From positions 2,728,001 through 2,792,000 of the forward strand of contig NZ_PYHR01000002.1 in the NCBI RefSeq assembly GCF_003121705.1: 64,000 bases of DNA, in the 5' to 3' direction. The notes beneath the pieces are model-generated. The model was not told where the DNA came from. It saw only the letters and a list, made by a program, of their open reading frames with translations, and did not search any database. Position numbers and translations under genes: made by a program. The DNA comes from Serinibacter arcticus (lineage in GTDB: Bacteria; Actinomycetota; Actinomycetes; Actinomycetales; Beutenbergiaceae). Of this stretch, positions 1-64,000 are shown one piece after another. The first letter of the stretch is position 1; each line of letters opens with the position of its first letter.

Positions 1-2
1 AG

Positions 3-446
3 GGCCTGCGCGAGTTCTCCTTCGGCGCCTACGAGCGCCGCCCCGAGCGCGAGCTCGACGAGGTCGAGCCGTGGGCCGAGCTCATCCCCCGCGTGCTCTC
101 GGGTCAGCACCCCGGCCTGCCCGGGGGCGGCGAGTCGGGCGAGGCGTTCATGGACCGCGTCCGCACGACGTTCTCCGAGATCGTGGACGCGCACCCCGGC
201 GAGCACGTGCTCGTGGTCGGCCACGGGCTCACGCTCGGCGCCTACCTCGCCACGATCGACCCGGTCGGCCTGGTGCCGCTGCCCAACGCGTCGGTGTCCA
301 CCGTCGAGGTGGTGCGCGAGCCCGGGACCGACGTCACGATCTCGCGGATCCTCTCCGTCGCGGTCGACGTCGCCGGCCACGGCTCGCTGTCCGCCCGCCC
401 GGCGCCCGCCGTCGTCGGCGTGCGCGAGGCCGAGCGGGTCGCCTGA
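3..446 (+). CDS. Histidine phosphatase family protein (5' end outside window)
   Basis: This is the C-terminal part of a phosphoglycerate-mutase-like histidine phosphatase; the reading frame is open from base 3 and the start lies upstream of the window. Visible motifs are the LREFSFGAYE block that follows the catalytic RHG motif in this family, the GGGESGEAF block, and the second-histidine motif VVGHGLTLGAYL. The missing N terminus should carry the phospho-accepting histidine. The family removes phosphate from small metabolites or proteins in the cytoplasm; the substrate cannot be told from sequence. It ends 49 bp before the next gene. Confidence 0.88.
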   Translation, partial: GLREFSFGAYERRPERELDEVEPWAELIPRVLSGQHPGLPGGGESGEAFMDRVRTTFSEIVDAHPGEHVLVVGHGLTLGAYLATIDPVGLVPLPNASVSTVEVVREPGTDVTISRILSVAVDVAGHGSLSARPAPAVVGVREAERVA

Positions 447-495
447 CCGAGGGCCTAGGCTGACGCCCCCGCACGTCTGTCAGCAGGAGGCACCC

Positions 496-828
496 ATGTC
501 CGGCACCACCCTTCCCGAGCCCGTCGCCCGCGTGGTCGCGGCCATCAACGACGCCGACATCGACGCGTTCGTCGACGCCTTCACGCCCGACGGCGTGGTG
601 AACGACTGGGGCCGCGTGCTCACGGGTCCCGAGGGCGTGCGGTCGTGGGGGCAGAGCGACGCCATCGGCGCCGGCGCCCGGATGACGGTCGTCGAGGCCA
701 CCACCGACGGCGACACGACGATGATCACCTTCGACTGGCGCAGCTCGGTCTTCAACGGTCGCTCGGACGCGTACGTCACCGTGCGCGACGGGAAGGTCGC
801 GGAGTTCCGCATCCCGCCGTCGCACTGA
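496..828 (+). CDS. NTF2-like / SnoaL-like small protein
   Basis: A 110-residue single-domain protein of the nuclear transport factor 2-like fold. The N-terminal helix (PEPVARVVAAINDADIDAFV), the DAFTPDGVVNDWGR segment and the final strand pair ending in VRDGKVAEFRI match the usual SnoaL-like layout, and the length is normal for the family. A strong AGGAGG lies six bases before the ATG, which fixes the start. Members bind small hydrophobic ligands or act as isomerases or cyclases; no catalytic residues can be assigned here, so the function is unknown. A second NTF2-like gene lies at 23.3 kb. Confidence 0.75.
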   Translation: MSGTTLPEPVARVVAAINDADIDAFVDAFTPDGVVNDWGRVLTGPEGVRSWGQSDAIGAGARMTVVEATTDGDTTMITFDWRSSVFNGRSDAYVTVRDGKVAEFRIPPSH

Positions 829-901
829 CGGGGCGTGTGTCGCGGACGACGCGGTGGTGGCCGGGGCGCCCGTGTCGGTGCCCCGGCCTACCGTGGCTCC
901 C

Positions 902-1894
902 GTGACGAACGGGGCGGAGGGCGGAGAGGGGCCGGGTCCGCCGCGCCCCCTCGCGACCACGTACGCGCCGTCGCACCCGCTCGACCTCGCCCGCACGATC
1001 CGGCCGCTGCGGCACGGGAGCGGCGACCCCGCCGCCGTCCTCGTGCGCGACGGCGCGTGGCTGGCGCTGACCACGCCGCTCGGCCCGGCGACGCTCGCCC
1101 TGGCCAGGACGCACGACGGCGTGTCCGCGCACGCGTGGGGGCCGGGCGCCGAGTGGGCGATCGCCTCGGTGCCCGACCTGTGCGGTGCCTCCGACGACCT
1201 CGAGGGGTTCGACGCGACGCGCCACCCGGTGCTGCACGAGGCCGCGCGGCGCTTTCCCGGGCTGCGGCTGACGCGCACGAACCGCGTCCTGGACGCCCTC
1301 GTGTCCGCCGTGCTCGAGCAGGAGGTGACCACGATCGAGGCCCTGCGCGGCTGGCGCCTCCTGGTGGGGCGGTACGGCACCCCCGCCCCCGCCGTCGTCG
1401 GGATCCCGACGGCGACCGCCGCGTCCGCCCCGCGACTCACCGTCCCGCCCACCGCCGCCGGGTGGCGGGCCGTGCCGTCCTGGGCCTTCCACGCGGCGGG
1501 CATCACGGAGCGGCGCTGGCGCACCGTCGTCGGCGCCGCCGAGGTGGCCCCGCGGCTGGAGAGGACGCTGCGCGCCGGTCGCGGGGGTCCGGAGACCAGC
1601 CGGCTGCTGAGGACGCTGCCGGGCATCGGGGTGTGGACGGCGGCGCTCACGACGCAGACCGCGCACGGCGATCCCGACTCGCCCGCCTACGGCGACGAGC
1701 ACATCGCCCGCGCCGTGTGCTGGCAGCTCGCGCGCGAGCTGCTCCCCCCGCGCGTGGCCGACCTCCGGATGGCCGAGCTGCTCGAGCCGTGGGAGGGGCA
1801 CCGGGAGCGCGTCGTCCGGCTCCTGCTCGCCACGGGGGTGGCCGCTCCGCGTCGCGGTCACCGGCTGGCCCCGCCACCGCACCGGTCCTGGTGA
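902..1894 (+). CDS. DNA-3-methyladenine glycosylase 2 family protein (AlkA-like)
   Basis: A helix-hairpin-helix base-excision glycosylase that would remove alkylated bases. The HhH motif LPGIGVWTAA is followed by a GDEHIARAV segment whose Asp matches the catalytic aspartate position in actinobacterial AlkA relatives (usually GDYHLPN), and by the conserved LLEPWEGHRERVVRLL tail. An in-frame GTG at 854 would add 16 residues, but GTG 902 is preferred because TACCGT sits seven bases upstream, as in leaderless actinobacterial transcripts; neither start has a Shine-Dalgarno. The gene stands alone and is followed by a perfect hairpin terminator. Confidence 0.82.
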   Translation: MTNGAEGGEGPGPPRPLATTYAPSHPLDLARTIRPLRHGSGDPAAVLVRDGAWLALTTPLGPATLALARTHDGVSAHAWGPGAEWAIASVPDLCGASDDLEGFDATRHPVLHEAARRFPGLRLTRTNRVLDALVSAVLEQEVTTIEALRGWRLLVGRYGTPAPAVVGIPTATAASAPRLTVPPTAAGWRAVPSWAFHAAGITERRWRTVVGAAEVAPRLERTLRAGRGGPETSRLLRTLPGIGVWTAALTTQTAHGDPDSPAYGDEHIARAVCWQLARELLPPRVADLRMAELLEPWEGHRERVVRLLLATGVAAPRRGHRLAPPPHRSW

Positions 1895-1913
1895 CGGCCC
1901 GTCCCGGTGACGG

Positions 1914-1956
1914 GCCGAGAACGGGAGTGCAGGGGGCAGGCGCTCCCGTTCTCGGC
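1914..1956 (+). terminator. Rho-independent-type hairpin after the AlkA-like gene
   Basis: A perfect 14-bp inverted repeat (GCCGAGAACGGGAG / CTCCCGTTCTCGGC) with a 15-nt loop lies 20 bp after the stop codon. There is no T-run, which is common in high-GC actinobacteria. The GCCGAGAACG core recurs in the hairpin at 32.9 kb. Confidence 0.7.
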
Positions 1957-2154
1957 GGCGGCGCAGCGGCCGGTCGTGGGGGACACGGGACCGGCACCGC
2001 GCGGCACCTCCAGCGTGGTCGGGGTGAGCGGTCGCCGTCAGTAGGGGGTTCCCTACAGTGAGGCGAAACCGTGCGCGAGATCGACCCCAACGCGCCGGAA
2101 GGGTGTCACGACCCGGTCGTTGGCCCTAATCTCGTCGGCAACGGGGGTGTGTGA

Positions 2155-4947
2155 GTGGCCGGAGAGACGGCGTTCGTGGCGCGGCAGGAGCCGCTCGACG
2201 AGCTCGTCCGCGCCTGTGCGACGGCCCAGGCACGCGGGCGGGCGTTCGCCGTCGTGGTCCGCGGGGAAGGTGGCGTGGGCAAGACCACGCTGCTCGCCCA
2301 CCTGCTCGCCGCGGCGGAGGAGCGGGGCTTCTTCCTCGCTGTCGGACGTGCGGACGAGATGGACCGGGGGCGGCCGTTCGCCGTCGTCCGCGACCTCGTC
2401 GCCCGCGTCCCCCGCGAGAAGGTCCCGCCCTCGGCGCTGACCGCGCTCGCCGCCCTCGTCTCCACCCTCGGTGCCGGTCCGGGCCGGAGCCACGTCCCCG
2501 ATCCCGACACGGACGCCGTGCTCGGCGACATCGCGACCGTGCTGACGGAGGTCAGCCGGCACGGTCCGGTTCTCGTCGCGCTCGAGGACCTCCACCACGC
2601 GGACGTCGCCACGCTCGCCGCCGTCGCCGCAGCGGTGAGGCTGTGCGAGTCGCTGCCGGTGGTGCTGGTGGTCACGATCCGCACGGGCTACTCCGAGCGG
2701 ACGGCCGTGCTGGAGGACTTCGTGCGACGCCGGGAGCGCGAGGGGTGGGGCCTCACGACCGATCTCGGCGCCCTTGGGCACGACGACGTCGCCCAGCTCA
2801 TCGGCCGGCACCACCCCGCGCTCTGCGTCGACGGGTCGCCGCCCGGCGACCTGGTGGTCCAGGTCCTCGAGCGCACGGGCGGGAACCCCCTCTTCGTCAC
2901 GGAGCTGCTCCGACACCTCGCCGACCCGTCGCACCTCCAGGGCCCGATCGATCCCCGTGACGCGCTGTCGGTGCGGATGCTGAACCACGACCCGGAGGCG
3001 ATCGAGGTCGCCCGGGCGCTCTCGGTCTACTCGCGGCTGCACGTCGAGGACCTGCGGTTCGCGGAGACCGTGACCGGACTGCCCGGCCCCGCGGTGACCG
3101 CCGCCTTCGACCGTCTCCTGCGGACGGGGCTGCTGACGGCTCGCAGCAACGCCTACGTCTTCGCCCACCCCCTGTTCCGCGAGGCGCTCTACGACAACCT
3201 CGGGGCCGCCACCCGGACGCGGCTGCACGGCATCGCCGCCGCCGTGATCGCGCAGAGCCGGGACCAGGGCCACGCCGTCGACGTGTTCGAGTGGGCGACC
3301 CACGTGCTGCGCTCGACCCCGCGCGGGGGCGAGGAGGGGGTCGCGGCCGCCCTCGCCGCCGCCGAGGCGGCCGCTCCGCTCTCCCCCCTCGTCGCGGCGA
3401 CCTGGCTCCAGCAGGCGGCCGACCACCTCGCCGACGGTGACGGCAGGGGCGCCGACCTGCTCGCGCGCGCGGCCAGCTCGCTGAGCCTCGGGGGCGACGG
3501 CGCAGCGGCCATCGCCGTCGCCGTCAGCGCCGTGGAGCGGTACGGCGTCATCGGCGGCGGGCGGGAGCTCGCCCGCACCGCGGGACTGGTGCTCGCCGCC
3601 GCCGGGCGATTCGACGAGGCCCTCGCGCTGATCGACCGGTCCCGGGCCGCGGGAGCCGCGGATCCGGCGCTCGTCGGTCTCCAGGCCCTGGCCCACGGCC
3701 AGCTGGGTCACCGTGAGGAGGCCGCGGCCTCCTGGGGGTCGTCGACCGCGTTGCTGGACGCGGCGGCCGAGCCTGACCTCGCCCACCTCCTCACCGCCGC
3801 CCTGGGTGCCCACGTGCTCGGTCGCCCCGAGCTGCAGACGTACGCGGACCGGCTCGAGGAGATCGCCGGCGCGGTCGGCCCGGCCCTGCGGCTGGAGCTG
3901 CTGGCGTCATTGCTGCCGGGGGCGCTGCACGGTCCGGGCGGAGCCCCCGAGGCGCGCCGCCTCGTCGACGCGTGCCTCAGCGTGCGCCGCGGGTCGCCGT
4001 TGACGTCCGCCGGACCCCGGGTGCTCGCCGAGGTCGAGCTCGCGTTCTTCGACCGGGGCTGGGAGCGCGCGATCGACGACGCCACGCTGGCGCTGCGGGC
4101 GGCGCTGCACCCCGACAGCAGCACGGCCTTCGACGGCGTCCGGGCGCTCGGCGCGATCCTCCTCGACGACGCGGGTCGCCCCGGCGAGGCGGCCCGGTTC
4201 GTGGACGGGCTGCGGTCACGGGCGACGGCGGTCAGCGTCTACGTCGACGTGGCGCTCGCCCGCGTGCTGGCGGGGCGGGGTGACGTGGACGGGGCGGCGG
4301 AGCGGCTGGCAGCCCGCGTGCGAACCCTGCTCGCGCTGGGCCAGCCGACGGCGATCGGGCTGGCGCTCGACGAGCTGGTGCAGCTCGGATCCCCGCGTGC
4401 CGCCGCAGCGGCGGTGACGCTGGTCGGGCCGGTCCGCGACCTGGTGGCCCCGCTCGGCAGGCCCCTCGAGGACCTCTACACGCTGCGGTGCCAGGCCCGG
4501 GTCCACGGTGACGTCCACGCCGCGCGGGCCTGCCTGCGGATCGCCCAGGAGCAGGACGTCACGGCGGAGATCGGCCGCTCCTCGCTCGTGCTCGGCACGC
4601 TCGGCGACTCCCCGGCCGAGAACCTCCGACGCGCCCACACGATCTTCCGCGACCTCGGCGCGGTGCGGCTGGTGCGGCTGACGAGCGCCGCGATGCGCGT
4701 CCGGCGCGTCCCGGTGCCGCGGACGCGGGGGCGCGCCGGGGTGGCGCTCGGCATCGAGGTCGAGGTGGCGCGCCTGGCCGTCGAGGGGCTGACGAACCAG
4801 CAGATCGCCTCCCGGCTGAGCTACAGCGTCAAGACGGTCGAGGTCTACCTCTCGCGCGCCTACCAGCGTTTCGGCGTCGCCGGTCGGGTGGCGCTGGCGA
4901 GCGCGGTCTCCCGCGGGGAGATCGTGCTCGACGGCGGCGCCGGCTGA
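2155..4947 (+). CDS. LuxR-family transcriptional regulator with N-terminal AAA/STAND ATPase (LAL type)
   Basis: A 930-residue regulator of the large ATP-binding LuxR (LAL/MalT-like) class. Residues 37-45 form the Walker A motif GEGGVGKTT, a Walker B-like VALEDLHHAD lies at about 141-150, and the middle about 500 residues are helical and Ala/Leu-rich as in TPR-like sensor regions. The C terminus (about 870-915) is a LuxR helix-turn-helix with LTNQQIASRLSYSVKTVEVY. These proteins sense a ligand, bind ATP, oligomerise and activate transcription. The GTG start is chosen over an overlapping out-of-frame GTG at 2151 because its frame carries the domains. It is monocistronic; no target is evident nearby. 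Confidence 0.88.
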   Translation: MAGETAFVARQEPLDELVRACATAQARGRAFAVVVRGEGGVGKTTLLAHLLAAAEERGFFLAVGRADEMDRGRPFAVVRDLVARVPREKVPPSALTALAALVSTLGAGPGRSHVPDPDTDAVLGDIATVLTEVSRHGPVLVALEDLHHADVATLAAVAAAVRLCESLPVVLVVTIRTGYSERTAVLEDFVRRREREGWGLTTDLGALGHDDVAQLIGRHHPALCVDGSPPGDLVVQVLERTGGNPLFVTELLRHLADPSHLQGPIDPRDALSVRMLNHDPEAIEVARALSVYSRLHVEDLRFAETVTGLPGPAVTAAFDRLLRTGLLTARSNAYVFAHPLFREALYDNLGAATRTRLHGIAAAVIAQSRDQGHAVDVFEWATHVLRSTPRGGEEGVAAALAAAEAAAPLSPLVAATWLQQAADHLADGDGRGADLLARAASSLSLGGDGAAAIAVAVSAVERYGVIGGGRELARTAGLVLAAAGRFDEALALIDRSRAAGAADPALVGLQALAHGQLGHREEAAASWGSSTALLDAAAEPDLAHLLTAALGAHVLGRPELQTYADRLEEIAGAVGPALRLELLASLLPGALHGPGGAPEARRLVDACLSVRRGSPLTSAGPRVLAEVELAFFDRGWERAIDDATLALRAALHPDSSTAFDGVRALGAILLDDAGRPGEAARFVDGLRSRATAVSVYVDVALARVLAGRGDVDGAAERLAARVRTLLALGQPTAIGLALDELVQLGSPRAAAAAVTLVGPVRDLVAPLGRPLEDLYTLRCQARVHGDVHAARACLRIAQEQDVTAEIGRSSLVLGTLGDSPAENLRRAHTIFRDLGAVRLVRLTSAAMRVRRVPVPRTRGRAGVALGIEVEVARLAVEGLTNQQIASRLSYSVKTVEVYLSRAYQRFGVAGRVALASAVSRGEIVLDGGAG

Positions 4948-5027
4948 CGGGGCGCCGTCGCCGCTCCCGCCCTCCCGCCGCGCCCGCCCTCCGGCGGTGG
5001 TCCGCCGTCGCCCTCCCTCGAAGCCCC

Positions 5028-5140
5028 GACCGCGCCCTTGTGGTCGCCGGCCCGCCCTGACCGCGTCCTTGTGGTCGCGATCCGGCGCTCGCAGCGACCA
5101 CAAGGACGCGGTCGGCCACCCGCAGCAACCACAGGGGCGC
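5028..5140. repeat. Extragenic inverted/direct repeat cluster upstream of nrdH
   Basis: A perfect 20-bp inverted repeat, GACCGCGTCCTTGTGGTCGC at 5059-5078 and its reverse complement at 5094-5113, encloses a 15-nt loop. A further copy of the left arm with one mismatch is at 5028-5047 and a degenerate copy of the right arm is at about 5124-5140. It lies in the 585-bp gap between the LuxR gene and nrdH, so it could terminate the LuxR transcript, or be a REP-like extragenic palindrome. The rest of the gap up to 5390 shows nothing else I can name. Confidence 0.7.
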
Positions 5141-5393
5141 GCCCGCGGAGCTGCCTTCCTCGCCCCGTCGTCGCCCAGCACCGATGTCAGTGGTCGGTGA
5201 GACGCTTCTGGCATGTCGCAGCACACGAGTTCTTGGGCGTGTCGACCGCCTCGCCGGGCGGTGCGGGATCGGCGCTCCACAGGTTGCCCACAGGGCCTGC
5301 AGACGGCGATCGGCGCGGTGCCGCGGGCGGGCACGAACCTGTCCACAGGGTGGGGAAACGTCGTACCCAGCCTGTGGGCCGACACGCCGCCAG

Positions 5394-5441
5394 ACACGAC
5401 ATGTGGTGGTGCGTTGCGTGGCCGACCACTAGGTGTAGTGT
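5394..5441 (+). promoter_or_regulatory. Tandem NrdR boxes over the nrdHIEF promoter
   Basis: Two 16-bp sites resemble the NrdR consensus ACACTATATATAGTGT: box 1 at 5394-5409 (ACACGACATGTGGTGG) and box 2 at 5426-5441 (CCACTAGGTGTAGTGT, with perfect CACTA/TAGTG arms). Their starts are 32 bp apart, the about-three-helical-turn spacing known for NrdR-box pairs. A candidate promoter, TTGCGT (5414-5419), 16 bp, TAGTGT (5436-5441), overlaps box 2, so NrdR binding would block polymerase. Family knowledge: NrdR with ATP/dATP represses ribonucleotide reductase operons. Confidence 0.75.
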
Positions 5442-5532
5442 CTGGAAGCCGGGAAGCAGTTCACCCGACCAAGAACAACATCCGTGTAACTACACGGGTC
5501 GAAGCCGACCGGGCGTCGTCGAGGGGAATCAC

Positions 5533-5790
5533 GTGAGCATCACCGTTTTCAGCAAGCCGAACTGCGTGCAGTGCACGGCCACCTACCGTGCGCTCGACAA
5601 GCACGGCCTGAGCTACGAGATCGTCGACCTGAGCGTCGACGCCGAGGCGCTCGAGTCCGTCAAGGCGCTCGGCTACCAGCAGGCTCCGGTCGTGCTGGCG
5701 AACGGCGACCACTGGGCCGGCTTCCGTCCGGACCGCATCAAGGCGCTCGCGACGGCCGCCGCCGCCACGGGCGTGGTCGCCACGGCCTGA
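5533..5790 (+). CDS. nrdH: Glutaredoxin-like protein NrdH
   Basis: An 85-residue thioredoxin-fold electron donor for class Ib ribonucleotide reductase. The redox motif CVQC at residues 11-14 is the standard NrdH form, and the C-terminal [10 protein letters not shown] block is typical. The GTG start is set by GAGGGG six bases upstream; the frame stays open further 5' but has no support there. NrdH receives electrons from thioredoxin reductase and re-reduces NrdE in the cytoplasm. It is first in the nrdHIEF operon, under the NrdR-box promoter, and is separated from nrdI by 133 bp that contain a hairpin. Confidence 0.95.
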
Positions 5791-5799
5791 TCGCCGCGA

Positions 5800-5832
5800 G
5801 GCCCGCACGGTTCCACCGGGACCGTGCGGGCC
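5800..5832 (+). terminator. Hairpin between nrdH and nrdI
   Basis: A perfect 12-bp stem, GGCCCGCACGGT / ACCGTGCGGGCC, with a 9-nt loop starts 10 bp after the nrdH stop. It lies inside the operon, so it may act as a partial terminator or as an mRNA-stability element that separates nrdH from nrdIEF expression. Confidence 0.55.
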
Positions 5833-5923
5833 GCGCCGCGGTCGCCCGTCGTCACGACGGCGTACGCGGCACCGGTCCGTCGGCCGCCCGGCGCCGGCAC
5901 CACGAGAGGGAGAGGAGCGGGAG

Positions 5924-6340
5924 TTGTCCATCGTCTACTTCTCGTCCGTCTCCGAGAACACGCACCGGTTCGTCCAGAAGCTCGGACTCCCGGCCAGCCG
6001 CATCCCGCTCCGCGCGAAGGACGATCCCCTCGTCGTCGACAGCGAGTACGTGCTGATCCTTCCCACCTACGGGGGAGGGGTGACCAAGGGTGGGGCCGTC
6101 CCCAAACAGGTGATCCGGTTCCTCAACGACAGCCACAACCGCCTCCTCCTGCGCGGCGTCATCGCCGCCGGGAACACGAACTTCGGCGAGGCGTACTGCC
6201 TCGCGGGGGACATCATCGCCGCCAAGTGCGACGTCCCCTACCTCTACCGCTTCGAACTCCTCGGAACCGATCAGGACGTCTCGCGCGTCCGTGAAGGATT
6301 GGCACAGTTTTGGCTACGACGCTCGCAGATCCCGGCCTGA
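5924..6340 (+). CDS. nrdI: Class Ib ribonucleotide reductase flavodoxin NrdI
   Basis: A 138-residue flavodoxin-like protein that supplies superoxide/peroxide to assemble the Mn(III)2-tyrosyl radical in NrdF. The FMN-binding [10 protein letters not shown] loop, LPTYGGG and the [10 protein letters not shown] segment are all diagnostic. The start is TTG, preceded by a GA-rich GAGAGGAGCGGGAG ribosome-binding region; no ATG or GTG fits the conserved N terminus. The 3' end overlaps the nrdE start by 31 bp, indicating translational coupling. Confidence 0.93.
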
Positions 6341-8469
6341 CCACCACCCACCGCTTCGACGGCATGGACTACCACGCCCTCAACGCGATGCTCAACCTGT
6401 ACGGCCCGGACGGCCGGCTCCAGCTCGACGCCGACCACGCCGCCGCGCGCCAGTACTTCCTCCAGCACGTGAACCAGAACACGGTGTTCTTCCACAACCT
6501 GGACGAGAAGCTCTCCTACCTGGTGGAGGAGGGCTACTACGAGGGCGAGGTCCTCGCGAAGTACTCCCAGGAGTTCCTGCACCAGATCTGGGACGAGGCG
6601 TTCGCCTACAAGTTCCGCTTCTCCACGTTCCTCGGCGCGTTCAAGTACTACACCTCGTACACGCTGAAGACGTTCGACGGGAAGCGTTACCTCGAGCGCT
6701 TCGAGGACCGCGTCGTCATGGTCGCGCTCACCCTCGCCGACGGCGACGAGGCGCTCGTGCGCAACATCGTCGAGGAGGTCATCACGGGCCGCTTCCAGCC
6801 CGCGACCCCCACGTTCCTCAACGCCGGCAAGCAGCAGCGCGGCGAGCTCGTCTCGTGCTTCCTGCTCCGCATCGAGGACAACATGGAGTCGATCGCGCGG
6901 GGCATCAACTCCGCCCTGCAGCTGTCCAAGCGCGGCGGCGGCGTGGCCCTGCTCCTGAGCAACATCCGTGAGCACGGCGCCCCGATCAAGAAGATCGAGA
7001 ACCAGTCCTCCGGCGTCATCCCCGTGATGAAGCTGCTCGAGGACTCCTTCTCCTACGCCAACCAGCTCGGCGCGCGTCAGGGTGCCGGCGCGGTGTACCT
7101 CTCGGCCCACCACCCCGACATCCTGCGGTTCCTCGACACCAAGCGCGAGAACGCGGACGAGAAGATCCGCATCAAGACGCTCTCGCTCGGCGTCGTCATC
7201 CCGGACATCACGTTCGATCTGGCGAAGAAGAACGAGGACATGTACCTGTTCTCGCCGTACGACGTCGAGCGCGTCTACGGCGTGCCCTTCTCGGAGATCT
7301 CCGTGACGGAGAAGTACCACGAGATGGTCGACGACGGCCGGATCCGCAAGACGAAGATCAAGGCCCGCGACTTCTTCCAGCTGCTCGCCGAGATCCAGTT
7401 CGAGTCGGGCTACCCGTACATCGTGTTCGAGGACACGGTGAACGCCGCCAACCCGATCAAGGGCCGCGTCACGATGAGCAACCTGTGCTCGGAGATCCTC
7501 CAGGTCTCCACGGCCTCGACGTTCAAGGACGACCTGAGCTACGACCACATCGGTCGCGACATCTCCTGCAACCTCGGTTCGCTGAACATCGCCAAGGCGA
7601 TGGACTCGACCGACTTCGCCAAGACGATCGAGACGTCGATCCGTTCGCTCACCGCCGTGTCCGACCAGACGGAGATCACCTCCGTGCCGTCGGTCCAGGA
7701 GGGCAACGACGCGTCGCACTCCATCGGCCTCGGCCAGATGAACCTCCACGGCTACCTCGCTCGCGAGCGCGTGCACTACGGCAGCGAGGAGGGCGTCGAC
7801 TTCACGAACATCTACTTCTACACGGTCGCCTACCACGCCATCCGCGCCTCCAACCGCATCTCGATCGAGCGCGGCACCACGTTCCGCGGCTTCGAGGACT
7901 CCAAGTACGCCTCGGGCGAGTACTTCGACAAGTACACCGACCAGGTGTGGGTGCCGGCGACGGCGCGTGTGGCCGAGATCTTCGCCAAGGCCGGCATCGC
8001 GATCCCGACGCAGGAGGACTGGCGCGAGCTGAAGGCCAGCGTCCAGGCGCACGGCATCTACAACGCCTACCTCCAGGCCGTCCCGCCGACGGGGTCGATC
8101 TCCTACATCAACCACTCCACGAGCTCGATCCACCCGATTGTGGCTCCGATCGAGATCCGCAAGGAGGGCAAGATCGGGCGCGTCTACTACCCGGCGCCCT
8201 ACCTGTCCGACGACAACCTGGAGTTCTACCAGGACGCGTACGAGATCGGCTTCGAGAAGATCATCGACACCTACGCGGCTGCGACGCAGCACGTGGACCA
8301 GGGTCTGTCCCTGACGCTGTTCTTCAAGGACACCGCCACCACGCGCGACGTCAACAAGGCGCAGATCTACGCGTGGCGCAAGGGCATCAAGACGCTGTAC
8401 TACATCCGCCTCCGCCAGGCCGCCCTCGAGGGCACCGAGGTCGAGGGCTGCGTCTCCTGCACGCTCTGA
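6310..8469 (+). CDS. nrdE: Class Ib ribonucleoside-diphosphate reductase, alpha subunit
   Basis: A 719-residue catalytic subunit that reduces ribonucleotides to deoxyribonucleotides. Near-family-length sequence includes the [12 protein letters not shown] block, the NLCSEI active-site region, the [10 protein letters not shown] motif, the [19 protein letters not shown] loop and the C-terminal CVSC redox pair that NrdH re-reduces. The start is taken as TTG 6310, inside the nrdI end. This is not certain: the first in-frame ATG ([10 protein letters not shown]) would cut about 18 poorly conserved residues. It acts with NrdF downstream. Confidence 0.96.
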
Positions 8470-8495
8470 CGAGCGCGCACGCAGACCAGAGCTGA

Positions 8496-9494
<999 letters not shown>

Positions 9495-9514
9495 GCCCCC
9501 GGCTCACACCCTTC

Positions 9515-9569
9515 TGAACGACGACGACGGCGCCGCTCACCTCCCGAGGTGAGCGGCGCCGTCGTCGTC
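9515..9569 (+). terminator. nrdF terminator hairpin; left copy of the 55-bp direct repeat
   Basis: A 24-bp perfect stem (9520-9543 with 9546-9569, 2-nt loop) starts 26 bp after the nrdF stop; the core is GGCGCCGCTCACCTC. All 55 bases recur identically at 20695-20749. In the right-hand copy the stem is longer (28 bp); here the last four right-arm bases are replaced, which suggests that this junction, not the other, is where foreign DNA was joined. Confidence 0.85.
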
Positions 9570-9621
9570 CCGGGCCCGTGCGACGGCCCCCGGCGGGAAC
9601 GCGTGTCCGTGACGTCCCGGC

Positions 9622-9830
9622 TCACGGCGCAGGACTCCGGCCGGGTTCCCGTACGGGGACGACCGCGACGCCGGCGACTGCGACAAGGATGGCCGCTGCC
9701 AGCCAGATGCTTGCGTAGCCGCCGGTCGCGACGAGCACGCCGCTGGCGAGCAGGGGCGCGAGGGCGTGGCCCAGATTGGTGGCGGTGTGAGCGAGGGCAA
9801 GGTCTCGGCCCGCTGGAGTACGGAACCGAT
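9622..9830 (-). pseudogene. MFS transporter fragment (last two membrane helices only)
   Basis: On the minus strand a frame ending in a stop at 9622-9624 encodes TPAGRDLALAHTATNLGHAL, then a Gly/Ala/Leu-rich helix, a short turn, and a final helix with WLAAAILVAVAG. This is the layout of the last two transmembrane segments of a major facilitator transporter. The similarity stops at about 9830, where a TetR coding sequence begins on the opposite strand, so at least 350 codons are missing. A transporter with no N-terminal part cannot work. It marks a rearrangement point just inside the left repeat. Confidence 0.65.
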
Positions 9831-10439
9831 CGCGCCGCGGAGCCCGCCGGGGGCAAGCGCGAGGAGATCGTCCAGGCCGCGACCCGGCTGATCGCGGAAC
9901 GCGGGTACAAGCGGGCCTCGCTCGCTCAGGTCGCCGCGCAGGTCGGTCTCACCGCGCCCGGTCTGCTGCACTACTTCCCGACCAAGGACCACCTTCTTCT
10001 GGCAGTCCTCGGTGAGAGGACCAGCAAGAGCGCATCCCGGTCGCAGGTGCCTCAGGGCCGGCCCGAGACCACCGGGGATCTGGCCTCGGTGTTGGCGACG
10101 CTCGCCCGGACCGTCGAGCAGAATGCACGGCAGCCCCTCCTCACCCAGCTGCACTCCGTGATCGTGGCTGACAGCCTGACCGAGGGGCACGCTGCCAAGG
10201 AGCCGATGCGTCGGCGCTACCGCGAGGCGCGCTCGAGGGTGGCAGCTCCCCTCGCCGCAGACGCCTCCCTCGAGGGCGACGTCGACAGAGCCCCTGCGAT
10301 AGCGGCACTCATCCTTGCTGCGCTCGACGGCCTGCAGATCCAGTGGTTGCTCGACCCTGACGCGGTCGACATGCAGGCGTCCTTCGCTGTCCTGGAAGAA
10401 GCGCTGCTCGGACTTCGCAAGGATGATGACGACCGCTAG
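9813..10439 (+). pseudogene. TetR-family regulator lacking a normal start (5' truncated)
   Basis: The TetR DNA-binding helix-turn-helix is complete (KREEIVQAATRLIAERG, then LAQVAAQVGLTAPGLLHYF) and the ligand domain runs to a natural stop. However, no ATG, GTG or TTG lies in frame between about 9790 and the domain, and the sequence upstream of about 9830 is antisense to an MFS fragment. The gene therefore seems to have lost its own start at the junction; a CTG at 9813 or readthrough from GTG 9549 would be needed. The C terminus is rich in Asp/Lys. It could still be expressed as a fusion, but is more likely inactive. Confidence 0.6.
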
Positions 10440-10760
10440 CTGATGGCCCAGTGTCGGCGCAGCCAACGGCGGCAGGACCTGAGATTTTGCCGGCGCGACC
10501 GCTCGATCTGTCCTGCCCCGCGGTTGTCAGGGGTTGACGGCGGGTGAGGCCATCGCTTCGTCGAGGTAGTCGCTGAGCGATCGTGTCTGGACGCTCTCCA
10601 GCCAGGCCGTCGGGCGGCCTGAATGCAGGCGGGGGCGCAGGCGCAGAAGTTGCCAATCAGATTGACCAGAAGCTCCGTCGCCGGGCCCGGCGACGGACGC
10701 GAGACCTGCCGAACCGTGACGAGGTGAAGGCGACTGTGCCGTGAACCATCGCCGCCGGGG
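10440..10760 (-). pseudogene. Unrecognised gene remnant
   Basis: No intact gene is visible in these 321 bases. A minus-strand frame with GRPTAWLESVQTRSLSDYLD ends in a stop near 10531, and the stretch 10648-10740 is clearly, though imperfectly, similar to 20588-20690 (both read AGAAGTTGCCAA, then TTGACC, CGGGCCC and AAGG at matching distances, with a one-base gap). Both look like decayed 3' ends of related genes. I cannot name the family. Confidence 0.4.
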
Positions 10761-11200
10761 TCACTTCCTCCGGGCGGCGTGAGTAGCTCGGTGGTACAGG
10801 TCGTACAGGTCGACCTCCCCGTCGTGTCGAACCCATTCCTCGATCGCGACCTGGAGGCAGGTGATGGCCACGGCCGCGATGGCGCGCGCCTGGAATGCCC
10901 GGTCCTCAGAGGGTGGCAGCCGTTGCTCGATCAGGGGGCGAGCTGATCTTGCCAGCGTGACTGCTTCTCGGCGTGGCCAGCGCGCAGGGCCTCGTTCCCG
11001 AACAGGAGCGTGGCCAGCTCCAGTCGGCGTTCGGCCGTGAGGTCGATCTCGTCGAGCGCCCGGAACGCTGCCTCCAAGGAGACCCACAGATCCTCGTCGT
11101 CAGGCCGCTGCGCGAGGCGTGCTGCGATCTGGCCACCCTGCTCGGCCAACCCGCTGAGCGCGAGGTCCTCCTTGTTGCGGAAGAAGTTGTAGAGGTGTTA
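10761..11200 (-). pseudogene. TetR-family regulator fragment, 5' truncated with one frameshift
   Basis: On the minus strand the sequence enters at LYNFFRNKEDLAL, the end of a TetR recognition helix region, and continues through the all-helical ligand domain to a stop at 10761-10763. The first DNA-binding helices are absent: the upstream codon is preceded by a stop, so the gene is cut at about 11200. A single-base shift occurs at the G5 run 10934-10938; adding one base gives continuous LAPLIEQRL. The frameshift may be a homopolymer sequencing error, but the 5' truncation is real on this sequence. Confidence 0.6.
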
Positions 11201-11294
11201 CTACCCGTCGCTCATCGGCGCAACAGTCCCCCGTGGTCCCCGCGCGCGAAGCCGACTCGGTCAAACGACCAGGATCTCGCAATATCGGTCAGAC

Positions 11295-11309
11295 TTGCAC
11301 ACTGTGCAA
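11295..11309. promoter_or_regulatory. Palindromic operator TTGCACACTGTGCAA
   Basis: A perfect 6-3-6 palindrome lies 56 bp before the GH2 start and about 95 bp beyond the cut end of the TetR fragment. Size and symmetry fit a TetR-family operator. It may be the leftover operator of the truncated regulator or may control the GH2 gene; no -35/-10 pair can be assigned with confidence. Confidence 0.5.
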
Positions 11310-11364
11310 CTCGAGCTTACGCTCGCCCTGCTAATCCACGGCAAGGACGACGTAGGAGACACAC

Positions 11365-14300
11365 ATGCACGGACGACGAACGCGCTCAGCGCTGGTGGCC
11401 GGAGTGGCCTGCGCGGCGCTTCTGGCGGGCACCGCGGTGACCGCCAACGCAGCACCCGCCCCCGACCCGGGCGCGGATCAGGTGATCAGTGCTGGGGACG
11501 TTGATGGCCGGAGCACCAACTTCAACAGCGACTGGAAGTTCGTTCGGGGGAACCCTGCCGGGGCTGAGGAGCTCGGCTTCGATGACGATTCCTGGCGGAC
11601 TCTCGACGTGCCGCACGACTGGATGATCGAGCAGGACTTCAATGTCACCGCCAACCCCCTCGCGGCGCTTGCCGGTCACTTGTCTGCTGGTACGGCGTGG
11701 TACCGCAAGTCGTTCACGGTGCCCGAGGTCGCGCTCGGACAGCGCGTGTCGTTGGACTTCGACGGCGTGCAGCAGATCGCCACCGTCTTCATCAACGGCG
11801 AGCAGGTCGGCGTGCACCACCACGGCTACACGGCCTTCTCCTACGACATCACCGACTACCTGACCACCGACGGCTCCGCCAACGAGGTCGCCGTCAAGAC
11901 GGACTCCCTGGACTACTCCACCCGTTGGTACGCCGGCGGTGGCATCTACCGTGACGTCGCGCTGACGGTCACCGACGCGGTGCACGTCAAGCGCGACGGC
12001 ACCTTCATCACGACCCCGACCCTGGCCGACGACCTCGCCTCGCAGGAGGCGAACCTCGCCGTCGCCACCGAGATCGAGGCCCCCGAGGACGCCTCGAGCG
12101 AGGTCACCCTGGTGACCGACGTCGTGGACGCGACCGGCGAGGTCGTGGCGACCGACACCGTGAGCGGCACCGTCACCGGCGGCGAGCACACCTTCGACCA
12201 GACGATCACGGTCGCCGACCCCGAGCTGTGGTCGATCGACCGGCCCTACCTCTACGACGTCGTCTCACGCGTGATGGTCGAGGGCGAGCAGGTCGACACC
12301 TACACGACCTCGACCGGCCTGCGGACCATCGAGTTCAACTCCGACGGTTTCGCCCTCAACGGCGAGTACGTCGAGCTGCGCGGCGTGAACCTCCACAGCG
12401 ACCTCGGGTCGCTAGGCATGGCCTACAACGAGAGCGCCGCACGCCGTCAGCTCGTGACGCTCAAGGAGATGGGCACCAACGCCATCCGCACCGCGCACAA
12501 CCCCACGGCCCGCAACTTCATCGAGCTCGCCGACGAGATGGGCTTCGTGGTCGTGGAGGAGGCGTTCGACAACTGGGAGACGCCCCGCTTCCTGGCCAAC
12601 GAGTACACCAAGTGGTGGGCCACCGACGCCGAGATGGACATGAAGGCGATGGTCCGCCGCGACCGCAACTCCCCGTCGGTCATCATGTGGTCCATCGGCA
12701 ACGAGATCACCTACGGCCCCACCAGTGCCGCGACCGCCGACAGCCTCATCGAGTGGACGAACGAGGAGGACGGCTCCCGTCCCACCACGCTGGGGAACAA
12801 CAAGTACGACGAGAACTCCCTCAGCATCCTGTCCAAGGTCGACGTGCCCGGGGCGAACTACCCCAACCCGCAGCGGATGGACGAGGTCGCCGCGCTCAGC
12901 CCGACCGGGACCTTCATCTCCAGCGAGGTCTCCTTCTCGATGCAGAGCCGCGGGTACTACTACGAGCCGAACCAGGTCATCAAGGGCCCGTACGGGACCG
13001 AGATGCAGGGCTCCTCCTACGACAACCACGTGCACGTGCAGTCCACGGGCGGCGGTGGCACGACCACGCACAGCGAGACGATCCAGCGCGACCGGAACAA
13101 CGTCCACACGGCCGGCTCCTTCGTCTGGACCGGCATCGACCACCTCGGTGAGCCCCTGCCGTTCATCAATGGTGGTTCAGGCGACAAGACCGAGTGGGCG
13201 CGCAGCACCTACACCGGCCTGATCGACACCGCGATGTTCAAGAAGGACGTCTGGTACCTGTACCAGAGCCAGTGGACCGACACCCCGATGGTCCACCTCC
13301 TGCCGCACTGGAACTGGACCGAGGGCGAGACCGTCCAGGTCTGGGCCTACACCAACGCCGACAGCGTGAAGCTCTACCTCAACGACGAGCTCGTCGGGGA
13401 GCGCACCTTCGAGGACAAGAACTCCCCGCGCGGCGAGGCCTACCGCGAGACCGCCGACGGCAAGCTCCACCTGTCGTGGGACATCCCCTTCACCCCCGGC
13501 ACCCTTCGCGCCGAGGCCTACGCCGACGGTGAGCTCATCGCCACCGACGAGGTCACCACCGCCGGCGACTCCGCGGCCATCGAGCTGACCCCCGACGCGA
13601 CCACCATCGACGGCGACAACGGCGACCTCGCCTTCATCACCGCCGACATCCTCGACGCCCAGGGCACCTTCGTCCCCCGCGCCACCGACAACCTCACCTT
13701 CGAGGTCACCGGCGGCACCCTGGTCGCCACCGACAACGGCAACCCGATCAGCCTCGAGAAGTTCCAGGGCACCAACCAGCGCAAGGCCTTCTCGGGCAAG
13801 GCGCTGGCGATCGTCCGCCCCGACGGCAGCGGAGCACCGATCCGCGTCACCGCCACCGCCGACGGACTGGAGGTGGGATCGACCGTCATCCGCACCACCT
13901 CCCCGATGTTCTCCGACGTTCCCGAGGGCGTGCAGTTCTACGACGAGATCCAGTGGCTGGGTCGCGCCGGCGTCTCCACGGGCTGGGTCCAGGCCGACGG
14001 GACCCGCGAGTACCGTCCGCTGAACTCCATCGCCCGCGATGCGATGGCAGCGTTCCTCTACCGCCTCGCGGGTTCGCCCGAGGTCCAGCTGCCGGCCACA
14101 TCGCCGTTCACGGACGTCAAGCCGGACAACCAGTTCTACAAGGAGATCGTCTGGCTGTCCCAGGAGGGCATCTCCACCGGCTGGGACAACGGCGACGGAA
14201 CCTTCTCCTTCCGCCCCCTAGACCCGATCGCGCGTGATGCGATGGCCGCGTTCCTCTACCGTTCGGCGGACTCGCCGAGCTTCGAGGTCCCGGCGATCTC

Positions 14301-14478
14301 TCCGTTCCAGGACGTGTTCACCTCGGATCAGTTCTACGAGGAGATCGCCTGGATGCACGCCACCGGTGTGGCCACCGGCTGGCAGGGCAACGACGGACGG
14401 GACTACTACCGCTCGCTGGCCCCGGTCGCTCGTGACGCGATGGCCGCCTTCCTCAGCCGCTACCACGAGCTCAGCTAG
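11365..14478 (+). CDS. Secreted GH2 beta-galactosidase with DUF4982 and three SLH repeats
   Basis: A 1037-residue exported enzyme. Residues 1-32 are a signal peptide (twin-Arg-like RRTR, hydrophobic core, AnA cleavage). Then follow the GH2 sugar-binding domain (about 45-210), an Ig-like domain, and a TIM barrel with acid/base Glu447 in WSIGNE and probable nucleophile Glu521 in SSEVSFS, the position used in the DUF4982-containing GH2 group. Next come DUF4982 (about 655-720), an Ig-like domain and three SLH repeats starting near 848, 913 and 980. The SLH repeats would hold the enzyme on the cell wall. The start has GTAGGAGAC upstream. It would release galactose from galactans or glycans, but substrate specificity is not proven. 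It lies inside the repeat-bounded segment. Confidence 0.9.
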   Translation: MHGRRTRSALVAGVACAALLAGTAVTANAAPAPDPGADQVISAGDVDGRSTNFNSDWKFVRGNPAGAEELGFDDDSWRTLDVPHDWMIEQDFNVTANPLAALAGHLSAGTAWYRKSFTVPEVALGQRVSLDFDGVQQIATVFINGEQVGVHHHGYTAFSYDITDYLTTDGSANEVAVKTDSLDYSTRWYAGGGIYRDVALTVTDAVHVKRDGTFITTPTLADDLASQEANLAVATEIEAPEDASSEVTLVTDVVDATGEVVATDTVSGTVTGGEHTFDQTITVADPELWSIDRPYLYDVVSRVMVEGEQVDTYTTSTGLRTIEFNSDGFALNGEYVELRGVNLHSDLGSLGMAYNESAARRQLVTLKEMGTNAIRTAHNPTARNFIELADEMGFVVVEEAFDNWETPRFLANEYTKWWATDAEMDMKAMVRRDRNSPSVIMWSIGNEITYGPTSAATADSLIEWTNEEDGSRPTTLGNNKYDENSLSILSKVDVPGANYPNPQRMDEVAALSPTGTFISSEVSFSMQSRGYYYEPNQVIKGPYGTEMQGSSYDNHVHVQSTGGGGTTTHSETIQRDRNNVHTAGSFVWTGIDHLGEPLPFINGGSGDKTEWARSTYTGLIDTAMFKKDVWYLYQSQWTDTPMVHLLPHWNWTEGETVQVWAYTNADSVKLYLNDELVGERTFEDKNSPRGEAYRETADGKLHLSWDIPFTPGTLRAEAYADGELIATDEVTTAGDSAAIELTPDATTIDGDNGDLAFITADILDAQGTFVPRATDNLTFEVTGGTLVATDNGNPISLEKFQGTNQRKAFSGKALAIVRPDGSGAPIRVTATADGLEVGSTVIRTTSPMFSDVPEGVQFYDEIQWLGRAGVSTGWVQADGTREYRPLNSIARDAMAAFLYRLAGSPEVQLPATSPFTDVKPDNQFYKEIVWLSQEGISTGWDNGDGTFSFRPLDPIARDAMAAFLYRSADSPSFEVPAISPFQDVFTSDQFYEEIAWMHATGVATGWQGNDGRDYYRSLAPVARDAMAAFLSRYHELS

Positions 14479-14504
14479 CAATCAGCAGTCCTGAGAACGG
14501 CAGA

Positions 14505-14538
14505 GGCCTGCGCTGGTGCACCACGCCCAGCGCAGGCC
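14505..14538 (+). terminator. Hairpin after GH2
   Basis: A perfect 12-bp stem (GGCCTGCGCTGG / CCAGCGCAGGCC) with a 10-nt loop begins 26 bp after the stop and is followed by an AT-rich ATATTTCT. Confidence 0.7.
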
Positions 14539-14575
14539 GCCGCATATTTCTCCAGCGAGATGGTCAGATCACGAC

Positions 14576-15043
14576 ATGATGCGAGGTGAACGCAGGGTGG
14601 ACCGCTCTTTCACACGCGCGAGGGCGTGGCGCCCCGTCTGGGTGGTGGAGTATCTCGAGGGCCACCTCCTCGGAGTATCGCCCGCTCTATCCGATCGCGG
14701 GCCCGAAGTCATCGCTCTCCTCCCCGGCCGCTTTGGGACCAAGAGCGTGGAGGCGGCCATCGCCGGCCTGGCCCAAACGCTCGCGCTCACCCGACTGGAG
14801 CGGTACCAGCGGGCAGTCGTACCCGCACGGAACTCAGGCGTGCGATGGAACCGGGCTCGTCGTCGAGGCAGTGTCATGCTCGATGAGTACGCATTCCTGA
14901 CGGCGACCCGCTCCCGCGTGCGACTCGATCACGACGGAATGCTCGAGATCAGCCCCCAGCCCTCCACGCAGGCCCCGCTCCCGCTCGCGACGAAGCCACA
15001 ACCTGGGTCCGCCACCGCGCCACAGGAGTCGATAGCTAGTTGA
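14576..15043 (+). CDS. Hypothetical protein
   Basis: An open frame of 155 codons from ATG 14576 (or ATG 14579). The central part has protein-like composition (VWVVEYLEGHLLG, DRGPEVIALLPGRFG, VEAAIAGLAQTLALTRLERY), while both ends are Arg- or Pro-rich. There is no membrane segment, signal peptide or known motif. No clear Shine-Dalgarno is present. Three frames are open over much of this region, so even the existence of the gene is uncertain. It lies between the GH2 terminator and a convergent TetR gene within the accessory segment. Confidence 0.35.
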   Translation: MMRGERRVDRSFTRARAWRPVWVVEYLEGHLLGVSPALSDRGPEVIALLPGRFGTKSVEAAIAGLAQTLALTRLERYQRAVVPARNSGVRWNRARRRGSVMLDEYAFLTATRSRVRLDHDGMLEISPQPSTQAPLPLATKPQPGSATAPQESIAS

Positions 15044-15166
15044 GAGAGGTCTAACGCTGGCCAAGGCAGACGTGAAGCAGCGAGGCGTACGCCGGACGCC
15101 TTCAGAGCCCCTCTGCCCTCGCACCGACTACTCGGCCAGCATCAGGCCGACTGTCGGGAGGTCTAT

Positions 15167-15793
15167 CTAGGCGAGCGAGGCCGCAGCCTGCTGAGCACCG
15201 CGCGAGAGTGCTGAAAGAACATCGTCCATCGCCTCTGCGAGGTCGTCGATCTCTTCACGAGCCCAAAGACGCGTGACCTGATTACGCGCCTCGTTGAATG
15301 AACTTGCTGCGGCACGAGTCGCGGCTCGAGCCTGAGGAGAGTGATCTGGCGCAGTGAGGACGTGACTCACCTCATCGACCCAGAGCAGTTCGTGAACCGG
15401 GACGGAACGGTTTAGTTCATCGACTGAGTCGATCATCTCGATCAGAGCCTGCAAGCCCTGACGTCCTCGCTTCTCCACCTGATGAGCCCAGGACACCTGG
15501 GCTGTGACAACAGCGCCCCAGGGGTCAGACGTTGCGCCAGCCGAACGGACCTGCGCCAGGAGATCGGCCTGTCCCATCTGCGCCGCATACCAGAACGCGT
15601 CAGCCTTGGTCTTGAAGTAGTTGAAGAACGTTCGCCGGCTCGCGCCCGCAGCTACAACGATGTGATCGATAGTCGTGGCGTCCCACCCGTTTTCCCTGAC
15701 GCAGGACAGCGTGTGTAGTGCGATCGAGTCGCGCCTGGCTCTCGCCCTTGGCCCCAGCGTCACCTCTGCGTCCACGCTCACCGGGTCAGCCAT
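15167..15793 (-). CDS. TetR/AcrR family transcriptional regulator
   Basis: A complete 208-residue repressor. The N-terminal domain has the standard helix-turn-helix: ATTIDHIVVAAGASRRTFFNYF at about residues 39-60, then KADAF. The rest is helical with no recognisable ligand signature. ATG start. No partner gene is adjacent: the flanking genes are an uncertain ORF and an unknown gene on the other strand, so its target is unclear. Base composition is lower in GC than the core genes around it, in keeping with an acquired segment. Confidence 0.85.
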   Translation of the reverse strand: MADPVSVDAEVTLGPRARARRDSIALHTLSCVRENGWDATTIDHIVVAAGASRRTFFNYFKTKADAFWYAAQMGQADLLAQVRSAGATSDPWGAVVTAQVSWAHQVEKRGRQGLQALIEMIDSVDELNRSVPVHELLWVDEVSHVLTAPDHSPQARAATRAAASSFNEARNQVTRLWAREEIDDLAEAMDDVLSALSRGAQQAAASLA

Positions 15794-15876
15794 GGCTCGA
15801 GGCTATCGCTCGGGCGGGGGCGTCCTGGTCCTATCGCCTCCTCCTCTGAGCGTTTCGGGCAAACCGAGAGTCACGG

Positions 15877-15899
15877 AACAGCGCAGGCCCTGCGCTGTT
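15877..15899. repeat. 23-bp palindrome in the 15.8-16.1 kb gap
   Basis: AACAGCGCAGG and its reverse complement are separated by one base. It lies 83 bp upstream of the TetR start, between divergent genes. It could be an operator for that TetR protein or a terminator remnant. The rest of 15794-16082 holds nothing else I recognise. Confidence 0.5.
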
Positions 15900-16082
15900 G
15901 CTCAGTGACTGCACTGCTCGTTCGCTCGCCGACTAGGCTCGCGACTGCGAGCCGCTCGTTCCGCTCTTCGAGCCTGCGCGAGGACTCGAACAAGTTGCTA
16001 ACTCAGCCGCTCCAGGGCAGACGCCCTCGTGAGCAGGCGCATGGGAGGTCGCTCCTCACAGGTCGACTAGTTCAGGGGAGAC

Positions 16083-16838
16083 ATGGGAGGGGAATCGTAT
16101 CGGGAGACGGCTAGATACGCTGGGGAGGTGAGCAACCCAGCCTTCGCACTCGCCGACATCCTCGAGTCGTGGTCGGTCGGACCTTCAGGTCCACGACAGG
16201 CTCGCATGGAGGCCGCCAAGAAGGCCGGCACAAACTACAGCGACCAGACTGTTGCGGCGATGCGTGCTCTCGCCAACCTCGTGTCCGAGCTCGATGACCT
16301 TCAGGCGCGCGGGATGATTGACGTGAACGCCCGGCACGGCATCCCCGACTGGGTGAAGGCCGTCCTCTCAGAAGATTTCCCCTGGGGTGCCGGAGTCAAC
16401 CGGACGACGCCCGCGATCTCCGAGGCAAGCCTTGCCAACCTTCGGACCATTGGGCACCTCATCGAGGTCTACGGGTCGACTCAGTTCCCCCGGTCTGAAG
16501 CGCTCGATGGAGTCATCGCCGCGATCGGAGACGCACGCAGTCACATCGAGGGCGCAGGGCTCGCCGACTCGACGAAGCACTACCTTTTCTCGGTCCTGGC
16601 GCGTATAGAGGAAGCGTTGACCTCCAGGAGGCCGCGCGACTACGTAGCTGCTGTCAACGAGTTTGTTGGGGCGACAGCAGTCGCTGAGGCGGCTGAGAGT
16701 GATCCAGAGCGCAAGGTCTGGTGGGTAGGCCTTCGCGACACGTTCGTGGACTCGTTCGCGAAAGCTGGCGGGCAATCCCTATGGGCGGGAACGGTTTTGG
16801 TCGCCGGGGGTGCGGTGAAGGCGATCACTGGGGGTTGA
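16083..16838 (+). CDS. Protein of unknown function in the accessory segment
   Basis: A 251-residue protein I do not recognise. It is mostly helical and acidic, with no signal peptide; the last about 25 residues (LWAGTVLVAGGAVKAITGG) form a weakly hydrophobic helix that might contact membrane. ATG 16083 has AGGGGAG five bases upstream and is chosen over GTG 16128, where the purine-rich sequence abuts the codon. GC content is visibly lower than in core genes. The position, with other transferred genes and a nuclease 1.5 kb downstream, makes a defence or mobile-element role possible, but nothing in the sequence shows it. Confidence 0.65.
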   Translation: MGGESYRETARYAGEVSNPAFALADILESWSVGPSGPRQARMEAAKKAGTNYSDQTVAAMRALANLVSELDDLQARGMIDVNARHGIPDWVKAVLSEDFPWGAGVNRTTPAISEASLANLRTIGHLIEVYGSTQFPRSEALDGVIAAIGDARSHIEGAGLADSTKHYLFSVLARIEEALTSRRPRDYVAAVNEFVGATAVAEAAESDPERKVWWVGLRDTFVDSFAKAGGQSLWAGTVLVAGGAVKAITGG

Positions 16839-16888
16839 TCCACCTCCGTCCCCACGGTGTTCTCGTTCTACGGTGATAGAGAACGGCA

Positions 16889-17269
16889 TGCTCGCGGCTG
16901 ATCTCGATCGCCGGCAAGAGTGCCGAAAGGGCCACTCGCACCGAGCGAACGGCTGCCTACATCACCCTGGCCACCGCCACCGCCTCCGCCACCCGGGGCG
17001 AACTGGAGCTCATCCACGCCACCGGTCACGACGCCTCCCTAAACCACCCACTGGATGAGGTGCAGCGACGCTGGACCCCATCCCCGGACGAGGCCGCAAC
17101 GGACCCCGGGCGCTCCGTGAGTTCTGGCGTGCCGGACCGCCGATGGGCTGTGGTCCTACGACTCCCTCAGCAACCAGCGCATCAGCGACACCGTTCGCGC
17201 CCAGCTCACCGCCCAGATCGCCCAGCTCATCGCCGGTGACGACGCAGAGACCGGGTCGGGCCCGTCTTG
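16889..17269 (+). pseudogene. Decayed TetR-like regulator C-terminal part
   Basis: One frame reads ERTAAYITLATATASATRG and later SLNHPLDEVQRRW. A different frame then reads DGLWSYDSLSNQRISDTVRA to a stop at about 17269. That ending matches the last helices of TetR proteins (the ADGLW-YD block). The N-terminal DNA-binding domain is absent and at least one frameshift separates the halves, so this is a remnant. Confidence 0.45.
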
Positions 17270-17320
17270 ATCGCGCTCCTGTGGGGAACTGTCCTGCACC
17301 GCGGCCTGACCCGGGCCCTC

Positions 17321-18071
17321 CGGCCAGGTCGTCGAGGCGACCTACACCGACGGCAGCATCGACACCGTTCCGTGGGACGAGCTCACCGTCTCGGACTACA
17401 GCCCCGACGTGCTCGGCGAGCAGGTGGTGACCCTCGCGCTGACTGCCGAGAACACAACGCGCGAGGCGACGTTCACCGTCGTCGTGCGCGACCGGTTCGT
17501 CGACGTCGCCGATGACAACCAGTTCGCGCTGGAGATCAACTGGCTGGCTGCCCGCGGCATCAGCACAGGATGGACCACCCCGGCCGGCCAGGAGTTCAGG
17601 CCGGTCACGCACATCGCGCGTGACGCGATGGCGGCGTTCATCTACCGTCTCGCGGGCTCGCCGGCCTTCGAGGAGCCTGAGACCTCGCCGTTCGTCGACG
17701 TGGCGCCCGGAGACCAGTTCTACCGTGAGATCACCTGGCTGGCCGAGCAGGAGATCACCACAGGATGGACCACGGCGAGGGGAGCGGAGTTCCGACCGCT
17801 CGCGCCGATCGCGCGCGACGCGATGGCCGCGTTCCTCTACCGGTACGCGGACGAGCCTGCTGTCACGCTCCCCGAGACCTCCCCGTTCACGGATGTGACG
17901 CCGAGCACCCAGTTCTACGCCGACATCGCATGGATGGGTGAGGCAGGGATCTCTACCGGCTTCCAGGGCAACGACGGGACGGCGCAATACCAGCCGCTCG
18001 GACCCGTCAACCGCGACGCCATGGCCGCCTTCCTGTTCAGGTACCAGGGCTACGAGGACCAGCTGAGCTGA
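17321..18071 (+). pseudogene. Orphan SLH tail of a secreted protein (5' truncated)
   Basis: From about 17321 the frame encodes the end of an Ig-like domain (TYTDGSIDTVPWDELTVSDY, then EATFTVVV), followed by three SLH repeats closely related to those ending the GH2 and GH43 proteins (each with STGW or TTGW and IARDAMAAF or NRDAMAAF). There is no start codon with a signal peptide: the catalytic part has been lost and the fragment abuts the TetR remnant at about 17270-17320. A GTG at 17409 could initiate a 220-residue SLH peptide, but it would not be exported. It ends with a normal stop and terminator. Confidence 0.75.
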
Positions 18072-18089
18072 TCGAGCACAGCACCAAAC

Positions 18090-18129
18090 GACGACGGGGG
18101 TGTCACCGCGAGGTGACGCCCCCGTCGTC
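18090..18129 (+). terminator. Hairpin after the SLH fragment
   Basis: An 18-bp stem (18090-18107 with 18112-18129, one G-U pair, 4-nt loop) lies 18 bp after the stop of the SLH remnant. It has the same GACGACGG base as the nrdF-type terminators. Confidence 0.75.
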
Positions 18130-18293
18130 ATTGCGCCACCCTCGCTGGACCAGAGGAAGGTCAGCAAGGTCCGGGGTCGAAGGAGCCGAACGTTCGTGGG
18201 AAGCTGCAGTCTCCGCCGTGCGAAAGTAGCGCTGATGAGTGAAGATGGCGGCGACGCGTGGGCCGGCTCGGCCCCTGGAGGAGAGCCAGATAG

Positions 18294-20312
18294 ATGCTGC
18301 TGAAGTCGTTCCAGATCTCTGACTACCGGTCGGTCCACGATAGCGGAGAGGTCGAAGTCGAAGACGCCAAGACGCTACTCGTTGGAGTGAACGAGGCCGG
18401 GAAGACGGCTGTGCTCCGAGCGTTGCAGCAGATCAATGCTCCAAGCGACACAGAGGGCTTCAGCGCACTGCGCGACTACCCGCGTTCGCGCTATACCGAG
18501 GTGCAGCGCGGGGAGAGATCTCCCGACGACGTCGTGGTCGCGAGGGCGACGTTTCGCCTGACAGATGCTGACAAGGCGCTTGTGATTGAGCACTCGCCGC
18601 TCTCGACCGATGTCGAGGTTCTGACGGTCTTCCGGTACCTGGACAACTCGCTGAAGTGGAACTTCGGTCACGCAAGACTCTTTGCAGTCCAGGACGATAT
18701 CGAGAAGGACCTGGCCCGGCTCCGGGCGCATTTGGCGAATCGGACCGACACAGGCGAAGTGGTCGCAGCGCTTGACGCTCTGAACACTGGGCGTTCCGCG
18801 ACAGCTCCGTTGAACGGCGTCTTCGCGACCAAGCTCACGGCCTGGCTCGCCGAGGCGTACCCGCTCATCGATGAGGACGATGAGAAGGAGGAGCAGCGCT
18901 TCGACCGCATCAAGGGGCACGTCACGCTGGCGGTCTCGGTTGCAGCTGCTGGGAAGGCCGTGCGAGCGCGGATCCCGCTGTTCGTCTACTACTCGACGTA
19001 CTTCACGGTTCGGCCACGCATCAACCTCGCCGCCCTGGCAGCGCGCGAGGCGGCCGGAGACATCGACGTCGAGTACGACTTCGGCAACCTGTGTCTGCTG
19101 CGCCTGTTGGGACACACCGCTGCGGAGCTGTCGGAGCTCGCCGCCGGGGAACCTCGCCCTGAGAACTACCGAGGGGGTGCCGGCAGCGCCGAGTACCAGA
19201 CGGCGATGACGGATCGTCAGGCGGCGCTCGATGACAGGCAGTACAGACTCAACGCAGCCAGCGTTGACCTGACCCGCTCGATCCGCGAAGTCTGGGGTGA
19301 CGAGTCCGTTCAGCTCCGACTCGTCGTCGACGGTCAGTACCTCAAGGTCGTGGTCGTCGACGACATCGGTGTCGAGGTCGAGCTCGATCAACGCAGTGAG
19401 GGCTTTCGCTGGCTCGTTTCGTTCTTCGTGGTTTTCAAGGCCCAGGCGAGGGATAATCTCGCCAACGCGATCCTGCTCCTCGATGAGCCCGGACTCAGTC
19501 TGCACGCGCTCAAGCAACAGGAGTTCCGGAAGACGGTCTCGCGGCTCGCCGAGGACAACCAGGTGGTCTACTCCACCCACTCACCCTTCATGGTGGGCAC
19601 GGATGAGCTTGACCTCGTTCGGATCGTCGAGATGACTGATCGCACGACCGGCACGCGAGTGCACACTCGGATGGTCGTTGACGACCCCCGCTCGATCTAC
19701 CCTCTTCAGATCGCCCTGGGGTACGAGTTGGCCCAGAGCCTCTTCGGGCAGAGCCGGAACCTGATCTGCGAAGGTCTGACCGACATGATGTACGTAGAAG
19801 CGCTCAACATCGCCTTCACTGACGCGGGCAAGGGACTGCGGACTGGCGTCAGCATCGTCCCGGCCTCGGGGGCTAGCAAGGTCGCCTACTATGCCACCAT
19901 CCTCGTGAGCCAGAACCTGAAGGTCGCGGCGCTACTCGACTCGGACCAAGCTGGAAACCGCGCCGCCGCTCAGGATGATCTCGTCCAATTACTGACCTCC
20001 AAGAAGATCCTGCGGACGAAGGACTACTGCAGCCCAACGGTCTCGCATCCCGAGATTGAGGACCTCCTGCGCGAAACCCTGGTTCGCGTTGCTCGCGACG
20101 ATATGGGTTGGGACGTCACGGCCACGGCGACAGCGCAGCCTCACCGTCCAATCATCGACATCCTCACCAAGGAAGTCAGCGGCTTCTCCAAGTTCAAGCT
20201 CGTTCGGGGGTTCATCCGCTGGATCGGTTCGCATGAGGTCACCGACCTCACAGCCGATGAGCAAGCAGGGGTCGCGAAGCTGCTCGCCGCGATTAATAAG
20301 GCGCTCGTCTAG
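18294..20312 (+). CDS. OLD-family ATP-dependent nuclease (AAA ATPase + TOPRIM)
   Basis: A 672-residue overcoming-lysogenization-defect (OLD) family protein. The N-terminal ABC-type ATPase has Walker A GVNEAGKT at 31-38 and Walker B ILLLDEPGLSLHA at about 396-408, followed by a STHSPFM switch. The C-terminal TOPRIM nuclease has ICEGLTD (about 490) and the acidic LDSDQAG (about 547). Such proteins nick or degrade DNA and often block phages. No UvrD-like helicase (GajB) follows, so this looks like a class 1 stand-alone OLD rather than a Gabija pair. ATG start with GGAGGAGAG upstream. It is the last intact gene inside the repeat-bounded segment and has lower GC than core genes. Confidence 0.9.
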   Translation: MLLKSFQISDYRSVHDSGEVEVEDAKTLLVGVNEAGKTAVLRALQQINAPSDTEGFSALRDYPRSRYTEVQRGERSPDDVVVARATFRLTDADKALVIEHSPLSTDVEVLTVFRYLDNSLKWNFGHARLFAVQDDIEKDLARLRAHLANRTDTGEVVAALDALNTGRSATAPLNGVFATKLTAWLAEAYPLIDEDDEKEEQRFDRIKGHVTLAVSVAAAGKAVRARIPLFVYYSTYFTVRPRINLAALAAREAAGDIDVEYDFGNLCLLRLLGHTAAELSELAAGEPRPENYRGGAGSAEYQTAMTDRQAALDDRQYRLNAASVDLTRSIREVWGDESVQLRLVVDGQYLKVVVVDDIGVEVELDQRSEGFRWLVSFFVVFKAQARDNLANAILLLDEPGLSLHALKQQEFRKTVSRLAEDNQVVYSTHSPFMVGTDELDLVRIVEMTDRTTGTRVHTRMVVDDPRSIYPLQIALGYELAQSLFGQSRNLICEGLTDMMYVEALNIAFTDAGKGLRTGVSIVPASGASKVAYYATILVSQNLKVAALLDSDQAGNRAAAQDDLVQLLTSKKILRTKDYCSPTVSHPEIEDLLRETLVRVARDDMGWDVTATATAQPHRPIIDILTKEVSGFSKFKLVRGFIRWIGSHEVTDLTADEQAGVAKLLAAINKALV

Positions 20313-20441
20313 GCCGTGCGAAGTCGGCTGGGATCCGAGGGACGACCCTCTGCGGCTGTAGGGCGGGGCGAGGGAGCCTGGCGCAGCTCAACACGATTCA
20401 CTGCCCCGCGGGAGGCAGCCCACCGGCAGTGGAGGAGCGCT

Positions 20442-20694
20442 CTAGGGGTGCTGGGCCGGTCGCTCGTCGACCTGCTTCCATTGCTCCGAAACTAGCGCCC
20501 CAATCTCACTCGGGCACACGAGACGAAGGTCGCCCATGGAGGACATCGGGACCGAACCGGGACCTGGCGCGACCTGGATAGACCCAGAAGTTGCCAAGTA
20601 GGTTGACCGTGAGTGATGCTCTCGGGCCCAGTGAGGTCTCGAGGATCGCCAGATTCTCGTCAAAGGTAAAGGCCACTTTGCCTGTCGTCTCACA
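20442..20694 (-). pseudogene. Unrecognised gene remnant beside the right repeat
   Basis: Minus-strand frames contain KVAFTFDENLAILETSLGPR, LTVNLLGNFW and, in another frame, LRLVCPSEIGALVSEQWKQV ending at a stop at 20442. No single frame keeps all of these and no start is visible. Bases 20588-20690 are similar to 10648-10740 near the left end of the segment. I cannot name the family. The remaining part of the gap 20313-20845 shows no other gene. Confidence 0.4.
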
Positions 20695-20753
20695 TGAACG
20701 ACGACGACGGCGCCGCTCACCTCCCGAGGTGAGCGGCGCCGTCGTCGTCGTTC
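20695..20753. terminator. Right copy of the 55-bp direct repeat; 28-bp stem hairpin
   Basis: Bases 20695-20749 are identical to 9515-9569. Here the stem is a perfect 28 bp (20696-20723 with 20726-20753, 2-nt loop), with outer bases GAACG/CGTTC, four pairs longer than in the left copy. It lies 93 bp before the M20 peptidase start. The full symmetry suggests that this copy keeps the original right-hand junction of the nrdF terminator. Confidence 0.85.
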
Positions 20754-20845
20754 GCCGAGGTTCCGACACGGCTACCCGACGGCCCGCCGCCCAGGCTCAC
20801 CATCTCGACCTCTCACGCGCCTCCGACCTGGGGCACGATGGCCGG

Positions 20846-22048
20846 ATGACCGACGTCTCCCAGTCCCCGGCGGAGCTCTACCGCGACCTGCACCGCCACC
20901 CGGAGCTGGCGTTCCAGGAGACGCGCACGGCAGGCATCGCTGCGGAACGACTGCGGTCGGCGGGCTACGACGTCGTCACCGGGATCGGTCGCACCGGGGT
21001 GGTAGGGGTCCTGCACAACGGGGACGGCCCGACCGTGCTCCTGCGCGCCGACATGGATGCGCTCCCGGTCCGGGAGGACACCGGACTGGACTACGCCAGC
21101 GAGGTCGACGGAGTCATGCACGCGTGCGGTCACGACGTCCACGTCGCGTGCCTGGTCGGTGCCGCCGATCGGCTCGTCGAGACCCGACAGGAGTGGTCGG
21201 GCACGGTGGTCGCGCTCTTCCAGCCTGCCGAGGAGGGCGGCGGCGGGGCTCAGGCCATGATCGATGACGGGCTCTACGAGAAGGTGCCGGTGCCGGACGT
21301 CGTGCTGGGTCAGCACGTCGGGCCGGCCCCCGCCGGTGCGGTGGGGGTGCACCCGGGTTCGGCGTTCGCCGGGGCCAACAGTCTCGACGTCACGCTCGTC
21401 GGCCGGGGTGGTCACGGTTCCCGCCCGGAGACCACCATCGATCCGGTCGTGCTGGCCGCCGCGGTCGTCCTGCGGCTGCAGACGATCGTGGCCCGGGAGG
21501 TGGCCCCCCAGGAGACGGCGGTCGTCACGGTCGGGCGCCTCCACGCGGGCACCACGAACAACGTCATCCCCGACTCCGCGACCCTCGGTCTCACCGTGCG
21601 CGCGTTCACCGAGGAGGTGCGCGTGCGGATCCTCGACGCGATCGAACGGATCGTCCGCGCCGAGGCCGCCGCGTCCGGAGCTCCTGCGCCGTTGATCGAG
21701 CACGTGGAGTCCTTCCCGGTCCTGGTCAACGACGTCCCGGGTGCTGAACGCATCGAGGCTGCGTTCCGCGCGGCGTTCGGGGACGCCGCCGTGCTCGACC
21801 CCGGCCAGGTCAGCGGCAGCGAGGACGTCGGACTGCTCGCGACCGCGGCCGGAGCGCCGCTCGTCTACTGGATCCTCGGTGGAGCCGACACGCCGTCGTA
21901 CCTGGCGGCCGCAGCCGCCGGCACCCTGGATCGCGACGTGCCCTCCAACCACTCGCCCCACTTCGCACCCGTCATCGAACCGACACTCACCCGGGGTGTC
22001 GAGGCGCTCGTCACCGCCGCGCGTGCGTGGCTCGCACCGGCACGGTAG
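20846..22048 (+). CDS. M20 family metallopeptidase / amidohydrolase (hippurate-hydrolase-like)
   Basis: A 400-residue cytoplasmic di-metal hydrolase of the M20D type (AmhX, hippuricase and IAA-amino-acid hydrolase relatives). Metal ligands and catalytic residues lie in ADMDALPV, ACGHDVHV, QPAEEGGGG and the C-terminal SNHSPHF. The GGHGSRPE and TTNNVIPD motifs of the lid/dimerisation domain are present. It cleaves N-acyl amino acids or related amides; the substrate is unknown. ATG 20846 is chosen because family similarity begins there; an overlapping ATG at 20838 runs into a stop. It is probably the original downstream neighbour of nrdF. Confidence 0.92.
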   Translation: MTDVSQSPAELYRDLHRHPELAFQETRTAGIAAERLRSAGYDVVTGIGRTGVVGVLHNGDGPTVLLRADMDALPVREDTGLDYASEVDGVMHACGHDVHVACLVGAADRLVETRQEWSGTVVALFQPAEEGGGGAQAMIDDGLYEKVPVPDVVLGQHVGPAPAGAVGVHPGSAFAGANSLDVTLVGRGGHGSRPETTIDPVVLAAAVVLRLQTIVAREVAPQETAVVTVGRLHAGTTNNVIPDSATLGLTVRAFTEEVRVRILDAIERIVRAEAAASGAPAPLIEHVESFPVLVNDVPGAERIEAAFRAAFGDAAVLDPGQVSGSEDVGLLATAAGAPLVYWILGGADTPSYLAAAAAGTLDRDVPSNHSPHFAPVIEPTLTRGVEALVTAARAWLAPAR

Positions 22049-22111
22049 CCATCCGCACGTCGGGAGCCGCGCCGTCGGGCGACCGGTCCCGCCCCTGGGT
22101 ACCGTCGACCC

Positions 22112-22738
22112 ATGAACCCGCTCGGACCCGTCGTCGTCCGTCTCCTCGCGGCCGCTGCCTCGCTCGCGGGGGTGGTGACGCAGCTCGTCATCGCGATCCG
22201 CACCGACTTCGGGCTGGTCAACTTCTTCAGCTACTTCACGACGCTGAGCAACCTGTTCGGGAGCGTGGTGCTCGTCGTCGGCGCTGTCCAGCTCCTCCGG
22301 AAGCGTCCGGGCGGTCCCGGGTGGGAGGCGGTCCGCGGCGCCTCGGTGGTCTATCTCGCCTTCGTCGGGATCGTCTTCAACACGTTGCTCGTCGGCGCCG
22401 ATCTCGGAGGTCTGCTCCCGTGGGTCAACGTGGTGCACCACATGCTGCTCCCCCTGATCGTCGTGCTCGACTGGATCCTCCTGCCTCCCCGGACGCCCGT
22501 CAGCCTCCGGACCGCGATGCTCTGGGTCGCCGTCCCGGTCGTCTACACGATCTACTCGGTCCTCCGGGGTGCCGCGACCGGCTTCTACTGCTACCCGTTC
22601 TTCAACCCGGGCGCCGTCGGCGGGTACGGCGGCGTCGCCGCCTACTGCGCGGGGCTGCTGGTGGCCTTCGTCCTGCTGGCCGTTCTCGTGCGCGGAGTCG
22701 GCAACGCGCGACGTCGTCAGGTGGAGCGGCGCGGCTGA
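22112..22738 (+). CDS. Pr6Pr family integral membrane protein
   Basis: A 208-residue protein with about six transmembrane helices. The FFSYFTTLSNLFGSVVLVVG, NVVHHMLLPLIVVLDW and YPFFNP motifs are typical of the Pr6Pr (FAR-17a/AIG1-like) family, whose bacterial members are of unknown function. Some eukaryotic AIG1/FAR-17a relatives (AIG1 and ADTRP) are membrane hydrolases; the Thr in the FTTLSN motif and the conserved His are retained here. TACCGT six bases before the ATG and no Shine-Dalgarno suggest a leaderless transcript. Confidence 0.85.
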   Translation: MNPLGPVVVRLLAAAASLAGVVTQLVIAIRTDFGLVNFFSYFTTLSNLFGSVVLVVGAVQLLRKRPGGPGWEAVRGASVVYLAFVGIVFNTLLVGADLGGLLPWVNVVHHMLLPLIVVLDWILLPPRTPVSLRTAMLWVAVPVVYTIYSVLRGAATGFYCYPFFNPGAVGGYGGVAAYCAGLLVAFVLLAVLVRGVGNARRRQVERRG

Positions 22739-22802
22739 GCACCCCGCCGCGCGGCCCGGGCGGGGCAACATCGCAGAAACGCGCGGATGGCACCATGCCG
22801 CC

Positions 22803-23261
22803 ATGCTGACGATCCGACCCGACGACCTGACCGGGTCCGCGGTGCGGGCCCTCGTCGCCGAGCACCTCGCCCAGATGCACGCGACCTCGCCGGCCGAGAG
22901 CGTCCACGCGCTCGCCGCCGACGCTCTCGTCGGGCCGGGGATGCGATTCTTCACCGCCTGGGACGGCGCGGAGCTGCTCGGCATGGCGGCGCTCAAGGAA
23001 CTCGACCCCGAGCGTGCGGAGATCAAGTCCATGCGCACCAGCGCCGCCGGCCGCGGCCGGGGGACGGGGCGCGCCCTGCTCCGCCACCTCGTCGCCGAGG
23101 CCGCTGCTTCGGGGCACCGCTCGCTGTGGCTCGAGACCGGGGTCGAGGACCTCTTCCTCCCGGCCAGGACCCTGTACGGCAGCGAGGGCTTCCGCCCCTG
23201 CCCGCCGTTCGGGGACTACGTCCTCGACCCGCACTCGGTCTTCATGACGCGCGCGCTCTGA
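22803..23261 (+). CDS. GNAT family N-acetyltransferase
   Basis: A 152-residue acetyl-CoA-dependent acetyltransferase. The core has LGMAALKEL, then the acetyl-CoA pyrophosphate loop RTSAAGRGRGTGRALL (Q/RxxGxG/A type) and the final SLWLETG...LYGSEGFRPCPPFGDY elements seen in GNAT proteins of the YafP/ElaA-like size class. ATG start; CACCAT lies six bases upstream of it. Substrate unknown. Single gene, 64 bp after the Pr6Pr gene. Confidence 0.88.
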   Translation: MLTIRPDDLTGSAVRALVAEHLAQMHATSPAESVHALAADALVGPGMRFFTAWDGAELLGMAALKELDPERAEIKSMRTSAAGRGRGTGRALLRHLVAEAAASGHRSLWLETGVEDLFLPARTLYGSEGFRPCPPFGDYVLDPHSVFMTRAL

Positions 23262-23275
23262 CGCCGCGCCGGCGG

Positions 23276-23632
23276 TCAGACCGCGATCGCCAGCCGCGTG
23301 ATCCGCTCGCCGTCCAGCGCGAACCGGTAGCGCAGCGTCACCGTCCCACCCGGGAAGGTGCCGTCGAGACGGACCTGCACGACGACGTCGCCCCCGTCCT
23401 CGACCCGCTGCCCGATCCGGGTGGCCGTGTAGGTGAACTCGGTCGAGGTCTGCTCGACCCACGCGCGGATCGCGTCGATCCCCGGGTAGGTGCCGCCGTC
23501 GTCCAGCACGGTCGCGTCCGCGGCGAAGAGAGCGACGGCGTCGGCGAACCGCTCGTCGTCACGCGCGTCGAGGTAGGCGAGCACTGGCGCCGGCAGGTCC
23601 ACCGGGTCGTACGGGGCGAAGGTCGTGGTCAC
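23276..23632 (-). CDS. NTF2-like / SnoaL-like protein
   Basis: A 118-residue NTF2-like fold protein (PVLAYLDARDDERFADAVAL, then AADATVLDDGGTYPGIDAIR and a C-terminal sheet ending ALDGERITRLAIAV). The GTG start at 23632 is chosen because GAGAGGG lies seven bases upstream and the family fold starts there, although the frame stays open for 59 more codons. The function is unknown; no catalytic Asp/His pair can be assigned with certainty. It is convergent with the GNAT gene, with 14 bp between the two stop codons. Confidence 0.78.
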   Translation of the reverse strand: MTTTFAPYDPVDLPAPVLAYLDARDDERFADAVALFAADATVLDDGGTYPGIDAIRAWVEQTSTEFTYTATRIGQRVEDGGDVVVQVRLDGTFPGGTVTLRYRFALDGERITRLAIAV

Positions 23633-23869
23633 GGGTGTCCCTCTCGAGCGGGCGTCGCGGGCCGACGTCACGTCCGATCGTTGCACCCTCACCGCCGCTG
23701 GTGACGTCATCACCTCGCGCTGTTCGGCCGGGAGGTGTCCTGTCACCGGCCCCACATCGGTTGAAAACCCATCCACCAGACGGAATCGGTTGACTCCACC
23801 CGCCCGCATGTGTTTACGTCACCATCTGACCGATCTCCGGTCTCCCCCTGGTACTCGAGGAAGAGTTCA

Positions 23870-26800
23870 ATGACGCAGACGTCATCCGGTGCACCCCCGT
23901 CACCGATCACCGCCCCCCACCGCAGGTCGGCCGGCCCGTTCCTGCGGGCCGTCGCCGCCCTCGCCGCGATCCCCGTCGGTCTCGTCGGCCTGACCGCCGT
24001 CGGTGCCGCCGCCGACCCGACCGACCCGGCCGTCGCCGTCCCGACGCCGATCGGTGCGGCCGTCGTCGCGAACGGCACGCCCGAGCTGCCCGAGGAGGTC
24101 ACCGTCCGCACGGCCGCCGGCGCCACGCGCGAGGCCGCCGTCGAGTGGGACACCTCCGACCTGGTCTTCGACCGCCACTACGCGACCGTCCCGGTCGCCG
24201 GGCTCGTCGAGGGCACGCTCGCCACGACCGCCTACGTCGAGGTCGTGCCCGAGGACCTCGCCTACTTCATCGACTCCGGCACGGCCGGCCAGGTCTCCAC
24301 GTCGTTCGACGCCGTGGCCGCGCTCGAGGACGGTCTGCTCAACGCCGCCTCCGACAAGGCCTACGCCGCCGGTTCCTGGGGCTACAACGCCTCCGGTTAC
24401 GACGGCACGCGGCGCCCCAGCCCGTACGACTCCAAGGACAAGGCCTCCAACGGTCTGTACGGCATCAACAACTCCGCGCTGCCGCTCAGCTACACGCTGT
24501 CGGGCCTCGAACCAGGTACCTACACGATCACCGCCGGCGTGAACGAGTGGTGGAGCGGTCCGCGCACGCTGCGCGCCTTCGCCTCGGGCGCCGGCCTCGC
24601 CGCCGACACCCCGGTCGGCAACCAGGTCGTCGTCAACAGCTCCTCGCGCAGCGCCACGCTCTCGGGCACCGTGACCACGACGGCGGCCGGCGACGTCACG
24701 CTCAACTTCCGCCGGACGGCCGGCACCGAGGCCCCCGCGGTCTCGTGGGTCGCCGTCGCCCGCGGCACGGTCGCCGTCGACACGACGCCCGTCGTCGTTG
24801 CCGCCCCGACGATCAGCGTCCCGACCGGCGTCTACGAGACCGCGCAGCAGGTCACGCTCGCCACGACCACCGCCGGCGCCTCGATCTACTACACGACCGA
24901 CGGCTCCGTGCCCTCGCGCGCGAACGGCACCCGCTACAGCGCGCCGATCGAGGTCACCTCCGACACCTCCGTCCAGGCCGTGACCATCCGCAACGGCACG
25001 GCCAGCGCCGTCGTCACCGCGGACTACCTCATCGACCCGGTGCCCACGAGCCCGTACACCGCCCCGCCGGTCGGCCGCACCTGGTACGACACGAACGGCG
25101 ACTCCATCCAGGCCCACGGCGGCGGGTTCCTGCAGCACGAGGGCTGGTTCTACTGGATCGGCGAGAACAAGGCGCACGACCGCGCCGTCCTCAACGCCGT
25201 CTCGCTCTACCGCTCGCAGGACCTGCTCAACTGGGAGCACGTCCACGACATCGTCACCACCGAGACGCCCGGCGTCTGCGAGACCGGCCTCTACCCGAGC
25301 GCCGCACTCGCCTCCGAGGGCGACGAGTGCAAGATCGAGCGCCCGAAGCTCCTCTACAACGAGGCGACGGACAAGTTCGTCATGTGGGGCCACTGGGAGA
25401 CCGAGAACTCCTACTCGGCCTCGCACGTGATCGTCGCGACGAGCGACACGATCGACGGCGACTACGAGATCACGGGCAACTTCCGCCCGGGCGTCGGCGT
25501 CGTCGGCACCGAGCACGCCGACCCGACCTACCCCGGCACGGACGGCCTGTGGGGCTACGGCTCGCGCGACTTCACGGTCTTCAAGGACCCCGACTCCGCC
25601 AAGGCGTACCTGTTCAGCACCGAGGACCACCAGAACATGCGCGTCTACGAGCTGAGCGACGACTACACGACCGTCAAGCTCGACACGTCCTACCGCCTGT
25701 TCGCCGGCGGTCACCGCGAGGCCCCCGCCGTCGTGAAGATCGACGGTCGCTACTTCGTGATGACCTCGGGCCAGAGCGGCTGGTACCCCAACCAGACCCG
25801 CGTCGCCTCGACGACCGACCTGTCCGACCCCGAGGGCTGGTCCGACCTCAGCCTCGTGGGCAACAACACCTCGTTCTACAGCCAGCCGACCAACATCATC
25901 ACGGTCGAGGGTGAGGCGGGCGAGCGCTCCTACCTCTACATGGGCGACCGCTGGAACTCCAAGAAGCTCGGCACGTCCACCTACGTCTGGCTGCCGCTCG
26001 AGATCGACGGCACCGACGTCAGCCTCACCTACCAGCCCGGCTGGTCGTTCGACCCGGTGACGGCGGAGATCACGACGCCGCGCGTCGAGCTGGTCTCGCA
26101 GGGCAAGCCGGCCACGGCCTCCTCCGAGACGACGCCGGCGTCCCGCGCCAACGACGGGATCGTCACGAACCTCAACCTGCAGGGCGACAGCACCAACTAC
26201 TGGCAGCCGTCGACCGTGCCGGCGAGCTGGCAGGTCGATCTCGGCGAGGCCCGCGACCTGGCGCGCATCGACCTGTCGTGGCGCTCCTGGAACGGCTCCG
26301 AGAGCCGCAGCACCTACTCCGTCTACGGCTCGCTCGACGGCACGACGTGGGAGCGCATCGCCCAGCGCGAGGCCAACCGTCTCGTCGCCTTCACCACGGA
26401 CGACCTCGAGGGCACCTACCGCCACGTCCGCGTGGACATCTCCTCGGTCAAGAACGACCACAACGGCAACGACGCGCACTGGGCCGCCGGTCTGGTCGAG
26501 GTCCAGGTCTACGCGGAGGCGCCGCCCGAGCCGATCCGGTTCGCCGACGTCGCCGACGGCGACCAGTTCTTCACGGAGATCGACTGGCTCGCGAACGCCG
26601 GCATCTCGACCGGCTGGGTCGACGAGGACGGCACGCGGGAGTTCCGCCCGCTCGCCCCGATCGCCCGCGACGCCATGGCGGCGTTCCTCTACCGGCTGTC
26701 GGGCTCGCCCGACGTCCAGCTGCCCGAGGTCTCGCCGTTCACCGACGTCGACCCGAGCAACCAGTTCTACGAGGAGATCACCTGGCTCGCCCAGGAGGGC

Positions 26801-27115
26801 ATCTCCACGGGCTGGGTCGACCCGGCGACGGGGAAGGCGCAGTTCCGCCCGCTCGAGCCGATCGCGCGTGACGCGATGGCGGCGTTCCTCTACCGCCTGG
26901 CCGACGAGCCGACGTTCGACGCCCCGGCCACCTCGCCGTTCACGGACGTGGCCACGACCGACGCGTTCTACGCGGAGATCGCGTGGCTCGCGCAGTCGAA
27001 GATCGCGACCGGCTGGGTCGGCAACGACGGCACCTCGGTGTTCCAGCCGCTCAACCCGGTCAACCGCGACGCGATGGCGGCGTTCCTCTACCGCTACGTC
27101 CACGACCGCGGCTGA
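23870..27115 (+). CDS. Secreted GH43 (exo-beta-1,3-galactanase-like) with F5/8C module and three SLH repeats
   Basis: A 1081-residue exported glycosidase. The N terminus has a long signal peptide (RR, hydrophobic core near residues 30-45). An Ig/CBM-like region follows, with a chitobiase-C-like repeat (about 321-391, YYTTDGSVPS). The GH43 propeller (about 402-738) starts with WYDTNGDSIQAHGGG, a motif of the exo-beta-1,3-galactanase subgroup. Then come an F5/8 type C (CBM32-like) domain (about 741-883) and three SLH repeats (891-1081). ATG 23870 has GAGGAAGAG upstream; an in-frame ATG 20 codons earlier lacks one. It would trim arabinogalactan side-chain cores at the cell surface. Substrate is inferred from subgroup resemblance only. 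Confidence 0.87.
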   Translation: MTQTSSGAPPSPITAPHRRSAGPFLRAVAALAAIPVGLVGLTAVGAAADPTDPAVAVPTPIGAAVVANGTPELPEEVTVRTAAGATREAAVEWDTSDLVFDRHYATVPVAGLVEGTLATTAYVEVVPEDLAYFIDSGTAGQVSTSFDAVAALEDGLLNAASDKAYAAGSWGYNASGYDGTRRPSPYDSKDKASNGLYGINNSALPLSYTLSGLEPGTYTITAGVNEWWSGPRTLRAFASGAGLAADTPVGNQVVVNSSSRSATLSGTVTTTAAGDVTLNFRRTAGTEAPAVSWVAVARGTVAVDTTPVVVAAPTISVPTGVYETAQQVTLATTTAGASIYYTTDGSVPSRANGTRYSAPIEVTSDTSVQAVTIRNGTASAVVTADYLIDPVPTSPYTAPPVGRTWYDTNGDSIQAHGGGFLQHEGWFYWIGENKAHDRAVLNAVSLYRSQDLLNWEHVHDIVTTETPGVCETGLYPSAALASEGDECKIERPKLLYNEATDKFVMWGHWETENSYSASHVIVATSDTIDGDYEITGNFRPGVGVVGTEHADPTYPGTDGLWGYGSRDFTVFKDPDSAKAYLFSTEDHQNMRVYELSDDYTTVKLDTSYRLFAGGHREAPAVVKIDGRYFVMTSGQSGWYPNQTRVASTTDLSDPEGWSDLSLVGNNTSFYSQPTNIITVEGEAGERSYLYMGDRWNSKKLGTSTYVWLPLEIDGTDVSLTYQPGWSFDPVTAEITTPRVELVSQGKPATASSETTPASRANDGIVTNLNLQGDSTNYWQPSTVPASWQVDLGEARDLARIDLSWRSWNGSESRSTYSVYGSLDGTTWERIAQREANRLVAFTTDDLEGTYRHVRVDISSVKNDHNGNDAHWAAGLVEVQVYAEAPPEPIRFADVADGDQFFTEIDWLANAGISTGWVDEDGTREFRPLAPIARDAMAAFLYRLSGSPDVQLPEVSPFTDVDPSNQFYEEITWLAQEGISTGWVDPATGKAQFRPLEPIARDAMAAFLYRLADEPTFDAPATSPFTDVATTDAFYAEIAWLAQSKIATGWVGNDGTSVFQPLNPVNRDAMAAFLYRYVHDRG

Positions 27116-27151
27116 GCCGATCGAGCACAGGTAGCACCAGCGGTTCCTGGC

Positions 27152-27188
27152 GATCCCCGTCCCACCCGATCCGGGTGGGGCGGGGATC
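27152..27188 (+). terminator. Hairpin after GH43
   Basis: A 16-bp stem (GATCCCCGTCCCACCC / GGGTGGGGCGGGGATC, one G-U pair) with a 5-nt loop lies 36 bp after the stop. Confidence 0.8.
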
Positions 27189-27271
27189 CGTCGTCCACAG
27201 CCTGCGGTTCCCAGTTATGCGCCAAGCGAACCTCCAGCGCTCGTCAAGGTTCCTCCCGTAGCGTCGCGGGT

Positions 27272-28129
27272 ATGAGCAGCTCCTCGCCCACCGTCAGCAC
27301 CACCTTCACCGCCCTGGCGGGAGGGTCAGGCATCGACGGGGCGACGATCGAGCTCGCGCTGCTGCCGGAGCCCGGCAGCCCGGTCCCGGGTGAGGCCGAC
27401 GCCGAGGAGCTCCTCGCCGTCGACCCGGACCCGACGGACACGGTCGCCACCACCGACACCCTGACGTTGGACCCCGCCGTCGCCGTCCCGACGGCGGAGG
27501 CCACGGTCGCGGGCGTGACCGTGCGCCGCGGCGGTCTCGTCGACGTGAACTCCGTGGTCAGGCTCCTGCGGGAGGGCAGCCAGGAGGTCGACATCGACGG
27601 CGACGGCGACCCCGACGGTCCCGTCGACCCCGAGGCCGCGCGCTCCGCGGCCCGCATGGCGATCTCGCACGTGGTGCTCGAGCAGGGCGACCTGTGGGTG
27701 GCGCACGACGACGCGGGCACGCTCCAGGCCATCTCCGTCTGGATGCCCGGCGCGCTGCCCGGCGCCTCCGACGAGCTGCACCGCATCCTCGAGCGCGAGC
27801 TCCACCTGCCCGACCCGAGCGAGGCGATCGGCCCGCCCGAGCACGTCCGCCCGCAGCTCATGGAGTCGATGGCCGGCGTGATGGAGCACGTGCACGCGCA
27901 CGAGCCCCGGCTGGTGCTGTTCGCCGTGACGGTGGCCCCGCAGTCCGACCCGGCCGCCGTGGTCGCGCTCGCGCGCGCCGTCGTCGCCCCCGTGGTCCGC
28001 GGCGACGGCGACGTGCTCGCCGTCGCGCTCGACGGAGACCGCGCCCGGCTGCTGCAGGCCGTCGGCTTCGCGGAGGTCGCGGCGGTGCCGCTCGGGGAGC
28101 TGAACACCGTCTGGATCGGACGGGCCTGA
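27272..28129 (+). CDS. Hypothetical protein with GNAT-like C-terminal half
   Basis: A 285-residue protein. The first about 110 residues are low-complexity, acidic and Pro/Thr-rich, with DIDGDGDPDGPVDPE, and probably disordered. The C-terminal part (ISHVVLEQGDLWVAHDDAG, LQAISVWMPGALPG) resembles the strand pair and WLPPG-type loop of divergent GNAT acetyltransferases, and LLQAVGFAEVA resembles their final helix. A canonical acetyl-CoA loop is not evident, so the assignment is tentative. TAGCGT lies seven bases before the ATG with no Shine-Dalgarno, suggesting a leaderless start. Confidence 0.55.
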   Translation: MSSSSPTVSTTFTALAGGSGIDGATIELALLPEPGSPVPGEADAEELLAVDPDPTDTVATTDTLTLDPAVAVPTAEATVAGVTVRRGGLVDVNSVVRLLREGSQEVDIDGDGDPDGPVDPEAARSAARMAISHVVLEQGDLWVAHDDAGTLQAISVWMPGALPGASDELHRILERELHLPDPSEAIGPPEHVRPQLMESMAGVMEHVHAHEPRLVLFAVTVAPQSDPAAVVALARAVVAPVVRGDGDVLAVALDGDRARLLQAVGFAEVAAVPLGELNTVWIGRA

Positions 28130-28189
28130 GCGCCGTCGTACCCTGACACTGCGGGTCCCGCACGGGGCGGGCCGCCAGGAGCAGGTGCG

Positions 28190-29428
28190 ATGAGGTATCC
28201 GGGGCGACGCGGCACGAACCTTCCCAGGATGGGCGACTACAACCAGCTGGTCGTCCTGGACCACATCCGGCGCGCCCGCGTGAGCGTCAGCCGGGTCGAG
28301 CTCGCCGCCGTCACGGGGCTGTCCGGTCAGACCATCTCCAACGTCGTGGGCCGGCTGCTCGAGCAGGGCCTCGTGCAGGAGGGCGAGCGGCAGATCACCG
28401 GCCGCGGCAAACCCCGCACGCTGCTCCACCTGCGGCCCGGCGCCGGCTACGCGCTCGGCGCCCACATCGACCCCGTCTCGGTGACGATCGTGCTGCTCGA
28501 CCTGGCCGGGACGATCGTGGAGCGAGCGGTGGTGACGACGCCGGACGGGTCGCCCGCCGTCGTCGCCGCGATCGCGGACGAGGTGGCGCGGATGCGCGCG
28601 CTGGTGCCGGGTGGTGAGGTGGTCGGGCTCGGCGTCGCCGCCCCCGGACCGATCGACCCGGAGGCGGGTCGCGTCATCCACCCGCCGCTGATGCCCAGCT
28701 GGGGCGACGTGCCGCTGCGTGACCGCCTCGCCGACGCGACCGGGCTGCCCACCCTCCTGGACAAGGACGTCGCGGCCGCGATGGTCGCCGAGCTCTGGCA
28801 GGGCCACCACGAGCTCCACACGACGACGCTGTTCGTCTACCTGGGCTTCGGCATCGGGTTCGCCTTCGCCCGCGAGGGGGAGGTGCTCTCGGGCAGCTCT
28901 CGCAACGCCGGCGAGATCGGCCACCTCATCGTCGACGCCGACGGGCCGCCGTGCTTCTGCGGCAACCGCGGCTGCCTCGGCGTGAGCGTCGCGCTCGACC
29001 GGCTCGTGGCCGAGGCGGTCGACGGCGGGGTGCTGCCGGCCTCGACGCCGCGCGGCACGCCCGCGGAGCTCGACGTGGCCATGGGACGACTGGCCGCGGC
29101 GGGGGAGGCGGGCGACGCCGTCGCGCGCGAGATCCTGGACAGGGCCGCGCGCCGCCTCGCCCGCGGGATCGTCATCGTCTCCGACCTCATCGACGCCGAC
29201 GGCGTGGTGGTCGGCGGCGCGAACTGGGCGCGGCTGGCGCCGTACCTCTCGGCCGCGGCCCGGACCGAGTTCGCCGGGCACGCGACGATGCGGGAGCTGC
29301 ACGGGGTCGAGGTGGGCGGGACGGCGCTCGGGCCGTGGATCGGCGCGGTCGGGGCGGCCAGTCAGGTCCTCGACGCCGCGTTCACGCCGCACGCGTCCCT
29401 GCTGGTGGCGCAGCCCGCGGGGGCCTGA
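28190..29428 (+). CDS. ROK family transcriptional regulator
   Basis: A 412-residue sugar-responsive repressor. The N-terminal winged helix (VSRVELAAVTGLSGQTISNVVGRLLEQG, about 31-60) is followed by the ROK kinase-like fold with GVAAPGPIDPE and the ROK signature GEIGHLIVDADGPPCFCGNR, whose Cys residues bind zinc. ATG 28190 has AGGAGCAG upstream. It precedes, in the same direction, an ABC importer and a GH38 mannosidase, so it probably represses that operon until a mannoside or its product is bound. An inverted repeat over the operon promoter is its likely site. Confidence 0.9.
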   Translation: MRYPGRRGTNLPRMGDYNQLVVLDHIRRARVSVSRVELAAVTGLSGQTISNVVGRLLEQGLVQEGERQITGRGKPRTLLHLRPGAGYALGAHIDPVSVTIVLLDLAGTIVERAVVTTPDGSPAVVAAIADEVARMRALVPGGEVVGLGVAAPGPIDPEAGRVIHPPLMPSWGDVPLRDRLADATGLPTLLDKDVAAAMVAELWQGHHELHTTTLFVYLGFGIGFAFAREGEVLSGSSRNAGEIGHLIVDADGPPCFCGNRGCLGVSVALDRLVAEAVDGGVLPASTPRGTPAELDVAMGRLAAAGEAGDAVAREILDRAARRLARGIVIVSDLIDADGVVVGGANWARLAPYLSAAARTEFAGHATMRELHGVEVGGTALGPWIGAVGAASQVLDAAFTPHASLLVAQPAGA

Positions 29429-29440
29429 GGACGCCACAAC

Positions 29441-29528
29441 CCCCTCGCGGGTGGTGCAGAAGCCCCTCGCCGGTGGTGCGCAACCCCCTCGCGGAGGGTG
29501 CGGAAACCCCTCGCGGATCACGAATGGG
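29441..29528. repeat. 22-nt tandem repeat array, family A (4 units)
   Basis: Four units start at 29441, 29463, 29485 and 29507, exactly 22 nt apart, each beginning CCCCTCGC. The consensus of the first 20 bases is CCCCTCGCGGGTGGTGCAGA. The array follows the ROK stop by 12 bp and ends 20 bp before the -35 box of the sugar ABC operon. There are no unique spacers, so it is not a CRISPR. An eight-unit array of the same family is at 58745. Confidence 0.9.
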
Positions 29529-29548
29529 ACACGGATGCGATCCGCCCC

Positions 29549-29582
29549 TTGACCGATTAAATCCAGACGTTAGAGTAATCGG
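29549..29582 (+). promoter_or_regulatory. Promoter of the ROK-linked sugar ABC operon with overlapping inverted repeat
   Basis: TTGACC (29549-29554), 16 bp, TAGAGT (29571-29576) forms a sigma-70-type promoter 57 bp before the binding-protein ATG. A perfect inverted repeat CCGATTA (29553-29559) / TAATCGG (29576-29582) covers it from the -35 edge to just past the -10. A repressor bound here would block transcription; the ROK protein encoded upstream is the obvious candidate. Confidence 0.6.
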
Positions 29583-29632
29583 CGAGAGCTCCTCAGGGCC
29601 GAGGAGCGTTTCGTATGCGGCAAAGGAGCACC

Positions 29633-31003
29633 ATGCGTAAGACAGCACAGCTGGTCACGGCCACGGCAGCCCTCGCCCTCGTCCTCGCGGCGTGCTCGGG
29701 GGGCGGCGACGGCGGCGACAGCGGCGACGGCAGCGGCGGCGACATGACGATCACCGTCGCCTACCAGAAGACTGACGCGTTCTTCCAGCTCCACGACCTC
29801 CTGACCAAGTCCAAGGCGGAGTTCGAGGAGGCCAACCCGGGCTACACGATCGAGCTCGAGCCGATCGCGGCGCAGGAGACGGACTACTTCACGAAGCTCG
29901 CGCTCATGAACGGCTCGCCCGACACGGCGCCGGACATCATCTACGAGGACACCTTCCAGGTGCGCCCCGACGCCGCGGCGGGCTACCTGCTGCCGATGGA
30001 CGACTACCTGGCCGAGTGGGAGGATTGGGGACAGTTCCCGGAGGGCATCCGCGAGGCCGGCAAGGGCGACGACGGCAGCATCTACGGCGTCTCGATGGGC
30101 ACCGACACCCGCGGCGTCTACTTCAACAAGGACATCTTCGAGCAGGCCGGCCTCCCCGTCGACTGGCAGCCGGAGACCTGGGACGACCTGCTCGAGGCCG
30201 CGCGCGCGGTCAAGGAGGCCGTGCCCGACGTCATCCCGATCAACATCTACTCCTCCAAGGCGCAGGGCGAGGCCGCCTCGATGCAGGGCTTCGAGATGCT
30301 GCTCTACGGCACCGAGGACACGCTCTACGACGCCGACGAGGGCAAGTGGATCGTCGGCTCGCAGGGTTTCACCGACTCCCTCACGTTCCTCAAGACCCTC
30401 CAGGACGAGGAGCTGGCCCCCAGCCTCGAGGACGCGCTCGACACGAACCTCCCCAACCGCGTCTCCGGTGAGCTGCTGCCGCAGGGCAAGCTCGCGATCG
30501 CCGTCGACGGCTCGTGGGTCCCGGGCGGCTGGATGGCCGGCGACAACGCCTGGCCGGAGTGGCAGGAGGTCATGGGCATGGCCGCCATGCCGACGCAGAA
30601 CGGTCAGGAGCCCGGCTCGACCTCGATGTCCGGCGGCTGGCTGCTGAGCATCGGCGCGAACGCCGACGACCCGCAGGCCGCGTTCGACTTCATCGCCCTG
30701 ACGCTCAACGAGGAGAACAGCTTCAAGTTCGCCACGGAGAACAGCCAGATCGCGGCGCGCGACGACGTCGCCGCCAACCCCGAGTACGTGAGCTTCAACC
30801 CGTCGTTCGAGTTCTTCTCCTCGCTCGTGCCGACCACGCACTTCCGTCCGGCCACGCCCGACTACGCGCAGATCTCCAACAACATCCAGGTCGCGGCCGA
30901 GTCGGTCATCACCGGTCAGGCCACGCCCGAGCAGGCCGCAGCCACGTACGACGAGGCGGTCACCCGCGTCGTCGGCGAGGAGAACGTCGCGGACGCGAGC
31001 TGA
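29633..31003 (+). CDS. Sugar ABC transporter substrate-binding lipoprotein
   Basis: A 456-residue cluster-1 extracellular binding protein. The signal peptide ends in the lipobox LAAC, so Cys at about 21 would be lipidated, followed by a Gly/Asp linker. The mature part has the SBP fold (DIIYEDTFQVRPD, YGVSMGTDTRGVYFNKDIFE, and MSGGWLLSIG). It would bind oligosaccharide outside the membrane and deliver it to the two permeases that follow. ATG 29633 has AAAGGAG five bases upstream and is preferred over an ATG six codons earlier. The nearby GH38 gene suggests alpha-mannosides as ligand; this is inference. Confidence 0.93.
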   Translation: MRKTAQLVTATAALALVLAACSGGGDGGDSGDGSGGDMTITVAYQKTDAFFQLHDLLTKSKAEFEEANPGYTIELEPIAAQETDYFTKLALMNGSPDTAPDIIYEDTFQVRPDAAAGYLLPMDDYLAEWEDWGQFPEGIREAGKGDDGSIYGVSMGTDTRGVYFNKDIFEQAGLPVDWQPETWDDLLEAARAVKEAVPDVIPINIYSSKAQGEAASMQGFEMLLYGTEDTLYDADEGKWIVGSQGFTDSLTFLKTLQDEELAPSLEDALDTNLPNRVSGELLPQGKLAIAVDGSWVPGGWMAGDNAWPEWQEVMGMAAMPTQNGQEPGSTSMSGGWLLSIGANADDPQAAFDFIALTLNEENSFKFATENSQIAARDDVAANPEYVSFNPSFEFFSSLVPTTHFRPATPDYAQISNNIQVAAESVITGQATPEQAAATYDEAVTRVVGEENVADAS

Positions 31004-31006
31004 TCC

Positions 31007-31963
31007 ATGGCCACCCTCGCCCTCGACGGGCGGGACGGCCGCGGCACCGGTGACGGCGGGGAGCCGGGACGCACGCGCGTCCCGGCCTCCCGCCGGGCCC
31101 TGCAGCAGGTGCTGCGCACCTCGCCGCTGCTGCCCGCCGTCGTCCTGCTGGCCCTGTTCCTGCTGGGCCCGATCGTCTACTCGCTGTACGGGTCGCTGAC
31201 CAACGCCTCCCTCACGGGGCCGCGCGCCGCGAACCCGGAGTTCATCGGGCTGGACAACTACGCCCAGCTGTTCGACAACCCGCAGTTCTGGAAGTCGCTG
31301 GTCCTCACGCTCGTCTTCGTCATCGCCTCGGCGCTGATCGGGCAGAACGTGCTCGGGATGGCGCTGGCGCTGCTGCTGAAGACGGCGCACGGGCCGGTCC
31401 GGGCCTTCGTCTCCACGATCGTCGTGGTGGCGTGGGTCCTGCCCGAGATCGTGGCGGCGTTCGCGCTGTACGCGTTCTTCGCGTCCGACGGCACGCTCAA
31501 CATCATCCTGGGCTGGTTCGGGATGGAGGGGCGCGCGTGGCTGGTGGTGGCGCCGATGGTGTCGGTCATCATCGCCAACGTCTGGCGCGGCACGGCGTTC
31601 TCGATGATGGTCTACTCGGCGGCGCTCGCCGAGGTGCCGCCGGAGATCACCGAGGCCGCGGAGATCGACGGCGCGTCCGGCTGGCAGCGGTTCACCCGCA
31701 TCACGATCCCGATGATCCGCCGGTCCATCTCCACCAACCTCATGCTCACCACGCTGCAGACCCTCGGCGTCTTCACCCTCATCTGGGTGATGACGGCGGG
31801 CGGCCCCGGCGTGGAGAGCTCCACCCTGCCCGTGCTCGCCTACCAGGAGGCCTTCAAGTTCTCCCAGGTCGGCTACGGCACCGCGATCGCCACGGTGACG
31901 CTGATCCTCGGCGGCCTGTTCGCGATCGTCTACATCAAGGCGCTGAAGCCGGAGGTCGACTGA
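31007..31963 (+). CDS. Sugar ABC transporter permease (MalF type)
   Basis: A 318-residue inner-membrane permease with six predicted helices. The EAA loop that contacts the ATPase is ITEAAEIDGASGWQRFTRI. The N terminus is a Gly/Arg-rich cytoplasmic tail. It starts three bases after the binding-protein stop and its own stop overlaps the next permease start (TGATG). No ATPase gene lies in the operon, so it must share a multi-operon ATPase of the MsiK kind encoded elsewhere. Confidence 0.93.
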   Translation: MATLALDGRDGRGTGDGGEPGRTRVPASRRALQQVLRTSPLLPAVVLLALFLLGPIVYSLYGSLTNASLTGPRAANPEFIGLDNYAQLFDNPQFWKSLVLTLVFVIASALIGQNVLGMALALLLKTAHGPVRAFVSTIVVVAWVLPEIVAAFALYAFFASDGTLNIILGWFGMEGRAWLVVAPMVSVIIANVWRGTAFSMMVYSAALAEVPPEITEAAEIDGASGWQRFTRITIPMIRRSISTNLMLTTLQTLGVFTLIWVMTAGGPGVESSTLPVLAYQEAFKFSQVGYGTAIATVTLILGGLFAIVYIKALKPEVD

Positions 31964-32889
31964 TGACTCAGGCCACTCCCGACGCCGAGACGCTCGGTCT
32001 CGGCGCGAGTCCCGAGCGCGGCGCCCCTCGCGCCTCCCGCGGCGGCGCCGGTGCGGCGCTGGCCTCGCCCCGTCGTCGCAACAGCAAGATCGCCGCCACG
32101 GTGGTGCTGCTCGCCATCGCGGTGGCGTTCATCATCCCGCTCGGGTGGATCCTGCTGGCCGCGTTCGACTCGGCCGCCACCGTCAGCGTGAAGCTGCCCA
32201 CCAGCGTCACGCTCGACAACTTCACCCAGATCATGAACGTCGACACGACGTTCCGTCCGCTCGGCAACAGCTTCATCATCTCGATGGGGACGGCGGTCAT
32301 CACCGTGCTCTGCTCCGTGCTGGCGGCCTACCCGCTCTCGCGGTACGCGATGCGCTGGCGCAAGCCGTTCCTCTACGGGATCCTCTTCGGCACGTGCCTG
32401 CCGATCACCGCGATGATGGTGCCGGTCTACGCGCTGTTCGTGGCCTTCGGGCTCCTGGACAACCTGTGGGGCACGGTCCTCTTCCTCGCGGCGACGTCGC
32501 TGCCGATGGCGATCTGGATGACCAAGAACTTCATGGACTCCATCCCGATCTCGCTGGAGGAGGCCGCCTGGGTCGACGGCGCGAGCGCGATGACGGCGCT
32601 GTGGCGGATCGTCGTGCCGCTCATGCGGCCGGGCATCGCCGTCGTGTTCATCTTCGTGTTCACCCAGGCCTGGGGAAACTTCTTCGTGCCCTTCGTGCTG
32701 CTGTTCAGCGAGAGCAGCCAGCCGGCCGCCGTCGCGATCTTCGGCTTCTTCGGCACCTACGGAACCATCTCCTACGGCCGCCTCGCCGCGTTCTCGATCC
32801 TCTACTCCGTGCCCGTGCTGGCGCTCTACCTCCTGGTGCAGCGCCTCTCGGGCAGCAGCTTCGCGATGGCGGGAGCCGTCAAGGGCTAA
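31963..32889 (+). CDS. Sugar ABC transporter permease (MalG type)
   Basis: A 308-residue partner permease. After a 40-residue cytoplasmic N terminus it shows six helices and the EAA loop LEEAAWVDGASAMTALWRIVVP. The start ATG overlaps the stop of the preceding permease, which indicates translational coupling. Together the two permeases form the channel for the oligosaccharide delivered by the upstream lipoprotein. Confidence 0.93.
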   Translation: MTQATPDAETLGLGASPERGAPRASRGGAGAALASPRRRNSKIAATVVLLAIAVAFIIPLGWILLAAFDSAATVSVKLPTSVTLDNFTQIMNVDTTFRPLGNSFIISMGTAVITVLCSVLAAYPLSRYAMRWRKPFLYGILFGTCLPITAMMVPVYALFVAFGLLDNLWGTVLFLAATSLPMAIWMTKNFMDSIPISLEEAAWVDGASAMTALWRIVVPLMRPGIAVVFIFVFTQAWGNFFVPFVLLFSESSQPAAVAIFGFFGTYGTISYGRLAAFSILYSVPVLALYLLVQRLSGSSFAMAGAVKG

Positions 32890-32902
32890 GTCACACACAC
32901 CC

Positions 32903-32962
32903 CGCCGAGAACGCTCCTCGCTGCCGTATCGGCGCGGACGAGCAGCCAGGGCGTTCTCGGCG
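32903..32962 (+). terminator. Long-loop hairpin between permease and mannosidase
   Basis: A 12-bp perfect stem (CGCCGAGAACGC / GCGTTCTCGGCG) with a 36-nt loop lies 13 bp after the permease stop and 49 bp before the GH38 start. It may be an attenuator or RNA processing site that lowers GH38 expression relative to the transporter. Confidence 0.5.
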
Positions 32963-33011
32963 CCCCGATCCCGACCTTCGTCACGCCCTCGACCGTTCGG
33001 AAGGACGTCAC

Positions 33012-36000
33012 ATGCACGACAACACCGACCTCACGCTCGCCCGGATCGACCGGTTCCTGGCGGAGTGGATCGCCCCCGCCCTCCACCGGGAGCGGCACCC
33101 GCTGGAGGTGAGCAGCTGGACCGTGCCGGACGAGCCGGTGCCGTTCGACCAGGCTCGTGCGGCGACGTACACGCCGCACCCCGTCGGCACGCCGTGGGGC
33201 GCGCCGTGGAGCACCGTGTGGTTCCACGTCACGGGCGACGTGCCCACCGACTGGCCGCTGCCCGGCACGCGGGTCGAGCTCGACGTCGACCTCGGCTTCA
33301 TCGCCCAACAGCCCGGCTTCCAGGCCGAGGGCGCCGCCTGGACGCCCGACGGCGTGCTGGTCAAGGGCATCTCGCCGCGCAACTCCTGGGTGCCTATCGC
33401 CGACACCTCCGCCCCGATCGACCTCTACCTCGAGGGCGCCGCGAACCCGGACGTCCCGGGCAACCAGTGGACGAAGCCGACCGTGCTGGGGGACAAGGCC
33501 ACGTCCGGCGCCGATCCCATCTACCGGCTGCGCCACGTCGACGTCGTGCTCGTGGACACCGAGGTGGCCGGCCTGGTGGCCGACGCGACAGCGCTGCGCG
33601 GCCTGGTCCACACGCTGCCCACCACCTCCCCGCGCCGCGCCGAGGTGGTGCGCGCCCTGGAGGTGATGTGCGACGTCGTGGACCCCGACGACGTCCCGGG
33701 CACCGCGACCGCCGGGCGCGAGGCGCTCGCCGCCGCGCTCGCCGCGCCGGCGGTGGCCAGCGCCCACAAGGTCCACGCCGTCGGGCACGCGCACATCGAC
33801 TCGGCCTGGCTGTGGCCGGTGCGCGAGACTGTGCGCAAGGTCAGCCGCACCGTGGCGAACGTGCTGGCGCTGATGGATGAGGACCCGGACGTGACGTTCG
33901 CGTTCTCCTCGGCGCAGCAGTTCGCGTGGATCGAGCAGTACTACCCGGAGCTGTTCGAGCGGCTGAGGGCGCGCGTCGCGGAGGGCCGCGTGCTGCCCGT
34001 GGGTGGCATGTGGGTGGAGTCGGACACGAACATGGTCGGCTCCGAGGCGCTCGTGCGGCAGTTCGTGCAGGGCAAGCGGTTCTTCATCGAGCAGCTCGGC
34101 TTCGAGCCGACGAACGTCTGGCTGCCGGACTCCTTCGGCTACACGGGCTCGTTCCCGCAGGTCGCGGCGCTCGCCGGCTCCCCGGACTTCCTCACGCAGA
34201 AGCTCTCCTGGAACGACACCAACCGGATCCCGCACCACACGTTCTGGTGGGAGGGCATCGACGGCACGCGCGTGTTCACGCACTTCCCGCCGGTGGACAC
34301 CTACAACTCCGACCTCACCGGCCCCGAGCTGGCCCGGGCGTCGGACCAGTTCGCCGAGAAGGGGGCCGCGAACACCTCGCTCGTGCCGTTCGGCTACGGC
34401 GACGGCGGTGGCGGCCCCACGCGCGAGATGGTCGCCGCGGCGCACCGCACGGCCGACCTCGAGGGCTCCCCGACCGTGGCGCTCTCGACGCCGCAGGGGT
34501 TCTTCGACGCGGCACGCGCCGAGTACGCCGAGAACGCGCCGACGTGGGTCGGCGAGCTCTACCTGGAGTACCACCGCGGCACCTACACCTCGCAGTCGCG
34601 CACCAAGCGCGGCAACCGCCGCAGCGAACACCTCCTGCGCGAGGCCGAGCTGTGGGCGGCGACGGCGGCCGTCCGCACCGGCGCCGCCTACCCGTACGAG
34701 GACCTCGAGCGGGCGTGGCGCACCACCCTGCTCCAGCAGTTCCACGACATCCTCCCCGGCTCCTCGATCGCCTGGGTGCACCGCGAGGCGGAGCGGAACT
34801 ACGCGGCGCTCGCGGCCGACGTCGAGGCCCTGATCTCCGCGTCGCTGCTGTCGCTCACCTCGGGCGAGGGCGGCGCGGCGGGCGACGGCGGGGGCGAGCT
34901 CGTGCTCAACGCCTCACCCTTCGCCCGTGGCGGCGTGGCCGGGCTGGGGGCGGGGCCGCCGTCGCGGCGACGCCGGCCACCCGCACGGCCGACTCGGGCG
35001 GCTGGGTGCTGGAGAACGCGGGGGTGCGGATCGCCGTCGACGGCCGCGGTCTCGTGACCTCCGTGGTGCACCGCGCCACGGGGCGCGAGGTGCTGCCCGC
35101 CGGCCAGGTCGGCAACCTGCTGCAGCTGCACCGCGACATCCCCAACACGTGGGAGGCGTGGGACATCGACGCGCACTACCGCCGCAACGTCACCGACCTG
35201 GTGGACGCGGAGTCCGTGGCGCCCGACGGCGAGGCCGGCCTGCGCGTGGTCCGCACCTTCTCGGGGAGCCGGGTCGAGCAGGAGCTGTGGCTGGCCGACG
35301 GCGACGACCCGACCCTGCACGTCGTCACGCACGTGGACTGGCACGAGAAGCAGAAGCTGCTCAAGCTCGCGTTCCCGCTCGACGTGCACTCCGCCGCCGC
35401 GACCAGCGAGATGCAGTTCGGGCACGTCACGCGGGCCACGCACGTCAACACCTCCTGGGACGTCGCACGGTTCGAGACCGTCGCCCACCGGTGGGTGCAC
35501 GTGGGGGAGCCGGGGTTCGGCGTCGCCGTCGCGAACGACTCCAGCTACGGGCACGACATCACGCGGCAGCGGTTCGCCGGTGCCGACGGGAGCGACGGGG
35601 CGGTGGGGTCGGTCGTGCGCGTGACGCTGCTGCGGGCGCCCCTGTTCCCCGACCCGGTGGCCGACCAGGGTGAGCACACGTTCCGCAACGCCGTCACGTT
35701 CGGGGCCGACGTCGCCGAGGCCGTGCGCCAGGGCTACGCGATCAACCTGCCCGAGCGCCGGGTGGCCGGCACGACGGCGGTCACCCCGCTCGTGGCCGTC
35801 GGCTCGCCCCAGGTGGTGGTCGAGGCGGTGAAGCTCGCCGAGGACCGGAGCGGTGACGTCGTCGTGCGGCTCTACGAGTCCCTCGGGGCGCGGGCCGCGA
35901 CGACGGTCTCGTTCGGCTTCGACCACGGCGCGGTGACGGTGACGGACCTGCTCGAGCGCGAGCTGGACGGCGCCGGTACCACCGGCGTCACGGTCGGGAC

Positions 36001-36067
36001 GGACGGCGTGGTCGACGTCGAGCTGCGCCCGTTCCAGATCCTCACGCTGAGGGTCGCCCGCGGCTGA
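33012..36067 (+). CDS. GH38 alpha-mannosidase (frame interrupted once)
   Basis: An about 1018-residue cytoplasmic alpha-mannosidase. Zinc-binding HAHIDSAWLWP is at 259-269; the nucleophile block WVESDTNMVGSEALVRQF and LPDSFGYTGSFPQ are present, followed by the helical middle domain (HDILPGSSIAWVHREA) and the C-terminal beta domains. The reading frame shifts by one base at the G5 run 34946-34950: one added G gives a continuous GLGGGAAVAATP joint and a normal-length protein. Both halves keep normal coding character, so a sequencing error or a very recent mutation is likely. ATG 33012 follows GGAAGGA. It would hydrolyse mannosides imported by the preceding ABC system. Confidence 0.88.
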
Positions 36068-36121
36068 CCCCTCGCGGCCCGGAGACCTCCGCGAGGCGAT
36101 TGCCGCCGCCCCGCGTGAGGA

Positions 36122-36159
36122 CGACGACCGGCCCGCGCACCCGCGCGGGCCGGTCGTCG
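36122..36159. terminator. Bidirectional hairpin after GH38
   Basis: A perfect 17-bp stem (CGACGACCGGCCCGCGC / GCGCGGGCCGGTCGTCG) with a 4-nt loop lies 54 bp after the GH38 stop, between convergent genes. A sister hairpin with the same outer bases is at 40419-40456; both are followed within 4 bp by a family-B repeat array. Confidence 0.8.
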
Positions 36160-36163
36160 GCAC

Positions 36164-36273
36164 GTTCGCGAGGCCCTTCGGGCGCGACGGCGAGGCCCTT
36201 CGGGTGTGACGGCGAGGCCCTTCGGGTGTGACGGCGAGGCCCTTCGGGTGTGACGGCGAGGCCCTTCGGGCGC
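36164..36273. repeat. 22-nt tandem repeat array, family B (5 units)
   Basis: Five exact 22-nt units start at 36164, 36186, 36208, 36230 and 36252; units 2-4 are identical. The shared core is GCGAGGCCCTTCGGG, with variable flanks (GTT or GAC before, CGC or TGT after). The array fills the space between the hairpin and the stop codon of the minus-strand gene at 36277. A two-unit relative lies at 40459. Confidence 0.93.
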
Positions 36274-36276
36274 GCG

Positions 36277-36744
36277 TCAGTCGGTCGGATCGGCCTCCGG
36301 GAGCGCCAGGTGCACGTCGGCGACCATGACGTCCACCGAGATGCGCTCCGGCTCGAGCCGGATCCCGGTCGTCTCGTGCACGGCCGTCAGGGCTGCCTCG
36401 CGCGCCGCCTCGGCCTGCTCGGTGATGGGGTGCGGGAACTGGACGCTGAGGGCGAGGGCGAGCCCGGTGAGGCGCTGGTCGTCGTCGGTCTCGACGCCGA
36501 TCCGGAGGACTCGTGCCCGGGGGACGGCTGCGAGGGCGAGGTCGACCTTGGCCACCAGGACCGTCGAGGCGACGGTGAACGTGCCCTCGCCGTGCGTCGC
36601 CAGGACGGGCTGGGAGGGGCGCAGCGCCGCGAGCAGGCGCGCCGCGATGCCGTCCTTCGCGCGCACCCAGCCGGCGTCGCTCGATTGCCGCAGCTCGCGC
36701 GCCGCCGAGGCGAGGATCTCGTCGAGCGGGTCGTGGTCGGTCAT
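36277..36744 (-). CDS. Asp23/Gls24-like protein co-encoded with a sigma factor
   Basis: A 155-residue acidic protein. The N-terminal 50 residues (DPLDEILASAARELRQSSDAGWVRAK) are helical; the rest resembles Asp23/Gls24 proteins, with VLVAKVDLALAAVPRARVLR and a final RISVDVMVADVHLALPE that matches the Asp23 ending (V-V-DVHLP). Its ATG overlaps the stop of the sigma gene by four bases, so the two are coupled. By position it may modulate the sigma factor or act with the envelope-stress Asp23 proteins encoded divergently; there is no direct evidence for an anti-sigma role. Confidence 0.65.
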   Translation of the reverse strand: MTDHDPLDEILASAARELRQSSDAGWVRAKDGIAARLLAALRPSQPVLATHGEGTFTVASTVLVAKVDLALAAVPRARVLRIGVETDDDQRLTGLALALSVQFPHPITEQAEAAREAALTAVHETTGIRLEPERISVDVMVADVHLALPEADPTD

Positions 36745-37286
36745 CGCCACCTCTCCATCCGTAGTCCGAGACTCTCCCGGGCGCGGGCCAGGCGCCCGCG
36801 GACGCCACCCACCGTGGTCGCCTGCACGAGCGCGATCTCCTCGTAGCTCAGGCCCTCGACCTCCCGCAGGATCCAGCACGCACGCTGGTCGGGCGGCAGC
36901 TCCGCGAGCGCCTCCTCCAGCGCCCGCAGCAGCGCCGAGCGCTGCACCTCCTGCTCCGGCTCGTCGGTCCGGCGGGCCGGCACGTCGTCGCTCAGCTCGG
37001 CCGTGGGGCGACGTGACCGGCGACGGTACTCGCGTCGCACGAGGTTCGCCATGATGCCGAACAGCCAGGTGCTGAGGCTCGAGTCACCGCGGAAGCCGTC
37101 GAGCTGCGTCCACGCGTGCAGGAACGTGTCCTGGACGCAGTCCTGCGTGGTGCCCTCGTCGCCGAGCATGCGCAGGCCGTAGCGGTACAGGCCGGGGCCG
37201 TGCTCCTCGACCAGCGCCTCGAAGGCCGCGCGGTCGCCGAGCTGCGCCCGACGGATCAGGTCCGCCTCGTTCGGCCGCGATGTCAC
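36741..37286 (-). CDS. RNA polymerase sigma factor, ECF/sigma-70 family
   Basis: A 181-residue sigma factor with region 2 (YRYGLRMLGDEGTTQDCVQDTFLHAW) and region 4 (LPPDQRACWILREVEGLSYEEIALVQAT, then VRGRLARARESL), joined by an acidic linker. GTG start; no strong Shine-Dalgarno. It is transcribed away from the Asp23/CsbD cluster that begins 122 bp on the other side. That arrangement is common in actinobacteria and suggests it controls this envelope-stress set. The palindrome CACCT-GTG-AGGTG covers its start codon. Confidence 0.88.
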   Translation of the reverse strand: MTSRPNEADLIRRAQLGDRAAFEALVEEHGPGLYRYGLRMLGDEGTTQDCVQDTFLHAWTQLDGFRGDSSLSTWLFGIMANLVRREYRRRSRRPTAELSDDVPARRTDEPEQEVQRSALLRALEEALAELPPDQRACWILREVEGLSYEEIALVQATTVGGVRGRLARARESLGLRMERWR

Positions 37287-37296
37287 CTGTGAGGTG
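37284..37296. promoter_or_regulatory. Palindrome over the sigma factor start codon
   Basis: CACCT (37284-37288), GTG, AGGTG (37292-37296) is a perfect 5-3-5 inverted repeat that includes the GTG start on the minus strand. It could be an operator between the divergent genes, or a coincidence. Confidence 0.35.
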
Positions 37297-37407
37297 TATC
37301 ACATCGAATGGACCGTGACGAAACGGGACCTGCGGGCACTCACCTCATGTCAGACACACGGCGGGCCCGGGAGATCCCGGGGCCGGCCACGAGAAGGAGA
37401 ATTCGCC

Positions 37408-37977
37408 ATGAGCCAGACCACTCCTCGCACCGACGCCACCGACGCCGCGAGCAGCATCAGCAGCACCGACGTCGCGCGCACCTCGACCGGCGGCGGCCGC
37501 GTCGGCCAGCGTCGCGAGCAGACCTCGCCGCTCAGCACCGACGAGGGCACGACCACGATCGCCGACGGCGTCGTGAGCAAGATCGCCGGCCTCGCCGCCC
37601 GTGAGGTCATGGGCGTGCACGACGTCGGCGGCGGCGCCGCCCGCGCGTTCGGCTCGCTCCGCGAGCGCATCCCCGGCGGCTCCACCAACTACAGCCAGGG
37701 CGTGAACGTCGAGGTCGGTCAGGAGGAGGCGGCCGTCGACCTCGAGATCGTCGCCGAGTTCGGTGTCGCGATCTCCGACGTCGCCCAGTCCGTGCGTCGC
37801 AACGTCATCTCCTCGATCGAGCGGATGACCGGCCTGCGCGTCATCGAGGTCAACGTGAACGTCAACGACGTGCACTTGCCCGAGGACGAGGACCACTCCG
37901 GCTCCTCGCGCAGCTCGCAGCGCAGCGGCGGCAACGGCGACGACGACGGCGCCGGCACCGAGCCGCGCGTTCGCTGA
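37408..37977 (+). CDS. Asp23/Gls24 family envelope stress response protein
   Basis: A 189-residue Asp23 protein. After a Ser/Thr-rich 50-residue N terminus come the Asp23 core (GTTTIADGVVSKIAGLAAREVMGV, VNVEVGQEEAAVDLEIVAEFG) and the diagnostic VNVNVNDVHLPED end, then a disordered Ser/Gly/Asp tail. The family associates with the membrane through AmaP and protects against alkaline or envelope stress. The start is fixed by GAGAAGGAG nine bases upstream. First gene of the seven-gene plus-strand set ending with CsbD. Confidence 0.9.
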   Translation: MSQTTPRTDATDAASSISSTDVARTSTGGGRVGQRREQTSPLSTDEGTTTIADGVVSKIAGLAAREVMGVHDVGGGAARAFGSLRERIPGGSTNYSQGVNVEVGQEEAAVDLEIVAEFGVAISDVAQSVRRNVISSIERMTGLRVIEVNVNVNDVHLPEDEDHSGSSRSSQRSGGNGDDDGAGTEPRVR

Positions 37978-37979
37978 TC

Positions 37980-38372
37980 ATGACGCTCCCGACGGGCGGT
38001 CCGGGACCGGCTGAGGGTGGTGCGACCGGCGAGGACCTCGTCGATCGCGTCGCCGCAGCGGTCCTGGCCGTCCCCGGGGTGGTCGACCTCTCCCCGGGTC
38101 TGCTCGGAGAGATCGCCACCTACCTCCCCGGCCGCCGCGTGCCGGGGATCCGGCTGACGGCCGAGCGCGCCGAGGTCCACCTCGTCGTCTCCCCGTCGGC
38201 CCGGATCCCGGAGCTGGCCGGTGAGGTGCAGGCCGCGGTCCGCACCCTCGGACTGCCCGCCGTCGACGTCCACGTCGACGACCTGCGCGAGCCGGCGCCG
38301 CTCGGGGACACCCCGCCCGAGCCGGACCCGCCCGCCCTCCCTGCCACGCCCGCGACACCCCCTCGCGGCTGA
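37980..38372 (+). CDS. Asp23-like small protein
   Basis: A 130-residue protein with a diverged Asp23-type core: LVDRVAAAVLAVPGVVDLSPG, LTAERAEVHLVVSPSARIPE and a DVHVDDLRE end, followed by a Pro-rich tail. It starts two bases after the preceding stop. Probably a paralogue that works with the main Asp23 protein at the cell envelope. Confidence 0.72.
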   Translation: MTLPTGGPGPAEGGATGEDLVDRVAAAVLAVPGVVDLSPGLLGEIATYLPGRRVPGIRLTAERAEVHLVVSPSARIPELAGEVQAAVRTLGLPAVDVHVDDLREPAPLGDTPPEPDPPALPATPATPPRG

Positions 38373-38387
38373 ACGAAGGAACACACG

Positions 38388-38567
38388 ATGGATCTCATGC
38401 GTACCGGCCTGTTCGCCGGACTTCTGCTGGCTCTCTCCGCCACCGTGGGCGGGTTCGGCGGATTCCTCCTCGCCCTCGTCCTCGGGGCGATCGGCCTGGC
38501 CGTCGGAGCCGTGCTCGAGGGTCGTCTCGACCTCGGGGCTCTGACCGGGAACCGTCGTCGTGGCTGA
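38388..38567 (+). CDS. DUF2273-like small membrane protein
   Basis: A 59-residue protein made mostly of two closely spaced hydrophobic helices (FAGLLLALSATVGGFGGFLL and a following AIGLAVGAVL), ending EGRLDLGALTG. This matches the DUF2273/YloU-neighbour proteins found in Asp23 operons. ATG 38388 has GAAGGAAC upstream. Its stop overlaps the next start (GTGGCTGA), indicating coupling. Confidence 0.78.
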   Translation: MDLMRTGLFAGLLLALSATVGGFGGFLLALVLGAIGLAVGAVLEGRLDLGALTGNRRRG

Positions 38568-38928
38568 CGACGCCCCGGGCGCCGGTCGCGAGCTCGCCGA
38601 CCCCTCGCACCGCGGCCGGACCACGGTCGCCGACCGAGTGATCGAGAAGATCGCGCGCCAGGCGGCCCGGTCGAGCTCCCCGGTCACCTCCGGTCGCGTC
38701 CTCGGCAGCGGGCTGCCGGTCGTGAGCGTGACGACGGCGGGCGAACGCGCCCGCGTCGACGCGCGGATCGCCGCCCCCTGGGGAGCGCCGCCGTCGAGCA
38801 CCGCGGCCCGCGCCGCCCGTCACATCCGCGAGAGCCTCGAGGCTCTCACCCCCCTGACCGTCGACGTGGTCGAGGTCGCCGTCGCCGAGCTCGTGCTCGC
38901 GACGACCCCCGAGAGGAGAGTGCGATGA
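38560..38928 (+). CDS. Asp23/Gls24-like protein
   Basis: A 122-residue protein with RTTVADRVIEKIARQAARSS, as in Asp23 N termini, and a TVDVVEVAVAELVL end. It starts with GTG inside the end of the DUF2273-like gene and overlaps the following gene by ATGA. It is the third Asp23-type member of this cluster, or the fourth counting the protein beside sigma. Confidence 0.7.
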   Translation: MADDAPGAGRELADPSHRGRTTVADRVIEKIARQAARSSSPVTSGRVLGSGLPVVSVTTAGERARVDARIAAPWGAPPSSTAARAARHIRESLEALTPLTVDVVEVAVAELVLATTPERRVR

Positions 38929-39560
38929 CCAGCGAGACCCCCGACCTGCACGCCTCCACCCCGCGACCCGACGTCTCGCTCGCCGGCCCGACCGGACGCA
39001 GCGCGACCGTCACGACGCTCGCCGTCGTCGGCTCGCTCGCCCTCCTCGGGATCGCCGTGCTGCTCGGCCAGCAGGTGCTCGCCTCGCGCGGCGCCCTCGC
39101 CGGTGACGGCTGGATCGCCCAGGCGCTGACCTGGGCCGGTGCGCTCCACCCGACGTGGGCCGCGGCGCTCGGGCTCGCCGTCCTCGTCCTCGGCGTCGTG
39201 CTGATCGCCGCCGCGCTCGGGGCCGGGCGCGTCCGTGAGGTCGCGTTGCCCGACCGCGACGGACTCGTCGTGGCCGACGGCGACCTCGCGCGGCTGTCCT
39301 CGGCCACGGCCAACGCCGTCGGTGGCGTCCTGTCGGCCAGCACCGTCGCCGACCCGCGTCGCCTCACGGTGACGCTGTCCACCACCGGGGCCGACCGCAC
39401 GCCCGGTGACGTCGAGGGCGCCGTGACCGCGGCCCTGGGCGGCCTGGGCCTGGCGCGCCAGGTGCGGGTGGTGTCCCGGACGCCCGCCGCGGCTCCCTCG
39501 AGCCGTCCCGCGCCGTCGACCACCGCCCCGACGACCACCCAGGAGGTCCACCATGCGTAG
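38925..39560 (+). CDS. DUF6286 domain membrane protein
   Basis: A 211-residue protein with two transmembrane helices near residues 28-48 and 75-100, then a soluble domain (SSATANAVGGVLSASTVADP) and a Ser/Pro/Thr tail. This arrangement fits DUF6286 proteins, which occur in actinobacterial Asp23 operons. It overlaps both neighbours by a few bases. Role: probable membrane anchor or partner in the envelope-stress complex. Confidence 0.75.
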   Translation: MTSETPDLHASTPRPDVSLAGPTGRSATVTTLAVVGSLALLGIAVLLGQQVLASRGALAGDGWIAQALTWAGALHPTWAAALGLAVLVLGVVLIAAALGAGRVREVALPDRDGLVVADGDLARLSSATANAVGGVLSASTVADPRRLTVTLSTTGADRTPGDVEGAVTAALGGLGLARQVRVVSRTPAAAPSSRPAPSTTAPTTTQEVHHA

Positions 39561-40102
39561 CCACCACTCCCGTTCCGGCGGGAACCGCGCCGGGCTGCTG
39601 CTCCTCGGGCTGCTGCTGGTCGCCGTCGGTGGCGCCGCGGCGCTGCCCTCGCTCTGGTCGGGCAGCCCGTGGACGCTCGACGACGCCTCGGCCGTCGTCA
39701 CGGGCCTCGCCGACCAGCCGTGGTGGGTCACCGCCGCAGCGGTGCTGCTCGCCGTCGTGCTCGTGGTCCTCGCGCTGAGCTGGCTCCGGGGCAGGCCCCG
39801 GGGAGCGCGTGGCGCGCATCGGCCTGGCCGGCTCGACGGCGGACGACCAGCTGTCGCTGGACCCGTCGGCCGCGATCCGCGCGGCGAACACCGTGCTCGG
39901 CGACCACCCCGACGTGCGCCGCGCCCGCCTGGAGCTCGTGCACCGCGGCGGTCGCATCGAGGTCCACGGCTCGGTGCTAGCCCGCGCCGACCGTCCGCTG
40001 ACGCGCACGGCGGACGACGTCCGCGCCACGCTCGCCGACCTCGGGACGGCTCTCGAGGTGCCGAACCTGCCCGCACGCGTCAGGATCACCGTGAGCCGCT
40101 GA
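39553..40102 (+). CDS. AmaP-like alkaline shock membrane anchor (frame interrupted once)
   Basis: The N-terminal part has two transmembrane helices (GLLLLGLLLVAVGGAAAL and VTAAAVLLAVVLVVLALSWL). The C-terminal part, in another frame from about 39800, reads GERVARIGLAGSTADD, DPSAAIRAANTVLGDHPDV and ends RVRITVSR, the usual AmaP soluble domain. The frames join cleanly if one G is removed from CCCCGGGG at 39796-39803, giving about 182 residues. In the given sequence the first frame would run on into the CsbD gene, which is implausible. A homopolymer error is the simplest explanation. Confidence 0.72.
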
Positions 40103-40175
40103 TCCGGTCCACGGTGCGCGCCATCCAGGTCTGCACCACGTACTGCACCACCCCACCACCACGAAGGAGAGAACG

Positions 40176-40388
40176 ATGGGACTCGGAGACAAGCTGGGCA
40201 ACGCCGGTCAGGACGGCGCGGGTCGCGCCAAGGAGGCCGCCGGCGCGCTGACGGGCAACGACGACCTCAAGCGCGAGGGCAAGGCCGACCAGGCCGCCGC
40301 CGCGGCGAAGGACGCCCTCGAGGACGCCAAGGACGCCGTCGCCGGCGCCGTGGACAACCTGAAGGACAAGTTCAGCAAGAAGGACTGA
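40176..40388 (+). CDS. CsbD family stress protein
   Basis: A 70-residue, highly charged helical protein of the CsbD type (KLGNAGQDGAGRAKEAAGAL, LKREGKADQAAAAAKD), ending in a Lys-rich KDKFSKKD. CsbD proteins accumulate in general stress; the molecular role is unknown. GAAGGAGAG lies upstream of ATG. It is the last gene of the Asp23 set and is followed by a strong hairpin. Confidence 0.92.
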   Translation: MGLGDKLGNAGQDGAGRAKEAAGALTGNDDLKREGKADQAAAAAKDALEDAKDAVAGAVDNLKDKFSKKD

Positions 40389-40418
40389 GCCGGCGCGCCG
40401 TCAGGCGCCCCGCTCCAC

Positions 40419-40456
40419 CGACGACCGGTCGGCGCCCGTGCGCCGGCCGGTCGTCG
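40419..40456. terminator. Bidirectional hairpin after CsbD
   Basis: A 17-bp stem (40419-40435 with 40440-40456, one G-U pair) and 4-nt loop between convergent genes. It starts with the same CGACGACCGG as the hairpin at 36122 and is likewise followed directly by family-B repeats. Confidence 0.8.
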
Positions 40457-40458
40457 GC

Positions 40459-40502
40459 GTTCGCGAGGCCGTTCGGGCGCGTTCGCGAGGCCTTTCGGGT
40501 GC
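40459..40502. repeat. 22-nt tandem repeat array, family B (2 units)
   Basis: Two units of 22 nt (40459-40480, 40481-40502) share GTTCGCGAGGCC and TTCGGG with the five-unit array at 36164. The array ends five bases before the stop codon of the minus-strand LLM gene. Confidence 0.85.
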
Positions 40503-40507
40503 GCGAC

Positions 40508-41565
40508 CTACGCCGTCGTGAGCAGCGGCGCCAGCGCCGGGAGCGCGCGAGGGTCGGTCTGCAGCACCAGGGTCGTCACGCACGTGGACTCCCACCGCGC
40601 GACCTGCTCGGCGATGTCCGACGGTGTTCCCACGAGGCACACCTCGCGCACCAGCTCGAGCGGGATCGCCGCGGCGGCCCGCGCCCTGTCGCCCGCCGCG
40701 TAGTGCGATGCGACCTCCGCCAGCGCGTCCTCGTACCCGAGGCGGGCCATCGCCTCACGGTGGAAGTTGGTCGAGGAGGACCCCATTCCCCCGGCGTACA
40801 GCGCCAGGTGGGGCCGGAGCAGGTCGGCGGCGTCCTCGATGCTGCCGGCGACGGCGAGCGGCACCGTTGCGCAGACCTCGAACGTCGGATCGTGCTCACC
40901 CTCGGGGCGCCGGCCCTCCGGACGGGCGGCGAACCCCTCCGCCAGGAGAGCGCGCGCCTCGCCGTCGAGCGCGGGGGAGAGGAAGGCCGGGAGCCAGCCG
41001 TCGGCGATCTCGGCCGCGAGCGCCGTGTTGCGCGGACCCTGCGCGGCCAGGTGGATCGGCAGGTCGGCGCGCAGCGGGTGGACGGTCGAGCGCAGCGACT
41101 TTCCCTGGCCGGTGGCGCCGGGGACGTCGGCCGGCAGCGGCAGCGGGTAGGCCGGTCCGTCGGCCGCCACGGGACCCTCGCGGCGCAGGACGTCCCGCAC
41201 GATCGCGACGTACTCGCGCGTGCGGGCGAGCGGTCTGGCGTAGGGCTGGCCGTACCAGCCCTCGACGACCTGGGGTCCCGAGGCGCCGAGCCCGAGGACG
41301 AACCGACCGCCCGACAGGTGGTCGAGCGTGAGGGCGGCCATCGCCGTCGCCGTCGGGGTGCGGGCGGACATCTGGGCGATCCCGGTCGCGAGCCGGACCC
41401 GCGTCGTCGTCGCCCCCCACCACGCGAGCGGCGTGAGGGCGTCCGAGCCGTACGCCTCCGCCGTCCAGATCGAGTCGAGCCCGGCCTCGTCGGCCCAGGC
41501 GACCGCCTCGGCCATCCCGGCGGGGGTCCCGCCGACCAGTACCCGGTGTGCAGTCCGAACTTCAT
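40508..41565 (-). CDS. LLM class F420-dependent oxidoreductase (frame interrupted near the start)
   Basis: A luciferase-like TIM-barrel oxidoreductase, about 352 residues when repaired. ATG 41565, with GAAGGAGCG upstream, begins MKFGLHTGYWSAGPP; the rest is in another frame from AGMAEAVAWADEAG, with the family motifs FDS-type DSIWTAEAYGSDALTPLAWW and FVLGLGASGPQVVEGWYG. Adding one base to the G5 run at 41522-41526 joins the frames exactly. Without that, the protein would start at internal Met and lack its first strand. The cofactor is assumed from family (F420, or FMN). Substrate unknown. Confidence 0.82.
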
Positions 41566-41613
41566 GGCGCTCCTTCGCGTCGTCCCCGACGACCGTACGC
41601 CAGGGCGTGCGGA

Positions 41614-41723
41614 GGTACCTCCGGGTGCGGCCACGAGCACCCCCGGGTGCGATCAGGAGTACCCCTTGGCAGGACTAGAAGTACCCCTTGGCAGGACCAG
41701 AAGTACCCCCTGGAGAGACTCAG
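41614..41723. repeat. 22-nt tandem repeat array, family C (5 units, diverged)
   Basis: Unit starts at 41614, 41636, 41658, 41680 and 41702 are exactly 22 nt apart. The last three share AGTACCCC; units 3 and 4 share AGTACCCCTTGGCAGGAC. The first two are diverged (GGTACCTCCGGGTGCG, AGCACCCCCGGGTGCG). The last unit overlaps the stop codon of the upstream LLM gene. It lies between two minus-strand genes. Confidence 0.85.
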
Positions 41724-42640
41724 CCCAGGTGCGGTGCGATCTCCGCGGCGACCAGCTCGAGGTGGTCGAGGTCGGCCAGGTCGAGCACCTGGAGGTAGAC
41801 GCGGTCGGCGCCCCACTCCTTCAGCTGGGCCAGCCGGTCGAGCGCCTCGGGCACGGTGCCCGCGATGCCGTGCTCGCGCAGCTCCGCGGGCTCGCGCCCG
41901 ATCGCGGCGGCGCGGCGGGTGAACTCCGCCTCGTCCTTCCCGACGGCGAGCACCAGCGCCGCTGAGTACTTCAGCGAGCCCGGGTCGCGTCCGGCGTCCT
42001 CGGCGGCGGCGCGGACGGTGTCGAACCGCGTCGGGATGTCGGCGATCTCCGGGAAGCTGGTGTTGTACTCGGCGGCGAACCGGGCGGCGAGTGCGGGCGT
42101 GCGGGACGGGCCGTTCCCGCCGATCACGATCGGGAGCGGCGCCTGCACGGGCTTGGGAAGGGCGGGGGAGTCGACGAGCGTGTAGTGCTCGCCGTCGTAG
42201 GAGAAGGTCTCGCCGGCGGGCGTCGTCCAGAGCCCCGTGACGATCTCGAGCTGCTCGGTGAGCAGGCCGAACCGCTTCGCGGGGAACGGGAACCCGTAGG
42301 CGGCGTGCTCGCGCTCGAACCAGCCGGCACCGAGGCCGAGCTCGACGCGCCCGCCCGACATCGCGTCGACCTGCGCGACCTGGATCGCGAGCAGACCGGG
42401 CAGGCGGAAGGTCGCCGAGGTGACGAGGGTGCCGAGGCGGATCGTGGAGGTCTCGCGGGCGATCCCGCCCAGCGTGACCCAGGAGTCCGTCGGCCCGGGC
42501 AGTCCGTCGCCACCCATCGCCAGGAAGTGGTCGGAGCGGAAGAACGCGTCGTAGCCGAGGCGCTCCGCGGCCTGGGCCACACGGAGCTGGTCGTCGTAGG
42601 AGGCGCCCTGCTGGGGCTCGATGAAGATGCGAAGGTCCAT
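41720..42640 (-). CDS. LLM class F420-dependent oxidoreductase
   Basis: An intact 306-residue luciferase-like oxidoreductase of the F420 subgroup (DAFFRSDHFLAMGGDGLPGP, WVTLGGIARETSTIRLGTLV, GRVELGLGAGWFEREHAAYG, PLPIVIGGNGPSRTPALAA). GGAGG upstream of ATG 42640. Cytoplasmic; substrate not predictable. It lies 154 bp upstream of a second, distantly related LLM gene in the same direction, with the family-C repeats between them. Confidence 0.9.
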   Translation of the reverse strand: MDLRIFIEPQQGASYDDQLRVAQAAERLGYDAFFRSDHFLAMGGDGLPGPTDSWVTLGGIARETSTIRLGTLVTSATFRLPGLLAIQVAQVDAMSGGRVELGLGAGWFEREHAAYGFPFPAKRFGLLTEQLEIVTGLWTTPAGETFSYDGEHYTLVDSPALPKPVQAPLPIVIGGNGPSRTPALAARFAAEYNTSFPEIADIPTRFDTVRAAAEDAGRDPGSLKYSAALVLAVGKDEAEFTRRAAAIGREPAELREHGIAGTVPEALDRLAQLKEWGADRVYLQVLDLADLDHLELVAAEIAPHLG

Positions 42641-42798
42641 GCCTCCAGTCTCACACCGGGGCGCGGGTGGCGGTTCGGCCGCACCCTCGGTGTCTCACCC
42701 GGCCGACCGATCTCGCCACACCGCAACGGGCGTTGCAAGCCCTAGCCTGGGGCGACGCGCCGCTCGCCCTGGGGTGGCCGGAAGCTGGAGGAGGAATC

Positions 42799-43679
42799 GT
42801 GTCCCAGCCCCGACCGACCACCCCACCCATGCCGTCCAGGCCTCCCAGCCCGCCGGGACGGTCCAGCCGCCGCAGCGTCCCGCGCAGCACGCGGGACGCA
42901 CGCTTCGCGCCGTCGTCCTGCTCGCCGAGGTGCCCGCGTCGATCGGCCCGATCCTCGACCAGCTCATGCCCGACGCGTCCTCAGCCCTGGGTGGGCTGCC
43001 GCTGAGCCAGCTGAGCATGGACGTCAACGGCGTGCCGATGACGTTCCAGGTGGTGGCAGGGCCGCTCGCGGCGCGCGAGCTCGAGTACGCCGTCAGCCAG
43101 TCCCTGCTCCGCGACCGGGTGCGCGCCGCCGTCCAGGCGCACCGCGGCTACCTCGTGCTCTCCGCCGACGACGTCACGGACGTGTTCCGCGCCAGCGCGC
43201 TCCTCTCGGACGTGACAGCCACCTACGCGGCCTCCGACGCGGGACTGGCGGTCTGGCTCCCCGAGATGGACCTCGCCACGACGGACGTCATCTACGCCGG
43301 TGAGGCGTCGCAGCGACCGGCGCTGACGTGGTTCAACACGATGGCCGCCGCGGTGGACCAGGCGACGTCGATCGCCCACACGATCGGGCTCGCGCACCTC
43401 GGCGGCCAGGAGGTCCAGCTCCGTTCAGGGGCGCTGGGCCCCGCTGACGCCTACCGGGAGCTGCGCTCCTCCGTCGCCACGGTGCTCGAGTCGGGCACGT
43501 TCCCGACCCCGGGGTCCACGCTGACCGTCGCCGGCGTGCCGCACATGCTCACCGCCGGGGAGAGCGAGATCGGGATGGGGCGGGTCCTGGACGCCGTGCC
43601 GCCGGCGCGAGCGAAGGCGGCGACGCCCGCACCGGAGCAGGAGGCACCGAGGAGGAAGGGCTGGTTCGGGCGACGCTGA
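42799..43679 (+). CDS. DUF4261 domain protein (frame interrupted near the start)
   Basis: An about 294-residue cytoplasmic protein with a DUF4261-like core (TLRAVVLLAEVPASIGPILD, VNGVPMTFQVVAGPLAARELE, ASQRPALTWFNTMA) and a Lys/Arg-rich end KGWFGRR. GTG 42799 has GGAGGAGGAA upstream and begins VSQPRPTTP, but the core is in another frame. One extra C in the C4 run 42821-42824 gives a continuous TTPTHAVQASQPAG joint. No better start exists in the core frame. Function unknown. Confidence 0.72.
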
Positions 43680-43842
43680 CGGGTGCGAGCCGGCGGAGGC
43701 GGAGGAGCCGACGGAGCGGGGCGCGGAAGAACCCGCGGGCTGCCTGGTGGCTGCCGCACTGGACGAGTGTGCGGCTCCCGCGGGCTCCGGTGATCGCCGT
43801 GGTTTCGCGCCGTGCGCGAACGGCGAACCGTCCCACGCCCGA

Positions 43843-43881
43843 CTAGCGGGCGATCACCTCACGAGTCCGTGAAAACGTCAT
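43843..43881 (-). CDS. Twelve-codon ORF with near-perfect Shine-Dalgarno
   Basis: MTFSRTREVIAR and a TAG stop are preceded, eight bases upstream, by AAAGGAGGTGG (43900-43890), which continues as TCC and pairs with almost the whole anti-Shine-Dalgarno end of 16S rRNA. Such a strong site on so short a frame suggests a regulatory leader peptide or ribosome-binding decoy. No long gene follows it on this strand before the convergent DUF4261 gene; GCCGCAC/GTGCGGC (43753-43774) could form a hairpin downstream. The 43680-44016 gap holds nothing else I can name. Confidence 0.4.
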   Translation of the reverse strand: MTFSRTREVIAR

Positions 43882-44016
43882 GTCTCGGACCACCTCCTTT
43901 CGCGTGTGCCACGACGCTACGCCCGCCCCCGCCCGTCTGCCACGGATTTTTCGCGAGCGCGTGACAGGATCGCCGAGGCAGAGCACCCGGCGACCGGAAG
44001 CAGGAGCACGACCCGC

Positions 44017-45435
44017 ATGATCTCGCGGAGAACCGGACGCGCCCTGGCGCTCGGCGCGGCCACGGCGCTGCTCGCCCTGACGGCGTGCACGGACCCGGGG
44101 GACCGCCCCGCGGTCGTGCTCCTCGAGGCCGTCGAGCCCCCTCCGCTCGTCGACGCCGCGTCCGTCGGGCTGGTCGAGGTCTCCTCCGGTGTCCAGGCCC
44201 CCGCGGCGGGAACCGAGGCGGCGGGGACCAGCGTGGCGACGTCGGCGCTCGCGTTCTTCCCTGAGCTCGCGGACCGCGCGGCCCGGTTGCTCGCCGGGCT
44301 GGGGTCGGTGGACGAGGGGCGGCTCGACGTCGTGGCCGCCCACCGTCAGATCCTCGGCATCGAGGTGCGGCCGCAGACGGCCGACGGCGACGGCGGCGGT
44401 GACGTCCTGTACGGCGACGTCACCTCGGGAGCGACGTGGGCTGCGCGCGACCTGCTGGCGGAGACCAGCGCGGCCGACCTCGAGGAGGCGGTGCGCGCGG
44501 CGATGGCTGACGACGGCGATCTCGACGGCGACGGCGGCGCCCCCGACACCGTCGAGGTGCCCGACGACCTCCTGCGGGACCTGCGGTTCACGCCCGAGGG
44601 CGACCTGGTCGTCGTCGCGCCCCGGGGCGATCGTGCCTGGGCCGTGACGCGGCCAGCCGACGTCGCGCTCACCGAGGCGGGCCGGCTCGTGCGCGGTGCG
44701 GCGCGGCAGGGTGGCGCGTTCGTCGGGTCCGTGACGTCCGACCCCCTGCCGGTGACGCCCGCCACGGTCCCGCTGCCGCCGCTACCCCTCCCGCCCGACC
44801 CCCCGCCGCCCGGTGGACCGCCGCCCGTGGACTGCGCCGTGCTGGCGTGCGTCGCGATCACCTTCGACGACGGACCGGGCTCCGAGACGCCCCGACTGCT
44901 CCAGATCCTGGCTGATCACCAGGCCCGGGCGACCTTCTACCTCGTGGGCTCGCGGGTCGGGAAGAACGCCGCCACGGCGAAGGCGATCGTCGACGCCGGT
45001 CACGCGCTGGGCAACCACACGTGGAACCACCCCGACCTCACCACGGTCGATCCCGCGACGCGCGCGAGCGAGATCGCCCGGACGTCGCAGGCGATCCTCG
45101 AGGCCACCGGTCGGGTACCGACGACGATGCGGCCGCCGTACGGGGCGATCGACGACGCCGTGCGCGCCGATCTCGTGGCGGACGGCCTGCCCGCGATCCT
45201 CTGGGACGTGGACTCGCTGGACTGGCGATCCAAGGACGCGGTCAGGACGACCGAGGAGGTGATGGCGCACGTGAGGCCGGGGTCGATCGTGCTCCTGCAC
45301 GACATCCACGCCTCCACCGTGGACGCGGTCCCCGCGATCCTCGACCAGCTCGCCGCCCAGGGTTACACCTTCGTGACCGTCGACCAGCTGCTCGGTCCGA
45401 TGCAGCCCGGGCAGACGTACTACGCCCGGCGCTGA
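44017..45435 (+). CDS. Polysaccharide deacetylase lipoprotein (NodB domain)
   Basis: A 472-residue exported protein. The signal peptide ends in the lipobox LTAC, so it is a likely lipoprotein. An N-terminal domain of about 230 residues matches RsiV/DUF3298-like sequences only weakly and is unassigned. A Pro-rich linker (about 248-272) leads to the CE4/NodB domain with ITFDDGPG (about 281), HTWNHPD, MRPPYGA, DVDSLDW and IVLLHDIH, so all catalytic and metal-binding motifs are present. It would deacetylate peptidoglycan or another cell-wall polysaccharide. ATG 44017 has GCAGGAGC upstream. Confidence 0.9.
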   Translation: MISRRTGRALALGAATALLALTACTDPGDRPAVVLLEAVEPPPLVDAASVGLVEVSSGVQAPAAGTEAAGTSVATSALAFFPELADRAARLLAGLGSVDEGRLDVVAAHRQILGIEVRPQTADGDGGGDVLYGDVTSGATWAARDLLAETSAADLEEAVRAAMADDGDLDGDGGAPDTVEVPDDLLRDLRFTPEGDLVVVAPRGDRAWAVTRPADVALTEAGRLVRGAARQGGAFVGSVTSDPLPVTPATVPLPPLPLPPDPPPPGGPPPVDCAVLACVAITFDDGPGSETPRLLQILADHQARATFYLVGSRVGKNAATAKAIVDAGHALGNHTWNHPDLTTVDPATRASEIARTSQAILEATGRVPTTMRPPYGAIDDAVRADLVADGLPAILWDVDSLDWRSKDAVRTTEEVMAHVRPGSIVLLHDIHASTVDAVPAILDQLAAQGYTFVTVDQLLGPMQPGQTYYARR

Positions 45436-45483
45436 GAGATCCTGGTCGGCGCCGCCGCCCGGCGCGCGTGGCAGGGTGGAGAG

Positions 45484-46794
45484 ATGACCACGCCCTCTCC
45501 CGCCAGCTCCGTCAGCCCCCGCTCCTCCGGCACCGTCGCGTTCGTCGGGGGCCACGTCGTCCCCGTCTCGGCGCCGCCGATCCCGGGCGGGACGGTGGTC
45601 GTGACCGACGGGGTGATCACCGCGGTCGGGGGTTCCGACGTCGTCGTCCCCGAGGGGGCGCGTCGCGTGGACGCGACCGGGTCGTGGGTGCTGCCCGGGT
45701 TCGTCGAGGCCCACGGGCACCTCGGCGTGCACGAGGACGGCGAGGGCTGGTCCGGCAACGACACCAACGAGATGACCGACGCCAACGGCGCGCGGTTCCG
45801 CGCCCTGGACGGCATCGACATCGAGGAGCTCGGGTTCCGCGACGCGCTGCGCGGCGGCGTCACGACGGCGGTCGTCAAGCCCGGTTCCGGCAACCCGATC
45901 GGCGGGCGCACCGTCGCGCTCAAGACGTGGGGCGGCCGCACGGTCGACGAGCAGATCGTCTCCGACGCCGTCTCCGTGAAGTCCGCGCTCGGCGAGAACC
46001 CGAAGCGCGTCTACGGCGACCGCAAGCAGACGCCGGCGACCCGGCTCGGCGTCGCCGCCGTGCTGCGCGAGGCGTTCGTCGCGGCCGACAACTACCGCAC
46101 GAAGCGGGCAGCGGCGGCGGAGGAGGGCAAGCCGTTCGACCGCAACCTCACGCACGAGACGCTCGCGGCCGTGCTCGACGGCGAGCTCGCGTGGGACCAG
46201 CACTGCCACCGCCACGACGACATCGCCACGGCGATCCGGCTGTCGGAGGAGTTCGGCTACCGCCTCGTGGTCAACCACGGCACGGAGGCGCACAAGATCG
46301 CCGACGTGCTCGCCGAGAAGGAGATCCCCGTGATCTTCGGCCCGATGCTCACCTCGCGCTCGAAGGTCGAGCTGCGGGACCGGGCCATCCGCAACCTGGC
46401 CCTGGTCGCCGCCGCGGGAGTGCGGGTGGCGATCACGACCGACCACCCCGTCGTGCCGATCGAACAGCTCGTGCTGCAGGCGCAGCTCGCGGTCCGCGAC
46501 GGGCTGCCGGCGGCGACGGCGCTCGAGGCGCTCACCACCAACCCGGCCGCGATCCTCGGGCTGGACGACCGGGTCGGTGCGCTCGAGGCGGGGCGTGACG
46601 GCGACGTCGTGCTCTGGTCGGGCGATCCCCTCGAGCTGGCCTCGCGCGTGCGTCAGGTGTTCATCGGCGGTCGCGAGGTGCTGCGGCCGGGTGCGGTGGG
46701 CGACGGCGATCCCGCGGCCCCGGAGGTCGTCGAGCGCTGGGAGCGGTTCGAGCGGACGTCGTGGTCGCCGCAGCGCGGTGAGGACCGCTCGTGA
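45484..46794 (+). CDS. Amidohydrolase family protein
   Basis: A 436-residue metal-dependent hydrolase. The small beta domain (VAFVGGHVVPVSAPP) is followed by a TIM barrel with metal ligands in FVEAHGHLGVH, the DQHCHRHDDI His cluster, LVVNHGTEAH and TTDHPVVP, then ALTTNPAAILGLDDRVGALEAGRDGDVVLW closing the composite domain. It resembles imidazolonepropionase- and dipeptidase-like amidohydrolases; substrate unknown. Its stop overlaps the next gene's GTG. Confidence 0.9.
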   Translation: MTTPSPASSVSPRSSGTVAFVGGHVVPVSAPPIPGGTVVVTDGVITAVGGSDVVVPEGARRVDATGSWVLPGFVEAHGHLGVHEDGEGWSGNDTNEMTDANGARFRALDGIDIEELGFRDALRGGVTTAVVKPGSGNPIGGRTVALKTWGGRTVDEQIVSDAVSVKSALGENPKRVYGDRKQTPATRLGVAAVLREAFVAADNYRTKRAAAAEEGKPFDRNLTHETLAAVLDGELAWDQHCHRHDDIATAIRLSEEFGYRLVVNHGTEAHKIADVLAEKEIPVIFGPMLTSRSKVELRDRAIRNLALVAAAGVRVAITTDHPVVPIEQLVLQAQLAVRDGLPAATALEALTTNPAAILGLDDRVGALEAGRDGDVVLWSGDPLELASRVRQVFIGGREVLRPGAVGDGDPAAPEVVERWERFERTSWSPQRGEDRS

Positions 46795-47291
46795 CCTACA
46801 CGGTGATGACGGTCTGCACGGGGAACATCTGCCGCTCGCCCATGGCCGAGGTGGTCCTCCGGCAGGCGTTCGCGCACGCCGGTCTGGACGACGTCGAGGT
46901 GCGTTCGACCGCCGTGACCGCCTACGAGGTCGGCAACCCGATCGACACCCGCGCCCGTCGGGTGCTGGCCGCGGCCGGCTTCACCGTGCCCGACCGCGGG
47001 GCGGTGCAGGTGGAGGCCGAGGACGTCGCCGGCACCGACCTGGCGCTGGCCATGACGGCGGAGCACGCCCGGGCCCTGCGACGCCTGGGCTTCCCGGCCG
47101 AGAAGGTCGTGCTGTTCCGGGCGTTCGAGAGTCCCGAGGTCGGCGGAGCGTTGCACGAGGTGCGCGCGGAGGACACTCCCGACCCCTGGTACGGCGGCGA
47201 GGAGGACTTCGTCGAGACGCTCGCGACGATCGAGGCGTGCGTGCCCGGGATCCTCGCCCACGTCACGCGCGAACGGCAGCGCGAGGCCTGA
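46791..47291 (+). CDS. Low molecular weight protein-tyrosine phosphatase
   Basis: A 166-residue phosphatase with the P-loop CTGNICR (Cys9-Arg15) in MTVCTGNICRSPMAEV and the catalytic Asp in DTPDPWYGG. Length is normal. GTG start overlapping the amidohydrolase stop (GTGA). Members dephosphorylate tyrosine or arginine residues, often in capsule or stress control; the partner kinase is not in this window. Confidence 0.93.
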   Translation: MTYTVMTVCTGNICRSPMAEVVLRQAFAHAGLDDVEVRSTAVTAYEVGNPIDTRARRVLAAAGFTVPDRGAVQVEAEDVAGTDLALAMTAEHARALRRLGFPAEKVVLFRAFESPEVGGALHEVRAEDTPDPWYGGEEDFVETLATIEACVPGILAHVTRERQREA

Positions 47292-47303
47292 CGACGTGCG
47301 GCG

Positions 47304-47828
47304 TCAGCCGTCGGTGCTGGTCGCGCCCGTGACGGGTGGGAGCGAGGACCACGGGAACATGATCCAGCGGTCCGTGTCGCGCCAGACGTAGGTCGGCTGC
47401 ACGATCGAGGTCGGCTTGGCGTAGATGACGGCGCTGCGGACGTCGGCCCCGTGCGAGCGCATGAGGTCCAGCACGAGCAGGAGCGTGCGGCCGGAGTCCG
47501 CGACGTCGTCGACCACGAGCACGCGCAGACCGGACAGCTCGGAGGTGTCGAGCGCCGGCGGCAGCACGATCGGGTCGGGCAGGGTCTCGCCGACGCCGCG
47601 GTAGAACTCGACGTTCAGGGTGCCCATCGCCTTCGTCTCGAGGGCGTAGGCGATCGCGCCGGCCGGCACGAGGCCGCCGCGGGCGATCGCGACGACGACC
47701 TCCGGCTGCCACGCGGAGGAGACGATGGTGCGCGCGAGGTCGCGCATCGCGTGACCGAACTCTCCCCAGGTCAGGACCTCGCGGTCGGGGTGGTCCTCGG
47801 ACACGGGGAACCGCTCGACGTCGCTCAT
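47304..47828 (-). CDS. Phosphoribosyltransferase
   Basis: A 174-residue purine-type phosphoribosyltransferase. The PRPP-binding loop is RVLVVDDVADSGRTL, and AIARGGLVPAGAIAYAL is the hood/PPi loop region. The size and the WRDTDRWIMFPWSS end resemble xanthine/hypoxanthine-like bacterial proteins (XGPRT/YvdD group). On the minus strand TAGCCT lies eight bases before the ATG, suggesting a leaderless transcript. It would salvage a nucleobase using PRPP; base preference unknown. Confidence 0.88.
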   Translation of the reverse strand: MSDVERFPVSEDHPDREVLTWGEFGHAMRDLARTIVSSAWQPEVVVAIARGGLVPAGAIAYALETKAMGTLNVEFYRGVGETLPDPIVLPPALDTSELSGLRVLVVDDVADSGRTLLLVLDLMRSHGADVRSAVIYAKPTSIVQPTYVWRDTDRWIMFPWSSLPPVTGATSTDG

Positions 47829-47853
47829 GGGTCTCGAGGCTACCGGGCGGGCC

Positions 47854-48486
47854 TCACCCCCTCGCGAGCCGGGTCGGGCACGTGGCGAGGTGGTCGTCGA
47901 CGATCCCGACCGCCTGCATCGCCGCGTAGGCGGTGGTCGGACCGATGAAGCGGAACCCGAGCTTCTTGAGGTCCTTGGCCAGGGCGGCCGAGTCCGGGGT
48001 CGTCCCCGGCACGTCGGCGAACGAGGACGGCACGCGCACCTGCGCGGGGCGGTAGCGCTCCAGCACGTCGCGCAGCCGCTCGCCCCGCTCGTGCATCGCG
48101 AGGAGGGCGCGCGCGTCGGCGATCGTGGCGTCGATCTTCGCGCGGTTGCGAACGATGCCGGCGTCGCCCATCAGCCGCTCGACGTCCGCCTCGTCGTAGG
48201 CCGCGACGACCACGGGGTCGAAGTCCGCGAACGCCGCCCGGAACGCCTCGCGCTTGCGCAGGATCGTGATCCAGGACAGCCCGGACTGGAACGCCTCGAG
48301 CGCGAGCCGCTCGAAGAGCTCGCGCTCGTCGGGGCTGTCGGTGACCGCGACCCCCCACTCGGTGTCGTGGTAGGCCTCGTAGAGCGGGTCGCCGTCGCCG
48401 AAGCACCGGCCGCCGGCCGTCGGGGCTGGATCGGTGCCGTCGGGGTCGCCCGTGCCGGAGCCGCTGCTGGTCGTCTCGGTGGTCAT
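47854..48486 (-). CDS. tag: DNA-3-methyladenine glycosylase I
   Basis: A 210-residue Tag glycosylase that excises 3-methyladenine. After a Thr/Ser/Gly-rich 25-residue N terminus come RCFGDGDPLYEAYHDTEWG (Cys and His zinc ligands), LFERLALEAFQSGLSWITIL with the conserved base-binding Glu, KRE-type RKREAFRAAF, and the C-terminal DDHLATC, whose His and Cys complete the zinc site. ATG 48486 is preceded by TAGCCT seven bases upstream. It is co-directional with the phosphoribosyltransferase. Confidence 0.95.
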   Translation of the reverse strand: MTTETTSSGSGTGDPDGTDPAPTAGGRCFGDGDPLYEAYHDTEWGVAVTDSPDERELFERLALEAFQSGLSWITILRKREAFRAAFADFDPVVVAAYDEADVERLMGDAGIVRNRAKIDATIADARALLAMHERGERLRDVLERYRPAQVRVPSSFADVPGTTPDSAALAKDLKKLGFRFIGPTTAYAAMQAVGIVDDHLATCPTRLARG

Positions 48487-48600
48487 GGCGGCGAGGCTAC
48501 CCGCGGGTTCCGACAGCGCTCGTGACCCGGGTCCGGCCGGGGAAGGAGAGCCCGCGCCAGGTGCCTGGGGACAGCCGACGGCCAGGGCTACGCTCGCCGG

Positions 48601-49275
48601 GTGCCCTTCCTCACCCCCCTCGCGCCCCTGACCCTCACCGGCGAGCTCGTCGAGCTGCGCCCGCTCGACCCCGCCGATCACGACGGCCTCGTCGCCGCCG
48701 TCGAGGACGGTGAGATCTGGCGCCTGGAGTACACCCGGGTGCCGGCGCCGCAGGAGATGGCCGCGGAGATCGACCGCAGACTCGCCCTCGCGGACGCCGG
48801 GCTGATGCTGCCGTTCACCACGGTGCGGCGCGGCCGCGACGGCGCGGAGGACACCGTGATCGGGATGACCACGCTGTGCAACGTCGAGGAGGCCCACCGC
48901 CGGGTCGAGATCGGCTACACCTGGAACGCGCGGTCGGCGCAGCGGTCGGGCACCAACACCGAGAGCAAGCTGCTCCTGTTCCACCACGCCTTCGACGTGC
49001 TGGGCGCCGTCGTGGTGCAGTTCCACACCGACGCGCGCAACCTCCCGTCGCAGAAGGCGATCGAGCGGCTCGGCGCCCGGCGCGACGGGGTGCTCCGCAG
49101 CGACACCACCATGCCGGACGGGTACGTCCGCGACACGGTCGTCTACTCCGTGATCGCCGCCGAGTGGCCGGCCGTGAGGGCCGGCCTGGAGGCGCGGCTC
49201 GAGGCGGGGGCGATCGCGGCGGCACGCCCGGCGGTGACCTCCGCGAGCCCCACGACGACGGCGGACCCGGCGTGA
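48601..49275 (+). CDS. GNAT family N-acetyltransferase (RimJ/RimL-like)
   Basis: A 224-residue acetyltransferase of the RimL type. LTGELVELRPLDPADHDGLV is the usual N terminus; RVEIGYTWNARSAQRSGTNTE holds the acetyl-CoA loop, and VQFHTDARNLPSQKAIERLGA is the conserved end of the fold. The C-terminal 30 residues are an Ala/Thr-rich tail. GTG start with TACGCT six bases upstream and no Shine-Dalgarno (leaderless type). Overlaps the next gene by GTGA. Confidence 0.9.
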   Translation: MPFLTPLAPLTLTGELVELRPLDPADHDGLVAAVEDGEIWRLEYTRVPAPQEMAAEIDRRLALADAGLMLPFTTVRRGRDGAEDTVIGMTTLCNVEEAHRRVEIGYTWNARSAQRSGTNTESKLLLFHHAFDVLGAVVVQFHTDARNLPSQKAIERLGARRDGVLRSDTTMPDGYVRDTVVYSVIAAEWPAVRAGLEARLEAGAIAAARPAVTSASPTTTADPA

Positions 49276-49979
49276 CCCGCGTCCGCCGCACCGCCCCGGC
49301 CGGCTCCCCCCGGATCGACCCGCTCGTCCTGCAGGACATCGCCGACATCGACCTCGCGACGCTGCTCGCCGAGGACTCGCACGAGGGCGTCAGGCTCGTA
49401 CCGGGTGCCGACGGGCGCGCGGACGAGCTGGACGCCGTCGCGGACGAGCTCGACCTCGCCGGGCTCGACCTGCGCGAGACCGAGCTCGGCCCCCTGCGCA
49501 CGGCGCGGCTCGACCTCCGCGCCGCCAGGCTCCGCGAGGTTCGTCTGCAGGGGGTCGACGCCCCCGTGGTGAACGCGACACGCGGTTCGTGGATCGACGT
49601 CGAGGTCGTGGGCGGACGGCTCGGTTCGGTGGAGGCGTACGAGAGCGAGTGGCGCAGCCTGGTGGTCAGCGGGGTGCGGCTGAGCTACCTGAACCTGCGC
49701 GGGGCGCGGCTGACGGATGTCCGGTTCGTCGACTGCGTCGTCGACGAGCTGGACCTCGGCCAGGCGAGGCTGGAGCGCGTCGCGTTCGAGGGCTGCCGCG
49801 TCACGCGTCTCGACGTCGGGCGCGCCGAGCTCTCCCAGGTCGACCTGCGCGGGGCGGACCTCAGCGAGATCGTCGGCATCTCCCACCTGCGGGGAGCCGT
49901 GATCGACCACGGTCAGCTCATGGCGCTGGCCCCGGCGATCGCGGCCGGTCTGGGTATCGCGGTCCGCGACGGCGACTGA
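49272..49979 (+). CDS. Pentapeptide-repeat protein
   Basis: A 235-residue protein. Residues about 62-200 contain A/V(D/N)LxxxxL-type pentapeptides (LDLAGLDLRETEL, LRTARLDLRAARLREVRL, LNLRGARLTDVRF, LDLGQARLERVAF, VDLRGADLSEI), which fold as a right-handed four-sided beta-helix. Such proteins may mimic DNA and protect gyrase, but many have no known role. GTG start overlaps the acetyltransferase stop, so the two are likely co-translated. Confidence 0.88.
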   Translation: MTRVRRTAPAGSPRIDPLVLQDIADIDLATLLAEDSHEGVRLVPGADGRADELDAVADELDLAGLDLRETELGPLRTARLDLRAARLREVRLQGVDAPVVNATRGSWIDVEVVGGRLGSVEAYESEWRSLVVSGVRLSYLNLRGARLTDVRFVDCVVDELDLGQARLERVAFEGCRVTRLDVGRAELSQVDLRGADLSEIVGISHLRGAVIDHGQLMALAPAIAAGLGIAVRDGD

Positions 49980-50010
49980 GCCCGCGCGCCGGCGAGCCCT
50001 CCCGCAGCGC

Positions 50011-50409
50011 CTACATCTCGCGCGACGACAGCACGCAGAACTCGTTGCCGTCGATGTCGGCGAGGACGGTCCAGGTGACGTCGTCGCCCTGGCCGACGTC
50101 CACCCGCGTCGCGCCCAGCTCCTCCAGGCGCGCGATCTCGGCGTCCCGGTCGTCGCCGGTGTGGGGCGCGAAGTCGAGGTGCAGCCGGTCCTTGGACGTC
50201 TTCTCGTGCTCGACGAGCACGAACACCAGGCCGGGCGGCACCCGGTGGAACGGAAGCTGCTCGGAGAGCTCACGGGCCCACGGCGGCACGAGGACCACCT
50301 CGTCCCGGGCGGCGTAGACCTCGTCCCAGCCGAGCGCCTCCCGCCACCAGGCGGCGAGCTCGCGGGGTCGGGTCGACTCGATCACGGTCGAGTACCAGCG
50401 CAGTGCCAT
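50011..50409 (-). CDS. VOC/glyoxalase-superfamily protein
   Basis: A 132-residue glyoxalase/bleomycin-resistance-like protein (PRELAAWWREALGWDEVY, PGLVFVLVEHEKTSKDRLHL, HTGDDRDAEIARLEELGATR, VLADIDGNEFCVL). The HLD and EFCVL motifs supply possible metal ligands. Common in actinobacteria; substrate unknown. Convergent with the pentapeptide gene and divergent from the glycosyltransferase. Confidence 0.9.
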   Translation of the reverse strand: MALRWYSTVIESTRPRELAAWWREALGWDEVYAARDEVVLVPPWARELSEQLPFHRVPPGLVFVLVEHEKTSKDRLHLDFAPHTGDDRDAEIARLEELGATRVDVGQGDDVTWTVLADIDGNEFCVLSSREM

Positions 50410-50515
50410 GGGTCACTCCCTCGGGGTCGGATCCGCAGGACTCCGCCACGTCGGCGTGGCCCTGGCCACGGACGATACGACAGCCGTCCGACATCCCACC
50501 GGGCGGCGAGGCACA

Positions 50516-51730
50516 ATGGGAGGCGTGCCATCGAGCCTGAGAGTGGGAATCGTGTGCCTGCACACCGATCCCTACGCCCCTCCGGGCAGCGGTGACGTGG
50601 GCGGGATGAACGTCGTCGTCCGCCACACCTGTGACGCGCTCGCGCGCGCCGGGCACCGGGTCGAGGTCATCACGCGATGGAGCGATCCCGCCACGGCCGG
50701 GCGCGAGGAGATCGACGGCGTCGTCGTCCACCGCCTCGCCGTCGGCCCCCCGCGCACCGTGCTGAAGGGCGAGAACGAGGCCTTCATGGACGACTTCGGG
50801 CGGGAGCTCGCGCTCCTGGGACCGATGGACCTGCTCCACTCCCACCACTGGTTCTCGGGCATCGCCGCGTTGCCCGTCGCCCGGTCCTGGGGCGTGCCGC
50901 ACCTGCAGTCCTTCCACAGCATCGCCGCGCCGGAGAGCACCGACCTGTCGGCCGGGGAGCGGCCCGAGTCGCCCGGCCGACTCCAGGGCGAGGCTTTCCT
51001 CGCGCAGCAGAGCGACGGCGTGCTCGCCGTCTCCCGCGCCGAGGCCATGACCGCGCTGGAGCGCCTGGGTGCGCCGCCCGAGCGGCTGACGGTCGTCTAC
51101 CCGGGTGTCGACTCGGCGCTCTTCCACCCGGCGCCCGAGACCCCGGGGAAGCGGAGCAGCGTGCTGGTCGCGGCCCGGCTCGAGCCGCTCAAGGGTGTCG
51201 ACCTCGCGATCCGCGCGCTCGCGCTGCTGCCGGTCGAGCGGCGACCGCTGCTGCGCATCGCCGGCGGGGCGACGGCGGACGCCTCGTTCGGCCCCGAGCT
51301 CCTCGAGCTGGCGGCCGGGCTCGGGCTGCGCGACGACGTCGAGCTCCTCGGACCGCAGTCGCGCACGGGCCTCGCCGACCTGATGCGCAGCTCGACGATG
51401 GTGATGGTGCCGTCGCACTCGGAGACCTACGGGCTGGTGGCCCTGGAGGCTGCCGCGAGCGGCGTCCCGGTGATCGCGAGCGCGACTGGGGGTCTCGTCG
51501 AGGCGGTGCGCGACGGTACGACGGGTCTCCTCGTGCAGGGGCGACGGCCGCAGGACTGGGCGGCCGCCGTCGACCGCCTGCTCGCCGAGCCCGAGCTCCG
51601 CGAGCGACTCGGCCGCCAGGGCCGCGAGCACGCCGTCGCACGCACCTGGGACTCGGTCGGCGCCGTCGTGGCCCGCGCGTACCGCGGCGTGGTGGTCGGC
51701 GCCGGCGTGTCGGCCGTCGGCCGGGCCTAG
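50516..51730 (+). CDS. Glycosyltransferase family 4 (MshA-like)
   Basis: A 404-residue GT-B glycosyltransferase. VCLHTDPYAPPGSGDVGGMN and the DLLHSHHWFSG segment strongly resemble MshA, the D-inositol-3-phosphate GlcNAc transferase of mycothiol synthesis. The donor-binding C domain has VAARLEPLKGVDLAIRAL and the EX7E motif ETYGLVALE. Other GT4 enzymes share these features, and 404 residues is slightly short, so the symbol is withheld. ATG 50516 is preferred (GCGAGG five bases upstream) over GTG 50525. Its end overlaps the MarR gene by four bases, convergently. Confidence 0.82.
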   Translation: MGGVPSSLRVGIVCLHTDPYAPPGSGDVGGMNVVVRHTCDALARAGHRVEVITRWSDPATAGREEIDGVVVHRLAVGPPRTVLKGENEAFMDDFGRELALLGPMDLLHSHHWFSGIAALPVARSWGVPHLQSFHSIAAPESTDLSAGERPESPGRLQGEAFLAQQSDGVLAVSRAEAMTALERLGAPPERLTVVYPGVDSALFHPAPETPGKRSSVLVAARLEPLKGVDLAIRALALLPVERRPLLRIAGGATADASFGPELLELAAGLGLRDDVELLGPQSRTGLADLMRSSTMVMVPSHSETYGLVALEAAASGVPVIASATGGLVEAVRDGTTGLLVQGRRPQDWAAAVDRLLAEPELRERLGRQGREHAVARTWDSVGAVVARAYRGVVVGAGVSAVGRA

Positions 51731-52272
51731 CCCAGGTCCGTCCCGCCGTCGCTGCCCTGGTCGACCAGCTTGACCAGGAGCTGGACCAGCATCGCGCGCT
51801 CCGCGGGGGTCAGCCCGCTCGACCACGCGGCCTCGCCCCTGTTGGCCACCTCGAGGTCGTGCAGGAACACCTCGTGCCCGGCGTCCGTCAGCGACAGCAG
51901 GACGATGCGGCGGTCGCGGTTCGATCCCCGCCGCAGGACGAGTCCGTCGGCCACGAGAGTCTCGACGAGCGTGGACGCGGCCGCCTTCGAGAACCCCCCG
52001 TGCCGCACGAGGTCGCCCTGCTCGATCTCTCCGCGCACGTGCATGAGCAGGAGGGCGTTGAGGGTCCGGGGAGGGGAGGCGTCGGCGTGACGGAGACGCC
52101 GCTGGAGATCGCTCGCGAGCGCGCCGCTCGCGCCGCGCAGGGTGAAGGCGAGACGCATGGCGTCCGTGTCGACGGTCGACTCCCGGCCGAAGGACTCGAC
52201 CGCCTCGTCGATGAGCCGCCACATCAGCAGCGGTGAGCCGTCGTTCTCGCGTTCGGGTGTGCTGATCGCCAT
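51727..52272 (-). CDS. MarR family transcriptional regulator
   Basis: A 181-residue winged-helix regulator. The DNA-binding core is LNALLLMHVRGEIEQGDLVRHGGFSKAAASTLVETLVADGLVLRR with the wing RGSNRDRRIVLLSLTDAG. An unusual about 60-residue N-terminal helical extension precedes it. Direct repeats AATTCAACGAG and AATTTCAACAAG (about 52310-52345) lie just upstream on the minus strand and may be its operator. Confidence 0.85.
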   Translation of the reverse strand: MAISTPERENDGSPLLMWRLIDEAVESFGRESTVDTDAMRLAFTLRGASGALASDLQRRLRHADASPPRTLNALLLMHVRGEIEQGDLVRHGGFSKAAASTLVETLVADGLVLRRGSNRDRRIVLLSLTDAGHEVFLHDLEVANRGEAAWSSGLTPAERAMLVQLLVKLVDQGSDGGTDLG

Positions 52273-52698
52273 GTTGCCCCCCGGCCCCGCCCTCCCGGGA
52301 TGTCACGAATTCAACGAGACCGGGAGGTGGTTCTAATTTCAACAAGTAGTACGTCCGCCTGCTCGGCGATGCCGAGGGTCACGATAACCGACGCTCTACG
52401 TTCGTGGGGGATCGATCCCGCACGGCGGGGTCCGTCGATCGACGGACGGCGCGATGCGAGCAACGGGGCGGCTGCGGACTGTTCGACGTCGGCGTTCGGA
52501 TGCGTTCGGGAATGCGGCGCGAATGACCTTCGACGAGGCAGGGTAAAGGCGCGGTGCAGGTGTGGATGCCGGCGTTCTGGAAACAGGGGGGTGATTTCCA
52601 GGGGCCGCGTTCCTACCGCGTGGATGTCGGCGGTGCCGGCGTCCACGCGGTGACGCCCTGGTGCCCGCGGGATCCCCACGACGGGCAGAATCGCCGAC
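52273..52698. other. Gene-free stretch with hairpin and possible MarR sites
   Basis: In this 426-bp gap the MarR side has two AT-rich direct repeats (AATTCAACGAG, AATTTCAACAAG). The right side has a hairpin at 52616-52650 whose arms CCGCGTGGA / TCCACGCGG are perfect, with further pairing inside. It lies 49 bp before the next gene and may shape its leader RNA. No coding sequence with family similarity was seen here. Confidence 0.5.
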
Positions 52699-54006
52699 GT
52701 GACCTCTCCCGTCCGCCTCGCCACCACGCTCGTCGGTCTCGTTCCTGCTTTCGGTTCGGAGGCCTTCCTCGCGCCGTGGCCGGATGCCGACACCTGGCAC
52801 CACGAGGGCCTGACCCGGCGAGCCGCCGGTGCGGTCGGGTGGTCCGAGGCCGCCGCGTCCGAGATCGCCTTCCACGCCACCTACGTCGACCACTACCTCC
52901 TCAACCCGCTGTGGCTCTGGGGCGGTGGTCCGGACCGCGTGCGGGCCGCACGGGAGATCCGGTCCGATCTCGCGACGCTCCACTTCGACGACCTGGCCAC
53001 ACCGCAGGACGTGGCCGCCACGTGGCGGCGCTACCTGGGCGGCACGGTGTGCGCGCTGCTGTGGGCCGCTGGGCTCGATGACGACGTCGCGGTGCCGGCG
53101 GCCCGTCAGGCGGTGGGGCTCAGCCTCCACGCCGTGCAGGACTTCGCCTCGCACTCGACCTGGATCGACCGCGCGGAGCGGCGGGGTCTCACCTGGCACG
53201 AGTGGACGGCGCGCGGGGGCGACGTCTCCGACGTCGTCACCGGAGCGGTGGACGGCGACGGCGAGCCGCACCACGGCGGTCTCGGCCGGCGGCGGGCGGG
53301 GTGGCACCCCGTCGCGATCCCGCTGCGCGGACGGTTCGCGACGCCGTCGCGGCTGACGGCGGCGCAGCCGGGGATCAACCTGGACACCCGCTGGCAGGCA
53401 CCGTTCGGCGTCGCGGCGCGCGGGGATGCGCTCGAGGGTGGGCTGACGGGGGAGGGGGCCCACGCCGTGGCGATGACGCAGGCGCTGCGGGCCTCGACGG
53501 CGTGGCTCGCCTCGCTCGAGGCGACGCTGGTCGCCGTCGGGCTCGGGGAGCTGTGGCGGCGGGTCGCCGACGTCCGCGGGGCGGAGGTGCCGCCGTCGAC
53601 CCGGGAGCTGCGCCGCACGGGGGCCCGAGCCTTCGAGGATCCGGGACTGCGGGCGCACCAGCTGATGGCGGCCGGCGCGGAGGGGCGCTGGTGGCTCCGG
53701 CTCGACGGCGCGGGGCCGGGTGTCCGGCGTGGCCGGCACGGTCGAGGCGTCGGCGGACGACGCTCGCGGGTGCTCGGTCCGTTCGTCGACGTCCCGCGGG
53801 CGATCGGGGGGCCGAGGTCGGCGTGGGGGTCGGAGCCCGGGGTCGACCCCGCGTCCGTCGCGGTCGCCGCGTTCCGGTACGGGGCGGACGACGCCGAGGT
53901 GCGGCGCTACGCCGTCGTGCCCGGACGGGGAGCGGGGGACCGCGCGGTGCTCGGCCTGCTGGAGACCGGTCGCGTCCGCGCGGACCTCCTCACCCCGCCG
54001 GTCTGA
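52699..54006 (+). CDS. Hypothetical protein, HET-C/zinc-phospholipase-like
   Basis: A 435-residue protein. HHEGLTRRA, HATYVDHYLLNPLWLWGGGPD and especially SLHAVQDFASHSTWID resemble the His/Asp metal sites of HET-C and zinc-dependent phospholipase C-like proteins. A hydrolase is possible but unproven. GTG start. Residues about 339-358 (PGVRRGRHGRGVGG) are out of character; in the next frame the same bases read RVSGVAGTVEASADDARG. Removing one G from the run at 53712-53715 and adding one at 53768-53770 restores a smooth sequence, so this stretch probably reflects two compensating homopolymer errors. Confidence 0.6.
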   Translation: MTSPVRLATTLVGLVPAFGSEAFLAPWPDADTWHHEGLTRRAAGAVGWSEAAASEIAFHATYVDHYLLNPLWLWGGGPDRVRAAREIRSDLATLHFDDLATPQDVAATWRRYLGGTVCALLWAAGLDDDVAVPAARQAVGLSLHAVQDFASHSTWIDRAERRGLTWHEWTARGGDVSDVVTGAVDGDGEPHHGGLGRRRAGWHPVAIPLRGRFATPSRLTAAQPGINLDTRWQAPFGVAARGDALEGGLTGEGAHAVAMTQALRASTAWLASLEATLVAVGLGELWRRVADVRGAEVPPSTRELRRTGARAFEDPGLRAHQLMAAGAEGRWWLRLDGAGPGVRRGRHGRGVGGRRSRVLGPFVDVPRAIGGPRSAWGSEPGVDPASVAVAAFRYGADDAEVRRYAVVPGRGAGDRAVLGLLETGRVRADLLTPPV

Positions 54007-54009
54007 GGC

Positions 54010-54948
54010 TCAGGCGGTGGGGTCGGCGACGGTGACGACGACCTTGCCGCGGACGTGGCCCGTCTCGACGGCGCGGTGCGCGTCCGCCGCCCGCTCCAGC
54101 GGGAAGGTCTCGGCGATCTCGAGTCGCACGACGCCGTCGGCCACCAGCTGCGCGAGCTCGCCCAGCTGCTCGGAGCTGGGGCGCACCCAGACGTAGTGGC
54201 CGCCGAGCTCGGTGCGGGCGCGGGCGTCGGTGATCGAGGTGATCGTGCCGCCGCGGGCGAGCAGCGCGGGCGCCGTCTCGATCGCGTCGCCGCCGACGTA
54301 GTCGAGGATGACGTCGAAGCCGTCGGGGGCGGCGTCCTTCGCCTCGGCGACGAGGGTCTCGCCGTAGCTGATCGGCGTCGCGCCGAGGGACCGGAGGAAG
54401 TCGTGGTTGCGGGGCGAGGCTGTGCCGACGACGCGTGCGCCGGCGTGGACCGCGAGCTGGACGGCGATCGAGCCGACACCGCCCGCGGCGGCGTGGACCA
54501 GGACCGTCTGTCCTTCGCGGACGCCGGAGCGGCGCACCGTCTGGAGGGCGGTGAGGCCCGCGAGCGGGAGGGCTGCGGCCTGCTCGAACGACAGGGCCGC
54601 GGGCTTGCGGGTGGCCGTGCGGACCGGGACCGCGATGTACTCGGCGAGCGATCCGCCGTCGAGCGAGTCCTTGCGCGCGTACGCGAGGATCTCGTCGCCC
54701 TCCGCGAACTCGGGAGTGTCCAGGCCCGGCTTCACGACGACGCCGGCGACGTCCCAGCCCGGGACGACGGGGAAGGTCGCGTCGATGAGGCCCTGCAGGT
54801 AGCCCTCGCGGATCTTGTGGTCGACGGGGTTCACGCCGGCGGCGACCACCTTGACGAGCATCGTGTCCGGGCCGATGTGGGGCTCGGGGAGGTCGGTGAG
54901 GGTGAGGACGTCGGCGGAGCCGAACTCGGAGTACGTGATTGCCTTCAT
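54010..54948 (-). CDS. NADP-dependent quinone oxidoreductase (MDR family)
   Basis: A 312-residue medium-chain reductase of the non-zinc quinone-reductase type. MKAITYSEFGSADVLTLTDL is the catalytic-domain start, VAAGVNPVDHKIREG follows, and VLVHAAAGGVGSIAVQLA is the NADP-binding Rossmann loop. Zinc-ligand cysteines are absent. It reduces quinones or enones with NADPH in the cytoplasm. Starts at ATG 54948; its stop lies three bases from the stop of the convergent hypothetical gene. Confidence 0.92.
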   Translation of the reverse strand: MKAITYSEFGSADVLTLTDLPEPHIGPDTMLVKVVAAGVNPVDHKIREGYLQGLIDATFPVVPGWDVAGVVVKPGLDTPEFAEGDEILAYARKDSLDGGSLAEYIAVPVRTATRKPAALSFEQAAALPLAGLTALQTVRRSGVREGQTVLVHAAAGGVGSIAVQLAVHAGARVVGTASPRNHDFLRSLGATPISYGETLVAEAKDAAPDGFDVILDYVGGDAIETAPALLARGGTITSITDARARTELGGHYVWVRPSSEQLGELAQLVADGVVRLEIAETFPLERAADAHRAVETGHVRGKVVVTVADPTA

Positions 54949-55002
54949 GGTGAGGGCCAACGTGTCCGGGAGGGGAGCCATTCCCCGTTGTAGCGTGGCG
55001 AG

Positions 55003-55725
55003 ATGCCCGATCTTCCTGATGCAGCTGCCGGTGCCGACCCCGTGGGTGCTGCGACACCGGTGGATCCCGCCGACGATCGTCCGCGCCGGCGGGAGGCCGC
55101 CGTCGCCGGCGGGCTCGCCGTCGTGGTCTCCGTGGTGATCGGGCTCGTGGTGATGTTCGGCTTCCGCGGTGAGAACGCGCTCGACCGCGGGTGGGCGGAC
55201 CTGATGGCGTCGATGCGTGACGCCGCGCCGTGGTTCATGGCCGTGGCGCGGGGGCTGGACCAGTTCGGTGGGCACCTGCTCGGGATCGTCGTGGTGCCGC
55301 TGGTGGTCGCTCTCGTGCTGCTGCTCGCGGGTCGACGATGGGGAGCGCTGTACTTCCTCGTCTCGACGGTCGCGGGCGCTGCACTGGTGCAGCTGCTGAA
55401 GTTCCTCTACGCCCGCGAGCGGCCGCAGGACATGCTCGTGACCAGCGACGCCGGCTCCTTCCCGTCGGGACACGTCGCGAACGCGTGCGTCATGGCGCTC
55501 GTGCTCGCGATCCTCGTCGGGCGGGCGTGGTTCTGGGTCGTCGCGGTGCTGTACGCGCTCGCGATGCTCGTGTCTCGCACGTACCTCAGCGTCCACTGGC
55601 TCACGGACACGCTCGGCGGGCTCGCCGTCGCCGTCGGGGTCGTGCTGTTGATCGGCGCGGCGATGTGGAAGCCGTTGAGTCGCGAGTGGGAGGGTCGGCA
55701 GTCCCGCGCGGTCAGTGCAGCATGA
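55003..55725 (+). CDS. PAP2-family membrane phosphatase
   Basis: A 240-residue integral membrane phosphatase with about six helices. The three PAP2 motifs are present: KFLYARERP (KX6RP), PSGH in GSFPSGHVANA, and SRTYLSVHWLTD (SRX5HX3D). It would remove phosphate from lipid phosphates such as undecaprenyl diphosphate or phosphatidic acid. TAGCGT six bases before the ATG suggests a leaderless transcript. Its end overlaps the convergent DUF3806-like gene by 14 bp. Confidence 0.93.
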   Translation: MPDLPDAAAGADPVGAATPVDPADDRPRRREAAVAGGLAVVVSVVIGLVVMFGFRGENALDRGWADLMASMRDAAPWFMAVARGLDQFGGHLLGIVVVPLVVALVLLLAGRRWGALYFLVSTVAGAALVQLLKFLYARERPQDMLVTSDAGSFPSGHVANACVMALVLAILVGRAWFWVVAVLYALAMLVSRTYLSVHWLTDTLGGLAVAVGVVLLIGAAMWKPLSREWEGRQSRAVSAA

Positions 55726-56149
55726 GGGCGTCGCCCGGCTGGGCCGGCGGCCACTCGCCACGTGCGACGAGGTTGTAGCCCAGCACCAGAGCGATCTCGC
55801 GGTTGGCGTTGCCGGCGATGTCGTAGACCCAGTTCATCGGCTGGTTCCCGACGGCGTGGGTCTCGTCCAGGACGGCGAACGCCGTCGCCCCGTCGGGGTA
55901 GGTGAGGTTGGCCCACTCCCAGCCCAGGTTGCGGACGAACACGTCACCGACGACGACGCCCAGCGTGATCAGGTCCTGCCTGTCGAGCTCGTCCCCGCCA
56001 CGGCGATGGAGGTGGAGCACGTCCTCGACGGCGCGCAGCACCTCCTCGGGATCGGCCTCGGGGATCAGGCCGAGGCGCGCGTAGCCGTCCGGCGCGACGG
56101 ACAGGATCTCGCCGACGACGTCGTCGGTGAGCGGGCTGATGTGGGGCAT
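55712..56149 (-). CDS. Hypothetical protein, DUF3806-like
   Basis: A 145-residue cytoplasmic protein. ITLGVVVGDVFVRNLGWEWANLTYPDGATAFAVLDE and the following NPMN-like NQPMNWVYDIAGN resemble DUF3806 (VAFGD-L-ELGW-W, NPM) proteins, but the match is by eye. ATG start. It overlaps the PAP2 gene end-to-end. Function unknown. Confidence 0.6.
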   Translation of the reverse strand: MPHISPLTDDVVGEILSVAPDGYARLGLIPEADPEEVLRAVEDVLHLHRRGGDELDRQDLITLGVVVGDVFVRNLGWEWANLTYPDGATAFAVLDETHAVGNQPMNWVYDIAGNANREIALVLGYNLVARGEWPPAQPGDALMLH

Positions 56150-56266
56150 CGGGGGTCCGTTCGTCGGTGAGGTTCGAGTTTGTCAGAGGGGTCTGACAGG
56201 GCGGGCTGGGGGGGTGTTCGGGTAGGGCAGGGAGGTGCGGATGTCGTGGGTCTCGTGCTGACTTAC

Positions 56267-56300
56267 CCCGGCCCGGCCCGGCCCGGCCCGGCCCGGCCCG
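56267..56300. repeat. Pentanucleotide microsatellite (GCCCG)n
   Basis: Six full tandem copies of GCCCG (56271-56300) preceded by a partial copy, 13 bp past the stop of the minus-strand HNH gene. Such GC repeats are prone to copy-number change and to assembly error. Confidence 0.9.
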
Positions 56301-56313
56301 CTGGCTCGCCGTC

Positions 56314-58553
56314 TCACACCGCGTTGCCATTGCGAGCTCCCCGTCGGTGTCGTCGTGGTGTGCCGATGAGGCGGGTGTCGCCTGCTGGGGGTCGGTGGTA
56401 GGTGTGGCCGGTGGGGGTGGTCCAGATGGTGGAGCCGTCGGGGGTGATGCGGTAGCTGTGGCCGTGGTGGGTCTTGAGTCGGTGGTGGTGGCGGCAGAGG
56501 GGGCGGAGGTTGGGGGCGTCTGTAGGACCAGACGGCCATTCGACGGCGTGGTCGTTGTCGCAGGCGGTTGAGGCGACGGTGCAGGCGGGGGCGATGCAGG
56601 TGGGGTGGAGCGCGCGGACGAGGCGGTCGAGCTCGGCGCCGGGGCGGTAGTTGGGTGTGGCGAGGTGGGGTGCGGGGTTGAAGGAGGGCGGCCAGTAGCG
56701 CGTGGTGTCCTCGCCCGGGGCCGCTGTTGACGGCGGGTAGCTGTTGGCGTCCCCGGGACCGATGGCACTGATGGGTTCGGTGGTGCTGGCGTCAGTGCTG
56801 CGGGCCTGAGAGTCGGCGTCCGCCTGGCTGGTTCGATCCCGTTGAGCCTGACGTTCGCGGTCTGCTTGTTGGGTGATGTCGGCGAGGGCGGTGGTGATGG
56901 TGAGCCAGCGGGGCGGGTGGGCGGCGAGGAGTCGGGCGGTGGTCGGGTCCAGGGGGGCGAAGCCGAGGAGTTCGGGGACGTCGATGCCGGTGCGGCAGGT
57001 TTCGGGGGCTTCGTAGGTTTCGAACCGCCACTGCGACTCGTTCGTGGTGAGGGCGAGGTCGTCCTGCCAGGGGTGGACGGGGTCGATGTGGTCGGGATCG
57101 GGCTCGGTGAGGTGCTCGGGGGCCAGGGCGAGCGTCAGCCGGGAGGTAGTACCGGAGAACGGCACGAATGGCCGGAACTGTTCGGTGGGGTCGGCCAGGC
57201 CGTTGCCGGGGTCAAGGTCTTGGGTGCTGTCGGGCTGGGTGGGCGCGTTGGCGCTCTCGGCGTCCTGGTGCAGGAGGGCGTCGGCGATCGAGGCTGGACC
57301 CTGACTGCCGGTAGCGGTGCCGGTGCTGGTGCTGGTGGGTGGGTGTCCGAGGCGTTGTCTGGTGCGGGCGCTGACGGCCTCGATTGCGGCGTCGAGGGTG
57401 CGGCGGACCTGGCCGAGTGGGCTGGGGTCGTTCTCGGCTGCATGGTGCTCGCGCTTGGCCAGCTCGATGAGGTCGTCGAAGGACGCCACGGGGCCCGTGC
57501 CCGACCCTGATCGGATCGTGGCGTCGCCAACGCCAACGCCAACGCCAACGCCAACGCTCGCGGTGCCGCTGCCGGTCCTCGAACCGATGCCCGCACCGGT
57601 GCCGGTGCCGGTGCTGGTGGCTGTGGTGTCGTCGTTGGTGAGGAGGGTGTGGCATCCGGGGACGGATGTGAGGGTGCCGTTGTTGAGGGCGGTGGTGGCC
57701 AGGGTGGTGAGGGCGTCGGCGCGGAGCTGGTCCAGGGTGCGGGGGTCGCCGGTGGCGCGGGCTGCTTTGGCTGCTGCTTCGGTGGCGGTGTAGATGGCGG
57801 CGATGTCCAGGGCGGGGGCGATGACGCGCAGGCAGGCTTGGCCGTCGGGCAGCAGTCGGGGGTGCTCGACCCGTCGGCGGGTGGCGGCCTGGAGGGCGCG
57901 GTGGTGGGCGGTGGTGGGGTCGGTCTGGATCAGGGCGGCCTGGATCCGCTTCTTCAGGGCGTGGTGGGGAAGTCCCGGTGCTGCGGGGAGGACCTGGTCG
58001 GTGACGGCGAAGCAGACGGCTGGTTCCTGGGTGGCGAGCAGGTCGGTGAAGATCGCGGCCTTGCCGGCGTCGATGTGTCCGGCGGCCAGGGCGGTCCCGA
58101 CGGGGTGGAGGGTGCTCTCCAGCAGGTGTCCTTCCCCGACCAGTCGGGCGGCTCGTTGCCGGCTGAGGCCGAGTCGCATGGCGAGCTCGTCGGCGGCGGG
58201 GCCACCTCGCTCGACCCGTGCGGGGGCGCCGGGGACGTCAGCGGCGAGTCGGTTGGCGTCCAGGATGCCGTGGCGGGTGTGGAGCCGGGTGGCGGTGGCG
58301 CGGAGTCCGGCTTCGGCCCAGCCGGCGACAGCGGCGAACGCGGCTGCTGTTTCCAGGAGTTCACCGGGGTCCAGGGTCATGAGGTGGGTGAAGTCCGACA
58401 GCTGCAGCAGACGCTCGAGCAGCTCTGTCGGGGGCCTCCGTCGTCGGGCTGGGTGAGTCCGAGGCGGTCACGGATGGTGTCGGGGTCCTCGGTGGGCGTG
58501 AATCCGAGACCCCACACGGTGGTGGGGGTTGCTCCGGATCCGTTCTCGAACAT
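56314..58553 (-). CDS. DUF222 / HNH endonuclease domain protein (frame interrupted near the start)
   Basis: An about 746-residue protein of the actinobacterial 13E12/DUF222 type. The helical DUF222 part (about 60-300) has LSRQRAARLVGEGHLLEST and AGHIDAGKAAIFTDLL. A long variable region holds simple-sequence stretches (STGTGTG, VGVGVGVG). The C-terminal HNH nuclease has CIAPACTVASTACDNDHAVEW and LCRHHHRLKTHHG. The conserved start is ATG 58553 (MFENGSGATPTTVWGLGF). The frame breaks at the G5 run 58430-58434 and one added base restores PPTELLERLLQL into the main frame; without it translation would start at 58380. The role of these multicopy proteins is unclear. Confidence 0.85.
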
Positions 58554-58744
58554 GCGTACAGTTTACGCTGTCTGGGTGCGATGGGAAGGGGTTTGGCGCG
58601 ATCTGTGGATACAGGTTTCGGCGGTGGGTAACCCTGTGGATCTCGGCGGCAGCGACTCGTGCCCTCGGTCCGACTCGCGGGACAGCTTCTGGGTGCACGT
58701 AGGGGGATCGGTAGCGCGTAGTTGTTGAACGAGGGGCGCCGGAG

Positions 58745-58920
58745 CCTCTCGCGAGCGGTGCGCCAACCTCTCGCCGGCAGTGCAGAAGCCCCTCGCGGGT
58801 GGTGCGGAAGCCCCTCGCGGGTGGTGCGGAAACCCCTCGCCGGTGGTGCAGAAGCCCCTCGCCGGTGGTGCAGAAACCCCTCGCCGATAGTGCGTAAACC
58901 CCTCGCCGGTGGTGCGGGGC
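58745..58920. repeat. 22-nt tandem repeat array, family A (8 units)
   Basis: Eight units start at 58745, 58767, 58789, 58811, 58833, 58855, 58877 and 58899, all exactly 22 nt apart. Typical first 20 bases are CCCCTCGCCGGTGGTGCAGA; the first two units are diverged. All six frames stay open because the unit is free of stop codons. The array ends 24 bp before the -35 of the LacI-controlled sugar ABC operon. The 190 bp between it and the HNH gene show nothing else recognisable. Confidence 0.93.
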
Positions 58921-58944
58921 TCCGTCGGGGTAGCTGACGCGTCG

Positions 58945-59004
58945 TTGACAACGTAGTCAGTCGGGCCTACTGTCGTGCCATCGCGGATCCTGACTACGCA
59001 GTCA
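58945..59004 (+). promoter_or_regulatory. Promoter and two LacI-type operators of the sugar ABC operon
   Basis: TTGACA (58945-58950), 17 bp, TACTGT (58968-58973) is a near-consensus promoter. Operator O1, TGACAACGTAGTCA (58946-58959), overlaps the -35; O2, TGACTACGCAGTCA (58991-59004), lies downstream, inside the longer palindrome CCTGACT-N4-AGTCAGG. Both match TGACTGCGCAGTCA before the lacI-type gene at 62589 in 12-13 of 14 positions. Central CG and symmetry are typical of LacI-family sites. Confidence 0.8.
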
Positions 59005-59034
59005 GGGCCGATGGAAACCGTCGAAGGAGACGTC

Positions 59035-59154
59035 TTGAGCCAGCACAGCCTCCGGAACCCGCACCGCCTCGTGACCCTGTACGGCCTTGCCGTGCGCGAG
59101 CTCGGCCGGCCTGGTGCGGGTGACCGCCTGTCGGCGTCGGGGCTGCTCCGATGA
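59035..59154 (+). CDS. Small leader ORF coupled to the ABC operon
   Basis: A 39-codon frame from TTG 59035, with GAAGGAG five bases upstream, ends in a TGA that overlaps the permease ATG (ATGA). The peptide (SQHSLRNPHRLVTLYGLAVR) is basic and unlike any family I know. Since the permease itself lacks a clear Shine-Dalgarno, translation of this frame may be what loads ribosomes onto the operon. Alternatively, it is the remnant of a gene once at the operon head. Confidence 0.5.
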   Translation: MSQHSLRNPHRLVTLYGLAVRELGRPGAGDRLSASGLLR

Positions 59155-60086
59155 CGCAGGCCGTGGTGCCTCCTCAGCAGGCGGATGTCGTGGGTGCTGG
59201 TGTCCCGTTCCGTGCTCGTCGTGCGCGGGTGGCGTGGGGTGGGTGGGGTTTTGTGGGGCCGTTCATGGCGGTGTTCACGTTGGTGTTCATCGCACCTCTG
59301 GCCTATTCCCTGTACATCTCCCTGTTCCGTTCCCAGCTGGTGGGGGGGACGGTGTTCGTGGGGTTGGACAACTACGTCCGGGCGTTCGGTGATGCGCAGT
59401 TCTGGAACGGTGTGGGCCGGGTGAGCCTGTTCCTGGTGGTGCAGGTTCCGATCATGTTGGGGATCGCGATGCTCGTGGCCCTGGCGGTGGACTCGGGCCG
59501 CCTGTACGGGAAGGACTTCTTCCGCATCAGTGTGTTCATGCCGTACGCGGTGCCGGCGGTGGTCGCGGCTCTGATGTGGGGGTTCATGTACGGGCCGAGG
59601 TTTGGTCTGGTGGGTTACATCAACGACTTCTTCGGGTGGAGCATCCCCAACCCGTTGGGGCCGGAGTGGGTGCTGCTGGCGATCGGGAACATCGTGACGT
59701 GGTCGTTCGTGGGCTACAACATGCTGATCTTCTACTCCAGCCTCCGCACGATCCCGGTCTCGCTGTACGAGGCGGCCGAGCTGGACGGGGCGCGTCAGCA
59801 TCACGTGATCCGTCACATCAAGATGCCCGCGATCCAGGGTTCGATCGCGGTGGCGTTGATCTTCTCGATCATCGGGTCCTTCCAGCTCTTCAACGAACCC
59901 TCGATCCTGCAGAAGCTGGCGCCGAACGCGATCACGACCTACTTCACCCCGAACCTGTACGCCTACAACCTGTCCTTCGCCGGTCAGCAGTACAACTACG
60001 CCGCTGCGGTGGCGATCATCATGGGGATCTTCACCATGGTCATCGCCTACGTCGTCCAGCTGCGCGGCATGCGGAAGGACGCCTGA
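59151..60086 (+). CDS. Sugar ABC transporter permease (MalF type)
   Basis: A 311-residue permease with six helices and EAA loop LYEAAELDGARQHHVIRHIKMP. It is the first large gene of the LacI-controlled operon; the stop overlaps the next permease start (TGATG). Family knowledge: it forms a heterodimeric channel with the next gene product. No ATPase gene is in the operon. Confidence 0.93.
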   Translation: MTQAVVPPQQADVVGAGVPFRARRARVAWGGWGFVGPFMAVFTLVFIAPLAYSLYISLFRSQLVGGTVFVGLDNYVRAFGDAQFWNGVGRVSLFLVVQVPIMLGIAMLVALAVDSGRLYGKDFFRISVFMPYAVPAVVAALMWGFMYGPRFGLVGYINDFFGWSIPNPLGPEWVLLAIGNIVTWSFVGYNMLIFYSSLRTIPVSLYEAAELDGARQHHVIRHIKMPAIQGSIAVALIFSIIGSFQLFNEPSILQKLAPNAITTYFTPNLYAYNLSFAGQQYNYAAAVAIIMGIFTMVIAYVVQLRGMRKDA

Positions 60087-61027
60087 TGACCACCACCACC
60101 CCCACCACGACCGTGGGCGTCTCCACCACCAAGTCCCGCTCCGCGGGTCCGCGGCTGCGGTCCCGCAAGGCTCACAGCAACGACAAGCCCCGCAGGAACG
60201 TCCTGCTGACGGTGTTGACCGCGATCGTGCTGCTGTACGCGCTGCTGCCGCTGGCGTGGCTGCTGATCAGTGCGACCAAGACGCAGCCGGATCTGCTGTC
60301 CACGTTCGGGTTCTCCTTCGGGGACTCCTTCGCCCTGTTCGAGAACATCGCCAACACGCTGGCCTACAACGACGGGATCTTCCTGCGCTGGCTGGCGAAC
60401 ACGCTCATGTATGTGGTCCTGGGTGCGGGTGGGGCGACGCTGCTGGCGATCCTGGGCGGCTACGGTCTGGCGAAGTTCACCTTCCCCGGCAAGAAGGCCA
60501 TCTTCGCGATCGTGATCGGCGCGGTCGCGGTGCCCGGGACGGCGCTGGCGGTCCCGACGTTCTTGATGTTCTCCCAGATGGGACTGACCAACACGCCCTG
60601 GTCGGTCATCATCCCCTCGCTGATCTCCCCGTTCGGGCTCTACCTGATGTGGACCTTCACCACCCAGGCCGTCCCCACCGAGCTGATGGAAGCCGCCCGC
60701 ATGGACGGGTCCAGTGAGTTCCGCACGTTCTGGCAGGTCGCCCTGCCGCTCCTGGCGCCGGGGACGGTCACGGTCCTGCTGTTCACGACCGTGGCGACGT
60801 GGAACAACTACTTCCTCCCGCTGATCATGCTGAAGGACCCCGCCTGGTACCCGTTGACGATCGGTCTGAACGCGTGGAACGCCCAGGCCTCCACCGTCGG
60901 CGGCCAAGCGATCTTCGACCTCGTCATCACCGGCTCCCTCCTGACGATCATCCCCCTGATCATCGCCTTCCTCTTCCTCCAACGCTTCTGGCAGTCCGGC
61001 CTCGCCGCCGGCTCCGTCAAGGAGTAG
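60086..61027 (+). CDS. Sugar ABC transporter permease (MalG type)
   Basis: A 313-residue permease. After a Thr/Arg-rich 38-residue cytoplasmic N terminus it has six helices and the EAA loop LMEAARMDGSSEFRTFWQVALP. Coupled to the preceding permease by overlapping stop and start codons. Likely partner for uptake of galactosides given the adjacent GH42 gene. Confidence 0.93.
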   Translation: MTTTTPTTTVGVSTTKSRSAGPRLRSRKAHSNDKPRRNVLLTVLTAIVLLYALLPLAWLLISATKTQPDLLSTFGFSFGDSFALFENIANTLAYNDGIFLRWLANTLMYVVLGAGGATLLAILGGYGLAKFTFPGKKAIFAIVIGAVAVPGTALAVPTFLMFSQMGLTNTPWSVIIPSLISPFGLYLMWTFTTQAVPTELMEAARMDGSSEFRTFWQVALPLLAPGTVTVLLFTTVATWNNYFLPLIMLKDPAWYPLTIGLNAWNAQASTVGGQAIFDLVITGSLLTIIPLIIAFLFLQRFWQSGLAAGSVKE

Positions 61028-61094
61028 CGGTCACCCCTGTTCGTCCCCTGCTTCTCCCTGTTTTCGCCCCTTTCAACAACGAAGTGAGAGACCC

Positions 61095-62441
61095 ATGACA
61101 CGCACCACCACCCGTCGACGCGCGATCGCCTCGAGCGCCGCCGTCGCAGCCCTCGCCCTCACCCTCACCGCCTGCGGCGGTGGCGATGCCGGTGACGGCG
61201 GCGGCGAGGGTTCGGCCGACGACGTCGCCGCGGCCCTCGAGGAGGGCGGCGACCTCCTCGTGTGGGGCTGGGACGCGACCCTGCCCCCGATGATCGAGGC
61301 CTTCGAGGAGGCCTACCCGAACGTCAACGTCGAGCTGGCGAACGTCGGCACGAGCACGGACGCCTACACGGCGGTCCAGAACGCCATCCAGGCGGGTTCG
61401 GGCATCCCTGACGTCGTCCACATGGAGTACTCGGCGGTGCCGCAGTTCGCCCTGACCGAGGACCTCGCCGACCTGACCGAGTTCGGCGCGGCGGACCTCG
61501 AGTCCTCCTACACGCCGGGCACCTGGGGCTCGGTGAAGATCAACGACGGCATCTACGGCCTTCCGCTCGACTCGGGCCCGATGGCGATGTTCTACAACGC
61601 GACGGTGCTCGAGGAGCACGGCATCGCCGTGCCGACCACGTGGGACGAGTTCGTCGAGGCTGCTCGCGCGCTGCACGCCGCCGACCCCACCAAGTACCTC
61701 GTCGGCGACGCCGGTGACGCCGGGTTCACGCAGAGCATGATCTGGCAGGCCGGCGGCCGCCCGTTCCAGGTCGAGGGCACCGACATCACCGTCGACCTCG
61801 AGGACGAGGGCTCCGCGAAGTTCGCCGAGATGTGGCAGCCGATGCTCGACGAGGACCTCGTCGCACCCGTGGTCACCTGGAGCGAGGAGTGGTACAAGGC
61901 TCTCGGCGACGGCACGATCAACTCCCTCCTCATCGGCGCGTGGATGCCGGTCAACCTGGAGAGCGGCGTCCCGGAGGCCGAGGGCGACTGGCGCGCCGCT
62001 CCGATGCCGCAGTACGAGGCGGGTGACGCCGTGAACTCCGAGAACGGCGGCAGCGCGCTCGTGGTCACCGAGGCCAGCACCCAGCAGGCTCTCGCCTACG
62101 GTTTCGTCGAGTTCTCCAACGCCGGCGACGGCGTCGGCGTCCGCCTCGAGGCGGGCACCTTCCCGGCCACCGTCGCCGACATCGAGTCGACCGAGTTCAC
62201 GGACAAGGAGTTCCCGTACTTCGGCAACCAGAAGGTCAACGAGGTCCTCGCCGAGGCCGCGACGACCGTCTCCTCCGGCTGGCAGTACCTGCCGTACCAG
62301 GCCTACGCCGTCTCGATCTACAACGACAACCTGGGCTCGACCTACACAGGCAGCCAGCCGCTGATGGAGGGCCTGACGGCCTGGCAGGACGCCATCGTCA
62401 GCTACGGCAACGGCCAGGGCTTCACCGTCAACGGCGGCTGA
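61095..62441 (+). CDS. Sugar ABC transporter substrate-binding lipoprotein
   Basis: A 448-residue cluster-1 binding protein. Signal peptide with lipobox LTAC, then a Gly/Asp linker. The mature region has the SBP fold (DVVHMEYSAVPQFALTEDLA, YGLPLDSGPMAMFYNATVLE, GGRPFQVEG). Unusually for these operons it follows the permeases instead of preceding them. AAGTGAGAG lies before the ATG. A strong hairpin terminates the operon after it. Ligand probably a galacto-oligosaccharide, inferred from GH42. Confidence 0.93.
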   Translation: MTRTTTRRRAIASSAAVAALALTLTACGGGDAGDGGGEGSADDVAAALEEGGDLLVWGWDATLPPMIEAFEEAYPNVNVELANVGTSTDAYTAVQNAIQAGSGIPDVVHMEYSAVPQFALTEDLADLTEFGAADLESSYTPGTWGSVKINDGIYGLPLDSGPMAMFYNATVLEEHGIAVPTTWDEFVEAARALHAADPTKYLVGDAGDAGFTQSMIWQAGGRPFQVEGTDITVDLEDEGSAKFAEMWQPMLDEDLVAPVVTWSEEWYKALGDGTINSLLIGAWMPVNLESGVPEAEGDWRAAPMPQYEAGDAVNSENGGSALVVTEASTQQALAYGFVEFSNAGDGVGVRLEAGTFPATVADIESTEFTDKEFPYFGNQKVNEVLAEAATTVSSGWQYLPYQAYAVSIYNDNLGSTYTGSQPLMEGLTAWQDAIVSYGNGQGFTVNGG

Positions 62442-62445
62442 CGCC

Positions 62446-62487
62446 CCGGCGGTCGGGGCGCCGAACCCACGGCGTCCCGACCGCCGG
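62446..62487 (+). terminator. Hairpin ending the ABC operon
   Basis: A 17-bp stem (62446-62462 with 62471-62487, one G-U pair) and 8-nt loop begins five bases after the stop; part of the right arm (GGCGTCCCGACCGCC) is repeated once more just downstream. Confidence 0.8.
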
Positions 62488-62555
62488 AACCTCCGGCGTC
62501 CCGACCGCCGTCGTCCCTCCCGTACCCGGGAAGGCCGACCTCTTCCCCACTAGAG

Positions 62556-62569
62556 TGACTGCGCAGTCA
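62556..62569. promoter_or_regulatory. Operator upstream of the LacI-family gene
   Basis: TGACTGCGCAGTCA, part of a perfect 16-bp palindrome with flanking G and C, lies 19 bp before the regulator's ATG; TAGAGT, a possible -10, touches its left edge. Shared with the two sites in the ABC promoter, which points to autoregulation. Confidence 0.8.
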
Positions 62570-62588
62570 CCGTCCCGAGGAGTCATCG

Positions 62589-63641
62589 ATGCCGCCCTCC
62601 ACCCGTCGCGCCGAGCGCCCGCCGGCGATGGTCGACGTCGCCCGGCTCGCCGAGGTGTCGCAGAAGACCGTCTCGCGCGTGGTCAACGGTGAGCCTCACG
62701 TCTCGCCGCACGTCACCGAGCGGGTGCTGGCAGCCATCGAGGAGCTCAACTTCCGCCCGAACACGGCGGCCCGCGCGCTCGTCACGGCGCGGACCCGGGT
62801 CATCGGCTTCGTCTACACCGGGAGTGCGCTGTTCGGCCCGAGCTCGATGTCGGTCGGGGTGGAGCGCGCGGCGCGCGACGCGGGCTACTCGGTCGCCGTC
62901 GTCCACACGCCTGACGGTTCGCCCGCCAGCGTCCGCGCGGCGTTCGACGACCTGATCGGTCGGGGCGTCGAGGGCATCGTCGTCTCCGAGCCGGCGGACA
63001 ACGTCCGCCCCTCCGACCTGGGGGTCCGCGGGGTCCCGGTGCTCTCCCTGGAGAACAACCCGGGCGACGCCGGCGACTGGATCATGGTCGGCGCCGACGA
63101 CCGGGCCGCCGCCCGTGAGGCCACCGCCCACCTGATCGGACTCGGTCACCGTGCCGTCTGGCACGTCGCCGGACCCGCGGGCTGGGCCACGAGCCAGAGC
63201 CGGCTGCTCGGCTGGCAGGACGCCCACGCCGCCGAGGGGCTCGTGGCGCCCCAGGTGCTGCGCGGCGACTGGTCGGTCGGGTCCGGGTTCGACGCCGGTC
63301 AGGTGCTCGCGTCCCGGACGGACGTCACCGCCGTCCTCGCCGGGAACGACGAGATGGCGATCGGCGCGATCCACGCGCTCGAGCTCGCCGGACTGGCCAT
63401 TCCGACGGACGTCAGCGTCATCGGCATCGACGACATCCCGCTCGCCGCCTACCTCTCCGTGCCCCTGACCACCGTCCGCCAGGACTTCGACGCCATCGCG
63501 CGCGAGGGCATGTCGCGCCTCCTCGACGTGATCGAGGGACGCCCGCTCGCCTCGCAGCGGTTCGCCGTGCCGACGGAGCTCATCGTCCGCGACTCGGCGG
63601 CGGCCGCCCACCCCGACCGCGTCGGCCGGCTCGCGAGCTGA
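62589..63641 (+). CDS. LacI family transcriptional regulator
   Basis: A 350-residue repressor. The N-terminal helix-turn-helix and hinge read MVDVARLAEVSQKTVSRVVN and FRPNTAARALVTARTRVIGF; the periplasmic-binding-protein-like core has VLAGNDEMAIGAIHALELAG and VSVIGIDDIPLAAYLSVPLTTV. It should repress the ABC operon at 58.9 kb and itself through the TGAC-N6-GTCA sites, and release on binding a galactoside or related sugar. ATG 62589 follows CGAGGAG. Confidence 0.94.
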   Translation: MPPSTRRAERPPAMVDVARLAEVSQKTVSRVVNGEPHVSPHVTERVLAAIEELNFRPNTAARALVTARTRVIGFVYTGSALFGPSSMSVGVERAARDAGYSVAVVHTPDGSPASVRAAFDDLIGRGVEGIVVSEPADNVRPSDLGVRGVPVLSLENNPGDAGDWIMVGADDRAAAREATAHLIGLGHRAVWHVAGPAGWATSQSRLLGWQDAHAAEGLVAPQVLRGDWSVGSGFDAGQVLASRTDVTAVLAGNDEMAIGAIHALELAGLAIPTDVSVIGIDDIPLAAYLSVPLTTVRQDFDAIAREGMSRLLDVIEGRPLASQRFAVPTELIVRDSAAAAHPDRVGRLAS

Positions 63642-63782
63642 CCCGCACCGCCCGCACACCCGAGCACCCACACACCACCGCACCCGCACACCCCGTACCC
63701 ACTCACCCCGCACCCGGAACGACGACGCGCGCCTCCGCCGTCGTGATCCCGCGCCCCCGCCCCACGAAGGAAGACGCTCGTC

Positions 63783-64000
63783 ATGACCGACCACGCCCCC
63801 TCCCGGATCCACTTCGGGGCCGCGTACTACCTGGAGTACCAGCGCGACCCGCAGCTCGACCGGGACCTCGACCTCATGGTCGAGGCGGGTTTCACCGTCA
63901 TCCGGGTGGGTGAGTCGGTCTGGTCGACGTGGGAGCCCGAGGACGGCGTCTTCGACCTCGACTGGCTGCAGCCGGTGCTCGACGCCGCGCACGCGCGCGG
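63783..64000 (+). CDS. GH42 beta-galactosidase, N-terminal part (runs off window)
   Basis: The first 72 residues read IHFGAAYYLEYQRDPQLDRD and MVEAGFTVIRVGESVWSTWE, the start of the GH42 TIM barrel (usually GAAYYPEQW and a GEFAWS-like strand). No signal peptide, so it is cytoplasmic and would hydrolyse galactosides imported by the preceding ABC system. ATG 63783 has GAAGGAAG upstream. The catalytic glutamates lie beyond the window. The preceding 141 bp are a low-complexity CAC-rich tract. Confidence 0.88.
   Translation, partial: MTDHAPSRIHFGAAYYLEYQRDPQLDRDLDLMVEAGFTVIRVGESVWSTWEPEDGVFDLDWLQPVLDAAHAR

Follow-up and report, generated by a model that had tools for sequence, protein, structure and literature searches.

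A repeated segment end at the nrdF terminator hints at a mobile element without a recognisable recombinase in Serinibacter arcticus and a sister species

Tn7 uses the terminator of glmS, and group IIC introns sit behind terminators. For TnSha1 and IS1272, the available text describes hairpin targets, including terminators, that are entered without target duplication (PMC4923244, PMC5678879), and for TnSha1 at least four entries into one plasmid terminator (PMC4923244). The accessible part of the description of PAISt, a Streptomyces island, names the palindrome TTCATGAA, located at the bacA 3' end, as its integration site (PMC4057263). A survey of 80 species, as excerpted, saw no mobile element in half of the gene-transfer hotspots and neither integrase nor transposase in 27% (Oliveira et al. 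2017, PMC5635113); the same excerpt would find it very surprising if many novel integrase-lacking elements existed and proposes recombination at the flanking core genes. The pattern described here hints that, in S. arcticus and a sister species, a mobile element lacking any recognisable recombinase enters a terminator.

The window is a stretch of 64,000 nucleotides of S. arcticus DNA (contig NZ_PYHR01000002.1, positions 2,728,001 to 2,792,000 of the forward strand). Its features around the nrdF gene are given below in window positions; G001 and G002 are sister species, so that comparison within the genus covers three species.

8520-9494, plus strand: nrdF, ribonucleotide reductase small chain (Pfam PF00268, E 1.1e-96)
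9515-9569: left 55-nt hairpin, in terminator position 3' of nrdF; homologous to the single G001 hairpin (L033:1911-1952)
9549-10439, plus strand: ORF with TetR-family repressor (TetR_N at residues 107-153, E 1.9e-13)
9622-9810, minus strand: MFS transporter gene fragment in a read-through frame (Pfam MFS_1, profile 120-184 of 347; E 0.0024 is weak and under the curated cut-off, and the coordinates are calculated from the residue range)
10642-10748, plus strand: damaged internal copy of the end repeat, oriented as the intact one (model R2, 48.3 bits, E 1.5e-10; most of the last 12 nt gone)
10761-11087, minus strand: 108-aa ORF, a TetR C-terminal piece by eye, without a Pfam match
11365-14478, plus strand: GH2 glycosidase with SLH domains at the C-terminus (Pfam)
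15167-15793, minus strand: TetR-family repressor (E 2.5e-8)
16083-16838, plus strand: 251-aa protein with no family assigned (no Pfam and no PADLOC match)
17318-18150, plus strand: SLH gene 3' end with its terminator; the G002 insert carries an intact SLH gene of 1153 aa whose 3' end is 96% identical
18294-20312, plus strand: OLD-type nuclease, AAA_15 and OLD-like TOPRIM (Pfam; PADLOC run), a possible defence gene
20583-20694, plus strand: intact end repeat (113-column model), ending in GTCGTCTCACA directly at the right hairpin
20695-20749: right 55-nt hairpin (stem 20696-20753)
20846-22048, plus strand: M20 peptidase, right flank (Pfam), without a close relative in G001 or G002
27272-28129, plus strand: conserved neighbour gene, with which the variable region as a whole ends on the right (matched at nucleotide level in G001, G002, G006 and G007)

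A sequence-only reading of the window had listed fragments of MFS, TetR and SLH genes, a GH2 enzyme, an unknown gene and an OLD nuclease between the hairpins, and the Pfam matches agree with it, weakly for MFS. Its description of the segment as generally lower in GC applies only in part, with values of 0.61-0.70 further in but ~0.67-0.73 at 9500-11000 (nrdEF, 0.63-0.65; beyond 20750, 0.70-0.74). Relatives of the 251-aa protein, at 29-31% identity, were present in two of the 28 other genomes searched, the OLD-type nuclease has plasmid-borne relatives at 47-48% identity, and the TetR gene at 15167-15793 matches a remnant inside the G002 insert over 47 bp at 83%. The SLH piece is more similar between the window and G002 (96%) than the nrd genes are between species (~90%), which may be taken as a sign of recent exchange.

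The two hairpin copies form an exact 55-nt direct repeat, established from a repeat-family listing and a reading of the sequence, as had been claimed from the letters alone. The mismatch-free stems measure 23 bp on the left and 27 bp on the right around a loop of 4 nt; the earlier counts of 24 and 28 bp add one inner pair. Both hairpins fold far better than their shuffles (z -8.6 and -11.0), and the 50-nt hairpin was matched in none of 100 window shuffles. A search of the whole genome with a core pattern of 32 nt, 30 of them fixed, returned these two sites only, with up to 3 mismatches allowed, and the hairpin is not the common genome-wide repeat that would have undermined an island. The left and right copies match at 52/52 positions, compared with at best 44/52 (ungapped) among 17 other hairpin places of the genome, a selection from the own-genome matches rather than the full set; the identity of the two copies goes beyond the general terminator style of the genome. 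A local duplication or generic repeat was ruled out on the same two grounds, the copy number of two and the closer match than at any of the 17 places. The shorter symmetry of the left copy had also been read as the mark of a junction with foreign DNA; this argument is weak, since the same CCGG comes after the single hairpin that G001 has 3' of nrdF.

Between nrdF and its conserved right neighbour lie 0.26 kb in G006, 4.5 kb in G001, 5.7 kb in G007, 18.0 kb in the window and 20.6 kb in G002. With the same right neighbour and different content between in five genomes, the space behind nrdF is, judged from these sequences, a hotspot. The 11-kb segment is not the whole of the variable part, because the DNA to the right of the second hairpin differs between species as well. 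An empty site of the form nrdF-hairpin-M20 was not seen in the relatives; the right flank is variable, being a different one behind the single hairpin of G001, and the best M20 match in G001 and G002 has 37% identity. Relatives sharing the same genes between the hairpins did not appear either, among 15 loci and 16 genomes compared by DNA; in those genomes nothing was close except the SLH piece and the repeat at the segment end, both in G002. The proposal that an island integrated at the terminator palindrome holds insofar as accessory DNA sits at the nrdF terminator (a single hairpin in G001, a split hairpin in G002, and a shared end repeat touching the hairpin), but its asymmetry argument is weak and G002 lacks the 55-bp duplication.

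In G002 an 11-kb segment splits the nrdF hairpin exactly, without target duplication. When its flanks are rejoined in exact register, an uninterrupted stem of 21 bp results (24 pairs with one bulge), whose 5' arm differs from that of the window at one of 21 bases by eye. Among 289 register pairs the exact register gives the best fold, at -46.4 kcal/mol, compared with -43.9 kcal/mol for the next best, which adds 8 bases from each insert end. Such a blunt insertion inside a stem, without duplication, would fit an IS1272/TnSha1-like transposase of the IS1182 family that made a blunt cut in the hairpin, with the 113-bp repeat as the transposon right end and the hairpin duplication of the window as a later accident. 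This explanation is unlikely: the available text (PMC4923244, PMC5678879) reports that part of the stem-loop is deleted or replaced, whereas in G002 nothing is missing from the restored stem, and neither an inverted partner of the end nor a transposase was found in the window island or the G002 insert. The blunt entry in G002 and the doubled hairpin of the window are in keeping with a palindrome that breaks in replication and takes up foreign DNA through end joining or template switching, the shared ends being coincidence. Ku and LigD, which are frequent in actinobacteria, count for such capture; the same 113-bp end at both insertions is unexpected from random capture, and the explanation is highly improbable.

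This end, a 113-bp repeat closing in CTCACA, terminates both the window segment and the G002 segment and adjoins the hairpin in each. Perfect hairpins with arms of at least 10 occupy 0.42% of the window, so that chance would not be expected to place a segment end against one. A further copy of the repeat lies elsewhere in the genome of the window (the 739-kb copy). Model R2 scores the three copies from which it was built at 122, 120 and 119.5 bits; the damaged internal copy is the fourth and lies outside the model. Between the window and G002 the last 35 nt of the repeat are 91% identical and the next 20 nt 30% (ungapped), a sharp outer border with a drop that arises because the hairpin register differs between the two; the 60 bp ahead of the repeat show no similarity (0.23-0.37, ungapped). 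The nrdF terminator is the only secure target, since no fold (z 0.10) is formed by the terminator-like sequence (41/52) that adjoins the 739-kb copy, and a clear terminator is missing at the damaged fourth copy.

The repeat is narrowly distributed. An 18-mer from it, with up to one mismatch, occurs in two of 396 genomes of the order, both from the genus of the window; model R2 (E 0.005, stricter filters) matches five of the 396, strongly only in two, again both of this genus. The matches in G304 and G087 are weaker and partial, and that in G323, inside a cytochrome oxidase gene by eye, was taken as chance. Model R1, which joins repeat and hairpin, matches all 24 genomes of the family at E 1, mostly at plain hairpins; the two full copies in the genome of the window score 103.5 and 99.5, the G002 copy with its half hairpin 63.6, and the best plain hairpins 52-55. 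Neither a hotspot at the nrdF terminator nor the 113-bp repeat was among the literature matches listed, a weak absence.

Within the repeat are two conserved boxes and an inverted repeat, AGGYAAAG/CTTTGCCT, with 11 nt between it and the tip. The inverted repeat, with its one compensatory pair change and the strong terminator that comes after the 11 nt in the window copy, would suit a small RNA, or a regulatory element of the 3' kind, that has a natural terminator at its end and was spread by gene transfer, rather than the end of a mobile segment. Several results make this distinctly unlikely: the covariation, from three sequences, was matched by 166 of 500 shuffles, the covariation term of the consensus fold is unfavourable, each copy by itself folds weakly to moderately (z -1.4, -0.2 and -2.8), and the repeat has no Rfam match near the gathering score. 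In G002, moreover, it precedes only the right half-hairpin, the left half being 11 kb away at nrdF. Rfam miRNA matches (E down to 7e-7) fell far under their gathering scores and were taken as hairpin artefacts. As a protein remnant on either strand the repeat was rejected, the frames not being kept across copies (by eye). The tip in CA, together with the second box and the inner inverted repeat, would suit either a rolling-circle (IS91-like) end or an IS21/Tn7-like end; this idea was dropped. No inverted second end rises above shuffle level in the window island, in the G002 insert or near the 739-kb copy; TGAGA/TCTCA stands at or near the G002 insert ends by eye.

Six read-through frames of 9570-20698 contained no integrase or transposase by Pfam (E up to 0.01), as the sequence-only reading had stated, nor did the G002 insert when scanned in six frames at the same threshold. 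These results bear on a classical island, in which a tyrosine integrase would have used the terminator as attB, leaving the 55-nt hairpins as attL and attR before its gene was lost. The identical 55-nt direct repeats at both borders speak for it, the conserved two-box sequence beside the right hairpin could be an arm site, and a palindromic target at a gene 3' end is known from the available account of Streptomyces PAISt (PMC4057263). It is nevertheless very unlikely, since the six-frame scans of the window island and the G002 insert brought up no remnant of an integrase, and since the G002 insert, with the same end, splits the hairpin and has no direct repeats. A group II intron was discarded: there was no Rfam match at the gathering score in the window or the G002 locus (L034), and a permissive scan of the G002 left end returned nothing relevant. 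As to a known vehicle, a near search of plasmids with 9400-20900 gave one record, with a 93-bp match in nrdF; distant plasmid searches with both right ends gave only E values of 0.05 to 0.6, the phage search only E 0.3, and viral contigs no exact 18-mer match. Comparisons by tblastx drowned in GC-rich noise.

The preferred reading, held at a probability of roughly 0.45, is that a mobile segment with a 113-bp end entered the nrdF terminator in a hotspot of the genus, and that the hairpin was duplicated by recombination between terminator copies. A segment carrying the repeat at one end would enter the 5' side of the hairpin without target duplication, as shown by the half-hairpins that flank the 11-kb insert of G002 exactly. 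In the window this end abuts the right hairpin at its 5' base, and 20583-20694 is accordingly taken as the right end of an inserted segment; the degraded repeat at 10642-10748 would mark where an older segment ended. Segments may have accumulated beside the hairpin, each newcomer pushing its predecessors towards nrdF. The complete second hairpin at nrdF would most simply result from homologous recombination between two terminator copies, the resident strain's own 55-nt hairpin having perhaps served as the crossover point for DNA of a relative whose segment already touched the hairpin. The inserting enzyme, found in neither segment, would have acted from elsewhere. Counted against the preferred reading were the lack of a recombinase in either segment, of an inverted second end and of a 55-bp duplication in G002; 55 bp is also short for RecA recombination. 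The broader idea of an undescribed family of mobile elements in the genus, with a constant 113-bp end, a variable other end, no self-encoded recombinase, blunt entry into terminators at their 5' arm (on two occasions at nrdF, with one and the same orientation), carbohydrate and defence cargo and tandem stacks by the hairpin, is tentative and somewhat unlikely. A repeated end at two insertions into one terminator offers a searchable handle by which the recognising enzyme could be found, and should the terminators of conserved genes prove to be targeted, these sites would be natural safe harbours useful for gene placement.

As with Tn7 and group IIC introns, the region behind a conserved gene is used, but no Tn7 genes were found in the segments and no group II intron RNA match in the window or the G002 locus. 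With PAISt, as far as its available description goes, the locus shares an actinobacterial island, a palindrome at a gene end, and flanking direct repeats with one internal repeat; the target of PAISt is 8 bp long and the island has a tyrosine recombinase, whereas here there are 55-bp hairpins and no recombinase was found (PMC4057263). The closest known behaviour is that of IS1272 and TnSha1, with blunt entry into terminator hairpins. Compared with the accessible text on these elements (PMC4923244, PMC5678879), no IS1182-family transposase was found in the two segments scanned, the cargo amounts to 11 kb, the G002 stem is not deleted, and no inverted repeat partner exceeds shuffle level. Shared with the elements as described there are a hairpin or terminator target, entered inside the stem in G002 and at the stem base in the window (unclear for the other two repeat copies); blunt entry without target duplication in G002, from which the window differs in its doubled hairpin; one terminator struck more than once; and a cargo gene carried. 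Like the integrase-less hotspots in the excerpted survey, the locus holds variable foreign content between conserved genes and no integrase (Oliveira et al. 2017, PMC5635113); unlike them, it has a repeated end sequence that marks the border of the insertion.

The sequence-only reading described an accessory island behind nrdF, bounded by two copies of the nrdF terminator; the feature is real, but only partly as first proposed; the surprising part is a repeated end found at this terminator in two species rather than the 55-bp duplication. The window features concerned are:

9515-9569, left hairpin, behind nrdF
10642-10748, damaged copy of the end repeat
20583-20694, end repeat (a 113-bp repeat ending in CTCACA)
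20695-20749, right hairpin, before the M20 peptidase gene
27510, conserved neighbour

The two hairpins are, as claimed, exactly identical across 55 nt, and the 50-nt hairpin never arises in 100 shuffles of the window. Rather than being a common genome-wide repeat, the 32-nt hairpin core pattern (≤3 mismatches) occurs in the S. arcticus genome only at these two places (window at G000:C2:2728001-2792000). The hairpin fits the terminator style of this genome, with 17 further hairpin places fetched from it (several seemingly directly behind stop codons, judged by eye) matching at 44/52 positions at best. Because the two hairpins at nrdF match each other at 52/52 positions, they are copies of one another, not two instances of that style. 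The bases after the left hairpin (CCGG) are the same as in the sister species G001, and those after the right hairpin (GTTCGCCGAG) are nearer to the right flank in a second sister species, G002; these likenesses are short and only suggestive.

The stretch behind nrdF is a hotspot. The gene is present in 33 of 39 genomes (own genome counted), and 15 of these 33 loci were fetched. The distance from nrdF to the conserved neighbour ranges from 0.26 kb (G006) through 4.5 kb (G001), 5.7 kb (G007) and 18.0 kb (window) to 20.6 kb (G002); for G011, matches are to the genes beyond it (window 28200-31891) and lie further out. The other 10 fetched loci show, among the matches listed, no nucleotide match of ≥120 bp to the region right of the variable part within the stretch. 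The expected empty site (nrdF, one hairpin, M20) was not seen: G001 has a single hairpin of the same build behind nrdF (L033:1911-1952, in its fetched locus), followed by a 745-aa gene without a Pfam match, a 627-aa HSP90-like gene and the conserved neighbour, while M20 has no close relative in G001 or G002. This gene pair (L033:2089-6184) lies behind the nrdF terminator in both sister species. As a relative of the 745-aa gene is absent from the window's genome (search at E 0.001), the DNA that follows the right hairpin (from M20 to ~23.8 kb) is also unlike that of G001 and G002.

In G002 the order is nrdF, GCACGACGGCGGCGCC, an 11-kb insert (L034:1931-12953) ending in CTCACA, and GCTCACCTCGGGTGGGCGGCGCCGTCGTCGTCGTC; the insert carries a LacI regulator, a GH36 melibiase, sugar ABC transporter genes and an intact 1153-aa SLH gene. 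Its flanks are the two parts of one hairpin, and joined in exact register they pair over 21 bp without interruption, folding better than any other of the 289 register pairs, so the insertion was blunt, without duplication and without loss.

The final 113 bp of this insert are related to the window's end repeat, and a third copy lies behind a carbohydrate locus (judged by eye) at G000:C2:738996-739108. A model, R2, was built from these three copies, which therefore match it by construction; the damaged fourth copy scores 48.3 bits (E 1.5e-10). Among 396 genomes of the order, strong matches occur only in G000 (3) and G002 (1), with filters that lose some weak matches. Three weak matches in other families, one inside a coding gene, were taken as chance. 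The repeat stops sharply at CACA, with hairpin sequence beyond, beginning at the base of the stem in the window, 20 bases deeper in G002 and about 7 bases deeper at the third copy; these three different registers suggest separate insertions. Against this, the sequence adjoining the third copy matches the terminator style at 41/52 positions without folding (z 0.10), and most of the tip is missing from the fourth copy. Only at nrdF, then, is the terminator a secure target. Directly after the fourth copy (10741-10790) stand TGAAC and a GC hairpin of lesser strength, the hairpin overlapping an ORF end; this may be the remnant of a terminator or a chance occurrence.

The duplicated hairpin may reflect recombination at the resident hairpin: a DNA circle or fragment whose segment already touched a hairpin would yield the order nrdF, hairpin, foreign DNA, end repeat, hairpin. 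The identical order would result from a hypothetical integrase acting on a 55-bp core, which leaves G002 unexplained. If incoming segments each arrived at the hairpin, older ones would be shifted towards nrdF, an order we infer from two repeat copies, the damaged one nearer nrdF and the intact one at the hairpin.

Window 17318-18150, where the SLH gene is truncated at its 5' side, shares 96% identity with the 3' end of the intact SLH gene carried by the G002 insert, compared with about 90% for nrdEF and 81 to 85% for later conserved genes. Exchange of the accessory DNA probably postdates the species split. SLH domains lie at 13908-14463, 17495-18044 and 26539-27097, and the at least about 15 to 20 SLH-coding places per genome in the genus could offer sites at which accessory genes recombine with one another.

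Elsewhere in the window, 59211-61030 is 98% identical over 1.8 kb to approximately G000:C2:729122-730940, ~2 Mb off (a recent duplication or gene conversion). Two arrays of 22-bp tandem units like CCCCTCGCCGGTGGTGCGGAA lie 29 kb apart (29416-29540 and 58720-58954), a further 22-bp array has a different unit (36168-36277), and 43723-43907 matches the actinobacterial sRNA Ms_IGR-5 (Rfam, 71.2 bits).

The island's 251-aa protein (16083-16838) has no Pfam or PADLOC match and no plasmid relatives; distant relatives occur in G006 and G017 (2 of 28 other genomes). The OLD-type nuclease (18294-20312) has no recognised partner gene adjoining, and its relatives (47-48% identity) are on plasmids of Microbacterium, Paracoccus and Sinorhizobium. 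The six read-through frames of the island yielded no integrase or transposase, in agreement with the sequence-only reading, nor did those of the G002 insert. The damaged same-orientation copy aside, neither holds a second end like the end repeat above shuffles, and no inverted second end lies around the 739-kb copy. In a hotspot survey, 27% of hotspots are without any integrase or transposase (PMC5635113). TnSha1 and IS1272, as described in PMC4923244 and PMC5678879, insert bluntly into hairpins, often terminators, without duplication. Of known systems these two behave most like the present case, although their insertion removes or replaces a portion of the stem, a loss that G002 does not show.
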